In this document: positions 1 through 64,000 of the stretch, one piece after another | Layout: each line of letters begins with the position of its first letter | Position numbering within the stretch: position 1 is the stretch's first letter | From: Trichocoleus desertorum NBK24 | GTDB lineage: Bacteria; Cyanobacteriota; Cyanobacteriia; FACHB-46 | Length of the DNA stretch: 64,000 nucleotides | Reading direction: 5' to 3' | NCBI RefSeq assembly: GCF_030409055.1 | Contig: NZ_CP116619.1 | Coordinates: 4,952,924-5,016,923 of the forward strand | The notes under the pieces: model-generated | Databases searched by the model: none | What the model was told of the DNA's origin: nothing | The model's input: the letters and a program-made list of their open reading frames with translations, nothing else | Made by a program: the position numbers and the translations under genes

Positions 1-597
1 CTTGAGGGTAATCCTAAAAAAAAAGCTTTGAGCAACAAGTTGACAGTAGTGTATGCAGGTAATCTATCAGATATCTATGGGCCATTACTCCAAAAGCTAG
101 CCACCATATCTCAATCAGTAGATACATTTCAACTCCAGCTACTAGGACCTGTTCCCGATTGGCCTACTGAAAAAGTTCAGGAATTTCAGCTTCAAGGAAT
201 TTATACTGGTTTTCTGCCACGTGATCAATTGATTCAAGTCCTTTGGCAAGCGGATGTTTTGCTAGTGATTATGTCATTTGCTGAATCAGACCGAAAGCGA
301 ATGCAGACTAGTTTTCCCTCTAAGTTATTAGAATACTGTCAGTTTGGTAAAGCGCTTGTTATTTGGGGGCCAAAAGATTGCTCTGTGGTTCATTGGGGGC
401 AGAAATATGATTCAGCGCGAGTAGTGACATCCCCTGCCGTTGAAGATTTAGTTAGGGCTGTCATAGACCTATCAAAGCAACCTACAGAACAAAAACGTTT
501 GGGCCAAAAAGCATTAGAAATGGCTCAAACAATGTTTAACCCTATGACAATTCAACAACAGTTTATTGAAAGCCTTTACTCTATTACTAAACTATAG
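1..597 (+). CDS. Glycosyltransferase family 4-like, C-terminal part (gene cut by window edge)
   Basis: The reading frame is open to the first base, so this is the end of a longer gene; the TTG at 28 is probably not its start. The visible part is the C-terminal Rossmann half of a GT-B enzyme. It has the donor-side stretch PSKLLEYCQFGKALVIWGP with the Glu that usually contacts the nucleotide-sugar in GT4 proteins, preceded by a GFLPRDQLIQVLWQADVLL region. It should transfer a sugar to a lipid-linked or growing glycan at the cytoplasmic membrane face. It heads the polysaccharide locus, 50 bp before a methyltransferase gene on the same strand. Sugar specificity cannot be read. Confidence 0.8.
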   Translation, partial: LEGNPKKKALSNKLTVVYAGNLSDIYGPLLQKLATISQSVDTFQLQLLGPVPDWPTEKVQEFQLQGIYTGFLPRDQLIQVLWQADVLLVIMSFAESDRKRMQTSFPSKLLEYCQFGKALVIWGPKDCSVVHWGQKYDSARVVTSPAVEDLVRAVIDLSKQPTEQKRLGQKALEMAQTMFNPMTIQQQFIESLYSITKL

Positions 598-647
598 AAA
601 TCCAGTCTACCTACAATCATTCAACATTCCTATATCAAGATAAGCTC

Positions 648-1628
648 ATGTCAATCACTTCTAGGCCGCATTTGTTGCCAAAAACACTGAGTAGGCTAGT
701 AGATAACTGGCTTTTAACAGCCTTCCAGAGATTGCCTATACGCTTAATGCAGAGATTGCTTTGGTTACTACAAAAATATCCAACGTTAGGCGATCGCTGG
801 GGTTATTCTATTCGTCAGTGCCATTACTACGAGCCACTGCCTGAATTTTCAGAAATTACGCCAGAGCAGGTGTTAAAGCGACGGGTATCCACCTGCATTG
901 ATTGGAACTTAGAAAAGCAAGTTAGCTTGGTTCAAAAGCTGAGTCAGTATCAATCTGAAATTCAAGGGATCATAGAGGGGAAGACTAGTATTCCATTTGA
1001 TTTCTCAAATAATGTTTTTTCTGAGCTAGATGCAGCAGTTTACTACGCAATTTTGAGAGAGCTAAAGCCTAAAAAAGTAATTGAAATTGGCTGTGGTTAT
1101 TCAACTCAAATAGCAGCTTTAGCAATTGCCCAGAACTTGCAACAAGGATATAGCGGCAAAATTATTTGTGTTGAACCTTACCCTGAAGCAAGGCTGACAG
1201 AAGCTAATCTAGAGGTAGAGCTTATTGCTGAGAAAGTAGAAACCCTAAGCTTAGACTTTTTTCAACAACTAAGTGCAGGAGATGTTCTGTTGATTGATTC
1301 AACCCACACTGTAAAGTTTAATAGTGATGTTTGCCGAGAAATTTTACAAATTCTACCAACTCTTCCATCCGGAATATGGGTTCATTTTCACGATATCTTC
1401 TTTCCCTATGATTACCCCCCTGACTGGTTAATCAAGGAGCGCCGAGCCTGGAGCGAACAGTATATGCTAGAAGCGTTTTTAGCTTATAACAACGTTTTTG
1501 AGGTCAAGCTAGCAAATCATTGGTTGTCTCTTGATTACTCAGAAGAGGTGGCGAAACTTTGGCCTAATGTCCTTCAATGGCAGCAGAAGTTCCATCAATG
1601 TGGCAGTCTTTGGCTTTGTAAAAAATAG
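648..1628 (+). CDS. Class I SAM-dependent methyltransferase
   Basis: A 326-residue protein starting at ATG. The middle carries a glycine-rich SAM motif, KVIEIGCGYSTQIAALA, followed by an acidic strand end (CVEPYP) and DVLLIDSTHTVKFNSDV. The motif WVHFHDIFFP resembles the metal/active-site region of sugar O-methyltransferases of the Methyltransf_24 type. The N-terminal ~100 residues are basic and not recognised; they may bind membrane or partner. It sits between two glycosyltransferases, 15 bp before the next gene, so methylation of a sugar in the same glycan is the simplest role. That is inferred from context. Confidence 0.75.
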   Translation: MSITSRPHLLPKTLSRLVDNWLLTAFQRLPIRLMQRLLWLLQKYPTLGDRWGYSIRQCHYYEPLPEFSEITPEQVLKRRVSTCIDWNLEKQVSLVQKLSQYQSEIQGIIEGKTSIPFDFSNNVFSELDAAVYYAILRELKPKKVIEIGCGYSTQIAALAIAQNLQQGYSGKIICVEPYPEARLTEANLEVELIAEKVETLSLDFFQQLSAGDVLLIDSTHTVKFNSDVCREILQILPTLPSGIWVHFHDIFFPYDYPPDWLIKERRAWSEQYMLEAFLAYNNVFEVKLANHWLSLDYSEEVAKLWPNVLQWQQKFHQCGSLWLCKK

Positions 1629-1643
1629 GATTGGTTCGTTTCC

Positions 1644-2576
1644 ATGCCAACTATTTCAATCATTACGCCGCTATATAACAAAGCACCCTACATTGCAGCC
1701 ACCATCCACTCTGTATTAGCGCAGACTTATTCAAACTGGGAACTGTGGATTGTTGACAATGGTTCCATAGACAGCAGTTGGGAAATTGCTCAACAATTAC
1801 CAGATCCGCGTATTCACTTGTTGCGAGCACCTAAACAAGGGCCAGGAGCCGCTCGTAACTATGGGTTATCTTATGCTCAGGGAGAATGGATTCAGTTTCT
1901 AGATGCGGATGATTTGCTTGAACCCAACCATCTTGCTCAACAACTGCAAGCAGCACAACAAGATCCAGTCGCCGATATTATTGCTTGTTGTTGGCAGGAA
2001 TTTATTGATGAAAATCCAACTGTGAAGAAGCTAAAGCAGCCAGCAGGTATGGGGCGATCGCCTCAAGAACTAAGAGACGCTGTGATCGCATTTGCTCCTT
2101 GGGCTGTCCATGCCGCAATCATCAAGCATAGTGCGTTCACACCGGAGTGCTATTGGCCAGAGCAACTTGATTGCTACTTAGGTGAGGATATTGCCTTCTG
2201 GTTTAGGTTAGTTAGCTCCTGTAGGGTAGCCTATGGAACTAGCCAGGGAGCTTTGTATCGCACCCAAACGGCTGAATGCCGTAGCCAGATCTCAAACCCA
2301 AAAAAGTGGTTTGAGGGAGTTCATGCCGCGATCGTTCACAATCAACAAGTTCTTCAGCAAGCTAAGACCGACTACACTTCAGCCCAATGTGAAAATCTAA
2401 TGCGAGTGTATGTTGAACTGTACCGCTTGGCTTGTCAGCAACAGGTAAAAGAAGTGGCAGAATTGGCAAGGTTGCATGCTGAGGCTTGGCTACGCGAGTA
2501 TTTTCGCGTTGTCCGAAAACCAAAATTGTCAATGGTCGCTCGACGATTAATTGGGATCAAGCCATTCCTGAAGTAG
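1644..2576 (+). CDS. Glycosyltransferase family 2 (GT-A)
   Basis: A 310-residue GT-A fold enzyme. The N-terminus ISIITPLYNKAPYIAATIHS is typical of GT2, followed by the nucleotide-binding acidic pair in VDNGSIDSS and the metal-binding DXD-type motif in FLDADDLLEPNH. Later, GEDIAFWFRL matches the GT2 ED motif that supplies the catalytic base. There are no membrane segments, so it is a soluble or peripheral transferase. It lies 15 bp after the methyltransferase gene and on the same strand. Donor and acceptor are not predictable. Confidence 0.85.
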   Translation: MPTISIITPLYNKAPYIAATIHSVLAQTYSNWELWIVDNGSIDSSWEIAQQLPDPRIHLLRAPKQGPGAARNYGLSYAQGEWIQFLDADDLLEPNHLAQQLQAAQQDPVADIIACCWQEFIDENPTVKKLKQPAGMGRSPQELRDAVIAFAPWAVHAAIIKHSAFTPECYWPEQLDCYLGEDIAFWFRLVSSCRVAYGTSQGALYRTQTAECRSQISNPKKWFEGVHAAIVHNQQVLQQAKTDYTSAQCENLMRVYVELYRLACQQQVKEVAELARLHAEAWLREYFRVVRKPKLSMVARRLIGIKPFLK

Positions 2577-2696
2577 CTGAGATGAATATTAGAGGTAGAG
2601 AATAGACTAGAATGTTAAACTTTCTCCTGAGTAAAGGCAGAAAGATTGTATGACCAGTTAGTATCCCACACCAGTTGTTCCTTCGTAGTCTTAAGA

Positions 2697-3467
2697 ATGT
2701 TTTTACCGTTACTCAAAGATTCATTATTTAAGCTTCGTTATGGTTTTAGAGGCGTTCCCTTTCAAATGGGAAACCAAATTGTTCGATTAGATGAGTCCCT
2801 CAGGCGCTGGAATATTGATTCTGAAGTTGCAATTCATCAGATTCTAGAAAAGTATTTAGCTCCTGGTCATATCTTAATTGACGTAGGGGCAAATTTTGGA
2901 TTGCATACGTTATATGCTGCTAAGGCTGTGGGTCCTCAAGGCTGTGTTTTTGCCTTTGAACCCGTTCCTGCAAATCTAAACTTATTACGTAGGAATGTTG
3001 CAATCAATCAGGTGCAGGAGCAAGTAAAGATCATTCCAAAAGCAGTATCGAATTCGACTGATCTGTTTCTCGATTTCTTTGTACCACCTGAAATAGTAGC
3101 GGTTACTGCGTCCCTATCAACAGAATCCACTCAATCTCAGACAAAAATTCAAGTTGCGAATGTCCGGTTGGACGATTTTTGGCCTCCCCTCAATCTACCC
3201 GTAAATTTGATCAAGATTGATGTTGAAGGGGCAGAGCTAGAGGTACTCCGGGGTGCTGAGCAACTGTTGAAGCAATGGCATCCACCACTACTAATTGAGG
3301 TACACGGTTTTGCGCTGCCGAGTTTTGGAGCTAGCGTGTTGGAGCTGCGAGGCTTCTTGAATTGCCTGAATTATCAAGAAACTCTGCTGGAGGGTGCGCA
3401 GTTTCAAGGAGAAGACTATTTTCAAGCCCTCTACTTACATTCTGAAAAAGAAATATCTTACACCTAG
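2697..3467 (+). CDS. FkbM family methyltransferase
   Basis: I place the start at ATG 2697 (MFLPLLKDSLFKLRYGF) rather than the in-frame TTG at 2646, whose extra 17 residues look non-family. The protein of about 256 residues has the FkbM SAM-binding core: HILIDVGANFGLHTLYAAKA, then VFAFEPVPANLNLLRRNV, and the late signature LIKIDVEGAELEVLRGAEQLL with LLIEVHG. FkbM enzymes O-methylate sugars and polyketides. Within this glycan locus a sugar substrate is likely, though that is inference. Confidence 0.85.
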   Translation: MFLPLLKDSLFKLRYGFRGVPFQMGNQIVRLDESLRRWNIDSEVAIHQILEKYLAPGHILIDVGANFGLHTLYAAKAVGPQGCVFAFEPVPANLNLLRRNVAINQVQEQVKIIPKAVSNSTDLFLDFFVPPEIVAVTASLSTESTQSQTKIQVANVRLDDFWPPLNLPVNLIKIDVEGAELEVLRGAEQLLKQWHPPLLIEVHGFALPSFGASVLELRGFLNCLNYQETLLEGAQFQGEDYFQALYLHSEKEISYT

Positions 3468-3526
3468 AATAAACGGCAAAATCTAGAACTTGCTGCTTAA
3501 ACATTCACTTACCTTTTTCTAAGCCT

Positions 3527-4666
3527 ATGAAATTTGGCATTGTTGTAACAACAATTTATGATGGCCAGTTTATTCATGAGTACTACAACCATTTTTTAGC
3601 TTGTGGCGATTTGAAAAAGGTTCATTTTTATGTGGTAGGTGATCTCTCAACACCAACTAGCTGCCGAGAGCAGGTAGAGAAATACACAAAGCAGGGTTTA
3701 CCCTGGTATTACCTAGGCCCGGATGAGCAAAATGAGTTCCTCAAGCCTTTTCCAAAACTTGCCGCTGAAATTCCTTGGAAGACTGATAACCGCCGCAACA
3801 TCGGCTTTCTGATGGCTTATCGCGATCGCTGCGATGTGATTATTGCAATTGATGATGATAACTATCCCCAAAAGAATTGGCCGTTCTTAGCAGGGCATTC
3901 TGAGGTCGGCAAAGAAGTTTCTCTCCTTACAGCTGTTGGACATAATAGCTGGTTCAACCTGTGTTCCATGATGGAGGTTCAATGTCCTTCTTTAGGAGCT
4001 GGAGAGACGGTTTATGCCAGAGGCTTTCCCTATAAGCGGCGTGACATTGCCTGTTCAAAAGTTGATGCTGAAGTTTCTACGGGTCTTGTCGCAATCAATG
4101 CTGGTCTTTGGTCGGGTGACCCAGATGTTGATGCTGCCACTCGCTTAGTCACTCGTTGTATCGCCAAGGAAAAGTTTACAACTGACTACCTACTTGCCGC
4201 TGACACATTAATGCCTATCAATACCCAAAATACGGGGCTTATTCGAGAGGCGATTTCAGCTTACTATTACGTCAAAATGGGACATCCAGTTGGGGGCATG
4301 AAACTGGATCGTTTTGGTGATATATTCAGCGGTTTCTTTGTGCAAAAGTGTGCCCAAGCGATGGGACATCGTATAAAAGTTGGCGCTCCCGTTGTTGAGC
4401 ATCGTCGCTCTCCTCACAACCTCTACAAAGACCTCTGGAATGAATTGGCAGGTATGGTCGTCATTGATGATATGCTGCCTCTTTTGGAAACGCCGTTGTC
4501 TCCAGCGAAAACCTATAGTGAGGCAACCGTTGAATTAGCAGAACGAATGGAGGAATGGTCAGCGAAACAGCAAGGATTCCTCTGGGATGAAGCGCTGAAA
4601 GATTATTTCAAAAATGTGGCTCAGAACATGAAGCTCTGGGTAGAAGTCTGTCGCCAGTTAGCCTAA
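3527..4666 (+). CDS. GT-A glycosyltransferase resembling reversibly glycosylated polypeptide / STELLO-type proteins
   Basis: A 379-residue protein without membrane segments. The N-terminus MKFGIVVTTIYDGQFIHEYY and the stretch TDNRRNIGFLMAYRDRCDVIIAIDDDNYP (positions about 86-114) carry a DDD triad at residues 109-111. That arrangement is reminiscent of the plant GT75 reversibly glycosylated polypeptides (UDP-arabinose mutases) and of STELLO-like proteins. It probably binds a UDP-sugar with a divalent metal. Its stop overlaps the start of the next GT2 gene by one base, implying translational coupling. The exact family is uncertain; a plain GT2 relative is the alternative. Confidence 0.6.
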   Translation: MKFGIVVTTIYDGQFIHEYYNHFLACGDLKKVHFYVVGDLSTPTSCREQVEKYTKQGLPWYYLGPDEQNEFLKPFPKLAAEIPWKTDNRRNIGFLMAYRDRCDVIIAIDDDNYPQKNWPFLAGHSEVGKEVSLLTAVGHNSWFNLCSMMEVQCPSLGAGETVYARGFPYKRRDIACSKVDAEVSTGLVAINAGLWSGDPDVDAATRLVTRCIAKEKFTTDYLLAADTLMPINTQNTGLIREAISAYYYVKMGHPVGGMKLDRFGDIFSGFFVQKCAQAMGHRIKVGAPVVEHRRSPHNLYKDLWNELAGMVVIDDMLPLLETPLSPAKTYSEATVELAERMEEWSAKQQGFLWDEALKDYFKNVAQNMKLWVEVCRQLA

Positions 4667-5679
4667 TGATTTCACTTGTAACTACTGTATTAAATGATCG
4701 GCAAGGATGTGCTGCTTTCTTTACCCAAATGGAAGCACAGACTTATCTGCCTGATGAAATTGTCATTGTCGATGCTGGTTCAAAGGATGGCACCTGGGAG
4801 TTCCTACAAAACTACCAACCGAAGAAACCTTATTCACTACAGGTCACTCAAGAAATTGGCTGTAATGTAGCTCGTGGTCGAAATTTAGCGATCGCCCAAG
4901 CCCAACATGAAATAATTGTTTCTACAGACATTGGTTGTATGTGGGAACCCCAGTGGTTAGAGGAACTAGCTCGACCCTTATTAGAGGATAAGAAACTGGA
5001 CGCCGTGATGGGCAGTTGGCAAGTTCGCTGGGAAGACCTCAAGAGTGATTGGGTAAAGGTAGAATATGCCTTACTCAATGGACCGAAATTAATTGCCACT
5101 CCCAAGTCTCACGCTTCCTCACGGTCAATTGCCTATCGCAAGTGCTTGTGGGAAAAAATTGGTGGGTATCCCGAAGATTTAACATTGGCAGGCGATGACA
5201 TGGTGTTTGCCCTGCTGTTGCATCAGACCACTGAACGTGTCAGTTGTGCCCCCATACCGCGTTGTTATTGGGAGCGTCCTGTTACTCTGAAATCTTTTTG
5301 TAAGGAAGCCCGTCGCAACTTTCGCGGAGGCGGAGAGGCGGGAATCTGGTTAAAGTACGGCTTCCTGGTAGGGGTAAGGCTGTTGCTTGAATCTTTACTA
5401 CTGCTTATTGGTTTAGTGTGCCTGCTTTTTGCTTCACCAATTTGGGTGGGGGCAGTTTTTCTAATTGCTTTTCTAAGCATTGTCGGGCTACGAGTAGCTC
5501 GATTAGTTCCAACTGTGGAGCGATTTAGTGCCTACGGATACTCCAATACATGGCTACGTATTATGTTCTTTGAATATCTGATTAAGTTTTGGAGTGTAGT
5601 CGGGTATTGGGAGGGATTTTTATCAGGATTGCAGCAGTGCCAAGAATGCAGACAAAGACTTCGTAGCCTAAAAACATAA
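4666..5679 (+). CDS. Membrane-associated glycosyltransferase family 2
   Basis: A 337-residue GT-A enzyme. The N-terminus is ISLVTTVLNDRQGCAAFF, with VDAGSKDGTWEFL and the DXD-like STDIGCMWEPQWL. The catalytic GDDMVFALLL and a KEARRNFRGGGEAGIWLKYG segment follow. The C-terminal third has two or three hydrophobic helices (about residues 235-275 and 290-315), so it is anchored in the inner membrane. Such enzymes commonly act on polyprenyl-linked sugars. The ATG overlaps the preceding stop (TAATG), marking co-translation with the GT-A gene before it. Confidence 0.85.
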   Translation: MISLVTTVLNDRQGCAAFFTQMEAQTYLPDEIVIVDAGSKDGTWEFLQNYQPKKPYSLQVTQEIGCNVARGRNLAIAQAQHEIIVSTDIGCMWEPQWLEELARPLLEDKKLDAVMGSWQVRWEDLKSDWVKVEYALLNGPKLIATPKSHASSRSIAYRKCLWEKIGGYPEDLTLAGDDMVFALLLHQTTERVSCAPIPRCYWERPVTLKSFCKEARRNFRGGGEAGIWLKYGFLVGVRLLLESLLLLIGLVCLLFASPIWVGAVFLIAFLSIVGLRVARLVPTVERFSAYGYSNTWLRIMFFEYLIKFWSVVGYWEGFLSGLQQCQECRQRLRSLKT

Positions 5680-5695
5680 ATGGCTCTTTTGACTA

Positions 5696-6844
5696 ATGAA
5701 ACTTCTCTACTATTCACCATCCAGCTATGGCGGTATTGCCGATTACGCGCACGAACAGGCTAATGCTCTAGTCGATATAGGAGTGGAGGTTACCGTACTT
5801 GCTACTCCAAAATATCCGACTGGTAGGGGAGAGAAGTATGAAATTGTACCAATTTTGCAGGAAGTAACTCCCACTAAACGACTACCTTATAAAGCCTTAA
5901 AAGTGATGCATTTTACCTCAATAAAACTGGCTAATTTTACCGAATTAGCCAGTTTTATTGAGGTAAATAATTTTCAGTATGTATTACTTGGCTCCTATGT
6001 GGAGTATTTAGCTCCTCTCTGGTCTGGTCGTTTGAGGCAGTTAACCAAAAAAGGGGTTGTTTTTGGTGCTGTCGTACATGACCCAGTGCGTGATTTTGTT
6101 TTTGGTCCTCGCTGGTGGCATCACTGGTCGATTGCTTCTGGTTATTCCTTCCTACGCGAAGCCTTTGTCCATGAATCCATCGAACTCGATACGGTTCGAC
6201 CAATGCCTCAACTCCGGACAACGGTTATTCCCTACGGCACGCATCACTTTCCCCATGCCGATAAATCGAGGGATGAAATGCGAACCCATCTCAATCTGCC
6301 ACTTGATGCCAAAATTATGCTGGCTTTTGGCCATATTCGTGATAACAAGAATCTTGACCTTGTTATTCGTGCAATGGTTAATTTCCCCGATTTATACCTG
6401 GTTGTTGCAGGGAAAGAACAGTCATCGAGTCAACGCCCAGCTGCTTTTTATCAGGATTTAGCCAAAAAATTAGGGGTTGCAGACCGTTGCCGCTGGGAGG
6501 TTCGATTTATTTCAGAGATAGAAATTGGCAACTTTTTTGAAGCGGCAGATATTAGTCTGTTCACCTACAGTAAGAGTTTTCGTTCTGCCAGTAGTGCTTT
6601 AAATACAGCAGCTAACTACCGCAAACCCTGTATCGCATCGGCAGGTGAAGGTTCTTTGCGCTCTGTTGTACAGAAGTATGAACTTGGGATTTGGGTTGAT
6701 CCGGATGATGTAGAGTCTATCGTGAATGGAATTATCAGATGGTTAAAAAATCCTCCTATTCCTCAATGGGATAAATATTTTGAGGAAAACTCTTGGGCAT
6801 TGAATGCCAAGTTGGTGGTTAACTGTTTGAGCGACTATTCCTAA
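5696..6844 (+). CDS. Glycosyltransferase family 4 with an internal palindrome
   Basis: A 382-residue GT-B enzyme. The acceptor domain begins MKLLYYSPSSYGGIADYAHEQANAL, with the glycine-rich loop of GT4 proteins. The donor domain includes MLAFGHIRDNKNLDLVIRA and the GT4-like SKSFRSASSALNTAANYRKPCIAS. An unusual feature is a perfect 25-bp inverted repeat (5912-5936 with 5943-5967) inside the N-terminal domain. It encodes a peptide around TSIKLANFTELASFIEV without breaking the frame. It follows a membrane GT2 by 16 bp and belongs to the same locus. Confidence 0.8.
   Translation: MKLLYYSPSSYGGIADYAHEQANALVDIGVEVTVLATPKYPTGRGEKYEIVPILQEVTPTKRLPYKALKVMHFTSIKLANFTELASFIEVNNFQYVLLGSYVEYLAPLWSGRLRQLTKKGVVFGAVVHDPVRDFVFGPRWWHHWSIASGYSFLREAFVHESIELDTVRPMPQLRTTVIPYGTHHFPHADKSRDEMRTHLNLPLDAKIMLAFGHIRDNKNLDLVIRAMVNFPDLYLVVAGKEQSSSQRPAAFYQDLAKKLGVADRCRWEVRFISEIEIGNFFEAADISLFTYSKSFRSASSALNTAANYRKPCIASAGEGSLRSVVQKYELGIWVDPDDVESIVNGIIRWLKNPPIPQWDKYFEENSWALNAKLVVNCLSDYS
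5912..5967. repeat. Perfect 25-bp inverted repeat inside a coding sequence
   Basis: The arms 5912-5936 and 5943-5967 are exact reverse complements, separated by a 6-base loop (TTACCG). The arms begin TTTACCTCAATAAAACTGGC. It would form a very stable hairpin in the mRNA or a cruciform in DNA. It is wholly inside the GT4 gene and in frame. A palindromic mobile element captured in frame, or a recombination scar, are both possible. Confidence 0.95.
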
Positions 6845-6876
6845 TCACTTTCTAAAAGTTTTATAGTATTGCACCT

Positions 6877-7416
6877 GTGAATTTTAGAATCATCACTGGT
6901 AGTGTTCTCAGTTATGGCTACAGTCAACTGCTTGGGAACCTGCCATCTCGTAAAATCCGCATGGTCTATCTCAGAGCCTATTTGGCACAAGTGGGAGTGG
7001 GAACTTCTGTCCAAATGGGATGTCGATTTTTGAATGGGAGAAAGGTGTCTTTAGGCGATCGCAATGTGATTAACTTCGGCTGCCTATTGGATGGTCGCCA
7101 TTACCAGATCCAGACGGGTTCTGATGTCTCCATTGGTCCAGAAGCGACAATCTTAACCCTAGGACACGATCCGCAGTCGCCAGAATTTGGCGATAAGGGC
7201 GGCGATGTAATCATAGGCGATCGCGTTTGGATTGCTTACCGAGCGATTATTTTGCCAGGAGTCAGGATTGGCGAGGGTGCCGTAGTGGCCGCGGGTTCTG
7301 TCGTGACAAAAGATGTGGAACCTTACACCATTGTTGCCGGAAGCCCAGCCCGATTCGTGAAAAAGCGATCGCCTGACTTGCACTACACACTGAACTACCA
7401 ACCGTGGCTACTTTGA
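6877..7416 (+). CDS. Left-handed beta-helix (hexapeptide repeat) O-acyltransferase
   Basis: A 179-residue protein with GTG start. Isoleucine/valine-rich hexapeptide repeats run from about residue 60 onward. They include the acetyltransferase signature IGDRVWIAYRAIILPGVRIGEGAVVAAGSVVTKDVEPYTIVAGSPARFVKKR, which closely fits the WcaF/NodL/CysE-like group. The catalytic His is probably in ILTLGHDPQ. It likely O-acetylates a sugar of the polymer made here. Its end overlaps the next glycosyltransferase by 13 bases, showing tight coupling. Confidence 0.85.
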   Translation: MNFRIITGSVLSYGYSQLLGNLPSRKIRMVYLRAYLAQVGVGTSVQMGCRFLNGRKVSLGDRNVINFGCLLDGRHYQIQTGSDVSIGPEATILTLGHDPQSPEFGDKGGDVIIGDRVWIAYRAIILPGVRIGEGAVVAAGSVVTKDVEPYTIVAGSPARFVKKRSPDLHYTLNYQPWLL

Positions 7417-8660
7417 GAAATGAAGAATTGCCATCCTGGATCTGTTGTCAACTAGGAGCCCGTGAACATTACGCTGTTCCACGGGCTTTACATCAGACCG
7501 GACAACTCGCCCACCTGATCACAGATGGTTGGGTTCCACCACAATCTGCACTGAACCAGCTGCCTATATCTCTGTTCACTAATTTACGTGAACGGTTTCA
7601 TGGAGATTTAACCCAAGCATCTGTCCACGCCTTCACTGGTTCTTTGATGCGCTTTGAACTGACTCAACGTCTTCAGAAAACCTCAGGATGGGAACGCATT
7701 ATCGACCGTAATCACTGGTTCCAAAAACAGGCAGTGCAGGTACTAAATGCGATCGATCCTCAACGCTCCTCTCTCAATTCTCCCCCTACCCTCTTTGCCT
7801 ACAGTTACGCTGCCTTAGAACTGTTCCGCTACGCCAAGACCAGAGGTTGGCGCACTATCCTTGGTCAAATTGATCCAGGGCCAACCGAGGAAAAGTTGGT
7901 TCTAGAGGAACACGCGCGACATCGTACCTATCCATCCAGTTGGCAACCTGCACCGCCCCACTACTGGGTCAACTGGCAGGAAGAATGCTCGTTAGCTGAC
8001 CGAATTGTCGTTAACTCCCTCTGGTCAAGCCAAGCCTTGGAGCAAGCTGGTATCGCTGCCAATAAGCTTGATATCATTCCCCTTGCCTACGAACCACCTA
8101 AGCAAGCCCATGACTTTGTACGAACATACCCAGCCGCTTTCTCTGCCGAACGTCCACTGCGGGTGCTGTTTTTAGGTCAAGTCATCTTGCGTAAGGGCAT
8201 GGCGGCACTGCTAGAAGCGGCACAAACCCTGCGCAACCAACCCATTGAATTCTGGGTAGTTGGTTCTCAAGGCATTGCTAGACCATCGCAGACACAACAG
8301 CAGGAACGAGTAAGGTGGATGGGTTCCGTCCCCCGCAGTGCAACAGTGAAGTACTATCAACAGGCAGATGTTTTTCTGTTTCCCACCCTTTCCGATGGCT
8401 TTGGACTAACTCAGTTGGAAGCGCAAGCCTGGAAACTTCCAGTGATTGCTTCCAGATTTTGTGGTGCAGTGGTGAAAGATCGGGTAAGTGGACTTATATT
8501 ACAGGAAGTGACGGGGAAAGCGATCGCTAACGCCCTCCAATTCTGCCTTCAGAACCCCCGACAACTAGAAGCATTTGCTAGGGAAAGCACCAAAGCATCT
8601 TTTTTTAGCTTGTCACAATTGCAGCAGTACCTCCAAGCTTTGCCTTATGACGTTGTTTGA
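7404..8660 (+). CDS. Glycosyltransferase family 4
   Basis: A 418-residue GT-B protein starting at GTG inside the preceding acyltransferase gene. The donor domain carries RVLFLGQVILRKGMAALLEAAQTL and the GT4 signature FLFPTLSDGFGLTQLEAQAWKLPVIAS, with the Glu-x7-Glu arrangement typical of retaining GT4 enzymes (here E-x-x-A in the second position region). There are no membrane segments. It is overlapped by the start of the polymerase gene at its 3' end, so acyltransferase, GT4 and polymerase form a translationally coupled trio. Confidence 0.85.
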   Translation: MATLRNEELPSWICCQLGAREHYAVPRALHQTGQLAHLITDGWVPPQSALNQLPISLFTNLRERFHGDLTQASVHAFTGSLMRFELTQRLQKTSGWERIIDRNHWFQKQAVQVLNAIDPQRSSLNSPPTLFAYSYAALELFRYAKTRGWRTILGQIDPGPTEEKLVLEEHARHRTYPSSWQPAPPHYWVNWQEECSLADRIVVNSLWSSQALEQAGIAANKLDIIPLAYEPPKQAHDFVRTYPAAFSAERPLRVLFLGQVILRKGMAALLEAAQTLRNQPIEFWVVGSQGIARPSQTQQQERVRWMGSVPRSATVKYYQQADVFLFPTLSDGFGLTQLEAQAWKLPVIASRFCGAVVKDRVSGLILQEVTGKAIANALQFCLQNPRQLEAFARESTKASFFSLSQLQQYLQALPYDVV

Positions 8661-9987
8661 ATTCCCAGAACTCATCTGCACTCAAATTGCACTGCTGATT
8701 TTGAGTGGGATATGGTTTTTGAGACGCAATGATGAAATTCCTTTACTCATCAATAGCTTTCTCTTCTATATTGCCTCCTATCGATACTGGGCAGTCACCC
8801 ACGGCCTAAACAACTGGGTCAATATTGGTAACTTAGGCTTTGAGGCGATTACAAAGGAGGCGGCTGTTGGTGCCTTAAGTTACATTGTCTTCGGTCAAAT
8901 CTGTCTGCTAACAACTTATATGTGCCAACAGAGGAGAGTTGTACCACCTGTCATAGAAATTAGAGATAGTGCCTTTAACCGCTGGTTGCGTCCTAAAGTT
9001 ATCTTTTTCGGTTTGCTGTGCTTACCTTTAGTGATCTTCATTCGTGCTCAAGTCGCGGCACAAGTCAGTGCTGGTAGTTCATTAGCGTTTCAGGTGACTG
9101 GCTACTTATACTTATTTCCTATGGTTCTGGTGGGAATTGCTAGCCTAATTCTTTGCCTGTGGAAATTTGGTGGCTTTTCTTCACTGCCAACTAAAATAGC
9201 TGCCATTGCTATTCTTGTAGGTGTATTTTATTACACCTTTGCTCCGACCAGTCGCTTCCAGTTTTTAGGATGGATAATTGCCAGCGGCATCATTTTAGCC
9301 TCTTCTTTGCGACCGAAAACTCGCCTGATTATTTTCGCTACGATTGCTGTGCTAGGTCTGATCTCTTTTGCGGTGGCTGGTGCTTTGCGGAACCCTGAAT
9401 TATCAGGTGATGCACTCAATCAAGCCGCTTTGGAACGAGCCTTCGGAGCAGAAGACGCCAATATGCTCGATGGTTTCGTGCTGATGCAGCAGGTTTATCC
9501 CGAACGTTTAGACTACTCGTTTGGTATGGAACACCTAGAGGTTGTGTTACGTCCTATCCCTAGAGCTTGGTGGCCTCAAAAACCCGTCGGAGGCTACATG
9601 AATAAACTTGGCCTCACAATCAATGGCGGCAAAGCAACATTAGGAATTTCGCAATCTTTATTCGGGTCATTCTACGCCGAAGGTGGACTGTTCGGTATTC
9701 TCATTTTCTCAATCCTTTACGGGACGATTTTTGCCAACATCGTCCGGTATAGTACCGAACTCTATCCCTTTGCTAGCATCTTGGTGCGTGCCATTTTCTG
9801 CGCTTGCCTAATTCCGCTCCTGCGTGGTGGAGATTTACCCGGAATTTATGCCTGGTTCGGCATGGCTTTTTGGCCTTGCTTCTTGTTGCTCTGGAATAAA
9901 CGACGGTATTTTTCCTTGAGATTCTCGCCATTATCCAGGGTTTACCCTTCCCCAGAGATACCGTTTGCAGAGAATCCCTATCCCTAA
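8647..9987 (+). CDS. Wzy-like O-antigen / exopolysaccharide repeat-unit polymerase
   Basis: I start at ATG 8647 (MTLFEFPELICTQIALLILS); the longer in-frame TTG at 8575 adds a segment unlike a membrane protein and lies deep in the upstream gene. The ~446-residue product is almost entirely hydrophobic, with ten or so predicted helices. A long loop before the last helices has PERLDYSFGMEHLEVVLRPIPRAWWPQKP, the type of periplasmic loop seen in Wzy/oligosaccharide polymerases. Sequence is poorly conserved in this family, so the call rests on topology and on its place among glycosyltransferases. Confidence 0.7.
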   Translation: MTLFEFPELICTQIALLILSGIWFLRRNDEIPLLINSFLFYIASYRYWAVTHGLNNWVNIGNLGFEAITKEAAVGALSYIVFGQICLLTTYMCQQRRVVPPVIEIRDSAFNRWLRPKVIFFGLLCLPLVIFIRAQVAAQVSAGSSLAFQVTGYLYLFPMVLVGIASLILCLWKFGGFSSLPTKIAAIAILVGVFYYTFAPTSRFQFLGWIIASGIILASSLRPKTRLIIFATIAVLGLISFAVAGALRNPELSGDALNQAALERAFGAEDANMLDGFVLMQQVYPERLDYSFGMEHLEVVLRPIPRAWWPQKPVGGYMNKLGLTINGGKATLGISQSLFGSFYAEGGLFGILIFSILYGTIFANIVRYSTELYPFASILVRAIFCACLIPLLRGGDLPGIYAWFGMAFWPCFLLLWNKRRYFSLRFSPLSRVYPSPEIPFAENPYP

Positions 9988-10038
9988 AATTTTTTGCCCA
10001 TTGATGCCCGAATCTAGCCTGGTTAAAGTCAGCTAATT

Positions 10039-11235
10039 ATGTATGTAGTTGTCATTTTCTACAATATTGGAGGCTACCATGCTGCTCGGCTGCGTGCTAC
10101 CTACGCGGTTTGTCAGCAACAAGGCTGGAGTTTAACCGCAGTCGAAGTAACAGACAATGCCAAAGAACATCCTTGGGGTGATCTCGAAAAAGAAATCACA
10201 TTCCCTCTCAAAACGCTTTTACCCGTAGCGACGATATCTTCCTCAACGGATCGCAGTCCCAATTCTACTGTTGCAGCTTCTTTGCTAGCCTATTCTCTGG
10301 ATAAGCTTCAACCCGATGTCGTTGCTATCCCTGGGTGGGGACTTCCTTTCGCCCGCGCTGCTCTAGTATGGTGTCAGCGCCACCGCATTCCAGCCATCCT
10401 GATGAGCGAGAGTAAGTGGGACGATGAAAAGCGGCAGTGGTGGAAGGAACAGCTAAAATTTTGGCTTTACGTCAGAAAGTACGATGCTGCGTTGGTGGGT
10501 GGAAAACTGCACCGAGATTACTTAATCGAGCTGGGTTTTCCTGGCGATCGCATTTTCCTCGGCTACGATACGGTTGATAACAGCTATTTCATGCAGCAAG
10601 CTGAGGTGGCTCGGCAAGACCCCATTGCGGCAAGGCAACGGCAGCCAAATATCCCTTGGCGGCCTTATTTTATTGCTGCTACCCGGTTTATTAAACGCAA
10701 AAACGTATTACGGTTTGTGGAAGCTTTTGCCGCTTATCGCCAACACGTTGGAGAAGAGCTAGCATGGAACCTTGTCATTTGTGGGAACGGAGAAGAAGAG
10801 CCTGCTATCCGCCAGATGGTTACCGAAAAAGAACTTGACGATTGCGTTCATCTTCCTGGTTTCATCCCCTATCAAAGGATAGGAGATTGGTATGGTCTAG
10901 CCAACGCTTTCGTTCATCCGGCTCTGCAAGAGCAATGGGGCTTGGTTGTGAATGAAGCTTGTGCTGCTGGACTCCCAGTTCTCTGTAGCCGCACGGTAGG
11001 AGCCTGTCACGAACTCGTTAGCGACACTCATAGCGGTCTGCTGTTCGATCCAGAAAGCGATCGCGATATGACTCGTGTCCTGTTAGCCATACACCAACTA
11101 GATTCAGAGGCACGCACCCGCATGGGACTGTTTAGCCAATCACTGGTTGCTAATTATAGTTCCCAGAGGTTTGCAGAAGGTTTAATCGAGGCGGCGAACA
11201 TTGCCCTTGGACAAGAAATCCCGAAAGCTGTTTGA
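10039..11235 (+). CDS. Glycosyltransferase family 4
   Basis: A 398-residue GT-B enzyme beginning MYVVVIFYNIGGYHAARLRA. The C-terminal donor domain shows YFIAATRFIKRKNVLRFVEAFAAY, then VICGNGEEEPAIRQMV, VHLPGFIPYQRIGDWYGLANAFVHPALQEQWGLVVNEACAAGLPVL, which is a textbook GT4 donor site. It is a soluble cytoplasmic transferase acting on the lipid-linked repeat unit. It follows the polymerase gene by 51 bp on the same strand. Specificity is unknown. Confidence 0.9.
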   Translation: MYVVVIFYNIGGYHAARLRATYAVCQQQGWSLTAVEVTDNAKEHPWGDLEKEITFPLKTLLPVATISSSTDRSPNSTVAASLLAYSLDKLQPDVVAIPGWGLPFARAALVWCQRHRIPAILMSESKWDDEKRQWWKEQLKFWLYVRKYDAALVGGKLHRDYLIELGFPGDRIFLGYDTVDNSYFMQQAEVARQDPIAARQRQPNIPWRPYFIAATRFIKRKNVLRFVEAFAAYRQHVGEELAWNLVICGNGEEEPAIRQMVTEKELDDCVHLPGFIPYQRIGDWYGLANAFVHPALQEQWGLVVNEACAAGLPVLCSRTVGACHELVSDTHSGLLFDPESDRDMTRVLLAIHQLDSEARTRMGLFSQSLVANYSSQRFAEGLIEAANIALGQEIPKAV

Positions 11236-11287
11236 ACTTAACGACTAATTGAGCAATTAGGAAGTAGCCACTCTATTGGGCCAAACC

Positions 11288-11986
11288 ATGTCTGAAGCCA
11301 TTTACACCCAAGGTCAGTATCTTGAAAATAACCCTACGTGGCATATTGAAGATTCAGCTTGGAAAGCAGAGCAAATTTTTAGAGTTATTCAAAACAACAA
11401 TCTCCAACCTTTATCGATTTGTGAGGTTGGATGTGGCTCCGGTGAAATCCTCAATCAACTCTACCTAAAAATGCCCGACGGTCTGAATTTTACGGGCTAT
11501 GAGATTTCCCCACAAGTTTATCAAAACTGTCAGGAAAAAGCTAAGGATAGATTGAGCTTTAAGTTGGGAAATTTCTATCAAGAGGAAAATACTTACTTTG
11601 ATTTGTTATTATGCATTGATGTTTTTGAACATATTGAAGATTACTTCGGTTTTTTAAAAAACCTGCGTCAAAAATCAAAGTATCAAATATTTCATATTCC
11701 CTTGGATATTTCAGTTTCTTCAGTTTTAAGAAGCACACCGATTTTAACAGCACGCCAACTAGTCGGTCACCTTCATTACTTTTCTAAAGAAACAGCTCTA
11801 GCCACCTTAAGAGACACAGGCTACGAAATTTGCGATTATTTCTACACAGCCGGTTCTATTGATTTGCCTGTCAAGCATTTCAAAACGTTATTAGGCAACT
11901 TGCCCCGGAAAGTATTGTATAGCCTGAATCAAGACATTGCAGTCCGACTCCTAGGTGGATACTCTCTGTTAGTACTTACACGGTAA
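11288..11986 (+). CDS. Class I SAM-dependent methyltransferase
   Basis: The start is taken as ATG 11288 (MSEAIYTQGQYLENNPTWH); a TTG at 11276 is in frame but weaker. About 232 residues. The SAM-binding motif is SICEVGCGSGEILNQL, with the acidic ribose contact in FTGYEISPQVY and the post-I motif FDLLLCIDVFEHIEDYFGFL of the Methyltransf_11/23 group. It is the third methyltransferase of the glycan locus and the last forward gene before the reverse-strand sulfotransferase. The substrate is probably a sugar or a terminal cap, by context only. Confidence 0.8.
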   Translation: MSEAIYTQGQYLENNPTWHIEDSAWKAEQIFRVIQNNNLQPLSICEVGCGSGEILNQLYLKMPDGLNFTGYEISPQVYQNCQEKAKDRLSFKLGNFYQEENTYFDLLLCIDVFEHIEDYFGFLKNLRQKSKYQIFHIPLDISVSSVLRSTPILTARQLVGHLHYFSKETALATLRDTGYEICDYFYTAGSIDLPVKHFKTLLGNLPRKVLYSLNQDIAVRLLGGYSLLVLTR

Positions 11987-12076
11987 AACTGCCTTCTAAT
12001 TTTACAGCAGTAGTGCGTAGATCTTACCTACTTAATCATGGAGGCCGCTCGTAATGTATTTAACCGCAACTTATTA

Positions 12077-13048
12077 TTAACAGCAGATGTTTTCCAAGGG
12101 AATAGCCCGATTCGCAAACCCAAAACGTTCTTGGTAACAATTAAAAGCATCGCACATTCTCGGTGGCAAGCTGAGAGTCTCTCTCAAATTAGGGGGAGTT
12201 GGCCTAATCATGTTAGTTGCTTGATTAAACCAGAGTTTTGTGCTACCTAGCTCTAGAAATTTACAGAGATTACGTAATGTATTTTCTGGATTTACAGTTA
12301 ACTGCTCGTATGTAACTTCATAGAGGCGATCGCCAAGTTGTTCGCGCCAGCGATCTACTTCACCCAAACTCACCAACCATTCGTAAGCACCTTTCGAGCG
12401 GTGGTTTTCACATAATTCTACTTCTTCAGGATAGTAGCTTGCCAAGGCCCCATCCCGTGACAAAGCCTTCCACTTATAGTTTTCTACTCCCCACCACTGG
12501 TTGAGATTGGGCTTACCTGCAATTTTATAGCTATTGGTTAAAGCAATCCGCTCAATTGAGCAGGAAACATCAACACCATTACGAATGATATGGATGAATT
12601 TTGCCTGAGGGGTCAAGCTATTTAAATAGCCTAGTCTCATCGCATTGAGGGGAGTTTTCTCTAGTAACAGATTCTCTTTGGGATTCATAACGTTACTAAA
12701 AAAAATTCGATTAAAACGTAATTTTGCTACCTCCGTTGCGTCAGCTTCATCCATCATGAATTTAGCATTAATCCGATGATAAAGATTCAGAACATCAGTC
12801 ATGGGATCGATAACAGACCAAAGATGATAAGGCTCAAAAAAATAGTTTACGTTATTGTGAATTGAAAATAATTGTCCGAGAACAGTGGTGCCCGAACGAC
12901 CACACCCAAGGATGAATGCAACATTTTGGGTAGAAATAGTCCGTTCATTTAAAGTTCTTTCTTGAGCTTTATACTCTGCTGATTTTCTTAAAAAGCTATA
13001 TTTTAAGGCTCGCAACCAGGGTTTTAATGAATTAGAATCCTGTTTCAT
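12077..13048 (-). CDS. PAPS-dependent sulfotransferase
   Basis: The start is set at ATG (complement of 13046-13048, MKQDSNSLKPWLRALK); an upstream in-frame TTG at 13126 would overlap the divergent gene. About 323 residues. The 5'-phosphosulfate-binding loop FILGCGRSGTTVLGQLF lies at residues 45-61, and the 3'-phosphate-binding strand FIHIIRNGVDVSCS around residue 165. It would move sulfate from PAPS to a carbohydrate or small-molecule hydroxyl. It is the only reverse gene in the glycan locus, and points to a sulfated polymer, as known for several cyanobacterial exopolysaccharides. Confidence 0.8.
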   Translation of the reverse strand: MKQDSNSLKPWLRALKYSFLRKSAEYKAQERTLNERTISTQNVAFILGCGRSGTTVLGQLFSIHNNVNYFFEPYHLWSVIDPMTDVLNLYHRINAKFMMDEADATEVAKLRFNRIFFSNVMNPKENLLLEKTPLNAMRLGYLNSLTPQAKFIHIIRNGVDVSCSIERIALTNSYKIAGKPNLNQWWGVENYKWKALSRDGALASYYPEEVELCENHRSKGAYEWLVSLGEVDRWREQLGDRLYEVTYEQLTVNPENTLRNLCKFLELGSTKLWFNQATNMIRPTPPNLRETLSLPPRMCDAFNCYQERFGFANRAIPLENICC

Positions 13049-13104
13049 AACAAAATATTTAGTTTTCTGAGCAACTGTTTTCTTCTTTCTATTGTAGAAT
13101 TCTA

Positions 13105-14349
13105 ATGCTCCATCCGACAAGTTCAACTTTATTGGTAGAAATTAATGTTTCCCAAAAAATGAGGTTGGCTTTGAAAATTTTAATGATTAGCCCTTATATG
13201 GGTTCGATTTATGGTGGAACTTCCAAGGTAGTTAAAGACTTAGCCCAAGAATTGGGAAATCTTGGCATCACCGTTGATATCATCACAACAAATGCTAATG
13301 GTTCAGACAGGTTAGACGTTCCTCTAAACATCTGGATGCAAGAGAACTATTATCGAGTGCAGTACTTTCCTTGCTGGCATCGCTATGACTTCATTGTCAG
13401 CCAATCTCTAATCGCTTGGTTGTTTAATCATGTCGTTGATTACGACTTAGTTCACACCAATACCGTTTTTTCACCGCTAGTTTCACTCACGCACTGGATA
13501 TGTAACTTACGCAAAGTGCCCTATCTGATTACGCCGCACGGTATGCTAGAACCTTGGGCACTGTCCTACAAAGCTTGGAAGAAACGATTCTACTACGCTC
13601 TGTTTGAAAAGCCTGTTCTCCAACAGACTAGTGCGATCCATGTTTTGGCAAATTCTGAAGCCGATAATCTACAGTCTCTTGGTTTTCAACAGGCTGTTGT
13701 TGTCCCCAATGGTATTCATCGACAAGAATTTGAAACCCTGCCAGATCCAGAAATTTTCTATCAACAATTTCCTACTACTGTAAATAAAACCATAATTTTG
13801 TTCCTCGGTCGCATTGACCCGAAAAAAGGACTTGATCTACTTGCTCCTGCCTTTGCCAAAGTTCATCAGCAATTTCCTCATACCCATTTAGTTATAGCAG
13901 GACCAGATAGCATCGGTTTTCTGCCTATTGCTCAAAGCTATTTTGAACAAGCAGGTGTTCTAGAATCTGTAACTTTCGCCGATATGCTGACTGGTTGTTT
14001 GAAATATGCGGCTTTAGCTGCTGCCAGTTTATATGTTTCCCCTTCATACTCGGAGGGATTCAGTATGTCTGTACTAGAGGGGCTGGCTTCTGGTGTCCCT
14101 TGCGTGATTACCACAGGTTGTAATTTTCCCGAAGCGGCAAGGGCAGATGCTGCATGTGTAGTTGATATTGATGTTGACTCAATTGCAAATGCTTTACTGA
14201 AATGTTTGGGTGATTCGAGGCAGGCTAGGGAAATGGGCGATCGCGCCCGTCAATTTATTTTTCAAAACTATACTTGGGATGTAGCTGCAAGAAAACTGCT
14301 CCAGGTTTATACAGCTATTCTAAATCAGCAGCCTTTGCCAGAGTTTTAA
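13105..14349 (+). CDS. Glycosyltransferase family 4
   Basis: A 414-residue GT-B enzyme. ATG 13105 gives a longer N-terminus, but ATG 13159 (MRLALKILMISPYMG) sits right before the first beta strand and is equally plausible. The acceptor loop is YGGTSKVVKDLAQEL. The donor domain has IILFLGRIDPKKGLDLLAPAFAKV, LVIAGPDS and LYVSPSYSEGFSMSVLEGLASGVPCVITTGCNFPE, the full GT4 signature. It is divergent from the sulfotransferase gene and ends the polysaccharide locus, 38 bp from the convergent kinase gene. Confidence 0.9.
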   Translation: MLHPTSSTLLVEINVSQKMRLALKILMISPYMGSIYGGTSKVVKDLAQELGNLGITVDIITTNANGSDRLDVPLNIWMQENYYRVQYFPCWHRYDFIVSQSLIAWLFNHVVDYDLVHTNTVFSPLVSLTHWICNLRKVPYLITPHGMLEPWALSYKAWKKRFYYALFEKPVLQQTSAIHVLANSEADNLQSLGFQQAVVVPNGIHRQEFETLPDPEIFYQQFPTTVNKTIILFLGRIDPKKGLDLLAPAFAKVHQQFPHTHLVIAGPDSIGFLPIAQSYFEQAGVLESVTFADMLTGCLKYAALAAASLYVSPSYSEGFSMSVLEGLASGVPCVITTGCNFPEAARADAACVVDIDVDSIANALLKCLGDSRQAREMGDRARQFIFQNYTWDVAARKLLQVYTAILNQQPLPEF

Positions 14350-14387
14350 GTTACTTTTTGGTTGCCTGCTCGAAGTGATCGCTGACT

Positions 14388-15719
14388 TTACGAAAAGTGG
14401 TGCAAGGGTAATCGAATGATAAACTCTGCTCCCCCGTCTGGAGTACAACCAACTTCAATTTCGCCTTGGTGTTTCTCAATAATTTGATAGCAGATAGATA
14501 GCCCTAGCCCTGTTCCCTGACCCACAGGCTTCGTGGTAAAAAACGGATCGAACAACTTGCTTTGGATTTCTAGCGGAATCCCCAAACCATTATCTTGAAT
14601 TCGCACTTGCACTTGATGGGAATTCAGCAGCTCTGTCTGAATCTTAATTTCCTTGTTAGGCTTCTCCGAGTCTTCTAGCAATGCATCCATCGCATTGTTC
14701 AGAATATTCATGAATACTTGATTTAGCTGAGCGGGATAGCACTCCACCAAAGGTAAATCCTGATATTCCTTGATGATGGTAATGCCTTGCTTAATCCGAT
14801 GATTCAAAATCAATAACGTGCTGTCAATGCCTTCGTGTAAGTTGACTGGCTTCATTTCAGCTTGATCCAGCCGTGAGAAATTACGTAATGACAGCACAAT
14901 CTGTCGAATGCGATCGGTTCCTATTTTCATTGAAGACAATGTTTTGGGCAGATCGTCAGCAACAAAATTTAGGTCAATAGTTTCAATATAATTTTGAATC
15001 TTTGGGCTTGGCTCAGGGTACTCTTCCTGATAAAGATTAACTAGGTCTAATAGTTCTTGAATATAGCTTTCAATATGTTTGAGATTGCCGTAAATAAAAT
15101 TAACAGGATTATTGATTTCGTGCGCTACCCCCGCCACCATCTGACCCAAACTCGACATCTTCTCGGTTTGGATTAGTTGAGATTGAGTTTTACGTAACTC
15201 TTGCAAAGTTTGCTCTAATTTTTGGGCTTGTGCTTGGGCAGTGAGAGCAGCCGTTTGAGCTTGATGATTTAGATAAGCTCTGGAGTGATATCTCAGGCGA
15301 GCCACAAGTTCAATTTTGTCAGGCAACTTCACCAAGTAATCGTTAATCCCCAAGGCAAAGGCTTCTGCTTTCACCTTCGGCTCATCTTTAGTTGAAAGCA
15401 CAATGAGCGGAATATTAAGGGTAATGGGATTAGAGCGAAAATGTCGCACTAACATTAACCCGTCAATGTTAGGCATGACCAAGTCTTGCAAAATTACCGT
15501 AGGAGCAATTTCCTTAGCCAATTGAATCGCTTGCCCAGGATCATTGCAGTAATGAAAGACAATATCTGGCTCAGAAGCCAGCATACGTCGAATGGCTTCC
15601 CCGATAATAATTTGATCATCAATTAGTAGAACTACAATCTGAGGAGCTATGGCAAGCGATGCTGGTTCGCTCAAGCATTCTAGATGGTCAGTAGCAATTT
15701 CTTGTGACATTGAGATCAT
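14388..15719 (-). CDS. WspR-type receiver fused to a histidine kinase
   Basis: A 443-residue cytoplasmic protein. An N-terminal receiver (about 27-150) has the acidic pair D34/D35, phosphoacceptor D79 in VILQDLVMPNIDG, the Thr/Ser of IVLSTKDEP and Lys in DYLVKLPDKIELVARLRYHSR. These runs match, as I recall it, the receiver of Pseudomonas WspR far more than a generic receiver. A coiled coil (150-190) leads to a HisKA domain with H200 in MVAGVAHEINNPVNFIYGN and a HATPase with N, G1 and G2 boxes (DNGLGIP, GTGLGLSI). No GGDEF domain is present. It is divergent from the Wsp-like operon, so CheA of that operon is its likely phosphodonor. Confidence 0.85.
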   Translation of the reverse strand: MISMSQEIATDHLECLSEPASLAIAPQIVVLLIDDQIIIGEAIRRMLASEPDIVFHYCNDPGQAIQLAKEIAPTVILQDLVMPNIDGLMLVRHFRSNPITLNIPLIVLSTKDEPKVKAEAFALGINDYLVKLPDKIELVARLRYHSRAYLNHQAQTAALTAQAQAQKLEQTLQELRKTQSQLIQTEKMSSLGQMVAGVAHEINNPVNFIYGNLKHIESYIQELLDLVNLYQEEYPEPSPKIQNYIETIDLNFVADDLPKTLSSMKIGTDRIRQIVLSLRNFSRLDQAEMKPVNLHEGIDSTLLILNHRIKQGITIIKEYQDLPLVECYPAQLNQVFMNILNNAMDALLEDSEKPNKEIKIQTELLNSHQVQVRIQDNGLGIPLEIQSKLFDPFFTTKPVGQGTGLGLSICYQIIEKHQGEIEVGCTPDGGAEFIIRLPLHHFS

Positions 15720-16145
15720 AAGCCAGGTTGATGAGATGATTGGGGCTTAATGCATGAATCTGTGTAAATATAAAGGCTTGAAGTGAAGGATTGAAGGATC
15801 TAAGTTTTAGAATGAATTTGACAATGTGTTGAATCGTTTAAATGACTAAATCTTAGGATTTAACCACTTCCAATCTATTAGAAGATGGCATTTGAGTTCA
15901 CTCTGGCGGTAGCAAGGTTGGCGGCAAAGAATTAGTTTGTTATCAATGCTAAGTAGTGAAAATATAATTTGATAGTTTAGCCTATACGCTATAGTTCCCT
16001 AATCCGTATTTTGGCTAATCTTCTTCCATCAAGTGACTGGATAAATTTTGCTCTAGTTTGGTCACTCTAGAAGTAACTCTCAGCGATCACCCCCGATCAC
16101 TGGCTGAGATGCCTGAAATTCTATTGGATCTCGTTAGTCTCCCTT
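15720..16145. promoter_or_regulatory. Divergent intergenic region between receiver-kinase and chemosensory operon
   Basis: No gene is visible in these 426 bases. They must carry the promoters of both the reverse kinase gene and the forward cheW-first operon. Two small inverted repeats lie near the operon start: AGTGAC/GTCACT (16032-16037 with 16061-16066) and TCTCAGC/GCTGAGA (16078-16084 with 16103-16109). The latter is 37 bases before the ATG and could fold in the 5' leader. No promoter boxes could be fixed with confidence. Confidence 0.45.
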
Positions 16146-16598
16146 ATGTTAATGCTGCTCTTTGCAATCGATGATGAGCGTTATGCCTTGGAGGGTCAGC
16201 AGGTAGTAGAAGTGCTGCCTTTGGTGAGCCTGACAAAACCGCATCAAGCGCCCCCTTGTGTTTCTGGCCTTCTGCACTATCGAGGCTCTATGATTCCTGT
16301 TGTTGATCTATGCCAACTGATTCGGGGTCGTCCTTGTCGCTCCTTTTTAAGTACTCGGATTATTGTGGCTCGCTTTCTCACCTCAGATAACCAGACCCAA
16401 GTTTTGGGTTTACTGGCAGAAAGAGTCACGCAGACCTTTGATGCCGCAGATGCCACGCCTATCCCGATCGGAATGGTTGTAGATACAGCGGCTTATTTGG
16501 GGAATAAAGTCTTAGATGCTCAAGGCATTATCCAGTGTCTTCACGTAGAACATCTGTTGTCTCCAGAACAACGAGCTAGTCTGCCAGTCGTGCAATAA
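16146..16598 (+). CDS. CheW-type coupling protein (WspB-like)
   Basis: A 150-residue single CheW domain. It begins LLFAIDDERYALEGQQVVEVLPLV, followed by VSGLLHYRGSMIPVVDLCQLI, the conserved CheW core, and LGLLAERVTQTF. It couples receptors to the CheA kinase on the cytoplasmic face of the membrane. It is the first gene of the operon, and its position before a CheR-TPR gene matches WspB in the Pseudomonas wsp order. The next gene begins 12 bases after its stop. Confidence 0.88.
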   Translation: MLMLLFAIDDERYALEGQQVVEVLPLVSLTKPHQAPPCVSGLLHYRGSMIPVVDLCQLIRGRPCRSFLSTRIIVARFLTSDNQTQVLGLLAERVTQTFDAADATPIPIGMVVDTAAYLGNKVLDAQGIIQCLHVEHLLSPEQRASLPVVQ

Positions 16599-16609
16599 GG
16601 TATCTGAGA

Positions 16610-17977
16610 ATGATCCAGGCTGCAATCGAGAATTTACTCAGACAAAAAATTGGGTTGAATGCAGCTGCGATTGGCTCGAATACGATCGCTAGAGCCGTCA
16701 GACATCGCATGACTAAGTGTGCCCTAGACGATGTTGCAACTTATCTCACTCAATTACAGACCTCAGCGGCAGAACTAGAAGCGCTGATTGAAACGATTGT
16801 GGTGCCCGAAACCTGGTTTTTCCGCGATCGCGAACCCTTCGTGCTTCTGGCTCACTATGTAATGTCTGAGTGGTTGCCTGCCCACCCCAACCAAGTCTTG
16901 AGAATTTTGAGTGCGCCTTGTTCTACAGGAGAGGAGCCTTATTCCATCGCGATCGCCTTGCTGGAAGCGGGGTTGACAGCTTCACAATTTCGGATTGATG
17001 CAGTGGATATTAGCCAAAAAGCGCTGCAAAAAGCGCAACAAGCTATTTACGATGAGTATTCGTTCCGAGGCACTGCTGCGCTCGGCAAGCAGCTAGAAAC
17101 TCAGGCTCAAGGCAGTGAAAAAAACAGTTTTCTCAAAGAGCAATACTTTCAGCGCCTGACAGAGGGCTACCAGCTCCATGAATCGGTGCGGAAAACAGTT
17201 AATTTTATTCAGGGAAATGTTTTAGAATCTCAGGCTTTATGGGGCCAATCAATCTACAATGTGGTGTTTTGCCGCAACTTGCTGATTTATCTGGATCAAG
17301 CTGCCAGAGAGCAAACCGTTTGTCGTTTAGATCAATTGCTGGTAAAGCAGGGATTATTCTTTGTCGGCCATTCTGAAATGGGGCAATTACCTTCCGCTCG
17401 GTTTAACCCAGTTCGACATTCGCTTGCCTTTGCTTTCCGTAAGCTAGACCATTGCCCTCCAGATAAAGCCCAATTCCTACAAACCCACGCTCAGTCTAGT
17501 CAGAAACGCAGTCCAGCGGCTCAGTCCCATCCAAAAAGAGACTCCGCCTTAGTTCAGAAATCTCCAGAGTTAAAGCCAGCGCATCCTGAGACTCTTGCTT
17601 CAAGTGTGCGGTCAAGCGGAACTAACTCCCAAACTGGCTCCCAGGTGATTGCTCAAGCGATCGCTGAAAAATCTTCTTTAACGGCTGCCAAAGCATTAGC
17701 TGATAAAGGTCAATTAACCGAGGCAGTCGTTGCTTGTGAAGTTTACCTCAACCGCCATCCTAGTTGCGCGGAAGCCTATTGTCTGTTGGGACAACTTTAC
17801 CAAGCAGTAGAGCAAGAAACAGCAGCCGAGCAATGTTTTCGTAAAGCGGTTTACTTGCAGCCCCAGCATGAAGAAGCATTGTTACATCTAGTTTTATTAA
17901 AGGAACAGTCAGGGGATGTAGCAAGCGCAAAGGTTCTACGGCAGCGATTACAACGAATTCATGTTTCTCAAAGCTGA
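16610..17977 (+). CDS. CheR-type MCP methyltransferase with C-terminal TPR (WspC-like)
   Basis: A 455-residue protein. The N-terminal helical CheR domain is followed by the SAM site LRILSAPCSTGEEPYSIAIALLEAG and NVVFCRNLLIYLD. A low-complexity Ser/Gln/Pro linker (about 285-340) leads to tetratricopeptide-like helices (about 350-450, including AEAYCLLGQLYQAVEQETAAEQCFRKAVYLQP). It methylates glutamates of the MCPs next door. A CheR fused to TPR is the hallmark of WspC-type proteins. None of the three MCPs ends in an obvious CheR-tethering pentapeptide, so the TPR may do the docking. Confidence 0.9.
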   Translation: MIQAAIENLLRQKIGLNAAAIGSNTIARAVRHRMTKCALDDVATYLTQLQTSAAELEALIETIVVPETWFFRDREPFVLLAHYVMSEWLPAHPNQVLRILSAPCSTGEEPYSIAIALLEAGLTASQFRIDAVDISQKALQKAQQAIYDEYSFRGTAALGKQLETQAQGSEKNSFLKEQYFQRLTEGYQLHESVRKTVNFIQGNVLESQALWGQSIYNVVFCRNLLIYLDQAAREQTVCRLDQLLVKQGLFFVGHSEMGQLPSARFNPVRHSLAFAFRKLDHCPPDKAQFLQTHAQSSQKRSPAAQSHPKRDSALVQKSPELKPAHPETLASSVRSSGTNSQTGSQVIAQAIAEKSSLTAAKALADKGQLTEAVVACEVYLNRHPSCAEAYCLLGQLYQAVEQETAAEQCFRKAVYLQPQHEEALLHLVLLKEQSGDVASAKVLRQRLQRIHVSQS

Positions 17978-18013
17978 TCCTCAACTCACCTGAGCTAATG
18001 TGAATCTTTTTTG

Positions 18014-18058
18014 TAGAGGTTTGTAGAAGAGATTATTTATCTCTGAAAACAACCTCTA
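18014..18058. repeat. Two-stem hairpin between the CheR and first MCP genes
   Basis: Outer arms TAGAGGTT (18014-18021) and AACCTCTA (18051-18058) enclose inner arms AGAGAT (18028-18033) and ATCTCT (18039-18044). All are perfect matches. There is no U-run after it on either strand, so it is not a standard terminator. It could be a processing or stability element that lets receptor transcripts differ in level from cheW-cheR. Confidence 0.6.
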
Positions 18059-18182
18059 TTAGTCGTGAAAATTTAGTGGGTTTGAGCTGAAGTTGGGAAA
18101 CATAGGTTATCTATTTCTCACCAGTCTCTTTGACTGAGCGCGATCGCCAGAGATTGCAAGAGACTATTTTAATTCTTGGCTT

Positions 18183-18190
18183 GGAGGAGA
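18183..18190 (+). promoter_or_regulatory. Strong Shine-Dalgarno for the first MCP
   Basis: GGAGGAGA lies 5 bases before the ATG at 18196. It is stronger than the sites before most neighbouring genes and fixes the start of the receptor. Confidence 0.75.
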
Positions 18191-18195
18191 ACTGA

Positions 18196-19905
18196 ATGCT
18201 TAAAAATATGTCATTGCAGAGTAGACTGATTGGCTCATTTGGCCTGATGAGCGCCATTGTTTTAGTAGCATCCTCAGTCGGATGGATGGGCATCTCCCGG
18301 CTGAGTAAGCATATTGATACATTAGGTACAAACAGTCTTCCTAGTGTGTCTGGGATTTGGAAAATTAATGAGGGACAGACTCAGGTTCAGTCATCCATGC
18401 GAGCTTTAGTCAATCCAGAAATTAGTGAAGAGAATAAAGAAGCCGAAACGACCCGCATCAAGAATTCTTGGAAACAAATTGATGATGGGTTTAGAGAATA
18501 TGAGTCAGCTCCCCAAACATCTGAAGAGGCACTTTTGTATAAAAGCCAGTTTAAACCCCATTGGGATGATTGGAAGCAAGATCATGAAAAATTTCTTCAG
18601 CTTTATGAAATTGTAAGACAAAACGGTTTAACTGAAGCTGAGGTCAAGACCCTTAACCAGTTTCTTGCCCTTGAGGAGCGTCCATCATTTGATTTGGTTA
18701 CAGAAGATTTATTGAGAGTTTTGGGCGTTAATGCTGAAGTTTCTAGAGCTGCTCAGCTTGCAGCGACTCAAGATAGTAGTCGGGCATCTTTTTGGGTGTT
18801 GTTTGCACTGATCGCGGGTCCTACAGTGGCGATCGCCCTAGGCATCTATCTCAGTCGCACGATCGCGAAGCCTTTGGGGACAAAAGTTGCCAATGTTGTA
18901 GTTGTGGCAGAGCAGATTTCGGCTGGAGATTTAACCACTCAAGTTGAGAGCGTGACTGACAGTAACGATGAGGTTGACAAGCTACTTATGGCTTTTCAGG
19001 TCATGACTCATAATCTCAATTCTTTAATTCGGCAGGTACAACAATCTGGCATTCAAGTCACAACTTCTGCGACAAAAATTGCAGCTTCTGGTAAGCAATT
19101 GGAAGCCACTGTGACAGAACAGGTTGCTGCCACTAATGAAGTGGTTGTAACTGCAAAAGAAATTGCGGCTACTTCTGGAGAACTTGCCAACACGATGGAA
19201 GAAGTTGCCACCATGTCTCAAGAAACGACTGTGGCGGCAGCTGCCAATCAAGAAGATTTGATCCGGATGGCAACAACCATGCGTCAGCTAGTGGCAGCGA
19301 CCAACTCCATTTCTGCCAAGCTGGAAGTTATTAGCGATAAAGCAAACAACATTAATAGTGTGGTCAACACCATTACGAAGGTGGCCGATCAGACGAACCT
19401 CCTGTCACTTAATGCCGCGATCGAAGCCGAAAAAGCAGGGGAATATGGGTTGGGCTTTGCGGTGGTAGCGAGAGAAATCCGACGCTTAGCGGACCAAACC
19501 GCTGTGGCTACTCTTGACATTGAGCAGATGGTAAAAGAGATGCAATCTTCAGTCTCCACCGGAGTCATGGAGATGGATAAGTTTACCAAAGAAGTAGGTC
19601 GAGGCATGGAAGATGTGGGCAATATCAGTGAGCAGTTAGGGGAAATTATTGAGCAAGTGCAAGCCCTATCCCCCCGATTTTCGGTGGTGAATCAAGGCAT
19701 GGAAGCTCAGTCTCAGGGAGCACAGCAAATCAGCGAAGCAATGGTTCAGTTAAGTGAAACTTCTGTGCAAACGGCTGACGCTTTGCAGGAAATCAACCGA
19801 GCGATCGATCAGTTAAACCAAGCAGCTCAAGGCTTGCGCCAAGAAATTTCTCGCTTTAAGGTAGGCGCGATCACCCTGGAACTACAACCACTCTATAGCT
19901 ACTAA
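18196..19905 (+). CDS. Methyl-accepting chemotaxis protein 1 (WspA-like)
   Basis: A 569-residue receptor. A first membrane helix (about 9-30) is followed by a periplasmic, mostly helical sensor (about 35-195) of the four-helix-bundle type, a second helix (about 196-218), a HAMP domain, and a long signalling coiled coil. The tip reads [39 protein letters not shown]; the [14 protein letters not shown] form is the one I associate with WspA rather than motility receptors (LALNAAIEAARAGE). The gene is the first of three tandem paralogues. Its stop lies in a 15-bp tandem duplication. Confidence 0.9.
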
Positions 19906-19926
19906 ATAGAAAGCTACTAAATAGAA
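19897..19926. repeat. 15-bp tandem duplication spanning the MCP1 stop codon
   Basis: AGCTACTAAATAGAA occurs twice back to back (19897-19911 and 19912-19926). The first copy contains the TAA stop of the first MCP; the second repeats it in the short gap before MCP2. This is likely a recent slippage event. Confidence 0.9.
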
Positions 19927-19940
19927 AGTTTTGTCCAACC

Positions 19941-21584
19941 ATGACTCCAGTTACCAACATCAACCCCCGCAAGGCCCAGACTGAGGGAGTTTCTCATCTC
20001 AGAAATTGGATTGTTCTTCTATGCACGACGATTACGTTGCTAGGAGGTATCGGCTGGTACGTTTGGTTCTCTGCTCAGAGCGCTCAAAAAACTAGAGTTC
20101 TCAATCAACGGGTGCAAGAGCTGAGTGACAGCATGATCTATTTAGATGAAGTCTTAACCATGTCTGCCCGTCTGGCTGCCACCACAGGCGATGTCCGTTG
20201 GGAGAAACGTCATCGTCAGTTTGAGCCAACTTTAGAAGCTAATCTTCAAGAGACGATGCAGCTCCTACCTGCATTATTCGACAGTGAAGCAATGACAAAA
20301 GCCGAAACCGCGACTGATCAGTTGATTCAAATGGAACACGAAGCCCTGAACCTAGTGCGCCAAGGCAGATCACCAGCCGCTGCTGCTTTGCTATTTAGCC
20401 CCGAATACGAACGTCAAAAGCAAATTTACGCTCAAGGGCTGCAAGAATTGACAGCGGCGATGCAAGAGTTCGTGAAGCGTTCTCTACAAGCCCAAGCTCA
20501 ACGATCTTTTTGGGCAGCCGTCATCATTATTATTGCTCTACTGCTGCTGTTGCTGCTCTGGGGCAGTGTGTTACGCACGCTCGTGCAATACATTTGGACC
20601 GTCAAGAATCTTGTGGGCGTCACAGAAGAAATCGCTACAGGTGATTTAACAGTTCAAATCGCTGAAGGTACAGACCGCCAAGGTGAAATTGGTCAGTTTC
20701 TAGCTGCCTTAGAGAGCATGACCCAAAGCTTAAATGCCTTGGTGCATCAGGTACAAAACTCTGGCTTGCAGATCACAACTTCAGCCACGCAAATCGCCGT
20801 TTCTGGCAAACAATTAGAATCTACTGTCATCGAGCAAATTGCGGCCACAAATCAGGTAGTTGCGACTACCCAGGAAATTGCCTCAACTTCTCGCACCTTA
20901 ACTCACACGATGGAAGAGGTTGCTGCTATGTCGCAAACCACTACAGGTGCTGCGGCCAAAAGCCAAATGAGCTTGACCCAGATGGCAACCACGATGCAGC
21001 AATTAGTCAGTGCCACCACTACGATTTCTGGCAGATTAGAAACGATTAGTGAAAAGGCAAATAACATCAGCAATGTTGTTGCCACCATTACAAAGGTTTC
21101 TGATCAAACCAATCTCCTCTCCCTCAATGCCGCGATCGAAGCTGAAAAAGCAGGGGAAGCTGGTCGAGGTTTCAGCGTAGTTGCTAGAGAAATTCGTCGT
21201 CTTGCGGATCAAGCTTCCGTAGCTACCCTAGATATTGAACAGACCGTTCATGAAATGCAGTCAGCTGTTTCCACAGGCGTTATGGAAATGGACAAATTTA
21301 TGAAGGAAGTAGAAGGTGGCGTGGGAGAGGTGAATGGCATTGGTCGCCAACTGAAAGAAATTATTCAGCAGGTAGAGGCTTTAGTACCCAGATTTATCAC
21401 GGTCAATCAAGGCATGGAGGGGCAGACTCAAGGTGCTCAACAAATTAATGAAGCTATGACCCAACTGCGAGATACCTCTGAACAGACGGCAGATTCTCTT
21501 AAGGAAATTAATCACGCGATCGCGCAATTGCAAGATGTAGCCCAGAGATTAAATCAGGAAATCCTACGTTTCAAAATTAGTTGA
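19941..21584 (+). CDS. Methyl-accepting chemotaxis protein 2 (WspA-like)
   Basis: A 547-residue receptor starting at ATG 19941. A membrane helix at about 22-45 precedes a helical periplasmic sensor (46-190) with the motif MSARLAATTGDVRWEKRHRQF. A second, very hydrophobic helix (about 191-212, with a leucine run) leads to HAMP and a signalling coiled coil. The tip, [38 protein letters not shown], is nearly the same as in its neighbours, while the sensor is different. So the three receptors should feed one kinase with different inputs. The ligand is unknown. Confidence 0.9.
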   Translation: MTPVTNINPRKAQTEGVSHLRNWIVLLCTTITLLGGIGWYVWFSAQSAQKTRVLNQRVQELSDSMIYLDEVLTMSARLAATTGDVRWEKRHRQFEPTLEANLQETMQLLPALFDSEAMTKAETATDQLIQMEHEALNLVRQGRSPAAAALLFSPEYERQKQIYAQGLQELTAAMQEFVKRSLQAQAQRSFWAAVIIIIALLLLLLLWGSVLRTLVQYIWTVKNLVGVTEEIATGDLTVQIAEGTDRQGEIGQFLAALESMTQSLNALVHQVQNSGLQITTSATQIAVSGKQLESTVIEQIAATNQVVATTQEIASTSRTLTHTMEEVAAMSQTTTGAAAKSQMSLTQMATTMQQLVSATTTISGRLETISEKANNISNVVATITKVSDQTNLLSLNAAIEAEKAGEAGRGFSVVAREIRRLADQASVATLDIEQTVHEMQSAVSTGVMEMDKFMKEVEGGVGEVNGIGRQLKEIIQQVEALVPRFITVNQGMEGQTQGAQQINEAMTQLRDTSEQTADSLKEINHAIAQLQDVAQRLNQEILRFKIS

Positions 21585-21779
21585 GTTGGCGTCAAGTTAA
21601 AAATAGAGTAGTCTGAAAAATTAGTGAATTTTTATCTACTTCGTATTTGATTTCTAAATAATTTTATCTTTATAAACTCTGAGGTTGAAACTGATGTTTG
21701 TCCATCAAGATGGTGACTATAAACAAAAACAAACCCATTAATTAAGTATAAAGTGCTATGGCGTTTATGTATCAATCCT

Positions 21780-23396
21780 ATGTTTAAGCATAAGAGATTA
21801 AGAGATCGTATTTTGATAGGATACTCCCTACCCATTCTGTGTTTAGTAGGTTTGGGTGGAATTGTGCATGTCAACACAAGCAATGCTTTTCAAAGACAGG
21901 CAGAAGAAAAGATAGCTCAGACTACTATTATTGAGGTTGACCAAATGGTATTGGGCGTTGCCAGAATGGTCAGAAATGTTCGAGGCTATCTGCTATTTCC
22001 AGAAGATAAAAGCTATATCCAGTCTTATGATCAAGGTTTAGAACTATTCAATCAAGCCTATAGAAGTCTTGGTCGGCAAACTCTGAGCTTGGAACGCCAG
22101 CAGCAAGTAACGGATCTTGCCAAAAAGGTTAACCAAAATGAAGCAATTTCCCAACAAATTTTTGAGCTAATTGACTCAGGACAATTGGTTGAAGCTAAAG
22201 CTCTCCTTCAATCTCTACGAATGGATAATATTGACGAAGCCCGTCAACAGATTTTTCAGGTAGAGCAGGCTGCATTACAGCGCCTAGAAAAGGAATCTGA
22301 ATCTGCCCAAAAACTAGTTGTTGTTTCAGTTCTTTTGGGCGTAATCATATCTATTGTTTTTAATCTCATTGTGGGGCTTTGGCTCTCTCGCCAAGTGGAG
22401 TCTCAAATCGCAGAAATTGTAGATGTTGCTGAGAAAATCTCTGTCGGTGATCTAACCGTAAAGTTGAGGACTAGTAATATTAGCGATCGCAATGAAATCG
22501 GTCAGCTTCTCCTCGCCTTTCAAAGGATGATTCAGGGTCTCAGTGGATTCATTGGGCAAGTTCAACAATCTGGGATTCAAGTGACGGCTTCTATCACCAA
22601 ACTGACGGCTTTTGGGAAGCAACTAGAGGCGACTGTCACCGAACAAATCGCTTCTACCCATGAAGTAGTCGCGACCGCAAAACAAATTGCAGTGACTTCT
22701 GAAGACCTAGTACAAACGATGGAAGTCGTTGCTGCTAAGTCGCAAGATACCGCTACCAGCGCCACTGTGAGCCAGGTCAATCTCGCTGCTATGGCTAACA
22801 CGATGCATCAATTGGTGGCATCAACTACCTCCATCACCTCCAGATTAGAAGTCATTCGAGAGAAGGCCCAAAGTATTAATGGTGTGGTTAGCACCATTAC
22901 CAAAGTGGCTGACCAGACGAATTTACTGTCCTTAAATGCCGCGATCGAAGCGGAAAAGGCAGGAGAACAAGGGTTGGGCTTTGCGGTAGTGGCGAGAGAA
23001 ATTCGTCGATTGGCCGACCAAACCGCTGTGGCGACTTTAGATATTGAGCAGACCGTTAAAGAGATGCAGGCTTCTGTCTCTACTGGGGTGATGGAAATGG
23101 ATAAGTTTAACCAGGACGTGCAACGCGGGGTTGAGGAAGTGGGTGCAATGAGTCGGCAGATGGGACAGATTATTGAGCAAGTGACGACTCTAACTCCTCA
23201 ATTTTTAGTTGTGACGCAGGGGATGGAAACTCAGGCAGAAGGGGCACAACAAATTAGTCAGGTGATGAGCCAGCTCAGTGATGTCTCGGTGCAAACAGCA
23301 GATTCACTGCAAGAAATTAATCGAGCGATCGCCCAGCTAGGCGCAGTGGCGCAAGGGCTACATCAAGGGATTGCTCGGTTTCAGGTCAGCGATTAG
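21780..23396 (+). CDS. Methyl-accepting chemotaxis protein 3 with CHASE3-like sensor
   Basis: The start is ATG 21780 (MFKHKRLRDRILIGYS); an in-frame GTG at 21753 is weaker. About 538 residues. After the first membrane helix (about 9-30) the periplasmic part includes MVRNVRGYLLFPEDKSYIQSYDQGLELFNQAYRSL, the characteristic pattern of CHASE3 domains. A second helix, HAMP, and the same WspA-like tip ([35 protein letters not shown]) follow. A gap of about 195 bp separates it from MCP2, so it may have a promoter of its own. Confidence 0.9.
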   Translation: MFKHKRLRDRILIGYSLPILCLVGLGGIVHVNTSNAFQRQAEEKIAQTTIIEVDQMVLGVARMVRNVRGYLLFPEDKSYIQSYDQGLELFNQAYRSLGRQTLSLERQQQVTDLAKKVNQNEAISQQIFELIDSGQLVEAKALLQSLRMDNIDEARQQIFQVEQAALQRLEKESESAQKLVVVSVLLGVIISIVFNLIVGLWLSRQVESQIAEIVDVAEKISVGDLTVKLRTSNISDRNEIGQLLLAFQRMIQGLSGFIGQVQQSGIQVTASITKLTAFGKQLEATVTEQIASTHEVVATAKQIAVTSEDLVQTMEVVAAKSQDTATSATVSQVNLAAMANTMHQLVASTTSITSRLEVIREKAQSINGVVSTITKVADQTNLLSLNAAIEAEKAGEQGLGFAVVAREIRRLADQTAVATLDIEQTVKEMQASVSTGVMEMDKFNQDVQRGVEEVGAMSRQMGQIIEQVTTLTPQFLVVTQGMETQAEGAQQISQVMSQLSDVSVQTADSLQEINRAIAQLGAVAQGLHQGIARFQVSD

Positions 23397-23413
23397 TCAA
23401 CTCAGCCCACCTT

Positions 23414-24106
23414 ATGAATCAACCCAACCTGTCCTCTTCCAACCTACCCTCTGCCTCGGAACGTTGCTGGAATCACATTGGTGTCTCCGGCGATCGCTCC
23501 TGTCCAGAACTTGTAGAAATGATCCATTGTCGCAACTGCTCTGTCTATGCTCAGGCGGGCCGCAGTTTGCTAGAGCGAGAAATTCCAGCCAGTTATCTGC
23601 TGGAGTGGACTAGCTCTTTAGCTGAAGAGAAAACGGAACCTACAGCGGGCACTCTATCAGTAGTCATCTTTCGCTTGGGTCGTGAGTGGTTAGCTTTACC
23701 CGCACTCTTATTTCAAGAAATTACACCGATTACTTCTGTCCGGACGTTGCCCCATCGGAGCAATCAGATCTTTCAAGGTTTGGTGAACATTCGCGGGGAA
23801 CTGCAATTGTGTGTCTCCCTCCGAGATTTGCTTGGCATTGAGCAGGCAACGGTTCACTCAACCAACCAACAGGTTACTTATCAACGGATGGTGGTAGTGC
23901 AAAGCCAAAAAAGTAGTTGGGTGTTTCCGGCAGATGAAGTGTATGGAGTGCAATCTATCCGCCTAGACGAAATCCGCAATTTGCCTGCTACCCTCTCCAA
24001 TGCTAAAGACACCTACACCAAAGGCATTATCAACTGGCAAAACCATAGTGTCAGCTACCTAGATGACGAGTTGCTGTTTTACACGCTGAATCGGAGGATT
24101 CTGTGA
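23414..24106 (+). CDS. CheW-type coupling protein with Cys-rich N-terminus (WspD-like)
   Basis: A 230-residue protein. The N-terminal third carries the cysteine pattern CWNHIGVSGDRSCPEL...HCRNCSVYAQAGR (residues about 18-50), which fits the N-terminal extension I recall in WspD. A CheW domain follows: VVIFRLGREWLALPALLFQEITPI, FQGLVNIRGELQLCVSLRDLLGI, and WVFPADEVYGVQSI. The cysteines could bind a metal. It is the second CheW of the operon, directly before cheA with a 4-base overlap (GTGA). Confidence 0.9.
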   Translation: MNQPNLSSSNLPSASERCWNHIGVSGDRSCPELVEMIHCRNCSVYAQAGRSLLEREIPASYLLEWTSSLAEEKTEPTAGTLSVVIFRLGREWLALPALLFQEITPITSVRTLPHRSNQIFQGLVNIRGELQLCVSLRDLLGIEQATVHSTNQQVTYQRMVVVQSQKSSWVFPADEVYGVQSIRLDEIRNLPATLSNAKDTYTKGIINWQNHSVSYLDDELLFYTLNRRIL

Positions 24107-26550
24107 GGAGCGATAACCAGGATTTTAGCCATTTCTCAATGCTGGAATTGTTCCGGATGGAGGTGGAAGCCCAAGCCACGGTTTTAAACCACGGTCTGCT
24201 AGAGCTGGAAACTAATCCTGGAATGCCTGAGACGCTGGAATCGCTGATGCGGGCTGCTCACTCGATCAAAGGAGCCGCACGAATTATTGATTTAGAGGTG
24301 GGCGTCAAATTGGCTCATGTCATGGAAGACTGCTTTACCAGTGCCCAAATGGGCGTTGTGACCTTGGCAGCGGCACAAATTGATGTGTTGCTACAAGGCG
24401 TTGATTTGCTGTTACGACTGAGTTGTGTGCCAGAAACCCAGCTTCAGGCTTGGCTGGCAGAACAGGCTGATGGAATTGAAGCGTTGTTGTCTGCGATCGC
24501 CACTTTACTAGATCCCCAACCGCAACCCCTAGCCAACGAGCTACCAGCAATTTCTGACCTTACAGTTCCAATTGAGTTAACGCCAGTAGTAGCTGTTGCA
24601 CCTGAGAAATTTAATGCCGCATCGATTCTAGAAGCAGAAGCGATCGCAGCTCACGTTTCCCCGCTCATGGTCGAGCCAGTGACGGTTCAGGGGTCAGTAA
24701 CTTCTACGGGTGCGATCGCTGAGCCAATGGTTCCGATTCAGGCATCCCCGATGACTAAAACCATGCCCTTCGGTTCGGCGGGGGGACAGGGAGCCGACAC
24801 CCAAGATCGGGTGGTTCGAGTCAGTGCCGACAACCTCAGCCGCTTGATGGGGTTAGCCGGAGAGTCTCTAGTCGAAGCGAACTGGTTACAGCCCTTTGCC
24901 GATTCACTACTGAAGCTGAGACGGCAGCAAACCGAACTGTCTACGTTAATCGAAAAGCTGCAAGGATCGCTAGCTGAACAGAGCCTAAATCAGCGTAGTG
25001 AAAACTACCTGAATGCGGTACGGCAACAAGCTAGTAGTTGTCGGGAGATGCTGAGCGATCGCTTAAATGAACTAGAGCTATTTGCCCGCCGTTCTGCCAA
25101 TTTGTCCGATCGCCTCTATCGCGAAGTGCTGGCGAGTCACATGCGCCCTTTTGCCGATGGGGTGCAGGCATTTCCTCGGATGGTGCGAGATTTGGGCAGA
25201 CAGTTAGACAAGCAGATCCGCTTTGAGGTCTTGGGCAAAGCCACGGATGTAGACCGGGACATCTTAGAGAAGCTAGAAGCGCCGCTGACTCACCTACTTC
25301 GTAATGCAATTGATCACGGCATTGAGCCGATGGCAGAGCGTTTGGCAGCGGGTAAACCAGCAGAAGGGTTAGTGCGCCTAGAAGCAGTGCATCAGGGTGG
25401 AATGCTCTCGATCACTGTGTCGGACGATGGGCGAGGCATGGATTTTGAGCGTTTACGCACCAAAATTGTCAGCAAGCAATTGGTCAGCCCTGAGATGGCT
25501 CCTCAACTGACAGAAGCGGAGCTGATTGAATTTCTGTTCTTACCAGGTTTTTCCACCAACGACACTGTGACCGAGCTTTCGGGACGGGGTGTGGGGTTGA
25601 ATATTGTGCAGAACATGATCCAGGAAGTTGGGGGGAGCCTGCGAGCCGTCTCCAAACTGGGTAAAGGCATGACCTTTTACCTGCAATTGCCCTTAACTCT
25701 ATCGGTCATTCGCACGCTCTTGGTAGAAATCGCTGGGGAGCCTTATGCCTTACCGTTGACTCGCATTGACCGCATTGCGATGGTGGAACCAGAGGCGATC
25801 GCCGTAGCCGAGAACCGCCAGTTCTTCACCATCGACGGACAAAATATTGGGCTAGTCGTGGGCCATCAGGTTCTAGAGCTACCTGCCTTTGCCTACGATG
25901 CCAAGGCGCTGCCTGTGATTGTGATCAGCGATCGCCTCAGTTGTTATGGCTTGGTCGTCGATCGGTTTCTGGGTGAGCGAGATTTAGTCGTCAGACCGCT
26001 CGATTCGCGCTTGGGCAAAGTGAAAAATATTAGCGCTGCGGCCCTTTTAGAAGACGGTTCCCCAGTGCTGCTGATCGATGTAGAAGACATAGTGCGCTCG
26101 ATTGATCACTTGTTAACCAATGGTCAGCTCAGCCACATTAGCCGCAAAACTGCCAAGGTAGCGACCAAGGCTCAAAAGCGGGTTTTGGTCGTTGACGATT
26201 CCATCACTGTGCGCGAAATGGAGCGGAAGTTATTACAAAACAAAGGGTACGCGGTTGAGGTGGCAGTCAATGGAGTCGATGGCTGGAATGCCATTCGTAC
26301 AGGTCATTTTGATTTGATTGTGACCGACATTGACATGCCCCGGATGAATGGAATTGAGTTGATCGCCCAGCTAAAGCAACATGCCACCCTCAAGGCTTTA
26401 CCCGTGATTATTGTTTCTTACAAAGATCGAGAAGAAGACCGGATGCGAGGACTCGAAGTGGGAGCGGACTACTACCTGACCAAGAGCAGTTTCCACGATG
26501 ACACGCTCCTAAATGCAGTGCGCGATCTCATCGGTGAGGCGATCGCATGA
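24103..26550 (+). CDS. Hybrid CheA histidine kinase with C-terminal receiver (WspE-like)
   Basis: An 815-residue kinase with GTG start overlapping the previous stop. Domains in order: Hpt with H53 in MRAAHSIKGAARII; a Pro/Ala/Val-rich linker (about 140-235) with no clear CheY-binding P2; dimerisation; HATPase with LRNAIDHGIEP (N box), VSDDGRGMDF (G1) and LSGRGVGLNIVQN (G2); CheW-like regulatory domain; and a receiver (about 690-810) with VLVVDDS, DLIVTDIDMPRMNG and Lys in YYLTKSSF. The receiver can act as a phosphate sink or adaptor, as in WspE and FrzE. It should phosphorylate its own receiver, CheB and the divergent WspR-like receiver. Confidence 0.93.
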   Translation: MRSDNQDFSHFSMLELFRMEVEAQATVLNHGLLELETNPGMPETLESLMRAAHSIKGAARIIDLEVGVKLAHVMEDCFTSAQMGVVTLAAAQIDVLLQGVDLLLRLSCVPETQLQAWLAEQADGIEALLSAIATLLDPQPQPLANELPAISDLTVPIELTPVVAVAPEKFNAASILEAEAIAAHVSPLMVEPVTVQGSVTSTGAIAEPMVPIQASPMTKTMPFGSAGGQGADTQDRVVRVSADNLSRLMGLAGESLVEANWLQPFADSLLKLRRQQTELSTLIEKLQGSLAEQSLNQRSENYLNAVRQQASSCREMLSDRLNELELFARRSANLSDRLYREVLASHMRPFADGVQAFPRMVRDLGRQLDKQIRFEVLGKATDVDRDILEKLEAPLTHLLRNAIDHGIEPMAERLAAGKPAEGLVRLEAVHQGGMLSITVSDDGRGMDFERLRTKIVSKQLVSPEMAPQLTEAELIEFLFLPGFSTNDTVTELSGRGVGLNIVQNMIQEVGGSLRAVSKLGKGMTFYLQLPLTLSVIRTLLVEIAGEPYALPLTRIDRIAMVEPEAIAVAENRQFFTIDGQNIGLVVGHQVLELPAFAYDAKALPVIVISDRLSCYGLVVDRFLGERDLVVRPLDSRLGKVKNISAAALLEDGSPVLLIDVEDIVRSIDHLLTNGQLSHISRKTAKVATKAQKRVLVVDDSITVREMERKLLQNKGYAVEVAVNGVDGWNAIRTGHFDLIVTDIDMPRMNGIELIAQLKQHATLKALPVIIVSYKDREEDRMRGLEVGADYYLTKSSFHDDTLLNAVRDLIGEAIA

Positions 26551-27584
26551 GAATTGCCATTGTTAATGACATGCTGTTGGCCGTAGAAGCCCTCCGCCGT
26601 GTGGTGGCAACAGTTTCTGAATATGAAGTTGCTTGGGTGGCCCGCACAGGAACCGAAGCAGTAACTAAAGCGGCTCAAGATACCCCAGATTTGATCTTGA
26701 TGGATTTGCTCATGCCAGAACTGGATGGGGTAGGAGCGACTCGTCAAATCATGGCTCAATCTCCCTGTGCGATCGTGCTAGTTACGGCAACGGTGAGCGG
26801 TCATGGTGCCAAGGTTTTTGAAGCAATGGGATATGGCGCTTTAGATGCGGTGAATACGCCCATTTTGGGGCCACAAGGACAAGGCGCGAGTGGCACTGAG
26901 CTGTTGGCTAAAATTTCGATGGTTGCCAAGCTGATTGGTAAATCTCCTGCCCGCAAGTCGCGATGGCTCGATCAAGCCAAGCCCGTCAGTTTTGCCCAGC
27001 CGACACCACCTTTAGTCGTGATTGGCGCTTCAACTGGGGGGCCACAGGCATTACGAACGATTCTGTCTCATTTTCCCGTCAACTTCCCCGCAGCGGTGGT
27101 TGTGATTCAGCATATAGATGCTCAATTTGCTCCCGGTTTAACGGAATGGCTCAATCAACAAGCTGCAATCCCCGTAAAAATTGCCCAGCCCGGACAATTT
27201 CTGCAAGCAGGGACTGTTTGTGTCGCCAGCACCAACAATCATTTGGTTCTACAGGCGGATCTGACCTTGGCCTATACACCAGAGCCAACTCAATCCACTT
27301 ATCGCCCTTCTGTCGATGTGTTTTTCAATAGTGTGGCAGCTCACTGGCCTCGCAAAGGTGTGGCGATTCTGTTGACGGGGATGGGCAAAGATGGAGCATT
27401 GGGGCTGAAGTCTCTCCACGCCACTGGTTGGCATACGATCGCTCAGAATCGGGAGACTTGTGTGGTTTACGGGATGCCCAAAGCCGCTGTTGAATTGGGG
27501 GCTACTAAAGAAGTTCTCCCCCTGCCCGCGATCGCCCCTGCTTGTCTGGATCAAGTGATTCCTCGCTGGGCCAGACGTGCCTAA
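26547..27584 (+). CDS. CheB protein-glutamate methylesterase (WspF-like)
   Basis: A 345-residue protein. Its ATG overlaps the cheA stop (ATGA). The receiver domain has DLILMDLLMPELDG with the phosphoacceptor Asp near residue 55. The methylesterase domain has the Ser of VVIGASTGGPQALRTIL, the His of VVVIQHIDAQFAPGL and the Asp of LLTGMGKDGALGLK, a complete catalytic triad. It removes methyl groups from MCP glutamates and closes the adaptation loop with the CheR. It ends the operon, 2 bases from the convergent phosphoesterase gene. Confidence 0.93.
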   Translation: MRIAIVNDMLLAVEALRRVVATVSEYEVAWVARTGTEAVTKAAQDTPDLILMDLLMPELDGVGATRQIMAQSPCAIVLVTATVSGHGAKVFEAMGYGALDAVNTPILGPQGQGASGTELLAKISMVAKLIGKSPARKSRWLDQAKPVSFAQPTPPLVVIGASTGGPQALRTILSHFPVNFPAAVVVIQHIDAQFAPGLTEWLNQQAAIPVKIAQPGQFLQAGTVCVASTNNHLVLQADLTLAYTPEPTQSTYRPSVDVFFNSVAAHWPRKGVAILLTGMGKDGALGLKSLHATGWHTIAQNRETCVVYGMPKAAVELGATKEVLPLPAIAPACLDQVIPRWARRA

Positions 27585-27586
27585 AT

Positions 27587-28711
27587 TCAGACCTGGGGTA
27601 GCTTGCTCTGGAGGAGTAGGGTGCTGTGGTTGTCAATAAAGGCTGGGCGACTCTGGCGATCGGTGGCACTGAAGCTTTCAAAATAACGCTGTGGTGCTGC
27701 GGGAAAATGGGAGAAGTCAAACAAAGCATCCCCATCGGCAATGTCGGCCCAGAAGTAGCGCAGGCTTGGTAGCAACGCTTCGGCTGCTTCCGGCGGCAAA
27801 TTTAGCGGCGGCTGAGTCAGCAGTTTTAGCATGAAGGGATGGCTGCGATCGCCCATCCACCGGCGAGAAGCTTGTTGCAGTTGCGGCCAATCGGGGACAG
27901 CATCGACGCGATGAGATTCTACCTGGAGCCATTGTCTACCCTGGCGATCGCTATGAAATTGCAAAACTCGGTAAGGGTGAGGATAGCTGACCAAAGAACC
28001 CGTCGTGATCTCGTAAATGCCTTGGTGTTGGGCGATATCTTGCACATGCAGATGCCCGGTAAATATCAGTTGCACTCCAGCGTCTTGCAATATTTGCAGT
28101 AGGGCTGGGGCGTTTTCTAACATGTAGCGGCGGCCCAACGGATGCTGCGATTGCCGAGGCAGGTGTTCTACCACATTGTGATGCACCATCACCATCACTA
28201 ACTCTTGCGCTTTAACTTTGCTCAAGACTTGTCTCAACCAGCTCAATTGCGGTTCATCCAAGCGACCTAGTTGTTTGCCTTGAGCATCAAACTGGTTGGA
28301 GTTTAGCCCAATCAAGCGCACTCCTGGTAAGGGTTTGCAGGTGTAGTACATCTGGGAAGTATCTTCGTAGCCGAACTTGTGGTAATAAGTGGGAAAATCT
28401 GCCCAACTAATCGAAGCATCATTGGCGATCGCGTTGGGGAAATCGTGATTGCCGGGAACCACATAGGTCGGAAAAGGGAGCTGAGCCAATCGTTCTGCCA
28501 ACCAGGTATGATTTTCGGGTTCGCCATGTTGGGTAAGGTCGCCAGGGATCAGCAAAAAGTCGAGGTTTAGCTGCTCTAGGTGCTCCAAAATGAGTTCAAG
28601 GGCGGGAATACTGACCTCAACCAGATGAAATCGATTGGGATGCTCCCAAATAGTGTGGGGTAGGGCAATGTGCAAGTCGCTAACGATCGCAAAGCGGAAC
28701 TGAAGGCTCAT
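27587..28711 (-). CDS. Calcineurin-like metallophosphoesterase (cyclic-nucleotide phosphodiesterase type)
   Basis: A 374-residue protein with all metal-binding motifs of the family: FAIVSDLHIALPHT (DxH), LLIPGDLTQHGEPENH (GD), TYVVPGNHDFPNA (GNHD), MVMVHHNVVEH (HH) and LIFTGHLHVQDIAQ (GHLH). The spacing fits the CpdA/class III cAMP phosphodiesterase and ICC group. A ~110-residue C-terminal extension follows the catalytic domain and is not recognised. It is convergent with cheB, with only two bases between stops, so read-through or antisense overlap is likely. Substrate is not certain. Confidence 0.85.
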   Translation of the reverse strand: MSLQFRFAIVSDLHIALPHTIWEHPNRFHLVEVSIPALELILEHLEQLNLDFLLIPGDLTQHGEPENHTWLAERLAQLPFPTYVVPGNHDFPNAIANDASISWADFPTYYHKFGYEDTSQMYYTCKPLPGVRLIGLNSNQFDAQGKQLGRLDEPQLSWLRQVLSKVKAQELVMVMVHHNVVEHLPRQSQHPLGRRYMLENAPALLQILQDAGVQLIFTGHLHVQDIAQHQGIYEITTGSLVSYPHPYRVLQFHSDRQGRQWLQVESHRVDAVPDWPQLQQASRRWMGDRSHPFMLKLLTQPPLNLPPEAAEALLPSLRYFWADIADGDALFDFSHFPAAPQRYFESFSATDRQSRPAFIDNHSTLLLQSKLPQV

Positions 28712-28910
28712 AAGATAATTTTTTAAGGTAGGTGATCTAGCAATTAAGTAGGTTCTAAACTAAGGGTGCAGAACCGAATTAAGAATCGATTAAATTGGTT
28801 TTATATGACGAGCGGGAAAACCCCGTCCTCTTGAAGCGGGGATGCGAGCGAGTCCAACGAAAGCAACGGGCGTAGCACATCCTTACACATTTTGAGTTAA
28901 ACTGTAAGGC

Positions 28911-30083
28911 ATGGAAAGAGCTTTTAAGTACCGCTTCTATCCCACCCCTGAGCAAGAAACCTTGCTGCGGAGAACCCTGGGCTGCGTGAGGCTGGTTTAC
29001 AACCGTGCTCTTACCGCTAGAACGGAAGCTTGGTATCAGCGACAGGAACGAATTAGCTACAGCCAGTCCTCTGCCATGCTGACTGAGTGGAAGCAGGAAG
29101 AAGAGTTGTCTTTCCTGAATGAAGTCAGCTCGGTTCCTCTGCAACAGGGACTGCGGCATCTGCAAACTGCATTCAGCAACTTCTGGGGCGGCAGAGCGCA
29201 GTATCCTAACTTCAAAAAGAAGCGCAATGGTGGGAGTGCTGAGTTCACCAAATCGGCGTTCAAGTTCAGAGAGGGTCGGGTCTATCTGGCTAAGTGCTCT
29301 GAACCGTTGCCGATTCGCTGGAGCCGCACTCTGCCTAAAGGGGCTGAGCCATCCACAATCACCGTCAAGCTGGAACCATCTGGGCGTTGGGGTGTTTCGT
29401 TGTTGGTGAATGACGAGACGATTCAGCCCTTGCCCCAGGTGGATAAAGCCATTGGGATTGATGCGGGCATCACCAGCTTGATCACCACTAGCGACGGTGA
29501 AAAGGTGGCTAACCCTAAGCACTTTGACAAGCTCTACCAGAAGTTGAAACGCGCTCAGAAAAGACTGAGTCGCAAGCAGAAAGGCTCTCGCAATCGAGAC
29601 AAGGCACGGCTCAAAGTCGCTCGTGTTCATGCTCAGATTCGAGATGCGCGTCAAGATTTTCTGCACAAATTGACCACGCGATTGGTGAGAGAAAACCAAA
29701 CCATCGTCGCGGAGTCGCTGGCCGTGAAAAACATGGTCAAGAATCGGAAGTTGGCGAGAGCGATTTCTGATGCTGGGTGGGGTGAGTTGACTCGTCAGTT
29801 GGCTTACAAGGCCAATTGGTACGAGCGTACCTTCATTCAGCTTGAGCGTTGGTTCCCTGGTTCTAAAACCTGCTCGGCGTGTGGGCATAAAGTAGATTCG
29901 CTTCCTCTAAATATTCGTAAGTGGGATTGCCCTCAATGTGAGGCTCACCACGACCGGGATGTGAATGCAGCGAAGAACCATTTAGCCGCTGGGCTAGCGG
30001 TGTTAGTCTGTGGAGCGACTGTAAGACCCGAAGAGAGTAAATCTCGGAAGGCAGGTGCAATGAAACAGAAACCTAAATTGTGA
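28911..30083 (+). CDS. tnpB: TnpB RNA-guided nuclease / IS605 OrfB-family protein
   Basis: A 390-residue protein starting MERAFKYRFYPTPEQETLLRRTLGCVRLVYN, the usual TnpB N-terminus. The split RuvC nuclease is complete: D184 in GIDAGITSL, E268 in IVAESLAVKNM, and D350 in HDRDVNAAKNH. A four-Cys zinc ribbon (CSACG ... CPQC, about residues 322-342) lies between the last two. Length and motifs fit an intact enzyme. In known cases TnpB is guided by an RNA from the element's right end. The last ~40 residues past the RuvC motif are Lys/Arg rich. Flanking genes look undisturbed. Confidence 0.92.
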   Translation: MERAFKYRFYPTPEQETLLRRTLGCVRLVYNRALTARTEAWYQRQERISYSQSSAMLTEWKQEEELSFLNEVSSVPLQQGLRHLQTAFSNFWGGRAQYPNFKKKRNGGSAEFTKSAFKFREGRVYLAKCSEPLPIRWSRTLPKGAEPSTITVKLEPSGRWGVSLLVNDETIQPLPQVDKAIGIDAGITSLITTSDGEKVANPKHFDKLYQKLKRAQKRLSRKQKGSRNRDKARLKVARVHAQIRDARQDFLHKLTTRLVRENQTIVAESLAVKNMVKNRKLARAISDAGWGELTRQLAYKANWYERTFIQLERWFPGSKTCSACGHKVDSLPLNIRKWDCPQCEAHHDRDVNAAKNHLAAGLAVLVCGATVRPEESKSRKAGAMKQKPKL

Positions 30084-30125
30084 GGTTTAGGAATCCTCGT
30101 CCCCTTGCGGCGAGGAGGATGTCAA
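29980..30125 (+). ncRNA. Putative omega/right-end RNA of the TnpB element
   Basis: In known TnpB systems the guide RNA scaffold comes from the 3' end of tnpB and the right end, with the guide just outside. Here a GC-rich segment leads into the hairpin at 30094-30116 and ends at GTCAA (30121-30125). The bases from 30126 would be the guide. The 5' limit is a guess; no conserved structure was computed. Confidence 0.3.
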
Positions 30126-30212
30126 TGTCGCAAACAGATTTCTTCTAAGGGATGATCCTAAGGAGAAATTACGGTACAGCTTGCTAAGCATTTACGAGAG
30201 GAAGCATCAACT

Positions 30213-30845
30213 TTGTCACTGGTTCGAGTTCGAGAACACGTTAATCCGCTGAGTCGCAAATATCAAAGTCCAGTCAAACCACCGGACTGGAGTCAAGTGT
30301 ATGCAGATTTAACCCAGCCACTGCATTTGGATATTGGCTGTGCGAGGGGGCGCTTTGTGCTGAGTATGGCGCAAACGGAACCGAGTTGGAATTTTTTAGG
30401 TTTAGAAATTCGAGCTACTTTGGTGGATCAAGCCAACCAAGAGCGGGATGAGCTGAATTTAACCAATTTGCACTACTTGTTTTGTAATGCGAATACTTCG
30501 GCGCGATCGCTGTTGCACTCGTTACCTAAGGGGATTTTGCAGCGGGTAACGATCCAGTTTCCTGATCCTTGGTTTAAGCGCCGCCACCAGAAGCGACGGG
30601 TGGTGCAGCCAGAGTTGGTGCGGGAGTTGGCGAGTTATTTGGTGCCTGGTGGGGTGGTGTTTTTGCAATCGGATATTCAGGAAGTGGCTGTGGAGATGTG
30701 CGATCGCTTTGAGGAGCATTCAGCGTTTCAGCGGCAGAGGGAAGGTTGGCTGAGTGAAAATCCTTTGTCTGTGCCGACGGAGCGGGAATGTATGACGTTG
30801 GAACGGGGGGAACCTGTTTATCGGGCTTTGTTTGTGCGTGCTTAA
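30213..30845 (+). CDS. trmB: tRNA (guanine-N7-)-methyltransferase
   Basis: A 210-residue protein with a TTG start ([17 protein letters not shown]). It has the TrmB SAM-binding motif [18 protein letters not shown], then [15 protein letters not shown] and the family-specific [25 protein letters not shown], with a C-terminal [18 protein letters not shown]. It places m7G at position 46 of tRNAs, using SAM. It is preceded by the TnpB element, and its stop abuts a triple hairpin repeat. Confidence 0.92.
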
Positions 30846-30914
30846 GGTTCTTGGAAGAACCGAACCCTTGGGGGCGCTTGCCCCCAAACCCCTGCTGAGG
30901 GACGGTTGCGTCCC
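30846..30914. repeat. Three consecutive hairpins after trmB
   Basis: Three short perfect stems follow the trmB stop: GGTTCT/AGAACC (30846-30861), TTGGGGGC/GCCCCCAA (30868-30887) and GGGACG/CGTCCC (30899-30914). This looks like a G/C-rich cyanobacterial interspersed repeat. No U-run follows, but the structure could still stabilise the 3' end of the transcript. Confidence 0.75.
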
Positions 30915-31046
30915 CCAGACCCCCTCCAAACGAATCTAACGGTAAGGGTTTCGAGTCTTGGACGAAGTTAGCTGTTGGCTTTCAATTTCTAACTGCTGAC
31001 TCCTGTCTCCTCACTTTTTCCTCCTTCATCCCTCCTCCTTCATCCT

Positions 31047-32615
31047 TTACCACGTAGGCAACCAACGCCGCAGTTGCCACTCTGTGGGGGATAGGGGCAG
31101 GCCGAGGTAGAAGGGCAGCCAAAAGATGAAGGCCATGATGGTCAAAAAGATGGCTGTGACACCTGCGATTCGGAACCAATATTGGCGGCTATGCAACCAA
31201 CGATCGATTAGCCAGGCGATCGCGAGTAGTGAGAAGACGGAAGCACCCATGTAGTGGTAGAGGAAGGTGCAGCGGCTGACTCGCATCCAAGGGATTAAGT
31301 TGGCTCCGTAATTGGCGACGAGGTAAACGCCAATCCACAGGTCTATTGAGCTTGTGATTGATTCAGTGAATGATCTCGTAGCTTGATGAGGGGGAGGAGG
31401 GGCTGCGATCGCTTGGGTAGGGGCTTGGTTTGGGATTCCGGCGATCGCATCGGCAGCGTCGGTTTGTTGCACCCAATTGTAGAAACGCTTTCCTAGCATC
31501 CACATCACTAGGAGAATTCCGGCGGTGGATAGCCACCAGAGGACTGGGTTGCCCATTGCGTGAATGTCGTACACCAGTTTGACTGCTGACTGCGGGAGAG
31601 AAGGCTTGGCAGGTACGATGTCGCTGGTGTTTTGGGCTGTTTCGTAGAAATACAGGATGGGGCGCTGCATGAAAAGCCAAGTGTACCAGTCGGAGCAGTA
31701 GGGGTGGATTTTGGGGCCGTCGCCAACCTTCTCGTGGTATGACAAAATTCGTTGTTGCACGTCCCAGAAGTTGGGAGTGGGATTGAGTCGCAGGTGAGGA
31801 ATCCAGCTCAAACTGTAGGTCAGGACTGGAACAATCCCCAATGTTGTAATGATGGTAAAGGGGTTGAGTTGAGTCAGCTTGCGGAGGGGAGAAATAAATT
31901 GCTTACCGCTCGGTGTGAGGATGGGGTCGGGTGTGCCTCCCCAGAATTTAGTGATTAAGCGCATCCCCCAGGCTGTGAACCACAACAAATAAGCGCCAAA
32001 CAAAAACCACAAGCCATTCCACTTGATGGCGGCAGAAGCTCCGAAACTAATTCCTGCTAGAATCAGCCACCACCAGCGTTTTGCGCCTCGCCGCTCTAGC
32101 GATCGCAAGACAAACCACTGCCCTAATAAGCCAAAGCTGATCAGATAGACGTTAACTAAGGCGTAACGAGACTCTACGAGAAATAGGCCATCTAGAGTGG
32201 AGAGGAAGCCTGCAATTAGGGCGTAGCTACGGCGACGGGTGAGCTGGTAAGCAATGCCCATGACGATTAAGGGGATGAACGACCCCACGAGGGCATTGAG
32301 CCAGCGGTAGCTGAAGGGGGACAGCAGCGAACCTGTGAGGGAGTTTTTGACGGCGTCTGCACCCCAGGGAGTTTGGTTGGCGAGCCAGATGCCAATGGCA
32401 ATTAGGTATTTGCCTAGGGGTGGGTGCCCATCAAAAAAGGGCTTTTGTATTAGGTAGTTGTTGGCAAAGGTGGCGAAGTAAACTTCATCGAAAACGAGGG
32501 TGTTGAAGCGACTTAGGCCCCAAAACCGCAACGCGATCGCCAGTAGAAAAATTCCAACGGTGCCTAGAATGAACCAAAGCTGAGGCTGCTTGGACAACTG
32601 TTTAGACCAGGCCAT
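31047..32615 (-). CDS. Dolichyl-phosphate-mannose-type (PMT/ArnT-like) glycosyltransferase
   Basis: A 522-residue polytopic membrane protein of the GT-C fold. After the first helix it has FDEVYFATFANNYLIQKPFFDGHPPLGKYLIAIG, whose acidic residues (DE and D) and His-Pro-Pro are the catalytic loop of PMT-family enzymes. Around ten more hydrophobic helices follow, with a luminal/periplasmic loop (SYHEKVGDGPKIHPYCSDWYTW). It uses a polyprenyl-phosphate sugar and glycosylates a protein or lipid outside the membrane. The gene is convergent with trmB, with the triple hairpin between. Confidence 0.85.
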   Translation of the reverse strand: MAWSKQLSKQPQLWFILGTVGIFLLAIALRFWGLSRFNTLVFDEVYFATFANNYLIQKPFFDGHPPLGKYLIAIGIWLANQTPWGADAVKNSLTGSLLSPFSYRWLNALVGSFIPLIVMGIAYQLTRRRSYALIAGFLSTLDGLFLVESRYALVNVYLISFGLLGQWFVLRSLERRGAKRWWWLILAGISFGASAAIKWNGLWFLFGAYLLWFTAWGMRLITKFWGGTPDPILTPSGKQFISPLRKLTQLNPFTIITTLGIVPVLTYSLSWIPHLRLNPTPNFWDVQQRILSYHEKVGDGPKIHPYCSDWYTWLFMQRPILYFYETAQNTSDIVPAKPSLPQSAVKLVYDIHAMGNPVLWWLSTAGILLVMWMLGKRFYNWVQQTDAADAIAGIPNQAPTQAIAAPPPPHQATRSFTESITSSIDLWIGVYLVANYGANLIPWMRVSRCTFLYHYMGASVFSLLAIAWLIDRWLHSRQYWFRIAGVTAIFLTIMAFIFWLPFYLGLPLSPTEWQLRRWLPTW

Positions 32616-32872
32616 AAACCAACTCTCAATCCCCTAACTTCCCTAACTTTTGCTACCTTGCTGTAAGGCTTAACCTATCGCAATGAACTTTGCTCCATCA
32701 ACGATACGTCAAAAGCTACCCTCTCTTCCTACTTCACCCTGTCAGATTTTTGCCGCTGGATTGAGAAAAACAGTCACTAAAATCACACAGCAAGTTACTA
32801 CTCTTTTTGACAGATGAAGGGCTGGGGGGAGTGAACCACACTAGACTCAGAAGTTGTTTGGAGATTCGATTT

Positions 32873-33109
32873 ATGGCAACTAGCAATGGTGGAGCACAGG
32901 CAGTAAGCAACTTAGAATACGATTTGCTGACGGTGCTTCAAAATAAGTCTGAAGCCGTAAAAGCTTACGATTCCTATATTCAAGACGCTCAATCGACTGG
33001 ATCGCAACCTTGTGCAGAGCTGTTCCAAAAGCTGCAACAAGAAGATATGCGTCAAGCCCAAGAAATTCGTCAGCACCTACAAGAAGTGATGCAAAAGGGC
33101 AAGATGTAG
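32873..33109 (+). CDS. Small conserved cyanobacterial-type protein, function unknown
   Basis: I start at ATG 32873 (MATSNGGAQAVSNLEYDLL); an upstream in-frame ATG at 32807 adds 22 residues that look like leader sequence. About 78 residues, helical, with charged/Gln-rich second half (QQEDMRQAQEIRQHLQEVMQKGKM). The pattern NLEYDLLTVLQNKSEAVKAYDSYIQDA recalls small conserved hypothetical proteins of cyanobacteria. It ends before a bidirectional terminator. I do not know its function. Confidence 0.65.
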   Translation: MATSNGGAQAVSNLEYDLLTVLQNKSEAVKAYDSYIQDAQSTGSQPCAELFQKLQQEDMRQAQEIRQHLQEVMQKGKM

Positions 33110-33172
33110 GCGATCGCGAAGCGTTGATCCACTCAACATTGCCCCTGAATGCTGGAACCTAATTTTGTCTTG

Positions 33173-33198
33173 ACCCTCCTCAATTTGGGGAGGGTTTT
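33173..33198. terminator. Bidirectional terminator
   Basis: Arms ACCCTCC (33173-33179) and GGAGGGT (33189-33195) are followed by TTT on the plus strand, and lie between two convergent genes (the small protein and the Coq4-like gene). The stem is short but GC-rich. Confidence 0.65.
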
Positions 33199-33200
33199 GG

Positions 33201-33728
33201 TTAAAGGTTAAATAAAGCTTGCACTTGGGCCAAAGGTAATTGCCAAAGCCGCTCTGGTTGCCAAGTATCCGGGTCGAGGCGCGATCGCTGTCCGCGTTGG
33301 TAGGCTTGCTGTAGCCGTTCCCAAGGCATCTGCTTAAATTTTGGAGTTTGAGTTGGGGGAAGCTGCTGGTAGAGAACACGCAGCAGTCCTAGACCAATCA
33401 GAAAGTTAGTGGTGCTGAATTTGGCTCCAATCAGAAAGGCTTGCACTTCGGCTTCCCCGAGGGGGTCGCTGCCGTAGCCTGTCAGAATATGAATGCCGTC
33501 ATGGAGTTGTTTGCGCCGAGAACCTGTAGTGAGTGGTGATAACCCATGTTGGTCTAGAAAATCGGCCCAAACTCGGCCAAAGGTGCCCGCAGGTAGCGAT
33601 CGCAGAGTTGGCAGGTTCACAATGGTTGAGACGTTGCGCCCTCGTAGCTCAGCAATGCGATCGATTAATTTGAAAAATCTTTCGACTTTAGGATTAGAGG
33701 CGGGTGCGGCAGCAGCTTGGGTATTCAT
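33201..33728 (-). CDS. Coq4 family protein
   Basis: A 175-residue protein. It carries the Coq4 metal motif HDxxHx11E: H76, D77, H80 and E92 in LHDGIHILTGYGSDPLGEAEVQAF. The rest is helical, with GRVWADFLDQHGLSPL matching the conserved region ahead of it. In eukaryotes and proteobacteria Coq4 supports ubiquinone synthesis (C1 decarboxylation/hydroxylation). Cyanobacteria make plastoquinone, so the role here must differ or be linked to plastoquinone. Name is by motif. Confidence 0.8.
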   Translation of the reverse strand: MNTQAAAAPASNPKVERFFKLIDRIAELRGRNVSTIVNLPTLRSLPAGTFGRVWADFLDQHGLSPLTTGSRRKQLHDGIHILTGYGSDPLGEAEVQAFLIGAKFSTTNFLIGLGLLRVLYQQLPPTQTPKFKQMPWERLQQAYQRGQRSRLDPDTWQPERLWQLPLAQVQALFNL

Positions 33729-33873
33729 GGTTGTGTTCCAGTTTGTGTTCCAGAGATTGTCGGCTTAGCGATTCAGAGGCGAACCAGCGATCGCCCCTGG
33801 CAAAATCAACGAAGGTTTAAGAGTTCAGAGCGCTTAACAATCCAACTTGCAGGGCTAGAGTGCCTAGGAGCTA

Positions 33874-34401
33874 TTACTGTTGCCCTTGCCGTCTTTGCTG
33901 TCGAGCTTGTTTCAACTCATTCAGCTTTTGCCGCTGCTCTTCGGTTAGTACTGATTCCATGCGCTGACGGGAGGCTTGCTTAATTTCCTGGATGCGAGTT
34001 TGTTGCTCGGCTGAGAGGTTGAGGTTGGCAAACGGGCCTCTGCGTTCTCTGGCTTGTCCTTGTGGTCTAGCTTGCCCTTCTTGCCCTTGGGCTCCGGCTG
34101 CCTGTCTTTCGGCTTTCGCGGCTTGCCGTTGAGCCTTGGCTGCTTCCAGTTGTTGCCGTTGCTCGGCGGTCAAAACCTGCTCCATTGCAGCTTTCGTTTC
34201 TTGGTGAATTTGCTGCATCTGCGCTTTTTGTTCCGCAGTTAGGTTAAGGGCGTTCATCCCCTTCATGCCTTTCATCATGCGGGAACCGCTTTGGCTCGGT
34301 GTGCCTGTGTTGGACTGTGCCTGAACGACTTGGTTTGCGAGTGGAGCAGCTAGCGTCAGGGCGATCGCGCCAGCCAAAAGCGGCATCAATTTCAGTTTCA
34401 T
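33874..34401 (-). CDS. Periplasmic Spy/CpxP-like LTxxQ protein
   Basis: A 175-residue protein with a signal peptide (MKLKLMPLLAGAIALTLAAPLANQVVQAQS, cleavage near VQA-QS). The mature part has two matching halves, each with two LTxEQ-type motifs (NLTAEQKAQM, VLTAEQRQQL; NLSAEQQTRI, VLTEEQRQKL), joined by a Gln/Ala/Gly-rich segment. LTxxQ proteins are small helical periplasmic chaperones or stress proteins. The internal duplication is clear. There is no nearby Cpx-type regulator; the NarL-type pair is 790 bp away. Confidence 0.75.
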   Translation of the reverse strand: MKLKLMPLLAGAIALTLAAPLANQVVQAQSNTGTPSQSGSRMMKGMKGMNALNLTAEQKAQMQQIHQETKAAMEQVLTAEQRQQLEAAKAQRQAAKAERQAAGAQGQEGQARPQGQARERRGPFANLNLSAEQQTRIQEIKQASRQRMESVLTEEQRQKLNELKQARQQRRQGQQ

Positions 34402-34633
34402 AGTAGAAATCGTTTGTGAGGTAACTCAGTCAACCGTGGATGACCCAATCATAGAAAGTTGACCTCGCTTCCGCCTGAGGAGAAGGTCATGAAGATCAGC
34501 GTGACTAAAGTCATGGGTGACGCAGTTAGGCTCAGGAGTAAAGTTCTCTCCTGTAGTAGGTGCCAGTTGGCTCAGCGGGATCTAAGGTCAGATTAGGCGG
34601 GGCCAGCCAGGCATATAAGTTAGGAGCTACTTT

Positions 34634-35083
34634 ATGAGCATTCATGTAGAGAGAAGTATTCGGATTGATCGCTCTCCTCAAGAGCTGTATCAGTTCTGGC
34701 GTAACTTTGAGAATTTGCCACGATTCATGAATCATCTCCAGTCGGTGCAAATGGTGGATGCTCAGCGATCGCATTGGGTTACCAAAGCTCCCTTAGGCAA
34801 CCAAATTGAATGGGATGCTGAGATTACCCAAGATCAAGAAAATGAGCTGATTTGTTGGCGATCGCTACCTGGCGCTAGTGTGCCTAACGAAGGCTGCGTG
34901 AGCTTTCGCACTTCAGAGTATGAAGCTGGCACAGAAGTTAAGGTCACGATGGACTACAGTCCCTTTGGTGGCATGGCTGGAGCCGTAGTTGCCACCTTGC
35001 TGGGTGAAGCTCCGGATGGGCAACTGTACGAAGATTTGTGGCGGCTCAAGCAGGAAATTGAGGAAGGCAATACTGAACTTTAG
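34634..35083 (+). CDS. SRPBCC (START-like) family protein
   Basis: A 149-residue protein starting SIHVERSIRIDRSPQELYQFWRNFENLPRFMNHLQSVQMVD, the typical beginning of polyketide cyclase/dehydrase-type SRPBCC proteins. It continues with HWVTKAPLGNQIEWDAEITQDQENELICWRSLPG, and ends with an amphipathic helix (YEDLWRLKQEIEEG). The fold holds a hydrophobic ligand. Its substrate is unknown. It is divergent from the Spy-like gene. Confidence 0.85.
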   Translation: MSIHVERSIRIDRSPQELYQFWRNFENLPRFMNHLQSVQMVDAQRSHWVTKAPLGNQIEWDAEITQDQENELICWRSLPGASVPNEGCVSFRTSEYEAGTEVKVTMDYSPFGGMAGAVVATLLGEAPDGQLYEDLWRLKQEIEEGNTEL

Positions 35084-35191
35084 TTCTTAAACACCTTTGC
35101 TACAGAGTTTAGAATCCTAACCAGTAGCCCAAGAGGAGGCTGTGCTCTTAGAGTAGGAAGGAGCACCATTGATTTTCGCCAATCCTCGAAT

Positions 35192-36418
35192 GTGAGCAAG
35201 CTGTCAAAGGTCCAAACTCATCCGTTTCCGTTTTTGCTGTACCTAGAATGGGCTCTGCTCGGTGTCGCGACACTCTCGGAGCTGTTCTTTGTGCCGCTGC
35301 CCCGGATGCGCCAGTTTCCTCTCACGACGCTCTTGAGTATTGGCGGCTTGTGGCTAATGGGGCTACGACTGCCTGTGGGCCGACCCGGATGGCTAAAGCT
35401 GCTGTATACAGGGTTAGAGTTTAGCCTAATTGTTTTGGCGGGAGGCTTGAGCCCACGGGGAATCCGGGTGTTTCCGTTCCTCTATTTGGTTTTAGTGATT
35501 CGCAGTTGCCTGCTGTTTAAGCTGCCCGGACGCTTGATGGTGACAGGGCTAGCGTTTTCTTCCTTCCTGCTGACGCTGCTCTACCGTATGCAAACGCTGA
35601 ATCTGCCAGGGCGACCGATGGTGCAAGACCGCATCCGGTTTCTGATTCTCAATCTGACGCTAAATGCGGCTTTGCTGTTTGGGCTGATCCTGATTTTGGT
35701 GTTGTTTTTGATTAATGCACTGCTGGCGGAACGCGAAAGCCGAGAAAAGCTAGCGATCGCGAACGAACAACTACGCCAATATGCCCTACGAATTGAAGAC
35801 CAAGCGACACTACAAGAACGCAACCGCATTGCCCGCGATATTCACGACTCCCTCGGCCACGCTCTCACCGGGCTGAACATTCAACTGGAAGGAGCCTTAA
35901 AGCTTTGGCAAACCAATCCGACTAAAGCGCAAGCCTTTCTAGCAGAAGCAAAACGGTTGGGATCAACGGCGTTGCAGGCAGTCCGACAGTCTGTAGCGGC
36001 TTTGCGCTCCGATCCGCTCCAAGGGCAATCTGTAGAGATGGCGATCGCCCGCCTCGCCCAGGAATTTCACCGCACCACTGGCATTTTGCCGACTTGTGAA
36101 ATTGAGCTGACGCGATCGCTACCACTGGAACTCAAAACTGCCGTTTATCGCATCGTCCAAGAATCCCTGACTAATATTTGTAAATATGCTGCTCCGAGTG
36201 CGGTACAAATTCAACTCAAGACAACGAAAGATCTCCTACTGTTACAGGTTCAGGACGATGGTAACGGCTTTGAAGTGAATGAAAATACGACCGGATTTGG
36301 AATTCAGGGGATGCAGGAACGGAGTTTGGCGTTGGGCGGTCACTTTACCATTACCAGTCAGCCTGGAGCGGGTTGTCGTATTCTAGCCAAGTTGCCCCTA
36401 CCGAAATTGCCCTCATGA
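35192..36418 (+). CDS. DesK/NarX-type sensor histidine kinase (HisKA_3)
   Basis: A 408-residue kinase starting with GTG. The N-terminal half has about five or six membrane helices and no large periplasmic domain, like DesK. A coiled coil ([37 protein letters not shown]) brings in the HisKA_3 phosphoacceptor His in [19 protein letters not shown]. The HATPase has [13 protein letters not shown] (N box), VQDDGNGF and [16 protein letters not shown]. Its stop overlaps the response regulator start (ATGA), so the two are a coupled pair. It may sense membrane state. Confidence 0.9.
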
Positions 36419-37098
36419 TTCGCGTCCTACTAGTCGATGACCAAAGTATTCTGCGTCAGGGTTTGAAAGCGCTCCTGGAGCTAGAGCCAGACTTGGATAT
36501 CGTGGGCGATGCGAGTAATGGGCAAGTTGCGATTCAGCAAGTAGAAGCACTGCAACCCGATGTAGTGCTGATGGATGTGCGAATGCCCGTGATGGATGGG
36601 GTTGCCGCGACCAGAAGCATTTGCCAGCGCTTCCCGACGATTAAAGTCTTGGTGTTGACCACCTTTGATGACGACGAATACATTGCCGAAGCGATGCGGG
36701 TGGGAGCGATCGGTTATTTGCTCAAAGATACGCCTTCGGAGGAACTAGCCGCTGCAATTCGGGCAGTTCATAAGGGATACGCTCAATTTGGCCCTGGCAT
36801 TTTTCAGAAAGTGCTTTCCCACATGGGCTCAAAACCCGTCGCGATCGCTAGCTCACCTGCTGAACAGTTACCTCCTGGTCTAAACGAACTCACGCCCAGA
36901 GAACGGGAAGTATTGCGCCTGATTGCAGCGGGTTCTAATAACCGAGAAATTGCACAAACTTTATTTATTTCAGAAGGCACGGTCAAAAATCATGTCACCA
37001 ATATTCTGAATCGGCTGAATTTGCGCGATCGCACCCAAGCAGCTATCTTTGCCAATGCCTATCTCACGCTGCTGAATGACGGCAGTGGTAGCCTGTAA
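36415..37098 (+). CDS. NarL/LuxR-family response regulator
   Basis: The start is ATG 36415 ([15 protein letters not shown]), overlapping the kinase stop; the longer in-frame ATG at 36373 lies inside the kinase gene. The receiver has [13 protein letters not shown] with D54 and [14 protein letters not shown]; the C-terminal LuxR-type HTH has [41 protein letters not shown] short linker includes a cyanobacterial-like Ala/Ser run. It is a DNA-binding transcription factor for unknown targets. The thioesterase and PPTase genes immediately downstream are candidates. Confidence 0.93.
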
Positions 37099-37116
37099 AC
37101 TCAGATTGGCAGGTTT

Positions 37117-37935
37117 TTGTTAGGTAAAAGATTGGTGCCAACTGCTACGACCTACTTAACTCATCCCAAACGCAATCCCCAAGCTCGTTTGCGGCTATTT
37201 TGCTTTCCCTATGCGGGAGGCAATTCTTTTATCTTTCGACCTTGGCTGAATAGCCTACCATCAGATGTTGAGCTAGGCGCGATCGAGCTACCAGGACATG
37301 GCACTCGCATGGCTGAACCACTATTAACTCGAATGCCTGAGTTGGTAGAAGCGATCGCCTCATCTCTCTTACCCCACCTAGACAAACCTTTTGCGTTTTT
37401 CGGACACAGTATGGGAGCTTGGGTCAGCTTTGAGGTGGCTCGCTGGTTACAAAGCCATGATCATTTGTGTCCGGTGCATCTCTTTGTGTCCGGTGCGCGG
37501 GCTCCTCAATTGCCTAGTTTGCGATCGCCACTCCACCAATTACCAAAAGCAGAATTTGTCGCAGCGTTGCGCCGTCTGCAAGGCACCCCAGAAGCGGTGT
37601 TAGAGCACGCGGAACTGATGGAGTTGATGCTGCCAATTCTAAGAGCTGATTTTGCTGTGTTAGAAACCTATACATATTCGCCCCAAACTCCCCTACCTTG
37701 CTCGATCACAGCCCTCGGTGGATTGCAGGATGTAGATGTGAGTGAGGTAGCACTTCAAGCGTGGCAAGCCCAAACCAGTGCTAGTTTTTCTCACCGTATG
37801 TTGTCAGGTAATCACTTTTTTATCCATTCAGACCAAACGTTGCTCCTACACCTGTTGACCCAAGAACTCACTCAAATTGTCAGCCATCTACCTAAGTATG
37901 CCCCTCTCAAATCCCCTCCAGGTTTGGGGAATTAG
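37117..37935 (+). CDS. Type II thioesterase (GrsT/alpha-beta hydrolase)
   Basis: A 272-residue enzyme with a TTG start. It has LRLFCFPYAGGNSFIFRPW, the nucleophile elbow FGHSMGAWVSFEVARWL (Ser at GHSMG), an Asp in GGLQDVDVSE, and the His of LSGNHFFIHSD, as in type II thioesterases that unload PKS/NRPS carrier proteins. No PKS or NRPS is in the window. The last 12 or so residues (YAPLKSPPGLGN) are encoded by a palindromic repeat and look like an added tail. It is probably co-transcribed with the PPTase gene. Confidence 0.85.
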   Translation: MLGKRLVPTATTYLTHPKRNPQARLRLFCFPYAGGNSFIFRPWLNSLPSDVELGAIELPGHGTRMAEPLLTRMPELVEAIASSLLPHLDKPFAFFGHSMGAWVSFEVARWLQSHDHLCPVHLFVSGARAPQLPSLRSPLHQLPKAEFVAALRRLQGTPEAVLEHAELMELMLPILRADFAVLETYTYSPQTPLPCSITALGGLQDVDVSEVALQAWQAQTSASFSHRMLSGNHFFIHSDQTLLLHLLTQELTQIVSHLPKYAPLKSPPGLGN

Positions 37936-37941
37936 GAGGGC
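37900..37941. repeat. Imperfect palindrome across thioesterase stop and PPTase ribosome site
   Basis: GCCCCTCTCAAATCCCC on the left pairs imperfectly with GGGGAATTAGGAGGGC on the right. It encodes the last residues of the thioesterase, contains its TAG stop (37933-37935) and includes GGAGGG, the Shine-Dalgarno of the next gene. Folding would hide that site. It resembles G/C-rich cyanobacterial interspersed repeats. Confidence 0.65.
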
Positions 37942-37944
37942 CAA

Positions 37945-38691
37945 ATGCAGCATTATGAGGACAATCCCTGGCAGTCGCCACCCGCTGATCTGAAGTTAGC
38001 CCAAGATGAAGTACATGTCTGGTGTATGGCGCTTGATCAAGACCCAGGGTTAGTCGAGCAGTTCCATGCAACCTTAGCTAATGACGAACAGGAACGGGCC
38101 GCGAAATTCTATTTCCCTAAAGATAGGCAGCATTTTATTGTGGCGAGGGGTTTACTGCGCCTAATTTTGGGCCGCTATCTCAATCAAGCACCTGCTCAGC
38201 TACGTTTTGTCTATAATGCCTATGGCAAACCTAGCCTGGAAGCAACTCCATCGCTGCATTTCAACTTGTCTCACTCGAAGGGATTGGCTCTGCTGGGGAT
38301 GTCAAGCGATCGCGAAATAGGGATTGATCTTGAATACATCCGCACAGACTTTCCTTTTGAGCAGGTGGCTAAATCTGTCTTTTCAGTTTCAGAGCAAAAT
38401 ATCTTGCGATCGCTGCCTGAAACCCTCAAGCCTGAAGCATTCTTTAATGCCTGGACTCGTAAAGAAGCCTATATCAAAGCTTTGGGGCAAGGGCTATCGA
38501 TTCCGCTCGACCAGTTTGATGTAGCTTTCGTCCCTGGCGAATCTGCGGCTTTGCGAGAAGTCAGAGGGACTTGGTCAAACGCCCACGACTGGACTTTACA
38601 ACACCTAACCCCTGCACCGAATTATGTAGGCGCGATCGCGGTTGCAGGATCAGGCTGGCAACTCAAGTGTTGGCGCTGGTTAAATGCCTGA
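37945..38691 (+). CDS. 4'-phosphopantetheinyl transferase (Sfp/HetI type)
   Basis: A 248-residue PPTase. It has FIVARGLLRLILGRYL, the core motif IGIDLEYIRTDFPFEQVAKSVFS and FNAWTRKEAYIKALGQGLS, i.e. the W(S/T)xKEAY signature with Mg-binding Asp and Glu. It moves phosphopantetheine from CoA onto carrier proteins of fatty acid, PKS or NRPS systems. Cyanobacteria usually carry a single Sfp-type enzyme; this may be it. It is right after a type II thioesterase gene, a pair typical of PKS/NRPS support. Confidence 0.93.
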   Translation: MQHYEDNPWQSPPADLKLAQDEVHVWCMALDQDPGLVEQFHATLANDEQERAAKFYFPKDRQHFIVARGLLRLILGRYLNQAPAQLRFVYNAYGKPSLEATPSLHFNLSHSKGLALLGMSSDREIGIDLEYIRTDFPFEQVAKSVFSVSEQNILRSLPETLKPEAFFNAWTRKEAYIKALGQGLSIPLDQFDVAFVPGESAALREVRGTWSNAHDWTLQHLTPAPNYVGAIAVAGSGWQLKCWRWLNA

Positions 38692-38750
38692 AAGGCAAGT
38701 GATAGGATGAAAGCCAGCATCGCTAAACTGTGGAGTTTATTGGTATCTAG

Positions 38751-39671
38751 GTGCAACTCAAAAACGTCATTATTGCTCACAAAGCAGGAGATGCGACCAG
38801 TCGGCGCTGGGCTGAAAAATGTGCTCGGCAGCTAGAAGACCGAGGTTGTAAAGTGCTGATGGGACCGAGCGGCCCCAAAGACAATCCCTATCCCGTCTTC
38901 TTGGCCTCAGCCACCCATCCAATCGATTTAGCGCTGGTCTTGGGCGGGGATGGCACAGCGCTCTCAGCCACAAGGCATTTAGCTGCCGATGGCATTCCGA
39001 TTTTGGCGGTGAATGTCGGTGGGCATTTGGGATTCCTCACCGAGTCTTCGCAGGAACTGAGCGATTCAGAGCGAGTTTGGGATCGGTTGCTAGAAGACCG
39101 CTTTGCTGTCCAGACTCGAATGATGGTGCAAGCGAGTGTATATGAAGGACATCGCACCAATCTGGAGCCAGTGAGCGATCGCTACTTAGCCCTGAATGAA
39201 ATGACGGTGAAGCCTGCGTCTGCCGATCGCATGATTACTTCCATTTTGGAAATGGAAATTGATGGTGAGGTGGTGGATCAGTACCAGGGAGATGGCCTGA
39301 TCGTTGCCACACCCACAGGGTCTACTTCCTACACCGTGGCTGCCAATGGCCCGATCGTGCATCCGGGGATGGAAGCGTTGGTCGTCACCCCAATTTGCCC
39401 TTTAAGTCTTTCTAGTCGCTCGATTGTGCTGCCGCCCGGTTCAGTGGTGAGTATTTGGCCCTTGGCAGACAACGACCTCAGCACCAAGCTCTGGATGGAT
39501 GGCGTGATGGCAACCTCGATTTGGCCAGGGCAGCGAGTCGATGTGCGGATGGCTGATTGCCGAGCTAAATTCATTATTTTGCGAGAGAACTATTCCTACT
39601 ACCAAACGCTGCGGGAAAAGTTGCAATGGGCTGGAGCCAGAATTCGCTACAGCAACAATCACCGTAATTAG
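38751..39671 (+). CDS. nadK: NAD kinase
   Basis: A 306-residue enzyme with GTG start. The NAD kinase signature is complete: LALVLGGDGTALSATRHLA (GGDG), ILAVNVGGHLGFLTES, ALNEMTVKPASADRM and DGLIVATPTGSTSYTVAANGPIVHPGMEALVVTPICP. It phosphorylates NAD to NADP. Many cyanobacteria carry two NAD kinases; which one this is cannot be said from motifs. It is separated from the PPTase by 59 bases. Confidence 0.95.
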   Translation: MQLKNVIIAHKAGDATSRRWAEKCARQLEDRGCKVLMGPSGPKDNPYPVFLASATHPIDLALVLGGDGTALSATRHLAADGIPILAVNVGGHLGFLTESSQELSDSERVWDRLLEDRFAVQTRMMVQASVYEGHRTNLEPVSDRYLALNEMTVKPASADRMITSILEMEIDGEVVDQYQGDGLIVATPTGSTSYTVAANGPIVHPGMEALVVTPICPLSLSSRSIVLPPGSVVSIWPLADNDLSTKLWMDGVMATSIWPGQRVDVRMADCRAKFIILRENYSYYQTLREKLQWAGARIRYSNNHRN

Positions 39672-40078
39672 GCACCGCAATTAGGTGGTTCGTAGGTAAT
39701 CATTTCACTCAAAATCATTACCAATCTAAAACTACCGGGAATTAAAGCTGGGGGGACAGATTATTAGCTGGAACACGGGTTCACTCAATCGCGTATCCGC
39801 CTCGTTACGCTTTATACAGTTGCACCCGATTGACTGAGAAATCCCCCTAATTTCGACTGCTCAATCTTTTCAGCCCCTAGTCTCTTGTGCTTAGTTCCTG
39901 AAAGTGGCGGAGTGAAGCCAGCGGTTCTAGCTAGCTTGATCCGTTACTTTACGGTTGAAATGGGGGACGCGATCGCGCAATTTGTTGACTCCTAAGCGTT
40001 CTAGGGAACTCTATCAACAAATCGTCGATGGCTTGGTCAGCTAGGAATTGCAATTGCCCGATCTAGCGAATTTTAACT
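39672..40078. other. Gene-free region before the oxidative cluster
   Basis: 407 bases without a credible gene. It should hold the promoter of the downstream operon. An inverted repeat ATTTGTTGA/TCAACAAAT (39980-39988 with 40014-40022) lies 57 bases before the first ATG and could be an operator. A looser repeat CACTCAATCG/CGATTGACTG, with one mismatch, lies near 39783-39835. Confidence 0.45.
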
Positions 40079-40804
40079 ATGAAAAGTCACCTTGTGGCGA
40101 TCGCAGAGTTATCTACTGCCGATCGCGAGGCTATGTATGGTCTATTGAGCACTCATTTTTCCGGAGTCAAGCGAGCAGTTTTTGAAGCTGACTTGCATAC
40201 CAAAAACTGGGTGATCTTATTGAAAGATGAGCGATCGCAGACCCTTAAGGGTTTTTCCACAATTCTGATGTACGAAACTGAGTTTGAAGGTGAGGAGTTG
40301 ACGGTTGTCTACTCTGGCGACACGATTATGGACCCCAGTGCTTGGTCTAGTTCAGCACTCTCGCGGGCTTGGATCGCCTCTGTTAATCAGTTGCGGCGCA
40401 AATATCCTCGCGGCAAACTTTATTGGCTCTTGATCTCCTCTGGCTATCGTACCTACCGCTTTTTGCCTACGTTTTGGCAAGAGTTTTACCCCCGCTATGA
40501 TGCTCCCACATCTCCCACAATGACCAGATTGATGCAATTTCTAGCGCAGCGGCAGTTTGGCAACTGTTATGACGCTACCACTGGCATTGTCCGCTTCCCC
40601 CATCCGCAACAGCTCAAGGGTCAGCTTCAGGGGATTCCAGTAGAACGCTGCAAAGATCCACATATTGATTTTTTTGCCAGCCAGAACCCACATCACGATC
40701 AAGGAGATGAGTTGGTGTGCTTGGCAGAGATTACCGAAACGAATTTAACGCCAGCAGGTCGGCGGATGTGGTTTGCCATGCTAGAACCTGTGGCCTTGGT
40801 GTAA
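40079..40804 (+). CDS. Uncharacterised protein opening the oxidative cluster, possibly acyltransferase-like
   Basis: A 241-residue soluble protein starting MKSHLVAIAELSTADREAMYGLLSTHF. The N-terminal half has a GNAT-like flavour (ELSTADREAMYGLLSTHFSGVKRAVFEADLHTKNWVILLKDE, with a following beta-rich segment), but a clear acetyl-CoA site is not visible. The centre is aromatic-rich (YWLLISSGYRTYRFLPTFWQEFYPRY). It ends six bases before the first Rieske gene, so it belongs to the operon. I do not recognise its family with confidence. Confidence 0.6.
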   Translation: MKSHLVAIAELSTADREAMYGLLSTHFSGVKRAVFEADLHTKNWVILLKDERSQTLKGFSTILMYETEFEGEELTVVYSGDTIMDPSAWSSSALSRAWIASVNQLRRKYPRGKLYWLLISSGYRTYRFLPTFWQEFYPRYDAPTSPTMTRLMQFLAQRQFGNCYDATTGIVRFPHPQQLKGQLQGIPVERCKDPHIDFFASQNPHHDQGDELVCLAEITETNLTPAGRRMWFAMLEPVALV

Positions 40805-40810
40805 CCAATC

Positions 40811-41908
40811 ATGAGTAGCAAAGCTGGGATGCAGACAGAAACCTTTAATCATCCCGATCGCTTTATTCGAGGGTGGCATTGGGCACTGCGATCGCGAGAT
40901 CTCAAAGTAGGGCAGGTCAAACCTGTGCAACTCTTGGGGCGAGATTTAGCGATCTACCGTAACCAAGAGGGGCAAGTGGTGGCCCTAGATGCCTACTGCC
41001 CCCATATGGGAGCGCATTTAGCGGAAGGCAAAGTTGATGGCGCTGGAATTCGCTGTTTCTTCCATAACTGGAAATTTGATCCTCAAGGGCACTGTGTAGA
41101 TGTGCCTTGTTTGGGCAAAGCCATTCCTGCCAAGCTCTCCAGTTGGCCAACCGCAGAACACTACGGCTTGATTTGGGTCTGGACGGGAGAGATACCCCAG
41201 CAATCTCTACCCTTTGTCCCGGAGCTAGAACATACAGGCTGCGACGTGATGTTTGGGTCGCATTTCTTCAAAAACTGCCATCCCAATGTCCTGTTGATCA
41301 ATGCGATCGATGCTCAGCATTTCAATACGGTGCACAACTTTCCAATTCAGATTGTGTTTCGCACAGAGACGCTGCATCGCAATGCCATCACCTTCAGCAA
41401 CACCACACGAGGCGGCGATGAATCCTGGCTGATGCGGTTAATTCTGCCGTTTTATAAAAATGAGGGCACCTACAGCATGTGCTACTGGTATGGCAGCACG
41501 GGCACAGTCACCCTCGGCCCCGATTTTCTCCACTTCTACATCATGTTTACCCTGCGGCTGTTGGAAGGTGGCAAAACCGAAGGACAAACCGTTTTAATCA
41601 CCAAAAAGCGGCCTGGGCTTCTGGGTTGGCTATTGAATCGGCTAATTTTATTCGTTACTCAATTAGTTGGTAATTACTTCGCCAAAGGTGATACCCAGAT
41701 CTTCCAAACGATTAAATTTAACCTCAAAACTCCAACCAAAGCCGATCAATCAATAGTCCAGTTCATGCAGCATGTGGAGCAACAGCAACCACTGGCTTGG
41801 GGAACCTGGGAACCAATTTCAGAACTAGCACAAACACCTGTGACAGAACCATTACAGATTAATTCTGGGGTGGAACCTGAGCGAGAACGGGTTTGGGAGG
41901 CAGTATGA
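40811..41908 (+). CDS. Rieske non-heme iron oxygenase 1
   Basis: A 365-residue oxygenase alpha-subunit. The Rieske ligands are C63, H65, C82 and H85 (CPH...CFFHNW). The mononuclear iron site is D167-x2-H170-x4-H175 in NAIDAQHFNTVHN. The unusual Phe-Phe and Asn in CFFHNW (usual CxxHGW) are shared with the second copy. It should hydroxylate or desaturate a hydrophobic substrate using electrons from a ferredoxin, which the operon supplies. Its end overlaps the SDR start (ATGA). Confidence 0.92.
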   Translation: MSSKAGMQTETFNHPDRFIRGWHWALRSRDLKVGQVKPVQLLGRDLAIYRNQEGQVVALDAYCPHMGAHLAEGKVDGAGIRCFFHNWKFDPQGHCVDVPCLGKAIPAKLSSWPTAEHYGLIWVWTGEIPQQSLPFVPELEHTGCDVMFGSHFFKNCHPNVLLINAIDAQHFNTVHNFPIQIVFRTETLHRNAITFSNTTRGGDESWLMRLILPFYKNEGTYSMCYWYGSTGTVTLGPDFLHFYIMFTLRLLEGGKTEGQTVLITKKRPGLLGWLLNRLILFVTQLVGNYFAKGDTQIFQTIKFNLKTPTKADQSIVQFMQHVEQQQPLAWGTWEPISELAQTPVTEPLQINSGVEPERERVWEAV

Positions 41909-42747
41909 AGACGGTGTTGATTACAGGGTGCTCCTCTGGGTTTGGGCGCGGTATGGTAGATGAGTTTCTCCAGTGTGGCTGGCAAGTGATCAGCACCATG
42001 CGTCAAGCTAACCAACGCCGAGAATTACTGGCAGAGTCACTAGAGAAATATAGCGATCGCTTAACCATTCTCGATTTAGATGTCACCGATCCAACTCAGC
42101 GAGAGGCAGTTGCAGAGTATGTGCGCCAAAAAGGAAATCTAGATTGCCTAGTGAATAATGCAGGCGATCGCTTTTTCGGCCCCTTAGAAGACCTCAGCGA
42201 AGCTCAACTGCGGCGACAGATGGAGGTAAATTTCTACGGTCCCACACTTTTGACACGAGCTTTATTACCTGAGATTCGAGCCGCGCAAGGCACGATTATT
42301 TTTATCTCTTCTACGTTTGGTTATATAGGGTTTCCGCTCACCTCGGCTTACTGCGCTAGCAAATATGCACTGGAAGGCTTGGCTGAGAGTCTGTATTACG
42401 AGCTAAAACCGCATGGTGTGCATGTGGCGCTAATTGAACCCGGAGCTAGCCGTACTAACTTTGGTCACGATCCGGGTTGGGCAGAAGGAGAGTCGGCTCC
42501 CTACCAGTTACAGATGCAGAATTACCATTTACTCAAAGACCGATTACGGGCCAAATCCCCCAACAACACGCTCCGAGTGGCTCAACAAGCGGTAGCTTTG
42601 GCAGAAGGGCGATCGCGATGTTTGCGAGTGCGGGTCGGACGGGATGCGGCATTGATGTATCTCTTTCAACGGCTGGTACCTGATTGGATTCGTCTACCTT
42701 TATCTAACTTGTTTTACCGTCGGATCTTTTTACGGAGGCCAGCTTGA
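41905..42747 (+). CDS. Short-chain dehydrogenase/reductase
   Basis: The start is ATG 41905 (MKTVLITGCSSGFGRGM), inside the preceding gene's stop. About 280 residues. The Rossmann TGxxxGxG motif is TGCSSGFG, the NNAG motif is NNAGDRF, the catalytic Tyr/Lys pair is YCASKYALEG, with Ser in FISSTFGYIGF. It likely interconverts an alcohol and ketone on the product of the oxygenase. It overlaps the next gene (TGATG). C-terminus is basic and aromatic (FYRRIFLRRPA). Confidence 0.92.
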   Translation: MKTVLITGCSSGFGRGMVDEFLQCGWQVISTMRQANQRRELLAESLEKYSDRLTILDLDVTDPTQREAVAEYVRQKGNLDCLVNNAGDRFFGPLEDLSEAQLRRQMEVNFYGPTLLTRALLPEIRAAQGTIIFISSTFGYIGFPLTSAYCASKYALEGLAESLYYELKPHGVHVALIEPGASRTNFGHDPGWAEGESAPYQLQMQNYHLLKDRLRAKSPNNTLRVAQQAVALAEGRSRCLRVRVGRDAALMYLFQRLVPDWIRLPLSNLFYRRIFLRRPA

Positions 42748-43751
42748 TGAGCCCGAACATTGCTGGATTTGATCTACCTCTGCTCAATGAGGGAGATAAA
42801 CTCAATCGGATTTTGGCTTCAACTTTAGGCGAGCGCTTACCCGCAGCAGCACAGCTTTCCCGTTCCTACCAGCCAAGCTCGGAACCACCCCGATCTTACT
42901 GGGATGCAACGCATTTTGGTCTAGAACGAGTGGCGATTTTTCAGGATGCCAGTGAGGAAGAGCAGCAGGCGATCGCGCAGATTGCTAGCCAAGGCTTGTT
43001 GATAGAAGCCTACTTCGTGGAAAAAGCAGGGATAGGCTACATGGCGAAGATGCTCTTGCTGGCAGAAACTCTAGAGGAACGGATGCTCTACAGTCTCTTC
43101 GCTGCCGAGGAGGCCGCACATTTAGCCCAGATTAGGAGGTTTTTCGATGGCCCCCCTACCCCTCCAATACTGGGGGGAATTAGCTCTGATTTCTTCTCCC
43201 CCCAGTATTGGGGGGATGGGGGGGCAGAAGAACCCATTGGCACCGATGATCCATTTCTGCGGTTTCTGTCAGATCTCCTAGAGACAGAAGATAAAGCCAT
43301 CTTGCTATTCATCATTCAGGTGGTGTTGGAAGGATGGGGTCTGAGCCACTATCGCAGTTTAGCCAAGGGCTGCTCCCACTTGGAGTTAGGTCAATTGTTT
43401 GAGCAGTTTCTCCAAGCCGAAGCGCGTCATCATGGTTCTGGTTTGATGCTGTTTAACAAAATATCTTTATCCACGCAAAGCCAAAGCGCCATCGTAGAAG
43501 CATTGACCCTGTTTCTCCGCATGGTACAAGTCGGGCCGCAGAGGGTCTTAAGCGCGATCGCCCAAGTCAAAGGAGATCTCTCGCGATCGCAACAAATCCA
43601 GGTTTTGCAAGAGTTAGAAACTGAGATCCAGAGTGGAGCGCGGTTGAGCTATTTACGCTCTCTGATGCAGAAAACTACCGCTCACGCCATTGTTCAAGAA
43701 TTAGAGGAACGCGGTTCTTTCCAACCCTTCCCAGCGGAGAAATGTATATGA
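42747..43751 (+). CDS. Ferritin-like di-iron protein with a repeat-encoded loop
   Basis: The start is ATG 42747, in TGATG with the SDR stop. About 334 residues. Helical, with candidate iron ligands E92 (EAYFVEKAGIGY), E122xxH125 (EEAAH), E195 (VVLEGWGLSHY) and E225xxH228 (EARHH), the E/ExxH/E/ExxH pattern of ferritin-like di-iron enzymes. Between helices 2 and 3 a Pro/Gly-rich loop (about 135-160) is encoded by a palindromic DNA repeat (43151-43224) in frame. Reaction unknown; an oxygenase or oxidase role is likely from context. It overlaps the next gene. Confidence 0.7.
   Translation: MSPNIAGFDLPLLNEGDKLNRILASTLGERLPAAAQLSRSYQPSSEPPRSYWDATHFGLERVAIFQDASEEEQQAIAQIASQGLLIEAYFVEKAGIGYMAKMLLLAETLEERMLYSLFAAEEAAHLAQIRRFFDGPPTPPILGGISSDFFSPQYWGDGGAEEPIGTDDPFLRFLSDLLETEDKAILLFIIQVVLEGWGLSHYRSLAKGCSHLELGQLFEQFLQAEARHHGSGLMLFNKISLSTQSQSAIVEALTLFLRMVQVGPQRVLSAIAQVKGDLSRSQQIQVLQELETEIQSGARLSYLRSLMQKTTAHAIVQELEERGSFQPFPAEKCI
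43151..43224. repeat. In-frame palindromic repeat inside a di-iron protein gene
   Basis: Arms 43151-43178 and 43197-43224 are inverted copies with three mismatches, sharing an exact core CCAATACTGGGGGGA and its complement. The G/C tracts are like those of cyanobacterial interspersed repeats. Its coding capacity is a Pro/Gly/Ser-rich loop; the reading frame runs through. Confidence 0.9.
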
Positions 43752-45016
43752 ACAATTTATTTGACGAACCTCAAGCAAATACCTTGTTGGAGAATCAAAA
43801 AGTCTACCGAAAGCTGCAAATTAACTGCCAGCGCAACCAGCAGCAAGACCAAACTGCCGCGATCGATGCCGCTACTGCAAACTTTAAATACGACCAGTGC
43901 AAAGACGAATATTGGAACCCAGAGGAGTTCTCCCTACTTTACGGCACTCCTTTATGGGAGCAAGCTAGCCCTAGTCAACGAATTGTATTGAACCATCTGT
44001 ATTGGGTAGCTTATTACTCGCAAATTGTCTCAGCAGAGATCGCGACGATTTTCTTTAACCAGGCAAGCGCAGCGGGTCTCTATGCTCAAGAAGATTTTCG
44101 CTTGGTCTGTGACACTTTGGATCTGGAGTCAGCTCAAGAGCGATCGCACATTCAGGCATTTAGAACCATTGCCAGTCAGACAGAAGCAGCATTATTCGGT
44201 CAACGGATTTTCACCTATCCCATGCGGGGACCGTTTACCGAGACCATGATTTTTGCCGATACCAATGCCCTAAAACGTTGGTGGAAGCAGGTTCAGCTCA
44301 AATGCTTTGGCTTGCTGTCTTCAGACAATACCTTTTTAGCGTGCCAATATTTCACGGTTCGGGGAGTGCGGACACTGAACGGCAAACTGGTGCAGCACAA
44401 ACTCAGCGCCTACTACCAAAAACATCGTGACGCAGCCAATTCACCGATTCCCAGCCAAATTTCCTATTATCACTTCTTGGATGAGAGTTTCCATTTCAAC
44501 AGTTCTACCATTCTGTCCCACGATGTCGTGAAGTGCCTAAAGCCTCCGACAAAGTTTGAAGAAACGGTTGCAAACTTAGGATTGCGGGGTTGTCAGCGCG
44601 ATCATTATCATTTTTCAGCAGCCATCAACGGCATCTTTTGGTACGACCCAGCTCTGTATCGAGCGATCTATCAAGTACTGCGATCGCCTGTATTTGGAAT
44701 GAGCGATCGCGAAGCCAAAGAGATGATGGCAGCTTGCTTTACCCAAGAGTCAGAGGGGTTGCATCGTAGCTATCAGACGCATCAAGAGGCGATGGAATCT
44801 TACAAGGTATATGTCGACAAGCTCGATTATGTTTGGCAGAGCAATCGCGAGATGTCATTGATGGCGGCGAATTCTCTCCCTCAATACCTAAAGACGCAGC
44901 AACGAGCCATGCAGAAATTCTTGGCTACTGGAGAGGTTGCTTCGGTGCCGCGATCGCAGCCAGCTTTTATCGCCACTCCCCAGGCTCAGGCTGAGGTACT
45001 GGGGGAGGTGAGTTAA
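43748..45016 (+). CDS. AurF-like ferritin-superfamily di-iron oxygenase
   Basis: The start is ATG 43748 (MNNLFDEP), overlapping the preceding stop; an in-frame ATG lies at 43742. Counting from that first Met, candidate ligands are E99, E133xxH136 (SAQERSHIQ), H244xxxE248xxH251 (HFLDESFH). This matches the spacing of the iron ligands I recall in AurF (E101, E136/H139, H223, E227, H230). A counterpart of AurF E196 is not evident. AurF-type enzymes oxidise arylamines to nitro groups; others hydroxylate carbon. The 424-residue length is longer than AurF (~336), with an extra insertion. Confidence 0.65.
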   Translation: MNNLFDEPQANTLLENQKVYRKLQINCQRNQQQDQTAAIDAATANFKYDQCKDEYWNPEEFSLLYGTPLWEQASPSQRIVLNHLYWVAYYSQIVSAEIATIFFNQASAAGLYAQEDFRLVCDTLDLESAQERSHIQAFRTIASQTEAALFGQRIFTYPMRGPFTETMIFADTNALKRWWKQVQLKCFGLLSSDNTFLACQYFTVRGVRTLNGKLVQHKLSAYYQKHRDAANSPIPSQISYYHFLDESFHFNSSTILSHDVVKCLKPPTKFEETVANLGLRGCQRDHYHFSAAINGIFWYDPALYRAIYQVLRSPVFGMSDREAKEMMAACFTQESEGLHRSYQTHQEAMESYKVYVDKLDYVWQSNREMSLMAANSLPQYLKTQQRAMQKFLATGEVASVPRSQPAFIATPQAQAEVLGEVS

Positions 45017-45018
45017 AT

Positions 45019-46068
45019 ATGCAATCTTCTACCTTGTGTGATCTCAAAGCCCCGATTTTTAACAATAGCGATGTCGTAGCTCAAGGATGGTATATCATCT
45101 GTGCGAGCCGTGACTTACTAGTGGGTCGAGCTAAATCGTTCGACCTGTGCGATCAGAAAATCGTTGTTTATCGGGGCGTAGATGGTAACGTTCGAGCTTT
45201 AGATGCCTATTGTCCTCACTTAGGCACTGATTTGAGCCTAGGACGAGTCGATGGCAATGCGATTCGTTGCTTTTTCCACCACTGGGCTTTTGATAGCACG
45301 GGACAATGTCAAGATATTCCCTGCCAAGATCACATTCCAGCTAGAGCCAAGATTCAGGCTTATGCGACCGATGAGAAATATGGCTTCATTTGGGTGTACC
45401 CCGACAGACAAGCCCCAGAGCCTGTCGTTGAGTTTGATGAGTTAAAAGGTAAATCTCTAGTAGTTTGGCATGACAAACCTTTGGAACGTCACTGTCATCA
45501 TCACATCTGCATGATGAACGGCATTGATGCTCAACATTTGCGAACGGTTCACAAGCTCAATGTTGAGATGGAATTGTCTCTAAATCACAATACGGCAGGC
45601 AACGTAATTGATTTTACGATGCGGGGAGAGATTCCGGGTAAAACCTGGCGAGAAACAGTGCTTCAGAGATTTTTAGGTAAAAGGTATGAGTATTCCATGC
45701 GTTACGCCGATGGCTGCATGGGATTGCTAACCATGATGAAAAATGTGCGTTTGGTACCGCCGCTACATATGATTTACGCCTACACACCGATCGCACCCAA
45801 TAAAACTCGTATTCAGCCAATCTATGTAGCAGAGAAGAGACCAGGAATCTGGGGTTGGGTGATGACGCGATCGCTTTTATTCCTCACTCGCCTGAGCTAC
45901 TATTTTCTCCGTGATGAGGATGGTCTGATCTATGACAACATCCGCTTCAATCCACAAGTGCTTTTGAGTATTGATGCGCCGCTGATTAAGTATATGAACT
46001 ATGTGAATCAACTCAAACCTTCTCTCTGGTCAAAGTGTTTCTCTAAGCAGAAATCATCCGAAGTTTAA
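45019..46068 (+). CDS. Rieske non-heme iron oxygenase 2
   Basis: A 349-residue oxygenase. Rieske ligands C65, H67, C84, H87 (YCPHLGTDLSLGRVDGNAIRCFFHHW); iron site D170-x2-H173-x4-H178 in NGIDAQHLRTVHK. It is clearly a paralogue of the first Rieske protein (shared ALDAYCPH, AIRCFFHxW and C-terminal GWVMTRSLLF-type segment), probably from duplication within the cluster. Two bases separate it from the AurF-like gene. A MITE-like repeat lies downstream. Confidence 0.92.
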   Translation: MQSSTLCDLKAPIFNNSDVVAQGWYIICASRDLLVGRAKSFDLCDQKIVVYRGVDGNVRALDAYCPHLGTDLSLGRVDGNAIRCFFHHWAFDSTGQCQDIPCQDHIPARAKIQAYATDEKYGFIWVYPDRQAPEPVVEFDELKGKSLVVWHDKPLERHCHHHICMMNGIDAQHLRTVHKLNVEMELSLNHNTAGNVIDFTMRGEIPGKTWRETVLQRFLGKRYEYSMRYADGCMGLLTMMKNVRLVPPLHMIYAYTPIAPNKTRIQPIYVAEKRPGIWGWVMTRSLLFLTRLSYYFLRDEDGLIYDNIRFNPQVLLSIDAPLIKYMNYVNQLKPSLWSKCFSKQKSSEV

Positions 46069-46096
46069 ACGTTTTTATTTGTATCCAATGTAGGGG

Positions 46097-46168
46097 GTAG
46101 GGGCAAAGCATTCGGTCAATAACCTTTGCAGTTACCCGAAGAACATCTGCCGAATGCTTTGCCCCTAC
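46097..46168. repeat. MITE-like 72-bp element with 19-bp perfect inverted repeats
   Basis: Terminal repeats GTAGGGGCAAAGCATTCGG (46097-46115) and its exact reverse complement (46150-46168) flank a 34-base centre. It is in the 152-base gap between the second Rieske and the ferredoxin genes, the only large gap in the operon. It is probably a miniature element; it could act as transcript processing or attenuation site. Confidence 0.88.
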
Positions 46169-46220
46169 AGGTACAACCTAAAACATTTGATTAATAATTA
46201 TTTGACCCACGGTTTTTATT

Positions 46221-46520
46221 ATGAATGCATCCTGTTGCGTAGTTCGTTTTCCAGATACAAGCTACGCACCCCTAAGTTTAGAACCTCACCAACCTTTAGC
46301 CGAGCAGCTTACAGTCCAGAATTCTCCCGTGCTGTTTGGTTGCCGTACAGGGATTTGTGGAACTTGTTTGGTCACAGCGACAGGAGATCTTGCTCCACCT
46401 AGTACAGCCGAGCAGGAAATCCTTGAGATGCTGGCCCCTAAGAATCCCCAGGCAAGACTGGCTTGCCAGCTAGATGTGATGGGAGAAATTTCGATCGCGC
46501 CTCTGATGGAGGTTATATGA
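46221..46520 (+). CDS. Plant-type [2Fe-2S] ferredoxin
   Basis: A 99-residue protein. Cluster ligands are C41, C46, C49 and C82 (CRTGICGTC ... ARLACQ), the C-x4-C-x2-C-xn-C pattern of plant-type ferredoxins. It should pass electrons to the Rieske oxygenases. No ferredoxin reductase is in the cluster; photosystem I or a genome-wide FNR could reduce it. An extra C5C6 pair at the N-terminus is not conserved. Its stop overlaps the next start (ATGA). Confidence 0.93.
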   Translation: MNASCCVVRFPDTSYAPLSLEPHQPLAEQLTVQNSPVLFGCRTGICGTCLVTATGDLAPPSTAEQEILEMLAPKNPQARLACQLDVMGEISIAPLMEVI

Positions 46521-47539
46521 AGTTCGAGGATTTCTGGTATGTGGTGGCTCAAAGTGAGCAACTAAAACCCAATAAAGTTCTATCTCGGACTGTATTGGGA
46601 GAATGGCTGGCGGTTTTTCGGGACGAGAATGGTGAAGCTGTTGCTCTACGCGATCGCTGTATGCACCGCAATAGTCGGTTGTCCAGTGGTCAGGTATGTC
46701 AAGGACAGGTGCATTGCCCTTATCACGGTTGGGTGTATGACAAAAATGGAACCGTGGTGGCAGTGCCAGCAGAAGGAGAGGACTTTAAGCAGCTTCAAGC
46801 TCGACGGGTGAAGCATTACGAGACTTGTGAGCAGGATGGTTATATTTATGTACGCTTAAACAACAAACCGAGTGAAGAGTTTGAACCCTTCCCAATGCCC
46901 CACTACCAAGAACCTGGCTGGGCAACGGTACGAGTGATCAACCGCTTCCGCAATAATGTCACGAACTGTACTGAGAACTTTATCGATATCCCACATACCG
47001 CTTCCGTTCATCCTGGTGTTTTTCGTACGCCTCGCAGACAAAAGCTAGAGATGACTGTAGAGCGGCAGAAAGGAGCAGTGCGGGCAGAATATCGCAACGA
47101 AACCACGAATCTGGGTTGGTACGCCAAGTTTCTCAATCCCAAGGGCGGCAAGATTCGCCATACAGATTATTTCTTCATGCCCAATGTCACTAGCGTCGAG
47201 TATGACATGGGACCTTACCGCCAACTATGGATTACTAGCCAATCCGTTCCAGAAACAGAAGATTCCACTTTGGTCTATACCGATGTTACCTACAACTACG
47301 GCATTTGGAATCAGTTGGCGCGTCCCTTCATCCATTGGACGGCTCAACACATCATTGGTCAGGATGTAGCGGCGTTAGATTTACAACGAGAAGTAATTGA
47401 GAAATACGGCCAGAAATTTGCTAATACTCCGGCGGATACGATTCATACGTTCGTGGAGTCTATTCGCGATCGCATTGCTGCTGGCGAAGATCCCCGTCTG
47501 CTACCTGATCAATCGGTTCAAGTCACATTCTGGGTGTAG
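46517..47539 (+). CDS. Rieske non-heme iron oxygenase 3
   Basis: The start is ATG 46517 (MKFEDFWYVVAQSEQL), overlapping the ferredoxin stop. 340 residues. Rieske ligands C48, H50, C67, H70 (RCMHRNSRLSSGQVCQGQVHCPYHGWVYD), in the standard CPYHGW form. Iron site D157-x2-H160-x4-H165 in NFIDIPHTASVHPG. It is a different subfamily from the other two and is directly coupled to the ferredoxin, so the two may form one functional set. It ends at the base where the next start begins. Confidence 0.93.
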   Translation: MKFEDFWYVVAQSEQLKPNKVLSRTVLGEWLAVFRDENGEAVALRDRCMHRNSRLSSGQVCQGQVHCPYHGWVYDKNGTVVAVPAEGEDFKQLQARRVKHYETCEQDGYIYVRLNNKPSEEFEPFPMPHYQEPGWATVRVINRFRNNVTNCTENFIDIPHTASVHPGVFRTPRRQKLEMTVERQKGAVRAEYRNETTNLGWYAKFLNPKGGKIRHTDYFFMPNVTSVEYDMGPYRQLWITSQSVPETEDSTLVYTDVTYNYGIWNQLARPFIHWTAQHIIGQDVAALDLQREVIEKYGQKFANTPADTIHTFVESIRDRIAAGEDPRLLPDQSVQVTFWV

Positions 47540-47541
47540 TG

Positions 47542-48264
47542 ATGGTAATCTTTGCTGCGTTTGTGACTTTGCTGGTGTTGACGGTAGCTCGCGATCGCCG
47601 ATCTAATCTCCTCTTGCAGAAGAATCGAGAAGATTGGCTACTCGACATGGCAGGGTTATCAGTGCAAGGCGTAGTGATTCCTGGCCTACAACTACTATTG
47701 GTTTACCAACTGTATCAGTGGTTGTTGCCTACCTGGAAAGGGACTTTGGTGCTCTCTCCTGGGCTGGGATTCTTGCTCAGCTTTATGTTAGTAGATTATC
47801 TCTACTATTGGAATCATCGCCTGCTACACCATCAGCGTCTATGGCCTTGGCATCAAGTTCATCACACTGTTACCCAAATGGATGTGTTGGGCACCTCCCG
47901 CAATACTCTTTGGAGTAGCTTTTTGATTCTGTATCTGTGGATTCATCCCTTGTTTCTCTTGCTGTTACAGAATCCCACAAGCTATGTTTTGGGAGTTACT
48001 TTAACTGCCATTCTAGACTTATGGCGACATAGTGCGATCGCGCCTACTCCTCAAAGCTTAATATATCGCTGGCTCTCTCCTTGGCTGGTTTTGCCGCAAG
48101 ACCATGCTTGGCATCATGCCCAAATTCAGGGCTGTAATTATGGGGCCAATTTGAAGCTGTGGGATCAACTGCACGGAACCTATTATGAGTGCGATCGTGC
48201 CCCGGAGACTTTAGGAACACAGGTGGATTTGACGTTATCTCAAAAGCTGTTTTGGCCTTTCTGA
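47542..48264 (+). CDS. Sterol desaturase / fatty acid hydroxylase superfamily membrane enzyme
   Basis: ATG 47542 is preferred; a GTG at 47539 overlaps the previous stop. About 240 residues with four or more membrane helices. The histidine cluster is HRLLHH, HQVHH and HAWHHA, which binds the di-iron centre of this family, found also in carotenoid hydroxylases and alkane-type hydroxylases. It probably acts on a lipid or terpenoid. It follows the third Rieske gene by 2 bases. Confidence 0.85.
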   Translation: MVIFAAFVTLLVLTVARDRRSNLLLQKNREDWLLDMAGLSVQGVVIPGLQLLLVYQLYQWLLPTWKGTLVLSPGLGFLLSFMLVDYLYYWNHRLLHHQRLWPWHQVHHTVTQMDVLGTSRNTLWSSFLILYLWIHPLFLLLLQNPTSYVLGVTLTAILDLWRHSAIAPTPQSLIYRWLSPWLVLPQDHAWHHAQIQGCNYGANLKLWDQLHGTYYECDRAPETLGTQVDLTLSQKLFWPF

Positions 48265-48286
48265 TGTTGGCTGGAGAAGTTGAACG

Positions 48287-49051
48287 ATGGACACTTCAGA
48301 AGTAGACCTAACCCCCCACCCCCCCTCTGTTGCAGCGAAGGGGGAGTTGAGCCCAAGTCAAGCATTGAAAGTAGAACGGCAGGGAATGACATGGCTGAGC
48401 ACTATCTTGGCTTGTTTCCCAGCACTGGTGATGTTTCTAGCAGGAGGTTCGTTTCTATCGGTCTGTATCTCTCCTAGCATCTGGACTGTTTTATTGTTGC
48501 TATTTTCGCTGTATGGCTTACCCCTGCTGATTTACCGAATTCATGCTCGTTTTTATCCTGTATTGGAAGGTATTAGCTATCTACAAGGAAAAGTTTACTC
48601 TCCTTGGTGGGGGAGTCATCAGATCCAAGCGTTCTATATTGCCTTTCCAGCTTTAGAAACTGTGCTGCGCTTGATTCCCGGACTGTTCTCCTTTTGGTTG
48701 CGGTTATGGGGTTCCAAAGTAGGCACAGGTGTTTATTGGACCCCCCATCTAGAGATTGCCGATCGCGGATTGTTGGAGATAGGCGATCGCGTCATCTTCG
48801 GGCATCAGGTAGGTCTCTATCCACATATCATCAAACCGCGCAAGCAAGATTTGATGCTGTATGTCAAGAAGATCAAAATTGGCGATGGCGTATTTCTAGG
48901 GGCTTGGAATCATATTGGGCCTGGAGTTGTAGTTCAGTCAGGAACTTATATCCCTGTCTTTACCCATGTTTATCCCAACCAAACTATTGATTCAGCAAAA
49001 ATTCAAACGCTGTTAGCGAAACAGCAGAGTCAGCCAGCAAAACTTGAGTAA
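48287..49051 (+). CDS. Membrane-linked hexapeptide-repeat acyltransferase
   Basis: A 254-residue protein. The first ~25 residues (DLTPHPPSVAAKGELSPS) are low complexity and encoded by a G/C repeat, so the true start could be later. Two membrane helices (about 40-90) precede the left-handed beta-helix: WTPHLEIADRGLLEIGDRVIFGHQVGLYPHIIKPRK and IKIGDGVFLGAWNHIGPGVVVQSGTYI. It should transfer an acyl group to a hydroxyl or amine of a membrane product. It lies inside the cluster between the hydroxylase and glycosyltransferase. Confidence 0.75.
   Translation: MDTSEVDLTPHPPSVAAKGELSPSQALKVERQGMTWLSTILACFPALVMFLAGGSFLSVCISPSIWTVLLLLFSLYGLPLLIYRIHARFYPVLEGISYLQGKVYSPWWGSHQIQAFYIAFPALETVLRLIPGLFSFWLRLWGSKVGTGVYWTPHLEIADRGLLEIGDRVIFGHQVGLYPHIIKPRKQDLMLYVKKIKIGDGVFLGAWNHIGPGVVVQSGTYIPVFTHVYPNQTIDSAKIQTLLAKQQSQPAKLE
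48300..48345. repeat. Interspersed G/C repeat encoding the N-terminus of the acyltransferase
   Basis: A CCCCCC-rich tract (around 48308-48324) pairs imperfectly with GAAGGGGGAG (about 48336-48346). This resembles the C-rich repeats seen elsewhere in the window. It sits inside the first 20 codons. Confidence 0.5.
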
Positions 49052-49087
49052 ATTCAAAATTCTTTAGCGCAAGGCACTGTCTTCTTT

Positions 49088-50425
49088 ATGACTCATTTTG
49101 GTATCCTGTGTCCTCCTACCACTGGACATCTCAACCCAATCCTGACTCTAGGTCGAGAACTACAACAGCGGGGTCATCAGGTAACTCTTTTCAATATCCT
49201 TGATACAGAAGCAAAGGCGAAAGCAGCAGGCATTAATTTCTGGGCGATCGGCAAAGAGAACTTCCCTTTAGGGGTTTTGGGCAGATTCTACGATTATTTG
49301 GGCACCTTGCGAGGTTTAACAGCTTTTCAAGCCACCCTCAAGTTCAGACAACAAGTCTGGGCAACAGTGGTGCTGCAAGAGGCTCCTGCTGCGATTCAAG
49401 CCGCAGGGGTAGAAGCTCTGCTCGTCGATCATGTGATTGTTGCTGGAGGAGCGATCGCCGAACGATTATCTCTGCCCTTCGTGTCCCTTTGTAGTGCGCT
49501 CTTGATGCAACCGGATAATAGTGTGCCTCCGTTCTTTGCAGGTTGGCCTTATGACCCAGCACCTTGGGCGCGACTGCGGAACCGCTTTGGTCATGCTCTG
49601 TTGGTGCAGTATTGGCGCATGGTGCATCAACCTGTGAATGAGTACCGCCAAATGTGGCGACTACCGCTATACAACAACCCCAGCGATGCTTTATCACCCT
49701 TGGCTCAAATCAGCCATCAGCCTGCCGAGTTTGAGTATCCTCGTCAATCTCTTGCTCCTTACTTCCATTTTACTGGGCCGTTTCACAGCACTGTCAGCCG
49801 AGAAACTGTCTCCTTTCCGTTTGAGCAGCTAACGGGTCAACCTTTGATCTATGCTTCAATGGGAACGCTCCGCAACCGTTCGCACCGAGTGTTTGAGCAG
49901 ATCGCTGCTGCCTGCGCTGGATTAGATGCCCAACTCGTGATCGCCTTAGGAAAAGGTCTTTCTCCAGAAGCGCTTACTGATCTGCCTGGTGAACCAATTG
50001 TCGTGGGTTATGCTCCTCAGCTAGAACTTTTGCAACGCGCCACCTTAGCCATCACCCATGCAGGCTTGAATACTGCCCTGGAAGCTTTGCAAGCAGGGGT
50101 GCCAATGGTGGCGCTCCCCGTCACAGATGATCAGCCAGGCGTTGCGGCCCGGATCAAATGGACAGGCGCTGGAGAAGTAGTGCCCAAATCTCACTTAACC
50201 ACAGCCCGTTTAAGAGCTGCCGTCCAACGAGTTTTGACTCATGAAAGTTATAAACAAAATGCAGTCAGGTTGCAGCAAGCGATCGCGCAAGCGGGTGGTG
50301 TGACACGGGCTGCCGATATTGTAGAACGGGCGATCGCAACTGGCAAACCTGTTCTGGCTCAGGAATTCTCTCAACCTAAAACTGAATTATGCGTCCCATC
50401 ATTCAACTCTTTGCCAAGTTGTTGA
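49088..50425 (+). CDS. UDP-glycosyltransferase (GT1, MGT/CrtX-like)
   Basis: A 445-residue GT-B inverting enzyme. The N-terminus THFGILCPPTTGHLNPILTLGRELQQRGHQVTLF is close to macrolide and zeaxanthin glycosyltransferases, with catalytic His likely at the PTTGHLNP His. The donor domain has VVGYAPQLELLQRATLAITHAGLNTALEALQAGVPMVALPVTDDQ, the UGT signature. It glycosylates a hydrophobic alcohol. Its 3' end overlaps the following GH3-type gene by 37 bases in another frame. Confidence 0.92.
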   Translation: MTHFGILCPPTTGHLNPILTLGRELQQRGHQVTLFNILDTEAKAKAAGINFWAIGKENFPLGVLGRFYDYLGTLRGLTAFQATLKFRQQVWATVVLQEAPAAIQAAGVEALLVDHVIVAGGAIAERLSLPFVSLCSALLMQPDNSVPPFFAGWPYDPAPWARLRNRFGHALLVQYWRMVHQPVNEYRQMWRLPLYNNPSDALSPLAQISHQPAEFEYPRQSLAPYFHFTGPFHSTVSRETVSFPFEQLTGQPLIYASMGTLRNRSHRVFEQIAAACAGLDAQLVIALGKGLSPEALTDLPGEPIVVGYAPQLELLQRATLAITHAGLNTALEALQAGVPMVALPVTDDQPGVAARIKWTGAGEVVPKSHLTTARLRAAVQRVLTHESYKQNAVRLQQAIAQAGGVTRAADIVERAIATGKPVLAQEFSQPKTELCVPSFNSLPSC

Positions 50426-51936
50426 GCCTAGAGGCTCGTAGATTTCATCAAGCTCTGAAAGATCCGCAAGCAGCCCAAGCAAAAGTGCAGAGGGAAATTT
50501 TTCAACGCTTAGTTGCTAGTGAATATGGCCGCTCTTTAGGTATGCGATCGCTAGAGGATTGGCAGAAAATCCCGATCGTGAACTACGGGGATTTGGAATC
50601 TTGGATCGAACGCCAAAAGCAGAGCAAAACAGCACTTTTGACTTCAGAACCTATCCTCTTTTATGAGAAAACATCAGGGAGTCGTGGACCTGCAAAATGG
50701 ATTCCCTACACGCGATCGCTGCGCCGCTCCTTTAGTCAAATGTTCTGCATCTGGGCACATGACTTAATCAGCAATGGCCCTAAGTTTTCTACAGGACAAG
50801 TCTATTTCTGTGTCTCGCCACAACTCACTCAACCTACACAGACAGACACAGAAGTACAGGTTGGGCTAGCAGATGATGCTGAATATCTAGATGGTTGGTT
50901 GCAGTGGCTGTTACGACCTTTTTTAGTCGCTCCTGCGGACTTAAATCATCTCCGTGATCCGGAAGCATTTAAAGAACAGCTTTGCTTGGCACTATTGCAA
51001 TCAGAAACGCTAGAGATTGTCTCAGTCTGGAGTCCTAGCTTTCTCACCGTGCATCTCGACTACATCCAGCAACATCGCCACAAGCTCTGTGAGCAATTGC
51101 GCGATCGCCTCCCTGCCAAACGCCTCGCCCTCATCTCAGATCCCTCAACCACCTGGACACAGATTTGGCCCCACCTAAAGCTGATTTCCTGTTGGGATAG
51201 TATCAATGCGGCAGACCAAGCTCAAGTGCTGCGATCGCACTTTCCTAGTGTGATGGTTCAGGGTAAAGGACTGCTGGCGACCGAAGCCCCGATGACAGTG
51301 CCACTGATTGCCGCTCACGGCTCTGTCCCTCTACTCAATGAAGTCTTCTTTGAGTTCGAGGACTCCACTGGCAAAATTTATCTCTTGCATGAGCTGAAGC
51401 CAGCCACAGAATATTCAATCATTCTGTCGCAAAAAGGTGGATTGTATCGGTATCGCATGGGCAATCGCGTCCGGATGACTCACACCTACCTGAATACACC
51501 TTGTTTGGAATTTTTAGGCCGGGATCAAATGACCAGCGATTTAGTCGGGGAAAAACTCCACGCCGCATTTGTGGCTCAAGCTCTCGATCGCCTCGATTTA
51601 GGATCAACAACTTTTAGAACCTTAGTCCCCGTCACTCAACCCCAACCTCACTATGTTCTGTTGCTAGATCAAGCAGATCGGCAGCAAGAGGCGATCGCCC
51701 AAGAACTAGACGCTGCCCTCTGCGAATCTCCTCACTATGAACATGCTCGGCTTTTGGGACAACTAGCCCCCGTTCAAGTTTTGGTATCGCCAGAAGTGCT
51801 TAAACTGATGCTGCAACAGAAATGGCAAGCGGGCCAAAAGTGGGGAGATATCAAACATGAACTTCTAGCAACAAAGCCCATCGAAACCTTACAATTTTTT
51901 GATTTTAGTTCCGGTTGTTTCGGTAGGGTGGGTTAA
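50389..51936 (+). CDS. GH3-family acyl-adenylating (amido) synthetase
   Basis: A 515-residue protein. It has the GH3 adenylate-forming motif FYEKTSGSRGPAKWIPYTRSLRRSF, an LKLISCWDS-type segment, the GxxxxEAP-like region LLATEAPMTVPL, and YRYRMGNRVRMTHTYLNTPCLEFLGR. GH3 enzymes activate a carboxylate as acyl-AMP and join it to an amine. In bacteria they appear in natural-product loci. It overlaps the glycosyltransferase gene by 37 bases, with its ATG inside it, so the two are translated together. It closes the cluster. Confidence 0.88.
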   Translation: MRPIIQLFAKLLSLEARRFHQALKDPQAAQAKVQREIFQRLVASEYGRSLGMRSLEDWQKIPIVNYGDLESWIERQKQSKTALLTSEPILFYEKTSGSRGPAKWIPYTRSLRRSFSQMFCIWAHDLISNGPKFSTGQVYFCVSPQLTQPTQTDTEVQVGLADDAEYLDGWLQWLLRPFLVAPADLNHLRDPEAFKEQLCLALLQSETLEIVSVWSPSFLTVHLDYIQQHRHKLCEQLRDRLPAKRLALISDPSTTWTQIWPHLKLISCWDSINAADQAQVLRSHFPSVMVQGKGLLATEAPMTVPLIAAHGSVPLLNEVFFEFEDSTGKIYLLHELKPATEYSIILSQKGGLYRYRMGNRVRMTHTYLNTPCLEFLGRDQMTSDLVGEKLHAAFVAQALDRLDLGSTTFRTLVPVTQPQPHYVLLLDQADRQQEAIAQELDAALCESPHYEHARLLGQLAPVQVLVSPEVLKLMLQQKWQAGQKWGDIKHELLATKPIETLQFFDFSSGCFGRVG

Positions 51937-51977
51937 GCTAGCCGTAACCCACCGCCATCACCCATCGACAAACGGCA

Positions 51978-52262
51978 TTATGCCTCGACTTTGACACCTC
52001 GCCAGAAGGCAACATAGCCCTCAATGTTTTTGGCAGCCTGCTTCGCCTCTGGGTAATACCAAGCCGCGTCTTTATTCACTTGGCCCTCTACCTCAACGTT
52101 GTAGTAGCTAGCGACCCCCTTCCAAGGGCAAGTGGTATGAGTTGAACTTTCTTTAAAGAATTCGCGATTAAGGGCATCTGGGGGGAAGTAGTAATTATTC
52201 TCCACCACTTCGCAATTGTTACTTTCGGCGAGAACTGCACCGTTCCAAACTGCTTTTGGCAT
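51978..52262 (-). CDS. DUF427 protein
   Basis: A 94-residue protein: MPKAVWNGAVLAESNNCEVVENNYYFPPDALNREFF, followed by TTCPWKGVASYYNVEV and AAWYYPEAKQAAKNIEGYVAFW. These aromatic-rich motifs are those of the DUF427 family, which is small, widespread, and biochemically unknown. It is convergent with the GH3 gene and divergent from the acyl-CoA synthetase gene. Confidence 0.88.
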   Translation of the reverse strand: MPKAVWNGAVLAESNNCEVVENNYYFPPDALNREFFKESSTHTTCPWKGVASYYNVEVEGQVNKDAAWYYPEAKQAAKNIEGYVAFWRGVKVEA

Positions 52263-52490
52263 GATTCACTTCCCTCGTTGGTATTCAAGTTTGCTTGTTT
52301 GGTCAATTTTGGTTAAGAACGGACAGATTGAATCCTGTCCTAAACCAGTCTTTCTTAGACTCTAGTCAGGATAGCGTGGAACCATAGCGGGTTGTGCTGA
52401 GAAAAGTTGGACGTATCCTTTTGTCATATATTTGATGCCAAGCCAGCTATTTATGCTTAATTTCCTATCGTTTTGAGGTCAAGAGCTACT

Positions 52491-54452
52491 ATGAACCCTC
52501 CTAATGCACCTAGCCTCCATCTAACCGAGCCAGAGCGCGCTAACCTTAAGCGCTTAGTGGACTATCAAGCTGTTGAGTCTTTGCCAGCAATTTGGCCAAT
52601 TGTGGCTAAGAAATTTGGCTCAATTGTGGCTTTGAAAGATCCCCATGCCAAACCGGAAGTATCGCTGACCTACGCACAGGTATATCAGCAAATGCAGCAC
52701 TTTGCCGCAGGGTTGCAGGCACTAGGGGTGGAAGTGGGCGATCGCGTAGGCTTAATCTCCGACAACAGCCCCCGTTGGTTTGTGGCAGATCAAGGCATCA
52801 TGACGGCTGGCGCAGCCAATGCTGTGCGTAGTTCTCAAGCCGATCGCGAAGAACTTTTGTTTATTCTGGCTGACAGTGGCAGCACCGCGTTGGTCGTCGA
52901 GAACCAAGCCACGCTAGAGAAACTCCGCTCTGGTCTGGATGGGTTGGCAGTCCGAACCGTGGTACTACTTTCCGACGAGGAGCCACCCACGGATGAAACA
53001 CTCAAAATTCTTAACTTTCCTCAATTACTAGAGCTGGGTGCCAATCACTCGTTGCAACCTGTGCAGCAAAATCGGGAAACCCTAGCTACCCTAATTTATA
53101 CATCCGGCACGACGGGTAAACCTAAAGGAGCCATGCTCAGTCATGGCAATTTGTTGCATCAAGCCACCATATTAGGGGCCGTGGTGCCGCCCCAACCCGG
53201 TAATATTGTGCTCAGCATTTTGCCTAGCTGGCACGCCTACGAGCGAGCTTTTGAGTACTTCGTTTTAGCTCAAGGTTGCACTCAGATCTACACCAGTATC
53301 CGTTACGTTAAGCAAGATCTGAAAACGTACAAGCCCCAATACATGGTGGGAGTACCTCGCCTGTGGGAGTCAATTTATGAAGGGGTGCAGAAGCAGTTTC
53401 GGGAGCAGCCAGCGAGTAAGCAACGGCTAATTAATTCTCTGCTGTCAACCAGTCAGCGCTATATTGCCGCCCGTCGCATTGTGGAGGGTTTGAGTCTAGA
53501 AAATCCCCATCCCTCTGCAATTGAACGATTAGCAGCCGCTGCAAAAGCTACCGCTCTGGCTCCGGTTCATGCCTTGGGCGATCGCTTAGTTTATCGGCAG
53601 GTTCGGGAGGCAACGGGCGGCAAAATTGAGTTTTTGGTCAGTGGAGGTGGATCGTTTGCCAAGCACCTCGACAACTTCTTTGAAATTATTGGAGTCCCCG
53701 TTTTACAGGGCTATGGCCTTACGGAAACTTCACCCGTCACGAATGTGCGTCGGCCTTGGCGCAACCTCAAAGGTGCTTCCGGTCAGCCCGTACCAGGGAC
53801 AGAAATTCGCATTGTAGACCCGGAGACTCGCCAACCCCTACCCGCCGGGAAGAGAGGTCTGGTACTGATTCGAGGACGGCAGGTTATGCAGGGCTATTAC
53901 AACAACCCGCAAGCGACCGCTAAAGCGATTGACCCAGAAGGGTGGTTTGATAGCGGTGACTTGGGCTGGGTGACAGATGAGAATGATTTGGTGCTGACTG
54001 GGCGAGCCAAAGATACGATTGTCTTGACCAGTGGCGAAAACATTGAGCCACAACCGATTGAGGATGCTTGTATTCGCAGTCCTTACATTGACCAAATTAT
54101 GGTGGTGGGACAAGACCAGCGATCGCTCGGTGCTCTGATCGTACCCAACTTAGACGCTCTCCAACAGTGGGCTACCAGCCAAAACTTAGCCCTTGATTTG
54201 CCTGATCAACCTGCTAGCTCAGGCACCGCGATCGCCCTAGACGACAAACGCATTCAAGATTTATTCCGCCAAGAATTAAACCGGGAAGTGCAGAATCGCC
54301 CAGGGTATCGCCCTGATGATCGGGTGGGGCCATTCCGCCTGATCGTGGAACCCTTCTCGGTCGAGAATGGCATGATGACCCAAACCTTGAAGATTCGGCG
54401 ACCCGTTGTGATGGAGCGCTATCAAGGTATGATCGACGGGATGTTTGCCTGA
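52491..54452 (+). CDS. Long-chain acyl-CoA/acyl-ACP synthetase
   Basis: ATG 52491 (MNPPNAPSLHLTEPERANLK) is preferred to an in-frame TTG 18 bases earlier. About 653 residues. The AMP-binding motif is LIYTSGTTGKPKGAMLSHGNLLHQ, with GYGLTETSPV and GWFDSGDLGWVTDENDLVLTGRAKDTIVLTSGENIEPQPIEDA. The length and motifs fit the cyanobacterial acyl-ACP synthetase (Aas, slr1609 type), which recycles free fatty acids on the membrane. No linkage to the cluster is needed. Confidence 0.92.
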   Translation: MNPPNAPSLHLTEPERANLKRLVDYQAVESLPAIWPIVAKKFGSIVALKDPHAKPEVSLTYAQVYQQMQHFAAGLQALGVEVGDRVGLISDNSPRWFVADQGIMTAGAANAVRSSQADREELLFILADSGSTALVVENQATLEKLRSGLDGLAVRTVVLLSDEEPPTDETLKILNFPQLLELGANHSLQPVQQNRETLATLIYTSGTTGKPKGAMLSHGNLLHQATILGAVVPPQPGNIVLSILPSWHAYERAFEYFVLAQGCTQIYTSIRYVKQDLKTYKPQYMVGVPRLWESIYEGVQKQFREQPASKQRLINSLLSTSQRYIAARRIVEGLSLENPHPSAIERLAAAAKATALAPVHALGDRLVYRQVREATGGKIEFLVSGGGSFAKHLDNFFEIIGVPVLQGYGLTETSPVTNVRRPWRNLKGASGQPVPGTEIRIVDPETRQPLPAGKRGLVLIRGRQVMQGYYNNPQATAKAIDPEGWFDSGDLGWVTDENDLVLTGRAKDTIVLTSGENIEPQPIEDACIRSPYIDQIMVVGQDQRSLGALIVPNLDALQQWATSQNLALDLPDQPASSGTAIALDDKRIQDLFRQELNREVQNRPGYRPDDRVGPFRLIVEPFSVENGMMTQTLKIRRPVVMERYQGMIDGMFA

Positions 54453-54586
54453 TCGCTGGGCTGACGCGCCGTATACAGACGCAGTATCGTTTCTGACAGA
54501 ATTTACTTCTGGCAAAAGCGGTGCCCCGGCACAAATACGCGTTATTCCCTAAGCGTTGCCCATTCTCAAACTATTTTCCAAGTGAA

Positions 54587-55042
54587 ATGTTTATGGACGT
54601 CTCCAACTCACAGTTACTCCTGAAACGAGCCATTACAGTTAAAGCGATCGTCACTCCCCGGTGGAAGGAGGAAGCTCAGCAGCAACTCCAGGCGCAAATT
54701 AATCAACTTGATAGCCAACTGCAACAGTTGGAAATGCAAGGGCAGCGGATGATTGCTGAAATTCAAAAGCAAAGTCTGCAACCCCCTGGGCCTCAAACGG
54801 TGCAGCAGATTGACAATATTCAAATCCAGGTCAATCAAAAGAAAAGTGAGCTGCTAGAGCAGAAAAACCAAGTGCTACAGCAGTTGCAGCAAGTCCAAAT
54901 GCTGGAACTCAGCCAGGAAGTGAGCCAAGGCCAAATCGAAAGCTTTTTCCGGATCGAGCCTGGTGACAACTTGGTTGAAAAGATGCAAGTTGAGATTTTA
55001 TTGCGCGATGGCATTGTCGAAGAAATTCGAGGTGATGTCTAG
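54587..55042 (+). CDS. YlqD family protein
   Basis: I start at ATG 54587 or the nearby ATG 54593 (MDVSNSQLLLKRAITVKAIVTPRWKEEAQQQL); the ~22 residues upstream of that look non-coding. The protein of about 150 residues is a Gln-rich coiled coil (QLDSQLQQLEMQGQRMIAEIQKQ) with a C-terminal beta part (IEPGDNLVEKMQVEILLRDGIVEEIRGDV), as in YlqD. Its function is unknown. A terminator lies 110 bp downstream. Confidence 0.85.
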   Translation: MFMDVSNSQLLLKRAITVKAIVTPRWKEEAQQQLQAQINQLDSQLQQLEMQGQRMIAEIQKQSLQPPGPQTVQQIDNIQIQVNQKKSELLEQKNQVLQQLQQVQMLELSQEVSQGQIESFFRIEPGDNLVEKMQVEILLRDGIVEEIRGDV

Positions 55043-55358
55043 GGATGTCTAAACCGTAATCTCTAACGATGGGTACGATCGCTCAGATTGCGCGCTTAGA
55101 TTGCGATCGCTCAAATTAGGTGCGGCTTCTAACTCTCTGTCTCTTGAGGCTTCCCACTGTCACAGGTGGGAATTTTTTTAATGTGGCTTGTCACACCACT
55201 GGAGAGATACAGGTGGAGATTTTTGGGCTGTGGATCAGGCGATCGCGCTAATTCTGAGCAACTTTGTTCAGTCTGATAGCTCTGGGGGCATCCGTCAGGA
55301 TAAAATGCGATCTGGCTTTGCTCCAGTTTTAACGATTTACTGATTCAGAACCCAGCCC
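55043..55358. other. Intergenic region after YlqD and before PDH E2
   Basis: 316 bases without a gene. It holds the YlqD terminator (55151-55179) and several GCGATCGC/GATCGC sites. The promoter of the E2 gene must be in the last ~150 bases; no clear boxes are seen. Confidence 0.5.
55151..55179 (+). terminator. Rho-independent terminator after YlqD
   Basis: Arms TTCCCAC (55151-55157) and GTGGGAA (55166-55172) with an 8-base loop are followed directly by seven T. This is a classic intrinsic terminator. Confidence 0.85.
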
Positions 55359-56678
55359 ATGATCAACGAAGTTTTCATGCCTGCCCTCAGCTCTACGATG
55401 ACTGAAGGAAAAATTGTTTCCTGGACCAAGTCGCCAGGTGACAAAGTTGAGAGAGGCGAAACCGTCCTAGTTGTCGAATCCGATAAGGCAGACATGGATG
55501 TGGAGTCCTTCTATGAAGGCTATCTCGCTGTGATCATGGTGCCTGCGGGTGAGAGCGCTCCGGTAGGACAAACGATCGCCTTCATTGCCGAGACGGAAGC
55601 TGAAATTGAGGCAGCGAAACAGAAAGCAGGGGGTCAGTCAGCGACGACCACGACGAATCCTGCTGCTGTATCTGCACCTGCGGATACCTCCACCCAATCT
55701 CGCCAAGCCGCGATCGCAACAGAAGCTACAGTTGCAACCGCCACCAACGGCAACGGCTCCAGTGTCAGTAGTGGCCGCACTATTGTTTCTCCTCGTGCTC
55801 GCAAACTGGCAAAAGACTTGAAAGTGGATCTCGCCGGATTAAAGGGCAGTGGCCCTCACGGTCGGATTGTGGCTCAAGATGTGGAAGCGGCTGCGGGTAA
55901 AGCTCAGCCTGCGGCTCCTGCTGTGACCCCAACTCCAGTCTCTCAGCCTGTGACGGTTTCTGTGCCTAAGTCTGCTCCCGTTACTGCACCTGCCCCTGTA
56001 GTTCCCGGTCAAGTCGTTCCGCTGACCACGCTGCAAAATGCGGTTGTCCGTAACATGATGGTGAGCCTCAGCGTCCCCACCTACCATGTCGGCTACACTA
56101 TTACTACCGACAACCTGGACAAGCTTTACAAGCAAGTGAAGTCCAAGGGTGTCACCATGTCGGCTCTGCTGGCTAAAGCAGTCGCGGTGACGCTACAAAA
56201 GCATCCTCTGTTGAATGCTAGCTATACCGAGCAAGGCATCAGCTATCCTTCTGCGATCAATGTCTCTGTCGCAGTGGCAATCGAAGATGGCGGCTTGATT
56301 ACCCCTGTGCTAAAAAATGCCGATCAAGCGGATCTCTACTCGTTGTCTCGCACCTGGAAAGACTTGGTCGATCGCGCTCGTGCCAAGCAGCTCCAACCCG
56401 ATGAGTACAACAGCGGCACCTTCACCATTTCTAACCTGGGCATGTTTGGGGTCGATCGCTTTGATGCGATTCTGCCTCCCGGTCAAGGTTCGATCCTGGC
56501 GATCGGAGCTTCTAGACCTCAAATGGTAGCGACCGACGATGGCTTGTTTGGTATGAAGCGGCAAATGCAAGTCAATATCACCTGCGATCACCGCATCATT
56601 TATGGCGCTCATGCGGCTGCGTTCTTGAAAGATTTGGCAACTTTGATTGAAACCAATACTCAGTCATTGACGCTGTAG
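55359..56678 (+). CDS. Pyruvate dehydrogenase E2, dihydrolipoamide acetyltransferase
   Basis: A 439-residue protein. Lipoyl domain (1-80) with lipoylated K43 in VVESDKADMDVES; an Ala/Pro/Thr-rich linker; an E3/E1-binding domain (about 140-178: SPRARKLAKDLKVDLAGLKGSGPHGRIVAQDV); a second linker; and the catalytic domain (210-439) ending with H411 in TCDHRIIYGAHAAAFLKDL. A single lipoyl domain is normal for cyanobacterial PDH E2. E1 genes are not adjacent. Trimer-forming catalytic domains should make the 24- or 60-mer core. A bidirectional hairpin follows. Confidence 0.93.
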   Translation: MINEVFMPALSSTMTEGKIVSWTKSPGDKVERGETVLVVESDKADMDVESFYEGYLAVIMVPAGESAPVGQTIAFIAETEAEIEAAKQKAGGQSATTTTNPAAVSAPADTSTQSRQAAIATEATVATATNGNGSSVSSGRTIVSPRARKLAKDLKVDLAGLKGSGPHGRIVAQDVEAAAGKAQPAAPAVTPTPVSQPVTVSVPKSAPVTAPAPVVPGQVVPLTTLQNAVVRNMMVSLSVPTYHVGYTITTDNLDKLYKQVKSKGVTMSALLAKAVAVTLQKHPLLNASYTEQGISYPSAINVSVAVAIEDGGLITPVLKNADQADLYSLSRTWKDLVDRARAKQLQPDEYNSGTFTISNLGMFGVDRFDAILPPGQGSILAIGASRPQMVATDDGLFGMKRQMQVNITCDHRIIYGAHAAAFLKDLATLIETNTQSLTL

Positions 56679-56728
56679 AGCTGATAGAAAACAAGGTACC
56701 CACAAGAGGTGCCCTGACTAAATAAAAT

Positions 56729-56779
56729 AAGAGGCGATCGCTTTTCCGTTTGGAGGATGAAGGAGCGATCGCCTCTTTT
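56729..56779. terminator. Bidirectional terminator built of GCGATCGC sites
   Basis: Arms AAGAGGCGATCGCT (56729-56742) and AGCGATCGCCTCTT (56764-56777) are perfect inverse copies, each containing a HIP1 octamer; TTTT follows on the plus strand, and A-rich sequence precedes, giving T on the minus strand. It lies between the convergent E2 and HAD genes. Confidence 0.8.
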
Positions 56780-56798
56780 GTAGTGCAGGTGTTCCCAA

Positions 56799-57443
56799 TT
56801 ACGAATTAGCGATTCGTAAAGATTGAGCGATCGCCAATAGCTCGTGCGGTTGACCGATCAAGAAATCGGGATTTTGTCTAGCTAAGGCTTGTCTAGAATT
56901 AAATCCCCAACTCACCGCAACGGATTTGATTTTGACCTGCTTGGCTGCTTCGATGTCTCGTGTTTCATCGCCTACGTAGAGAACCGCGTCAGGATTAATT
57001 TGCTTTTGAGAGAGCAGCTTGCTTAAAACCTTATTTTTGCCAAACAAACTACTGCCCGAATGCACAAACTCAAACAACTCATGTAAACCGTGATGTTGAA
57101 GAAAAGTTAAGACATTAGCCTCAGCATTAGAAGTGACAATGCCTAGCTGATGACCCTCTTGTTTCAAAGCCAGCAACGCCTCTTTAATTCCGTGAATGGG
57201 TTGTAGATGATGAATTTCTTGTTTTAACTCGTTTTTGACTCGACGCAGCAAAAATGGCAACTTTAAGAGCGGAATTTTTGAATATCTAATAATTTCTTGA
57301 GAACTTAAGTTCTGGAGTTTTTTAACCTCTTCAGAATTCACAGTTTTATAGCCAAATTCTAGGGCGAGGCGATTGGTAATTGCCACGATCGCCTCTAATG
57401 TATCGGCCAGAGTTCCATCAAAATCAAAAATAATCACTGACAC
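56799..57443 (-). CDS. HAD-superfamily phosphatase (Gph-like)
   Basis: A 214-residue protein: VIIFDFDGTLADTLEAIVAI (motif I, nucleophile D7), GIVTSNAEANV (motif II Thr/Ser), KNKVLSKLL (Lys) and VLYVGDETRDIEAAKQ (motif III). This is the phosphoglycolate-phosphatase-like HAD pattern, with an alpha-helical cap (about 20-85). The substrate is not fixed by motif. It is convergent with the E2 gene. Confidence 0.88.
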   Translation of the reverse strand: MSVIIFDFDGTLADTLEAIVAITNRLALEFGYKTVNSEEVKKLQNLSSQEIIRYSKIPLLKLPFLLRRVKNELKQEIHHLQPIHGIKEALLALKQEGHQLGIVTSNAEANVLTFLQHHGLHELFEFVHSGSSLFGKNKVLSKLLSQKQINPDAVLYVGDETRDIEAAKQVKIKSVAVSWGFNSRQALARQNPDFLIGQPHELLAIAQSLRIANS

Positions 57444-57711
57444 AGTTATAAATTCAGGAATAACTATTAGTTTTTAAGCAAAGATCACAGCCGTAGTCTA
57501 ACTCAAATTGGGTGGGGGATTGGGTGAGCGATCGCCAATCTCTTACGGCTAAAACTATGAGTTGGGCCTACGAATTGGACGAGCAGCCTGAGCAATAACT
57601 TCTCTAGTATTCTGGTGAAAGAAGAGGAACCCAACCCTTCCTCTCCTCGCCCAGATTGGGAGAGGTCTGGGGGAGAAGGCGGAACGTGAGAAGTTTACTG
57701 AGAGAGTACCC
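57444..57711. other. Intergenic region with a G/C repeat
   Basis: 268 bases; no gene. A C/T-rich repeat with arms CCTCTCC (57640-57646) and GGAGAGG (57659-57665) precedes the quinone oxidoreductase gene by about 45 bases. It is related in style to other repeats in the window. Confidence 0.55.
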
Positions 57712-58710
57712 GTGAAAGCAGTTTTGATGACAGCCCCCGGAGGCCCAGAAGTCCTGCAACTTCAAAAAGTGCCGGATCTAGCAATTCAAAAACCAACTGA
57801 GCTACTAGTACGGCTCAAAGCTGCTGGCATCAACCCGATTGACACCAAGTTGCGACAACGAGGCACCTTTTTTCCAGAGCAAATGCCTGCCATTTTAGGT
57901 TGCGATGGGGCTGGAGTGGTTGAAGCGATTGGCTCTGAGGTGCAACGGTTTCAAGTGGGCGATGAAGTTTACTTCTGTAATGGCGGCTTGGGTGCTCATC
58001 CGGGCAACTATGCGGAGTTGGCGACCATTGATGAGAAATTTGCCGCTCGTAAGCCTGCCTCACTCAGCTTTGAAGAAGCGGCAGCGGCTCCTTTAGTGCT
58101 GCTTACGGCTTGGGAAGCATTGTTCGATCGCTGCAATTTGCAACCCAATCAGCGGGTGCTAGTGCATGCAGGCGCGGGGGGTGTTGGTCATGTAGCCGTA
58201 CAACTGGCGGCAATCAAGGAGGCGCGAGTTTGCAGCACAGTGGGCACAGAAGAAAAGGCTCGCTTGGTGCGGCAGTTGGGGGCTGAATTGGCGATTTTGT
58301 ATCAGCAGACTGACTTTGTGCAAGCTGTGATGGAGTGGACCGAAGGCGAAGGAGTAGATATTGCCTTCGATACAGTAGGGGGCAGCAATTTCTTCAAGTC
58401 CCTGGAAGCCGTCAAGGTATACGGGGAAGCAGTAACGATTTTGGATTTCGATACCACTAATGCCAACTGGAAGACTGCCAGAATGCGGAACTTGCGCGTC
58501 AGCCAAGAACTGATGCTGACCCCAATGTTGCAAGGGTTAGTGACAGCTCAGCAGCACCAAGCCGAAATTTTAGAAACCTGCGCGGCTCTATTCGATGAGG
58601 GTAGGCTAAAAATTCATCTGCAACAAGCTTTGCCCTTGGCGGAAGCGGCTACGGCTCACCGTTTGCTGGAAGCTGGCTCCATGACAGGCAAATTAGTTTT
58701 GGTGATTTAG
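57712..58710 (+). CDS. Zinc-free quinone oxidoreductase / MDR-superfamily alcohol dehydrogenase
   Basis: A 332-residue MDR protein with GTG start (MKAVLMTAPGGPEVLQLQKVP). Motifs: GCDGAGVVEAIGSEV, the FQVGDEVYF segment and the Rossmann motif VLVHAGAGGVGHVAVQLAAI. Cysteine ligands for structural zinc are not visible, so it is a zeta-crystallin/quinone-oxidoreductase-like enzyme using NADPH. Substrate unknown. Confidence 0.88.
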   Translation: MKAVLMTAPGGPEVLQLQKVPDLAIQKPTELLVRLKAAGINPIDTKLRQRGTFFPEQMPAILGCDGAGVVEAIGSEVQRFQVGDEVYFCNGGLGAHPGNYAELATIDEKFAARKPASLSFEEAAAAPLVLLTAWEALFDRCNLQPNQRVLVHAGAGGVGHVAVQLAAIKEARVCSTVGTEEKARLVRQLGAELAILYQQTDFVQAVMEWTEGEGVDIAFDTVGGSNFFKSLEAVKVYGEAVTILDFDTTNANWKTARMRNLRVSQELMLTPMLQGLVTAQQHQAEILETCAALFDEGRLKIHLQQALPLAEAATAHRLLEAGSMTGKLVLVI

Positions 58711-58806
58711 CGAACCGAGAGCTGTAAATTGGGGTCATAATTTTTGCGCTGGCTATTTGGGAATTGCTGGGAGCATCGTTCTAAAAGGGCGATCGCTTCT
58801 TTGGGG

Positions 58807-60975
58807 ATGAGTAAAATCTTTAGCTTATTACTGCTGTGCGGTCTACTGTTGGGGTTGCTATGGCCGCAGCCGAGTTGGGCCGCGATCGCCCCACCGGAAC
58901 GCACCCTCCTAACCTTAGATCTGTTGCAGGAACGGTTGCGATCGCCCGCCCAAAGTGAAGGTATTCGCACGATTGATCTGCGTCGCTTCGAGATTGATCT
59001 GCGATCGGAAAATGCAGCGTTTCGCGATCAGTTCTACCGTCTGTTGCAAACTCAACTGCAACGGGCTGGTTCGCCTTTAGGACTAGACCTGAGCTTTTCG
59101 GTCATTCAGGGCGAGTTTGCAGGCAACCAGTTGGGGCTAAGAGCGCCGATGTATGGGCAGGCGTTGTCACCCATTTTTACTGTGGCGGAGCAAGAGCAAC
59201 TGAGGCGCGATCGCCGTCGTTTGTCCCGATTGAGTGAACTGTCGCGATCGCTGATCACCACCCCAAATGTGGGCACTCAAGCTCTGGCTCCCTTACAAAT
59301 TGCCGTGTTCCGTGGCCCACTGAAACTGTCTCAGACTCGTTTTATAGGAGCGGCAAACTTTAGCAATACTTTCTTTCTTAACCGCGTGGAAGCTCAGGGT
59401 ACTTGGTTTGGTCAAGAAGCAGATTGGTCAGGCACCCGCTTCAGTCAGCCCAGCAGTTTCGCCGGAACGATTTTTAATCAAGAAGCTAGATTTCGCAGCA
59501 GTATCTTTTTCGATCGCGCTGGGTTTAATCAGTCGCAGTTTCAGGGGTTGGTAAATTTTCAAAGCAGTGAATTTCAAGGCACAGCCAACTTTAGCCAAGC
59601 CTTGTTTCGACAATTTGCCAATTTTAGTCGAGTGCAGTGGCAAGGCAATGCAGATTTGGCCCAAACTCGTTGGCAAGAAGCGGCTCAGTTTAACAAGAGT
59701 CGGTTTTTGCAGTCCTGTTTTCTCACAGAAGCAGAATTTGAGCAGCCTGTGAGCTTTCGGGAAGTGCAGTTTAGTCGTCCAGTAAATCTCCGAGGGGCCA
59801 GCATACTGGAACAGGCCGACTTTAGTGATGCAGGATTCAGTAAAGCGGCTTATTTGAATGTGCCAGGGTTAAAGTTTGATGCTGACCATGCCAAGTTTCT
59901 CGGCAATCCGGGGCAGATTGGGCGATCGCTCTCAGTTCCGGTGTTGCAAGGCAATGAAAGCTTGTTGCGGAACTTGGTGCGAAACTTCCGCCAGCTAGAG
60001 CAAATTAGCGACGCCAATCAAATTGAATACAAAACCGAATCTTTGCGGCTGCAAGAACTACGGCAACGACTTCTAGGCACCAATATCAACATTGCCTCTC
60101 TGCCCCGTCTGGTCAAGATTGGTTTTTCTGCGGCCCAAGCAGAAGCGATCGCCCAGCGTCGAGGTGAGCAACCCTTCCGCTCCTTGACCGAACTGCTCAC
60201 CCTCGACAGCATTGACTTGGCTGACTATATAAAGATTCGCGATCGCGCCATCGCCGCCGACTCTCGCAATTTTGTGGGATGGGGGTTGGATGGATTGCAC
60301 TGGCTCAGCCTTAGCCTGCTGTTGCTGTTGAGTCGCTATGGCACCAATTTCTGGTTAGTATTTGGCGTAGAAATTGTGGCGATCGCTTACTTTGGCGTGC
60401 TGTTTTGGCTAATCGATCGCTTGCGCCGCTTGCGACCCAAACCGATTGTGCCAACTCTCTACGAAACGATCGCAGTTCTAACTAGCTTTGGCGTCTTGTC
60501 CTTAGGTGGGTTAGTAACGATTTTTCAAACCTCCGATCGCCCTTGGCTTACCTTATCTTGCCTCGCCGTGGTGATCGTCCCTATTCCCCTGCTGCTGCTG
60601 GGTCGGCTATATCAGCAAGGTCGCTACCACAACTTAATGGATGTCAGCTATTTTGTCGAAGAAGGTAGCCTGCGGCAGTTACGCCTCCTCATCGGTCGGA
60701 TGCCGATCATGCCCCGCTTCCCGTTATTTCAAGAGCGCTATGTACCGCTACTCTGGGATCGCCGCTGGAACTGGCTCAACTATTACGACTTCAGCTTCAA
60801 TAACCTGCTGCGCTTCGGCTTTAATGACATTCGCCTGCGCGATCGCGATATGCCCGGTTTGATTACAACCTTGGTTTGGTATCAGTGGAGCCTCGGCATT
60901 CTCTTCATTGCCTTGTTGCTTTGGACGCTGTCGCGCACAATTCCAGGGTTAAATCTACTGATCTATTTCAGGTAG
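58807..60975 (+). CDS. Secreted/membrane pentapeptide-repeat protein with helix-hairpin-helix segment
   Basis: The start is ATG 58807 (MSKIFSLLLLCGLLLGLLWPQPSWAAIA, signal peptide); an in-frame TTG at 58744 adds an unlikely leader. About 722 residues. Pentapeptide repeats (A/N-F/L patterns: NFSNTFF, ADWSGTRF, ARFRSSIF, VNFQSSEF, ANFSQALF) fill roughly 190-370. A segment LPRLVKIGFSAAQAEAIAQRRGEQPFRSLTELLTL looks helix-hairpin-helix-like. The last ~220 residues have four membrane helices. Function unknown; a scaffold or envelope role is possible. Confidence 0.7.
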   Translation: MSKIFSLLLLCGLLLGLLWPQPSWAAIAPPERTLLTLDLLQERLRSPAQSEGIRTIDLRRFEIDLRSENAAFRDQFYRLLQTQLQRAGSPLGLDLSFSVIQGEFAGNQLGLRAPMYGQALSPIFTVAEQEQLRRDRRRLSRLSELSRSLITTPNVGTQALAPLQIAVFRGPLKLSQTRFIGAANFSNTFFLNRVEAQGTWFGQEADWSGTRFSQPSSFAGTIFNQEARFRSSIFFDRAGFNQSQFQGLVNFQSSEFQGTANFSQALFRQFANFSRVQWQGNADLAQTRWQEAAQFNKSRFLQSCFLTEAEFEQPVSFREVQFSRPVNLRGASILEQADFSDAGFSKAAYLNVPGLKFDADHAKFLGNPGQIGRSLSVPVLQGNESLLRNLVRNFRQLEQISDANQIEYKTESLRLQELRQRLLGTNINIASLPRLVKIGFSAAQAEAIAQRRGEQPFRSLTELLTLDSIDLADYIKIRDRAIAADSRNFVGWGLDGLHWLSLSLLLLLSRYGTNFWLVFGVEIVAIAYFGVLFWLIDRLRRLRPKPIVPTLYETIAVLTSFGVLSLGGLVTIFQTSDRPWLTLSCLAVVIVPIPLLLLGRLYQQGRYHNLMDVSYFVEEGSLRQLRLLIGRMPIMPRFPLFQERYVPLLWDRRWNWLNYYDFSFNNLLRFGFNDIRLRDRDMPGLITTLVWYQWSLGILFIALLLWTLSRTIPGLNLLIYFR

Positions 60976-61250
60976 CTTTTAGTAAATCTCGCCGTAGAGC
61001 TTGGCAGCAGATATTATCACAGGCTCTTCAAGTATCAAATATTACCTAAGTGGGATTGCTCTGCTCGAAAGCCAAGATAGCCTGTATCAGGGTGCTCTAC
61101 ACAGACTTGGCTACGACGAAAAAGAATTATCTAGGGAAAAACCCTATCGTTTTGACTACATCGGCTGATCTGGCCAATCGCCGCCAAAATTATTCAGAAC
61201 CTTTTGTGACTGAATGTAGTCACGTGTTGTTAGATAGCCCGAAAAATGAA

Positions 61251-62717
61251 ATGAAAGTGGATGCCACTGACCTAGCCAGCAAATTGCGCGGAACTTTGGG
61301 AAAGATGGAGGTGGCGCTGGGAGCAATTACAGAAGCGATCGCCTGGACAGATGAATCGGGCAAGGTTCAGTGGTCTAATACGACATTCGATCGCCTAGTC
61401 GCCAAAAATCGATTTGAGATTTTGGGCACTCAACTGATTGATTTGCTGCCTTTAACCCAAAATGACGAACCCGTCTCTGTCGCTACCCATCCCATAACAA
61501 TGGCCTTCAAGCGCCGGATGGATTCGATTGGCTGTTACGAGCTTCGGCAACAGGAAACCATTTTAATCGTAGAAATTTCTTGTACTTGCATCTATCTCCA
61601 AGAAACAGACACTAGCGTTGTGGTAGCGATTCGGGATATCACCCAACGTCAACAAGCCGCAGTAGAACTAAAGCGGCACCAAGAACAGTTTCAAGACTTG
61701 GTGGAAGAACGAACGACAACCTTGCTGCATATTAACAAGCAACTGCAACAGGAAATTTGCGATCGCCAGTATACAGAAGCCGTGTTGCGCGAGAGTGAAG
61801 CCAAAAATCGAGCTTTAGCTGAAGCCGCTACAGTTCAGGCTCAACAGCTCAACCAAACGCTGCTAGAACTGAAACAAACCCAGACCCAACTGATCCAAAG
61901 TGCCAAGATGTCCAGCTTGGGCCAAATGGTGGCAGGAATTGCCCATGAGATCAACAACCCAGTCAACTTTATCTATGGCAACTTAATTCACGCTGATCAA
62001 TACGCCCAAAATTTGTTGGCGTTGCTGCAACTGTATCAGCAAATTTATCCCCACCCGCATCCCAAAGTTACATCCTTTCAAGAAGCGATCGAACTGGATT
62101 TTTTAATCAGCGATCTGCCGCAAATTTTGGCTTCTATGCAGGTTGGAGCCGAGCGGATTCGAGAGATTGTCTTATCTTTGCGAACGTTTGCCCATTTAGA
62201 TGAAGCCGAGAGAAAAGCGGTAGACATTCACGCAGGCATCGACAGCACTCTGCTGATCCTAGAAAGTCGTCTGAGATCGTCGGAAAGCTATCCAGAAATT
62301 ACTGTGGTTAAAGAATATGGAGACCTACCCAAAGTAGAGTGCTACGCCAGCCAACTCAACCAAGTCTTGATGAATCTCCTCAGTAATGCGATTGATGCTT
62401 TGGAAGAGCAACCCGAACCGCGAGCCATCACTATTAAAACCGCACTGGCGAAGTCAACGACTAAACCTGGTGAGAGTCAGGCAGAGGGCGATCGCGTGGT
62501 GATTCGGATTCATGACAACGGCCCAGGCATCCCAGAAATAGACCAAGCAAAGATATTTGAGCCTTTCTTTACCACCAAAATGATGCAAAAAAGAACTGGC
62601 TTAGGTCTAGCCATCAGTTACCAAATTATTGTGGATAAACATCAGGGGATGCTCCGATGTGTCTCAGCACCGGAGCTAGGAACAGAGTTCTGGATTGAAA
62701 TTCCTCTGCAAGCTTAA
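61251..62717 (+). CDS. PAS-domain histidine kinase paralogous to the receiver-kinase
   Basis: ATG 61251 (MKVDATDLASKLRGTLGKMEVALGAITEAIAW) gives a 488-residue protein; the TTG at 61050 adds an unlikely 67-residue leader. A PAS-like domain (about 20-130) and a coiled coil lead to HisKA (MVAGIAHEINNPVNFIYGNLIHAD) and HATPase (LNQVLMNLLSNAIDAL, HDNGPGIP, GLGLAISYQI). The kinase core is closely like that of the gene at 14388-15719, with the same HEINNPVNFIYGNL and IREIVLSLRTF runs. It is an orphan: no receiver gene is adjacent. Confidence 0.88.
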   Translation: MKVDATDLASKLRGTLGKMEVALGAITEAIAWTDESGKVQWSNTTFDRLVAKNRFEILGTQLIDLLPLTQNDEPVSVATHPITMAFKRRMDSIGCYELRQQETILIVEISCTCIYLQETDTSVVVAIRDITQRQQAAVELKRHQEQFQDLVEERTTTLLHINKQLQQEICDRQYTEAVLRESEAKNRALAEAATVQAQQLNQTLLELKQTQTQLIQSAKMSSLGQMVAGIAHEINNPVNFIYGNLIHADQYAQNLLALLQLYQQIYPHPHPKVTSFQEAIELDFLISDLPQILASMQVGAERIREIVLSLRTFAHLDEAERKAVDIHAGIDSTLLILESRLRSSESYPEITVVKEYGDLPKVECYASQLNQVLMNLLSNAIDALEEQPEPRAITIKTALAKSTTKPGESQAEGDRVVIRIHDNGPGIPEIDQAKIFEPFFTTKMMQKRTGLGLAISYQIIVDKHQGMLRCVSAPELGTEFWIEIPLQA

Positions 62718-62728
62718 GGGGCAGGTTT

Positions 62729-63247
62729 CTAAAGCTTGGCTTCGAGGGATTTCAGGTATTCAGTGTTAACCCCAGACTCGCGAGTTAGGGCAATTTTCCC
62801 AGTGCGAGCGATTTCGCGAATCCCAAATTTATTCAACACTTGCACGATCGCGACCATTTTGCCTGGATCGCCCACGACTTCTAGGGTGATGGCATCTTCT
62901 GCCACATCTACCACCCGTGCCCGAAAGATTTGCGCCAATTCTACAATCTCAGAACGATTGGAGCTAACAGCGTTCACCTTCAGCAGCATCAGTTCCCGCT
63001 CCACACAGGGTACTTCGGTAATATCCTGCACCTTGATGACATTGATCAGCTTGTAGAGCTGCTTGGTAAGCTGCTCAATGCTGTTGTCATCGCCCGGAAC
63101 CACCATCGTAATTCGAGAGACTCCCATCTGCTCGGCTGGGCCTACGGCTAAGCTTTCGATATTAAAACCTCGACGGGCAAACAGACCAGCAATGCGGGTC
63201 AGAACTCCCGCTTCATCTTCAACCAGAACAGAAAGGGTGTGTTTCAT
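62729..63247 (-). CDS. ilvH: Acetolactate synthase small (regulatory) subunit
   Basis: A 172-residue protein. [50 protein letters not shown] is the N-terminal ACT domain with the valine-binding motif; the C-terminal regulatory domain has [31 protein letters not shown]. It activates IlvB and gives valine feedback inhibition in branched-chain amino acid synthesis. The catalytic subunit is not adjacent. It is convergent with the PAS kinase. Confidence 0.95.
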
Positions 63248-63547
63248 CGCAGTAATTGTCTAACCAAAATGCTGGTAGCAACAGCACAATAGACCGTCAT
63301 TTTATCGCGCTCTCTCTCGATTGGAAAACTATTAATTCATCAAATAACGGATCAAATTAGATTTGCAAGCTTATGTAATCCCGGTGAAACTCACCCAACC
63401 AGCTAAGATTTCTAAGCAGATTAATCGACTAAGTCTCTGTCGATAGGGTTAGCACTCCTCCTTACTGACCTCTTTTCCTGGGCAGATGCTTGACTGGGTT
63501 GAAATGTCTTTAATCAAGTTAAGTAAAGATTGATTCGGAGCAAGATC
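63248..63547. other. Divergent intergenic region between ilvH and the BON protein
   Basis: About 300 bases holding promoters for both flanking genes. No gene or clear riboswitch could be recognised. GGAGC ten or so bases before the ATG at 63548 is a possible ribosome-binding site. Confidence 0.45.
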
Positions 63548-63949
63548 ATGGGTTGGTTACAAAGACTATTTGGCGTTAAGAAGCCTCAAAATCCTCAGCA
63601 GGCAATTAATGCAACTCCTGCACCCCAAGCAGCACCTCAAGCAGCGCCCCAAAGCGCACCCGCAGGACAATCCTACGCTGCCCCCTCTGCAACTCAAACA
63701 ACTCCTCCAGAGCGAGTGGGCCTAAATGGTGAGTATGACCAGAGTGGTCTGGCAAAGCGCGTCGCTCTAGCATTTGATGAAGATGCTCAACTAGATGACA
63801 TTGAGACCCTGTATGTAGCTCAGACTGGCGGCACTGTCGTGCTGAAGGGCAAAGTACCCAGCCAAGATATTCTCAACAGAATGGTTTCGGTTGCCAGAGG
63901 TGTGAATGGTGCGACTGGCGTAGAAACTGACCAAGTCACAATTGGCTAA
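63548..63949 (+). CDS. BON-domain protein
   Basis: The start is ATG 63548 (MGWLQRLFGVKKPQ); a TTG at 63530 is in frame. About 133 residues. An amphipathic basic N-terminus is followed by an Ala/Pro/Gln-rich linker (about 17-60) and a BON domain (70-133: LAKRVALAFDEDAQLDDIETLYVAQTGGTVVLKGKVPSQDILNRMVSVARGVNGATGVETDQVTI). BON domains bind phospholipid or link to the envelope. No signal peptide is seen, so it may act in the cytoplasm or at the membrane. Confidence 0.8.
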   Translation: MGWLQRLFGVKKPQNPQQAINATPAPQAAPQAAPQSAPAGQSYAAPSATQTTPPERVGLNGEYDQSGLAKRVALAFDEDAQLDDIETLYVAQTGGTVVLKGKVPSQDILNRMVSVARGVNGATGVETDQVTIG

Positions 63950-64000
63950 GTCATCGTAGCGTGACAAATCAAAAATTTATCCTGTCCTGCCGTTGGACTT

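Follow-up and report, generated by a model that had tools for sequence, protein, structure and literature searches.

The window analysed here is a stretch of 64,000 nucleotides from Trichocoleus desertorum NBK24, whose genome is a single contig of 5.46 Mb. On the minus strand at 14388..15719 lies a gene encoding a protein of 443 amino acids with an ATG start, here termed REC-HK, which was described from the ORF list, Pfam, a PDB search and a predicted model. The original prediction had drawn this reading frame exactly, and all four of its quoted peptide runs, as well as D79 and H200, were found in the translation. Pfam matches above the curated cut-offs were obtained for Response_reg (residues 30-142, 65.9 bits; containing D79), HisKA (191-286, 35.7 bits; containing H200) and HATPase_c (329-440, 92.2 bits), with a helix predicted at 135-233, which bears out the proposed fusion of a receiver to a histidine kinase; the C-terminal GGDEF domain of WspR was absent by Pfam. 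Both lysine 131 of the receiver and the kinase boxes are present in REC-HK. All ten simple REC-HKs compared contain the acid pair, the phospho-acceptor motif, K-[LF]-P, AHEINNP, the N box, DNGxGI and FFTTKP, and the glycine loop reads GTG[LI]GL in the six of them that a narrower pattern missed. Since the HisKA match spans 96 residues against a model of 66 positions, the kinase helix pair carries an insert (residues ~200-286). The same HisKA-stretch insert was observed at loci L043 and L083.

An intergenic region (15720..16145) separates REC-HK from a cluster on the plus strand, assigned by Pfam, of CheW (16146..16598; WspB position), CheR with C-terminal TPR (16610..17977; WspC position), an MCP with a 4HB_MCP_1 input domain and HAMP (18196..19905; WspA position), two further MCPs (19941..21584 and 21753..23396), CheW (23414..24106; WspD position), CheA with Hpt, HATPase, CheW domain and C-terminal REC (24103..26550; WspE position) and CheB with REC and methylesterase domains (26547..27584; WspF position). 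The clustering of CheW, CheR-TPR, MCP, CheW, CheA-REC and CheB at 16146-27584 identifies a Wsp-like operon, in a variant with the component order B C A A A D E F. REC-HK is divergent from it, as had been proposed, and the two other family genomes share this arrangement, with receivers 100% and 93% identical. A promoter scan of the intergenic region (15720..16145) gave one sigma-70-like match (plus strand, 15940-15968) against an average of 2.0 in shuffled sequences, and no promoter is claimed.

On its other side REC-HK adjoins a polysaccharide cluster (28-14349) of glycosyltransferases, an RGP-like gene, a hexapeptide transferase and a sulfotransferase, which is largely kept in the congener G387 and was not seen in the 16 kb beyond the REC-HK gene in G386. 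These genes would fit a matrix output of REC-HK, a weak hint, as just one of the two congeners was found to have them. Beyond the operon, at 28779-30083, lie a TnpB/OrfB-like transposase ORF, named by eye, and an antisense ORF; no match above 50% to this stretch was seen in those from both congeners, though the flanking genes are kept.

The receiver of REC-HK is of the WspR type. It matched the two WspR structures in the PDB at 177 and 174 bits and any other sequence at no more than 60 bits, and is 66% identical, without gaps, to the receiver of P. aeruginosa WspR (3bre). A family profile run on the fetched loci scored 115 receivers at 180 bits or above and the other 190 at 67 bits or below, a gap that is partly built in because the upper group was gathered by similarity. 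Searching 386 genomes with the receiver (E 1e-20; ten best candidates scored per genome) yielded, among the matches listed, none between 6.5e-48 and 1e-20. Within the three genomes of the window's family the best receivers had E values of 2e-83 to 8e-78, and the next receiver 4e-14. In a quick tree of 144 receivers, 32 of them generic and with long branches among these generic rows, the 112 WspR-type receivers fell on one side of a branch with an SH-aLRT support of 99. A generic hybrid-kinase receiver was rejected as an identity for the window's: the REC-HK paralogue L160 (434 aa) of the same genome grouped with the 32 generic receivers, and the window's stood apart. The grouping with generic hybrid kinases that the original prediction had named as counting against it thus did not occur. 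The genome holds one copy of the WspR-type receiver, and none of its 19 GGDEF matches was seen joined to one. The D79-bearing receiver also retains the residues that are invariant in 25 cyanobacterial proteins.

Linkage to Wsp-like clusters was surveyed in a phylum sample of 386 genomes, in which the receiver was found in 23 genomes and 25 copies, the window's included; stretches of approximately 16-20 kb were fetched around the other 24. CheB was present in all 25 stretches and CheA as well in 20, CheA not being seen in those of L036 (where the contig ends 4.4 kb past CheB), L042, L047, L051 and L055. The nearest chemotaxis gene was CheB in 22 of the 25, at 2-780 bases; in L041 and L057 it was an MCP following CheB, and in the window CheW, with CheB at the far end of the operon. 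Receiver genes lay downstream of CheB and on its strand in 21 cases and just upstream, on the same strand, in three (L042, L047, L051), so that 24 are on the cluster strand at the CheB end and that of the window is the sole divergent one. As the window's genome has five CheB genes, 20-kb stretches around which make up about 2% of it, linkage in all 25 cases greatly exceeds what chance would give. The lack of co-occurrence that had been named in advance as a second sign against the assignment did not appear.

In the wider collection CheA or CheB was found at 67 of 78 loci (L108 and L148, two of the 80, were dropped as lacking a closed receiver ORF). Of the remaining 11, six are full 20-kb stretches in which neither gene was seen (L097, L103, L109, L119, L136 and L156) and four are contigs of 4.6-14 kb; the last, L129, carries CheR, an MCP and two CheW genes. 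Loci from the plasmid collection had CheA or CheB in 9 of 9, from seven of 20 plasmid records fetched. Throughout, the listed ORFs were closed ones. Two groups of loci lack parts of the cluster within the fetched stretch. Cyanobacterial REC-PP2C genes are paired with CheB without CheA at L042, L047, L051 and L141, and four sulfur-bacterial bins (L103, L136, L154, L156) have a WspR-type receiver on a cyclase with neither CheA nor CheB, L154 and L156 additionally carrying a kinase distantly like the window's.

It is quite probable that REC-HK is the output protein of this cyanobacterial Wsp-like system and works by way of CheA, D79, a connecting helix, the kinase and a separate regulator. Judging from the Che families present, the MCPs would drive CheA, and the conservation of D79 together with the linkage to the operon points to D79 as the residue that CheA may phosphorylate. 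By analogy with the LvrB protein of Leptospira, phosphorylated receivers would then pair and bring their alpha5/linker helices together. In the predicted model a single unbroken helix (135-233) runs from alpha5 of the receiver through the linker into the H200 helix, and through it the kinase may be switched. The switched REC-HK would phosphorylate a separate response regulator, perhaps one common to many sister kinases. The model is of a monomer, with a mean pLDDT of 85.6 (70-85 around the kinase helices), a pTM of 0.50 and an alignment of 31 rows, five of them over the kinase. Its nearest solved folds by E value were LvrB (8vc9) followed by WspR (3bre, 3i5a), at global TM-scores of only 0.30-0.41. 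The predicted likeness to LvrB lies in the REC-helix-DHp-CA architecture; in sequence, LvrB was absent from the 60 best of 157 receiver matches and matched best in the kinase part. In LvrB, phosphorylation of the N-terminal receivers is described as leading the linker helices to form a coiled coil and freeing the catalytic domains, and such REC-kinase linkers are said there to favour multiples of seven (PMC13269768).

The distance from the receiver end to a catalytic landmark in the 35 diguanylate cyclases collected was 36 in 32 cases, 43 in one and 50 in two, all in a register of sevens, which suggests that a swap or indel in a cyclase linker would have to keep helical phase. It was 52 in seven of ten hybrid/PAS kinases, those that could be measured. 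Among 12 simple REC-HKs it was 54 in seven, 40 in one, 65 in the second gene of L109 and 53 in three, all of the window's genus; eight of the 12 are in register and the window's protein is not. Sevens-spaced linkers as a general rule were accordingly dropped. The start of the linker is alike across different outputs, and less so in the window's protein.

That last protein might have left the Wsp circuit, with a different kinase, or its own kinase domain, feeding the receiver as in an ordinary hybrid. Its gene is divergent and hence separately transcribed, its linker differs by one residue from the most frequent length, and the receiver sits on a branch of 0.49-0.52 where the median is 0.16-0.19. 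The receiver nevertheless keeps the residues invariant across the 25 cyanobacterial proteins, and in both other genomes of the family it likewise lies divergently next to the same operon, so that a departure from the circuit appears unlikely. A little less likely again is a reversed sign, in which the phosphorylated receiver would make the kinase a phosphatase of its target, leaving the downstream regulator less phosphorylated when CheA is active. The sign is not fixed by anything in the sequence, and kinase and phosphatase activities are combined in many kinases. The closest solved relative, LvrB, is nonetheless described as switched on by receiver phosphorylation (PMC13269768).

The stretch after H200 is nearly identical in the sister kinases, so that it does not discriminate between partners and lets no target be named; for the same reason the target of REC-HK may be a shared one. 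A neighbouring regulator was considered as target and dropped: a near-identical protein of 226 aa, with a LuxR-type end recognised by eye, lies 0.3-1.9 kb from the local REC-HK gene only at L036, L053 and L056. Seven loci were compared (L083 was outside the comparison), and it was not seen at the remaining four, nor at 9-34 kb of the window. From their length and order, the two conserved ORFs beside it are presumably groES and groEL, and adjoining these the regulator was read as housekeeping synteny.

The outputs joined to WspR-type receivers are diverse. Among the 25 copies of the phylum sample were 12 class III nucleotide cyclases, eight simple kinases, four SpoIIE/PP2C phosphatases, one PAS-hybrid kinase and no GGDEF protein; two genomes, G074 and G328, each have two systems, one with a kinase and one with a cyclase. 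A set of 112 receivers, not a census, was built from this sample, the best 80 genome-contig loci by similarity to the window's receiver, and the plasmids, with one receiver taken per locus. It comprised 35 diguanylate cyclases, 29 class III cyclases, 27 PP2C phosphatases and 21 kinases, as classed by Pfam for 21 of the 112 proteins and by BLAST clustering of the part behind the receiver for the rest. The motif GG[DE]EF was present in all 35 diguanylate cyclases. The kinases divide into nine simple cyanobacterial, ten hybrid/PAS and two Burkholderia WspH proteins; 19 of them formed one BLAST cluster, which was split by eye and by phmmer scores.

Record titles of the set name Cyanobacteriota, Pseudomonadota (alpha, beta and gamma), Thermodesulfobacteriota, Planctomycetota, Verrucomicrobiota, Lentisphaerota, Elusimicrobiota and Riflebacteria, many of the records being metagenome bins in which misbinning is possible; those titled by strain include the cyanobacteria Pseudanabaena biceps and Iningainema tapete, the desulfobacteria Desulfonema magnum and Desulfoferrobacter suflitae, Gemmata among the planctomycetes, and proteobacteria. 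GGDEF was found at two of 12 loci with cyanobacterial titles, both from Pseudanabaena, with identical receivers; their REC-GGDEF proteins amount to a cyanobacterial WspR. Given that GGDEF is this rare in cyanobacteria (none of the 25 copies, two of the 12 loci), the history implied by the original prediction, the replacement of a second messenger by a phosphorelay, is not established.

On the receiver tree, seven labels (the six outputs and 'generic') need 16 changes, against 88 on average when shuffled. On an operon tree of joined CheA, CheB, CheW and CheR from 82 loci (30 of the 112 being left out because they lacked CheA or did not supply three of the four proteins), the six outputs need 10 changes against 45 when shuffled. 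A careful tree of cyanobacterial receivers gave seven output changes, although approximately 135 receiver columns resolve little and change counts are silent on gain versus loss. The 28 cyanobacterial operons formed one side of a branch (97), with every output class except WspH among them. These comparisons show outputs that cluster and yet, by sequence and trees, have been exchanged several times while receiver and operon stayed; it is the receiver with the first linker residues that has been kept and the effector behind it that has been exchanged.

Three loci (L098, L100 and L109) each carry two WspR-type receivers with different outputs, the further receivers being outside the set of 112. 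At L098 (7630-9117 and 9944-11179) and L100 (9962-11422 and 11601-12791) a class III cyclase and a PP2C phosphatase are neighbours behind one operon. At L109, from Laspinema palackyanum, a hybrid kinase and a simple REC-HK (9765-12758 and 12777-14294) lie on opposite strands, with neither CheA nor CheB in 20 kb. Such neighbouring pairs could be intermediates of a swap.

The kinase part of REC-HK belongs to a cyanobacterial family, with more than 20 relatives in its own genome at 50-64% identity. A comparable protein, WspH, replaces the diguanylate cyclase by a kinase in Burkholderia, where wsp mutants of B. cenocepacia are described as having no significant change in c-di-GMP and the regulator RowR has been implicated downstream (PMC8552884, PMC4324302). 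Two loci, L078 and L079, were taken to be WspH on the grounds of species, architecture and a position upstream of the operon rather than by a labelled reference sequence. Acquisition of REC-HK by cyanobacteria from Burkholderia through gene transfer would account for the shared architecture and for a gene outside the CheB end of the operon in both, but is very improbable, as the window's kinase falls among cyanobacterial paralogues with WspH outside (98, with long outgroup branches), its operon among cyanobacterial operons (97) with that of WspH among Burkholderiaceae WspR operons (100), and the WspH kinases reach their best simple REC-HK at only 16.6 bits, neither being listed at E up to 10 with the window's kinase as query. 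The kinase tree and phmmer scores do not make REC-HK the same kinase by descent as WspH, and because the window's kinase is of a cyanobacterial family and only remotely WspH-like, the swap looks independent.

WspR-type receivers thus appear to have been joined to kinases on separate occasions, in Burkholderia and in cyanobacteria at the least, and a further joining, to hybrid/PAS kinases, is probable in Verrucomicrobia and in a Moraxellaceae bin. For the cyanobacterial simple REC-HK, the changes needed were one on the operon tree (support 15), three and four on the receiver trees and three on the kinase tree, where they involve starred branches that are also compatible with one origin.

In architecture and circuit REC-HK is of a known kind. 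Pseudomonas WspR (REC-GGDEF) shares its receiver and lies behind the same kind of operon; the window differs in having a histidine kinase as output, a divergent gene and the B C A A A D E F order. In WspH and the WspHRR system of Burkholderia, too, a kinase carrying a WspR-type receiver is encoded next to a Wsp operon; the window's kinase differs in being only remotely similar, in a linker of 53 residues against 17 in WspH, and in its separate place in the trees. CheR-TPR clusters were described in 2012 as having diverse outputs, with a kinase module on approximately 40% of response regulators, and modulation of the kinase by receiver phosphorylation was suggested for REC-HK proteins of such clusters (PMC3447774). 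That work, in the parts consulted, lists architectures and does not describe the receivers as one WspR-type family. Phormidesmis priestleyi is reported to have a Wsp cassette with a class 3 adenylate cyclase (PMC4971617), a cyanobacterial system with its output likewise replaced, by a cyclase and not a kinase; by description, this cyclase looks like the present class III group. The claim of an unusual or unprecedented circuit is hence not upheld, being preceded by WspH (PMC8552884, PMC4324302) and by the kinase modules of CheR-TPR clusters (PMC3447774). What is new is a cyanobacterial version of apparently independent origin and the wide reach of the receiver family; among the titles listed on Wsp or chemosensory outputs in the open-licence full-text literature, none was found to treat the WspR receiver as one effector-exchanging family across phyla.

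These findings bear on the published limits of Wsp. Kessler et al. restricted Wsp to beta- and gammaproteobacteria and WspH to Burkholderia, with one H- or R-system per genome (PMC8552884). The receiver with its Che cluster in cyanobacteria, planctomycetes, verrucomicrobia, desulfobacteria and alphaproteobacteria disagrees with the first restriction, and kinase versions outside Burkholderia and the paired systems of G074 and G328 bear on the others. Genes for WspR and WspH also occur in one replicon in B. cenocepacia (L063 and L079) and B. stagnalis (L064 and L078), with a whole R cluster beside WspR at L064 and only CheB pieces at L063; these records contradict the statement that no genome has both (PMC8552884).

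We consider it likely that Wsp is a sensing chassis present over about eight phyla rather than a c-di-GMP system, in which a conserved receiver and linker start would read CheA and the effectors behind them are exchanged, sometimes with two side by side. If this is true, the same kind of CheA is read across many phyla by one conserved receiver with changing effectors behind it, and the family would be a natural swap set for how one receiver drives cyclases, phosphatases and kinases.
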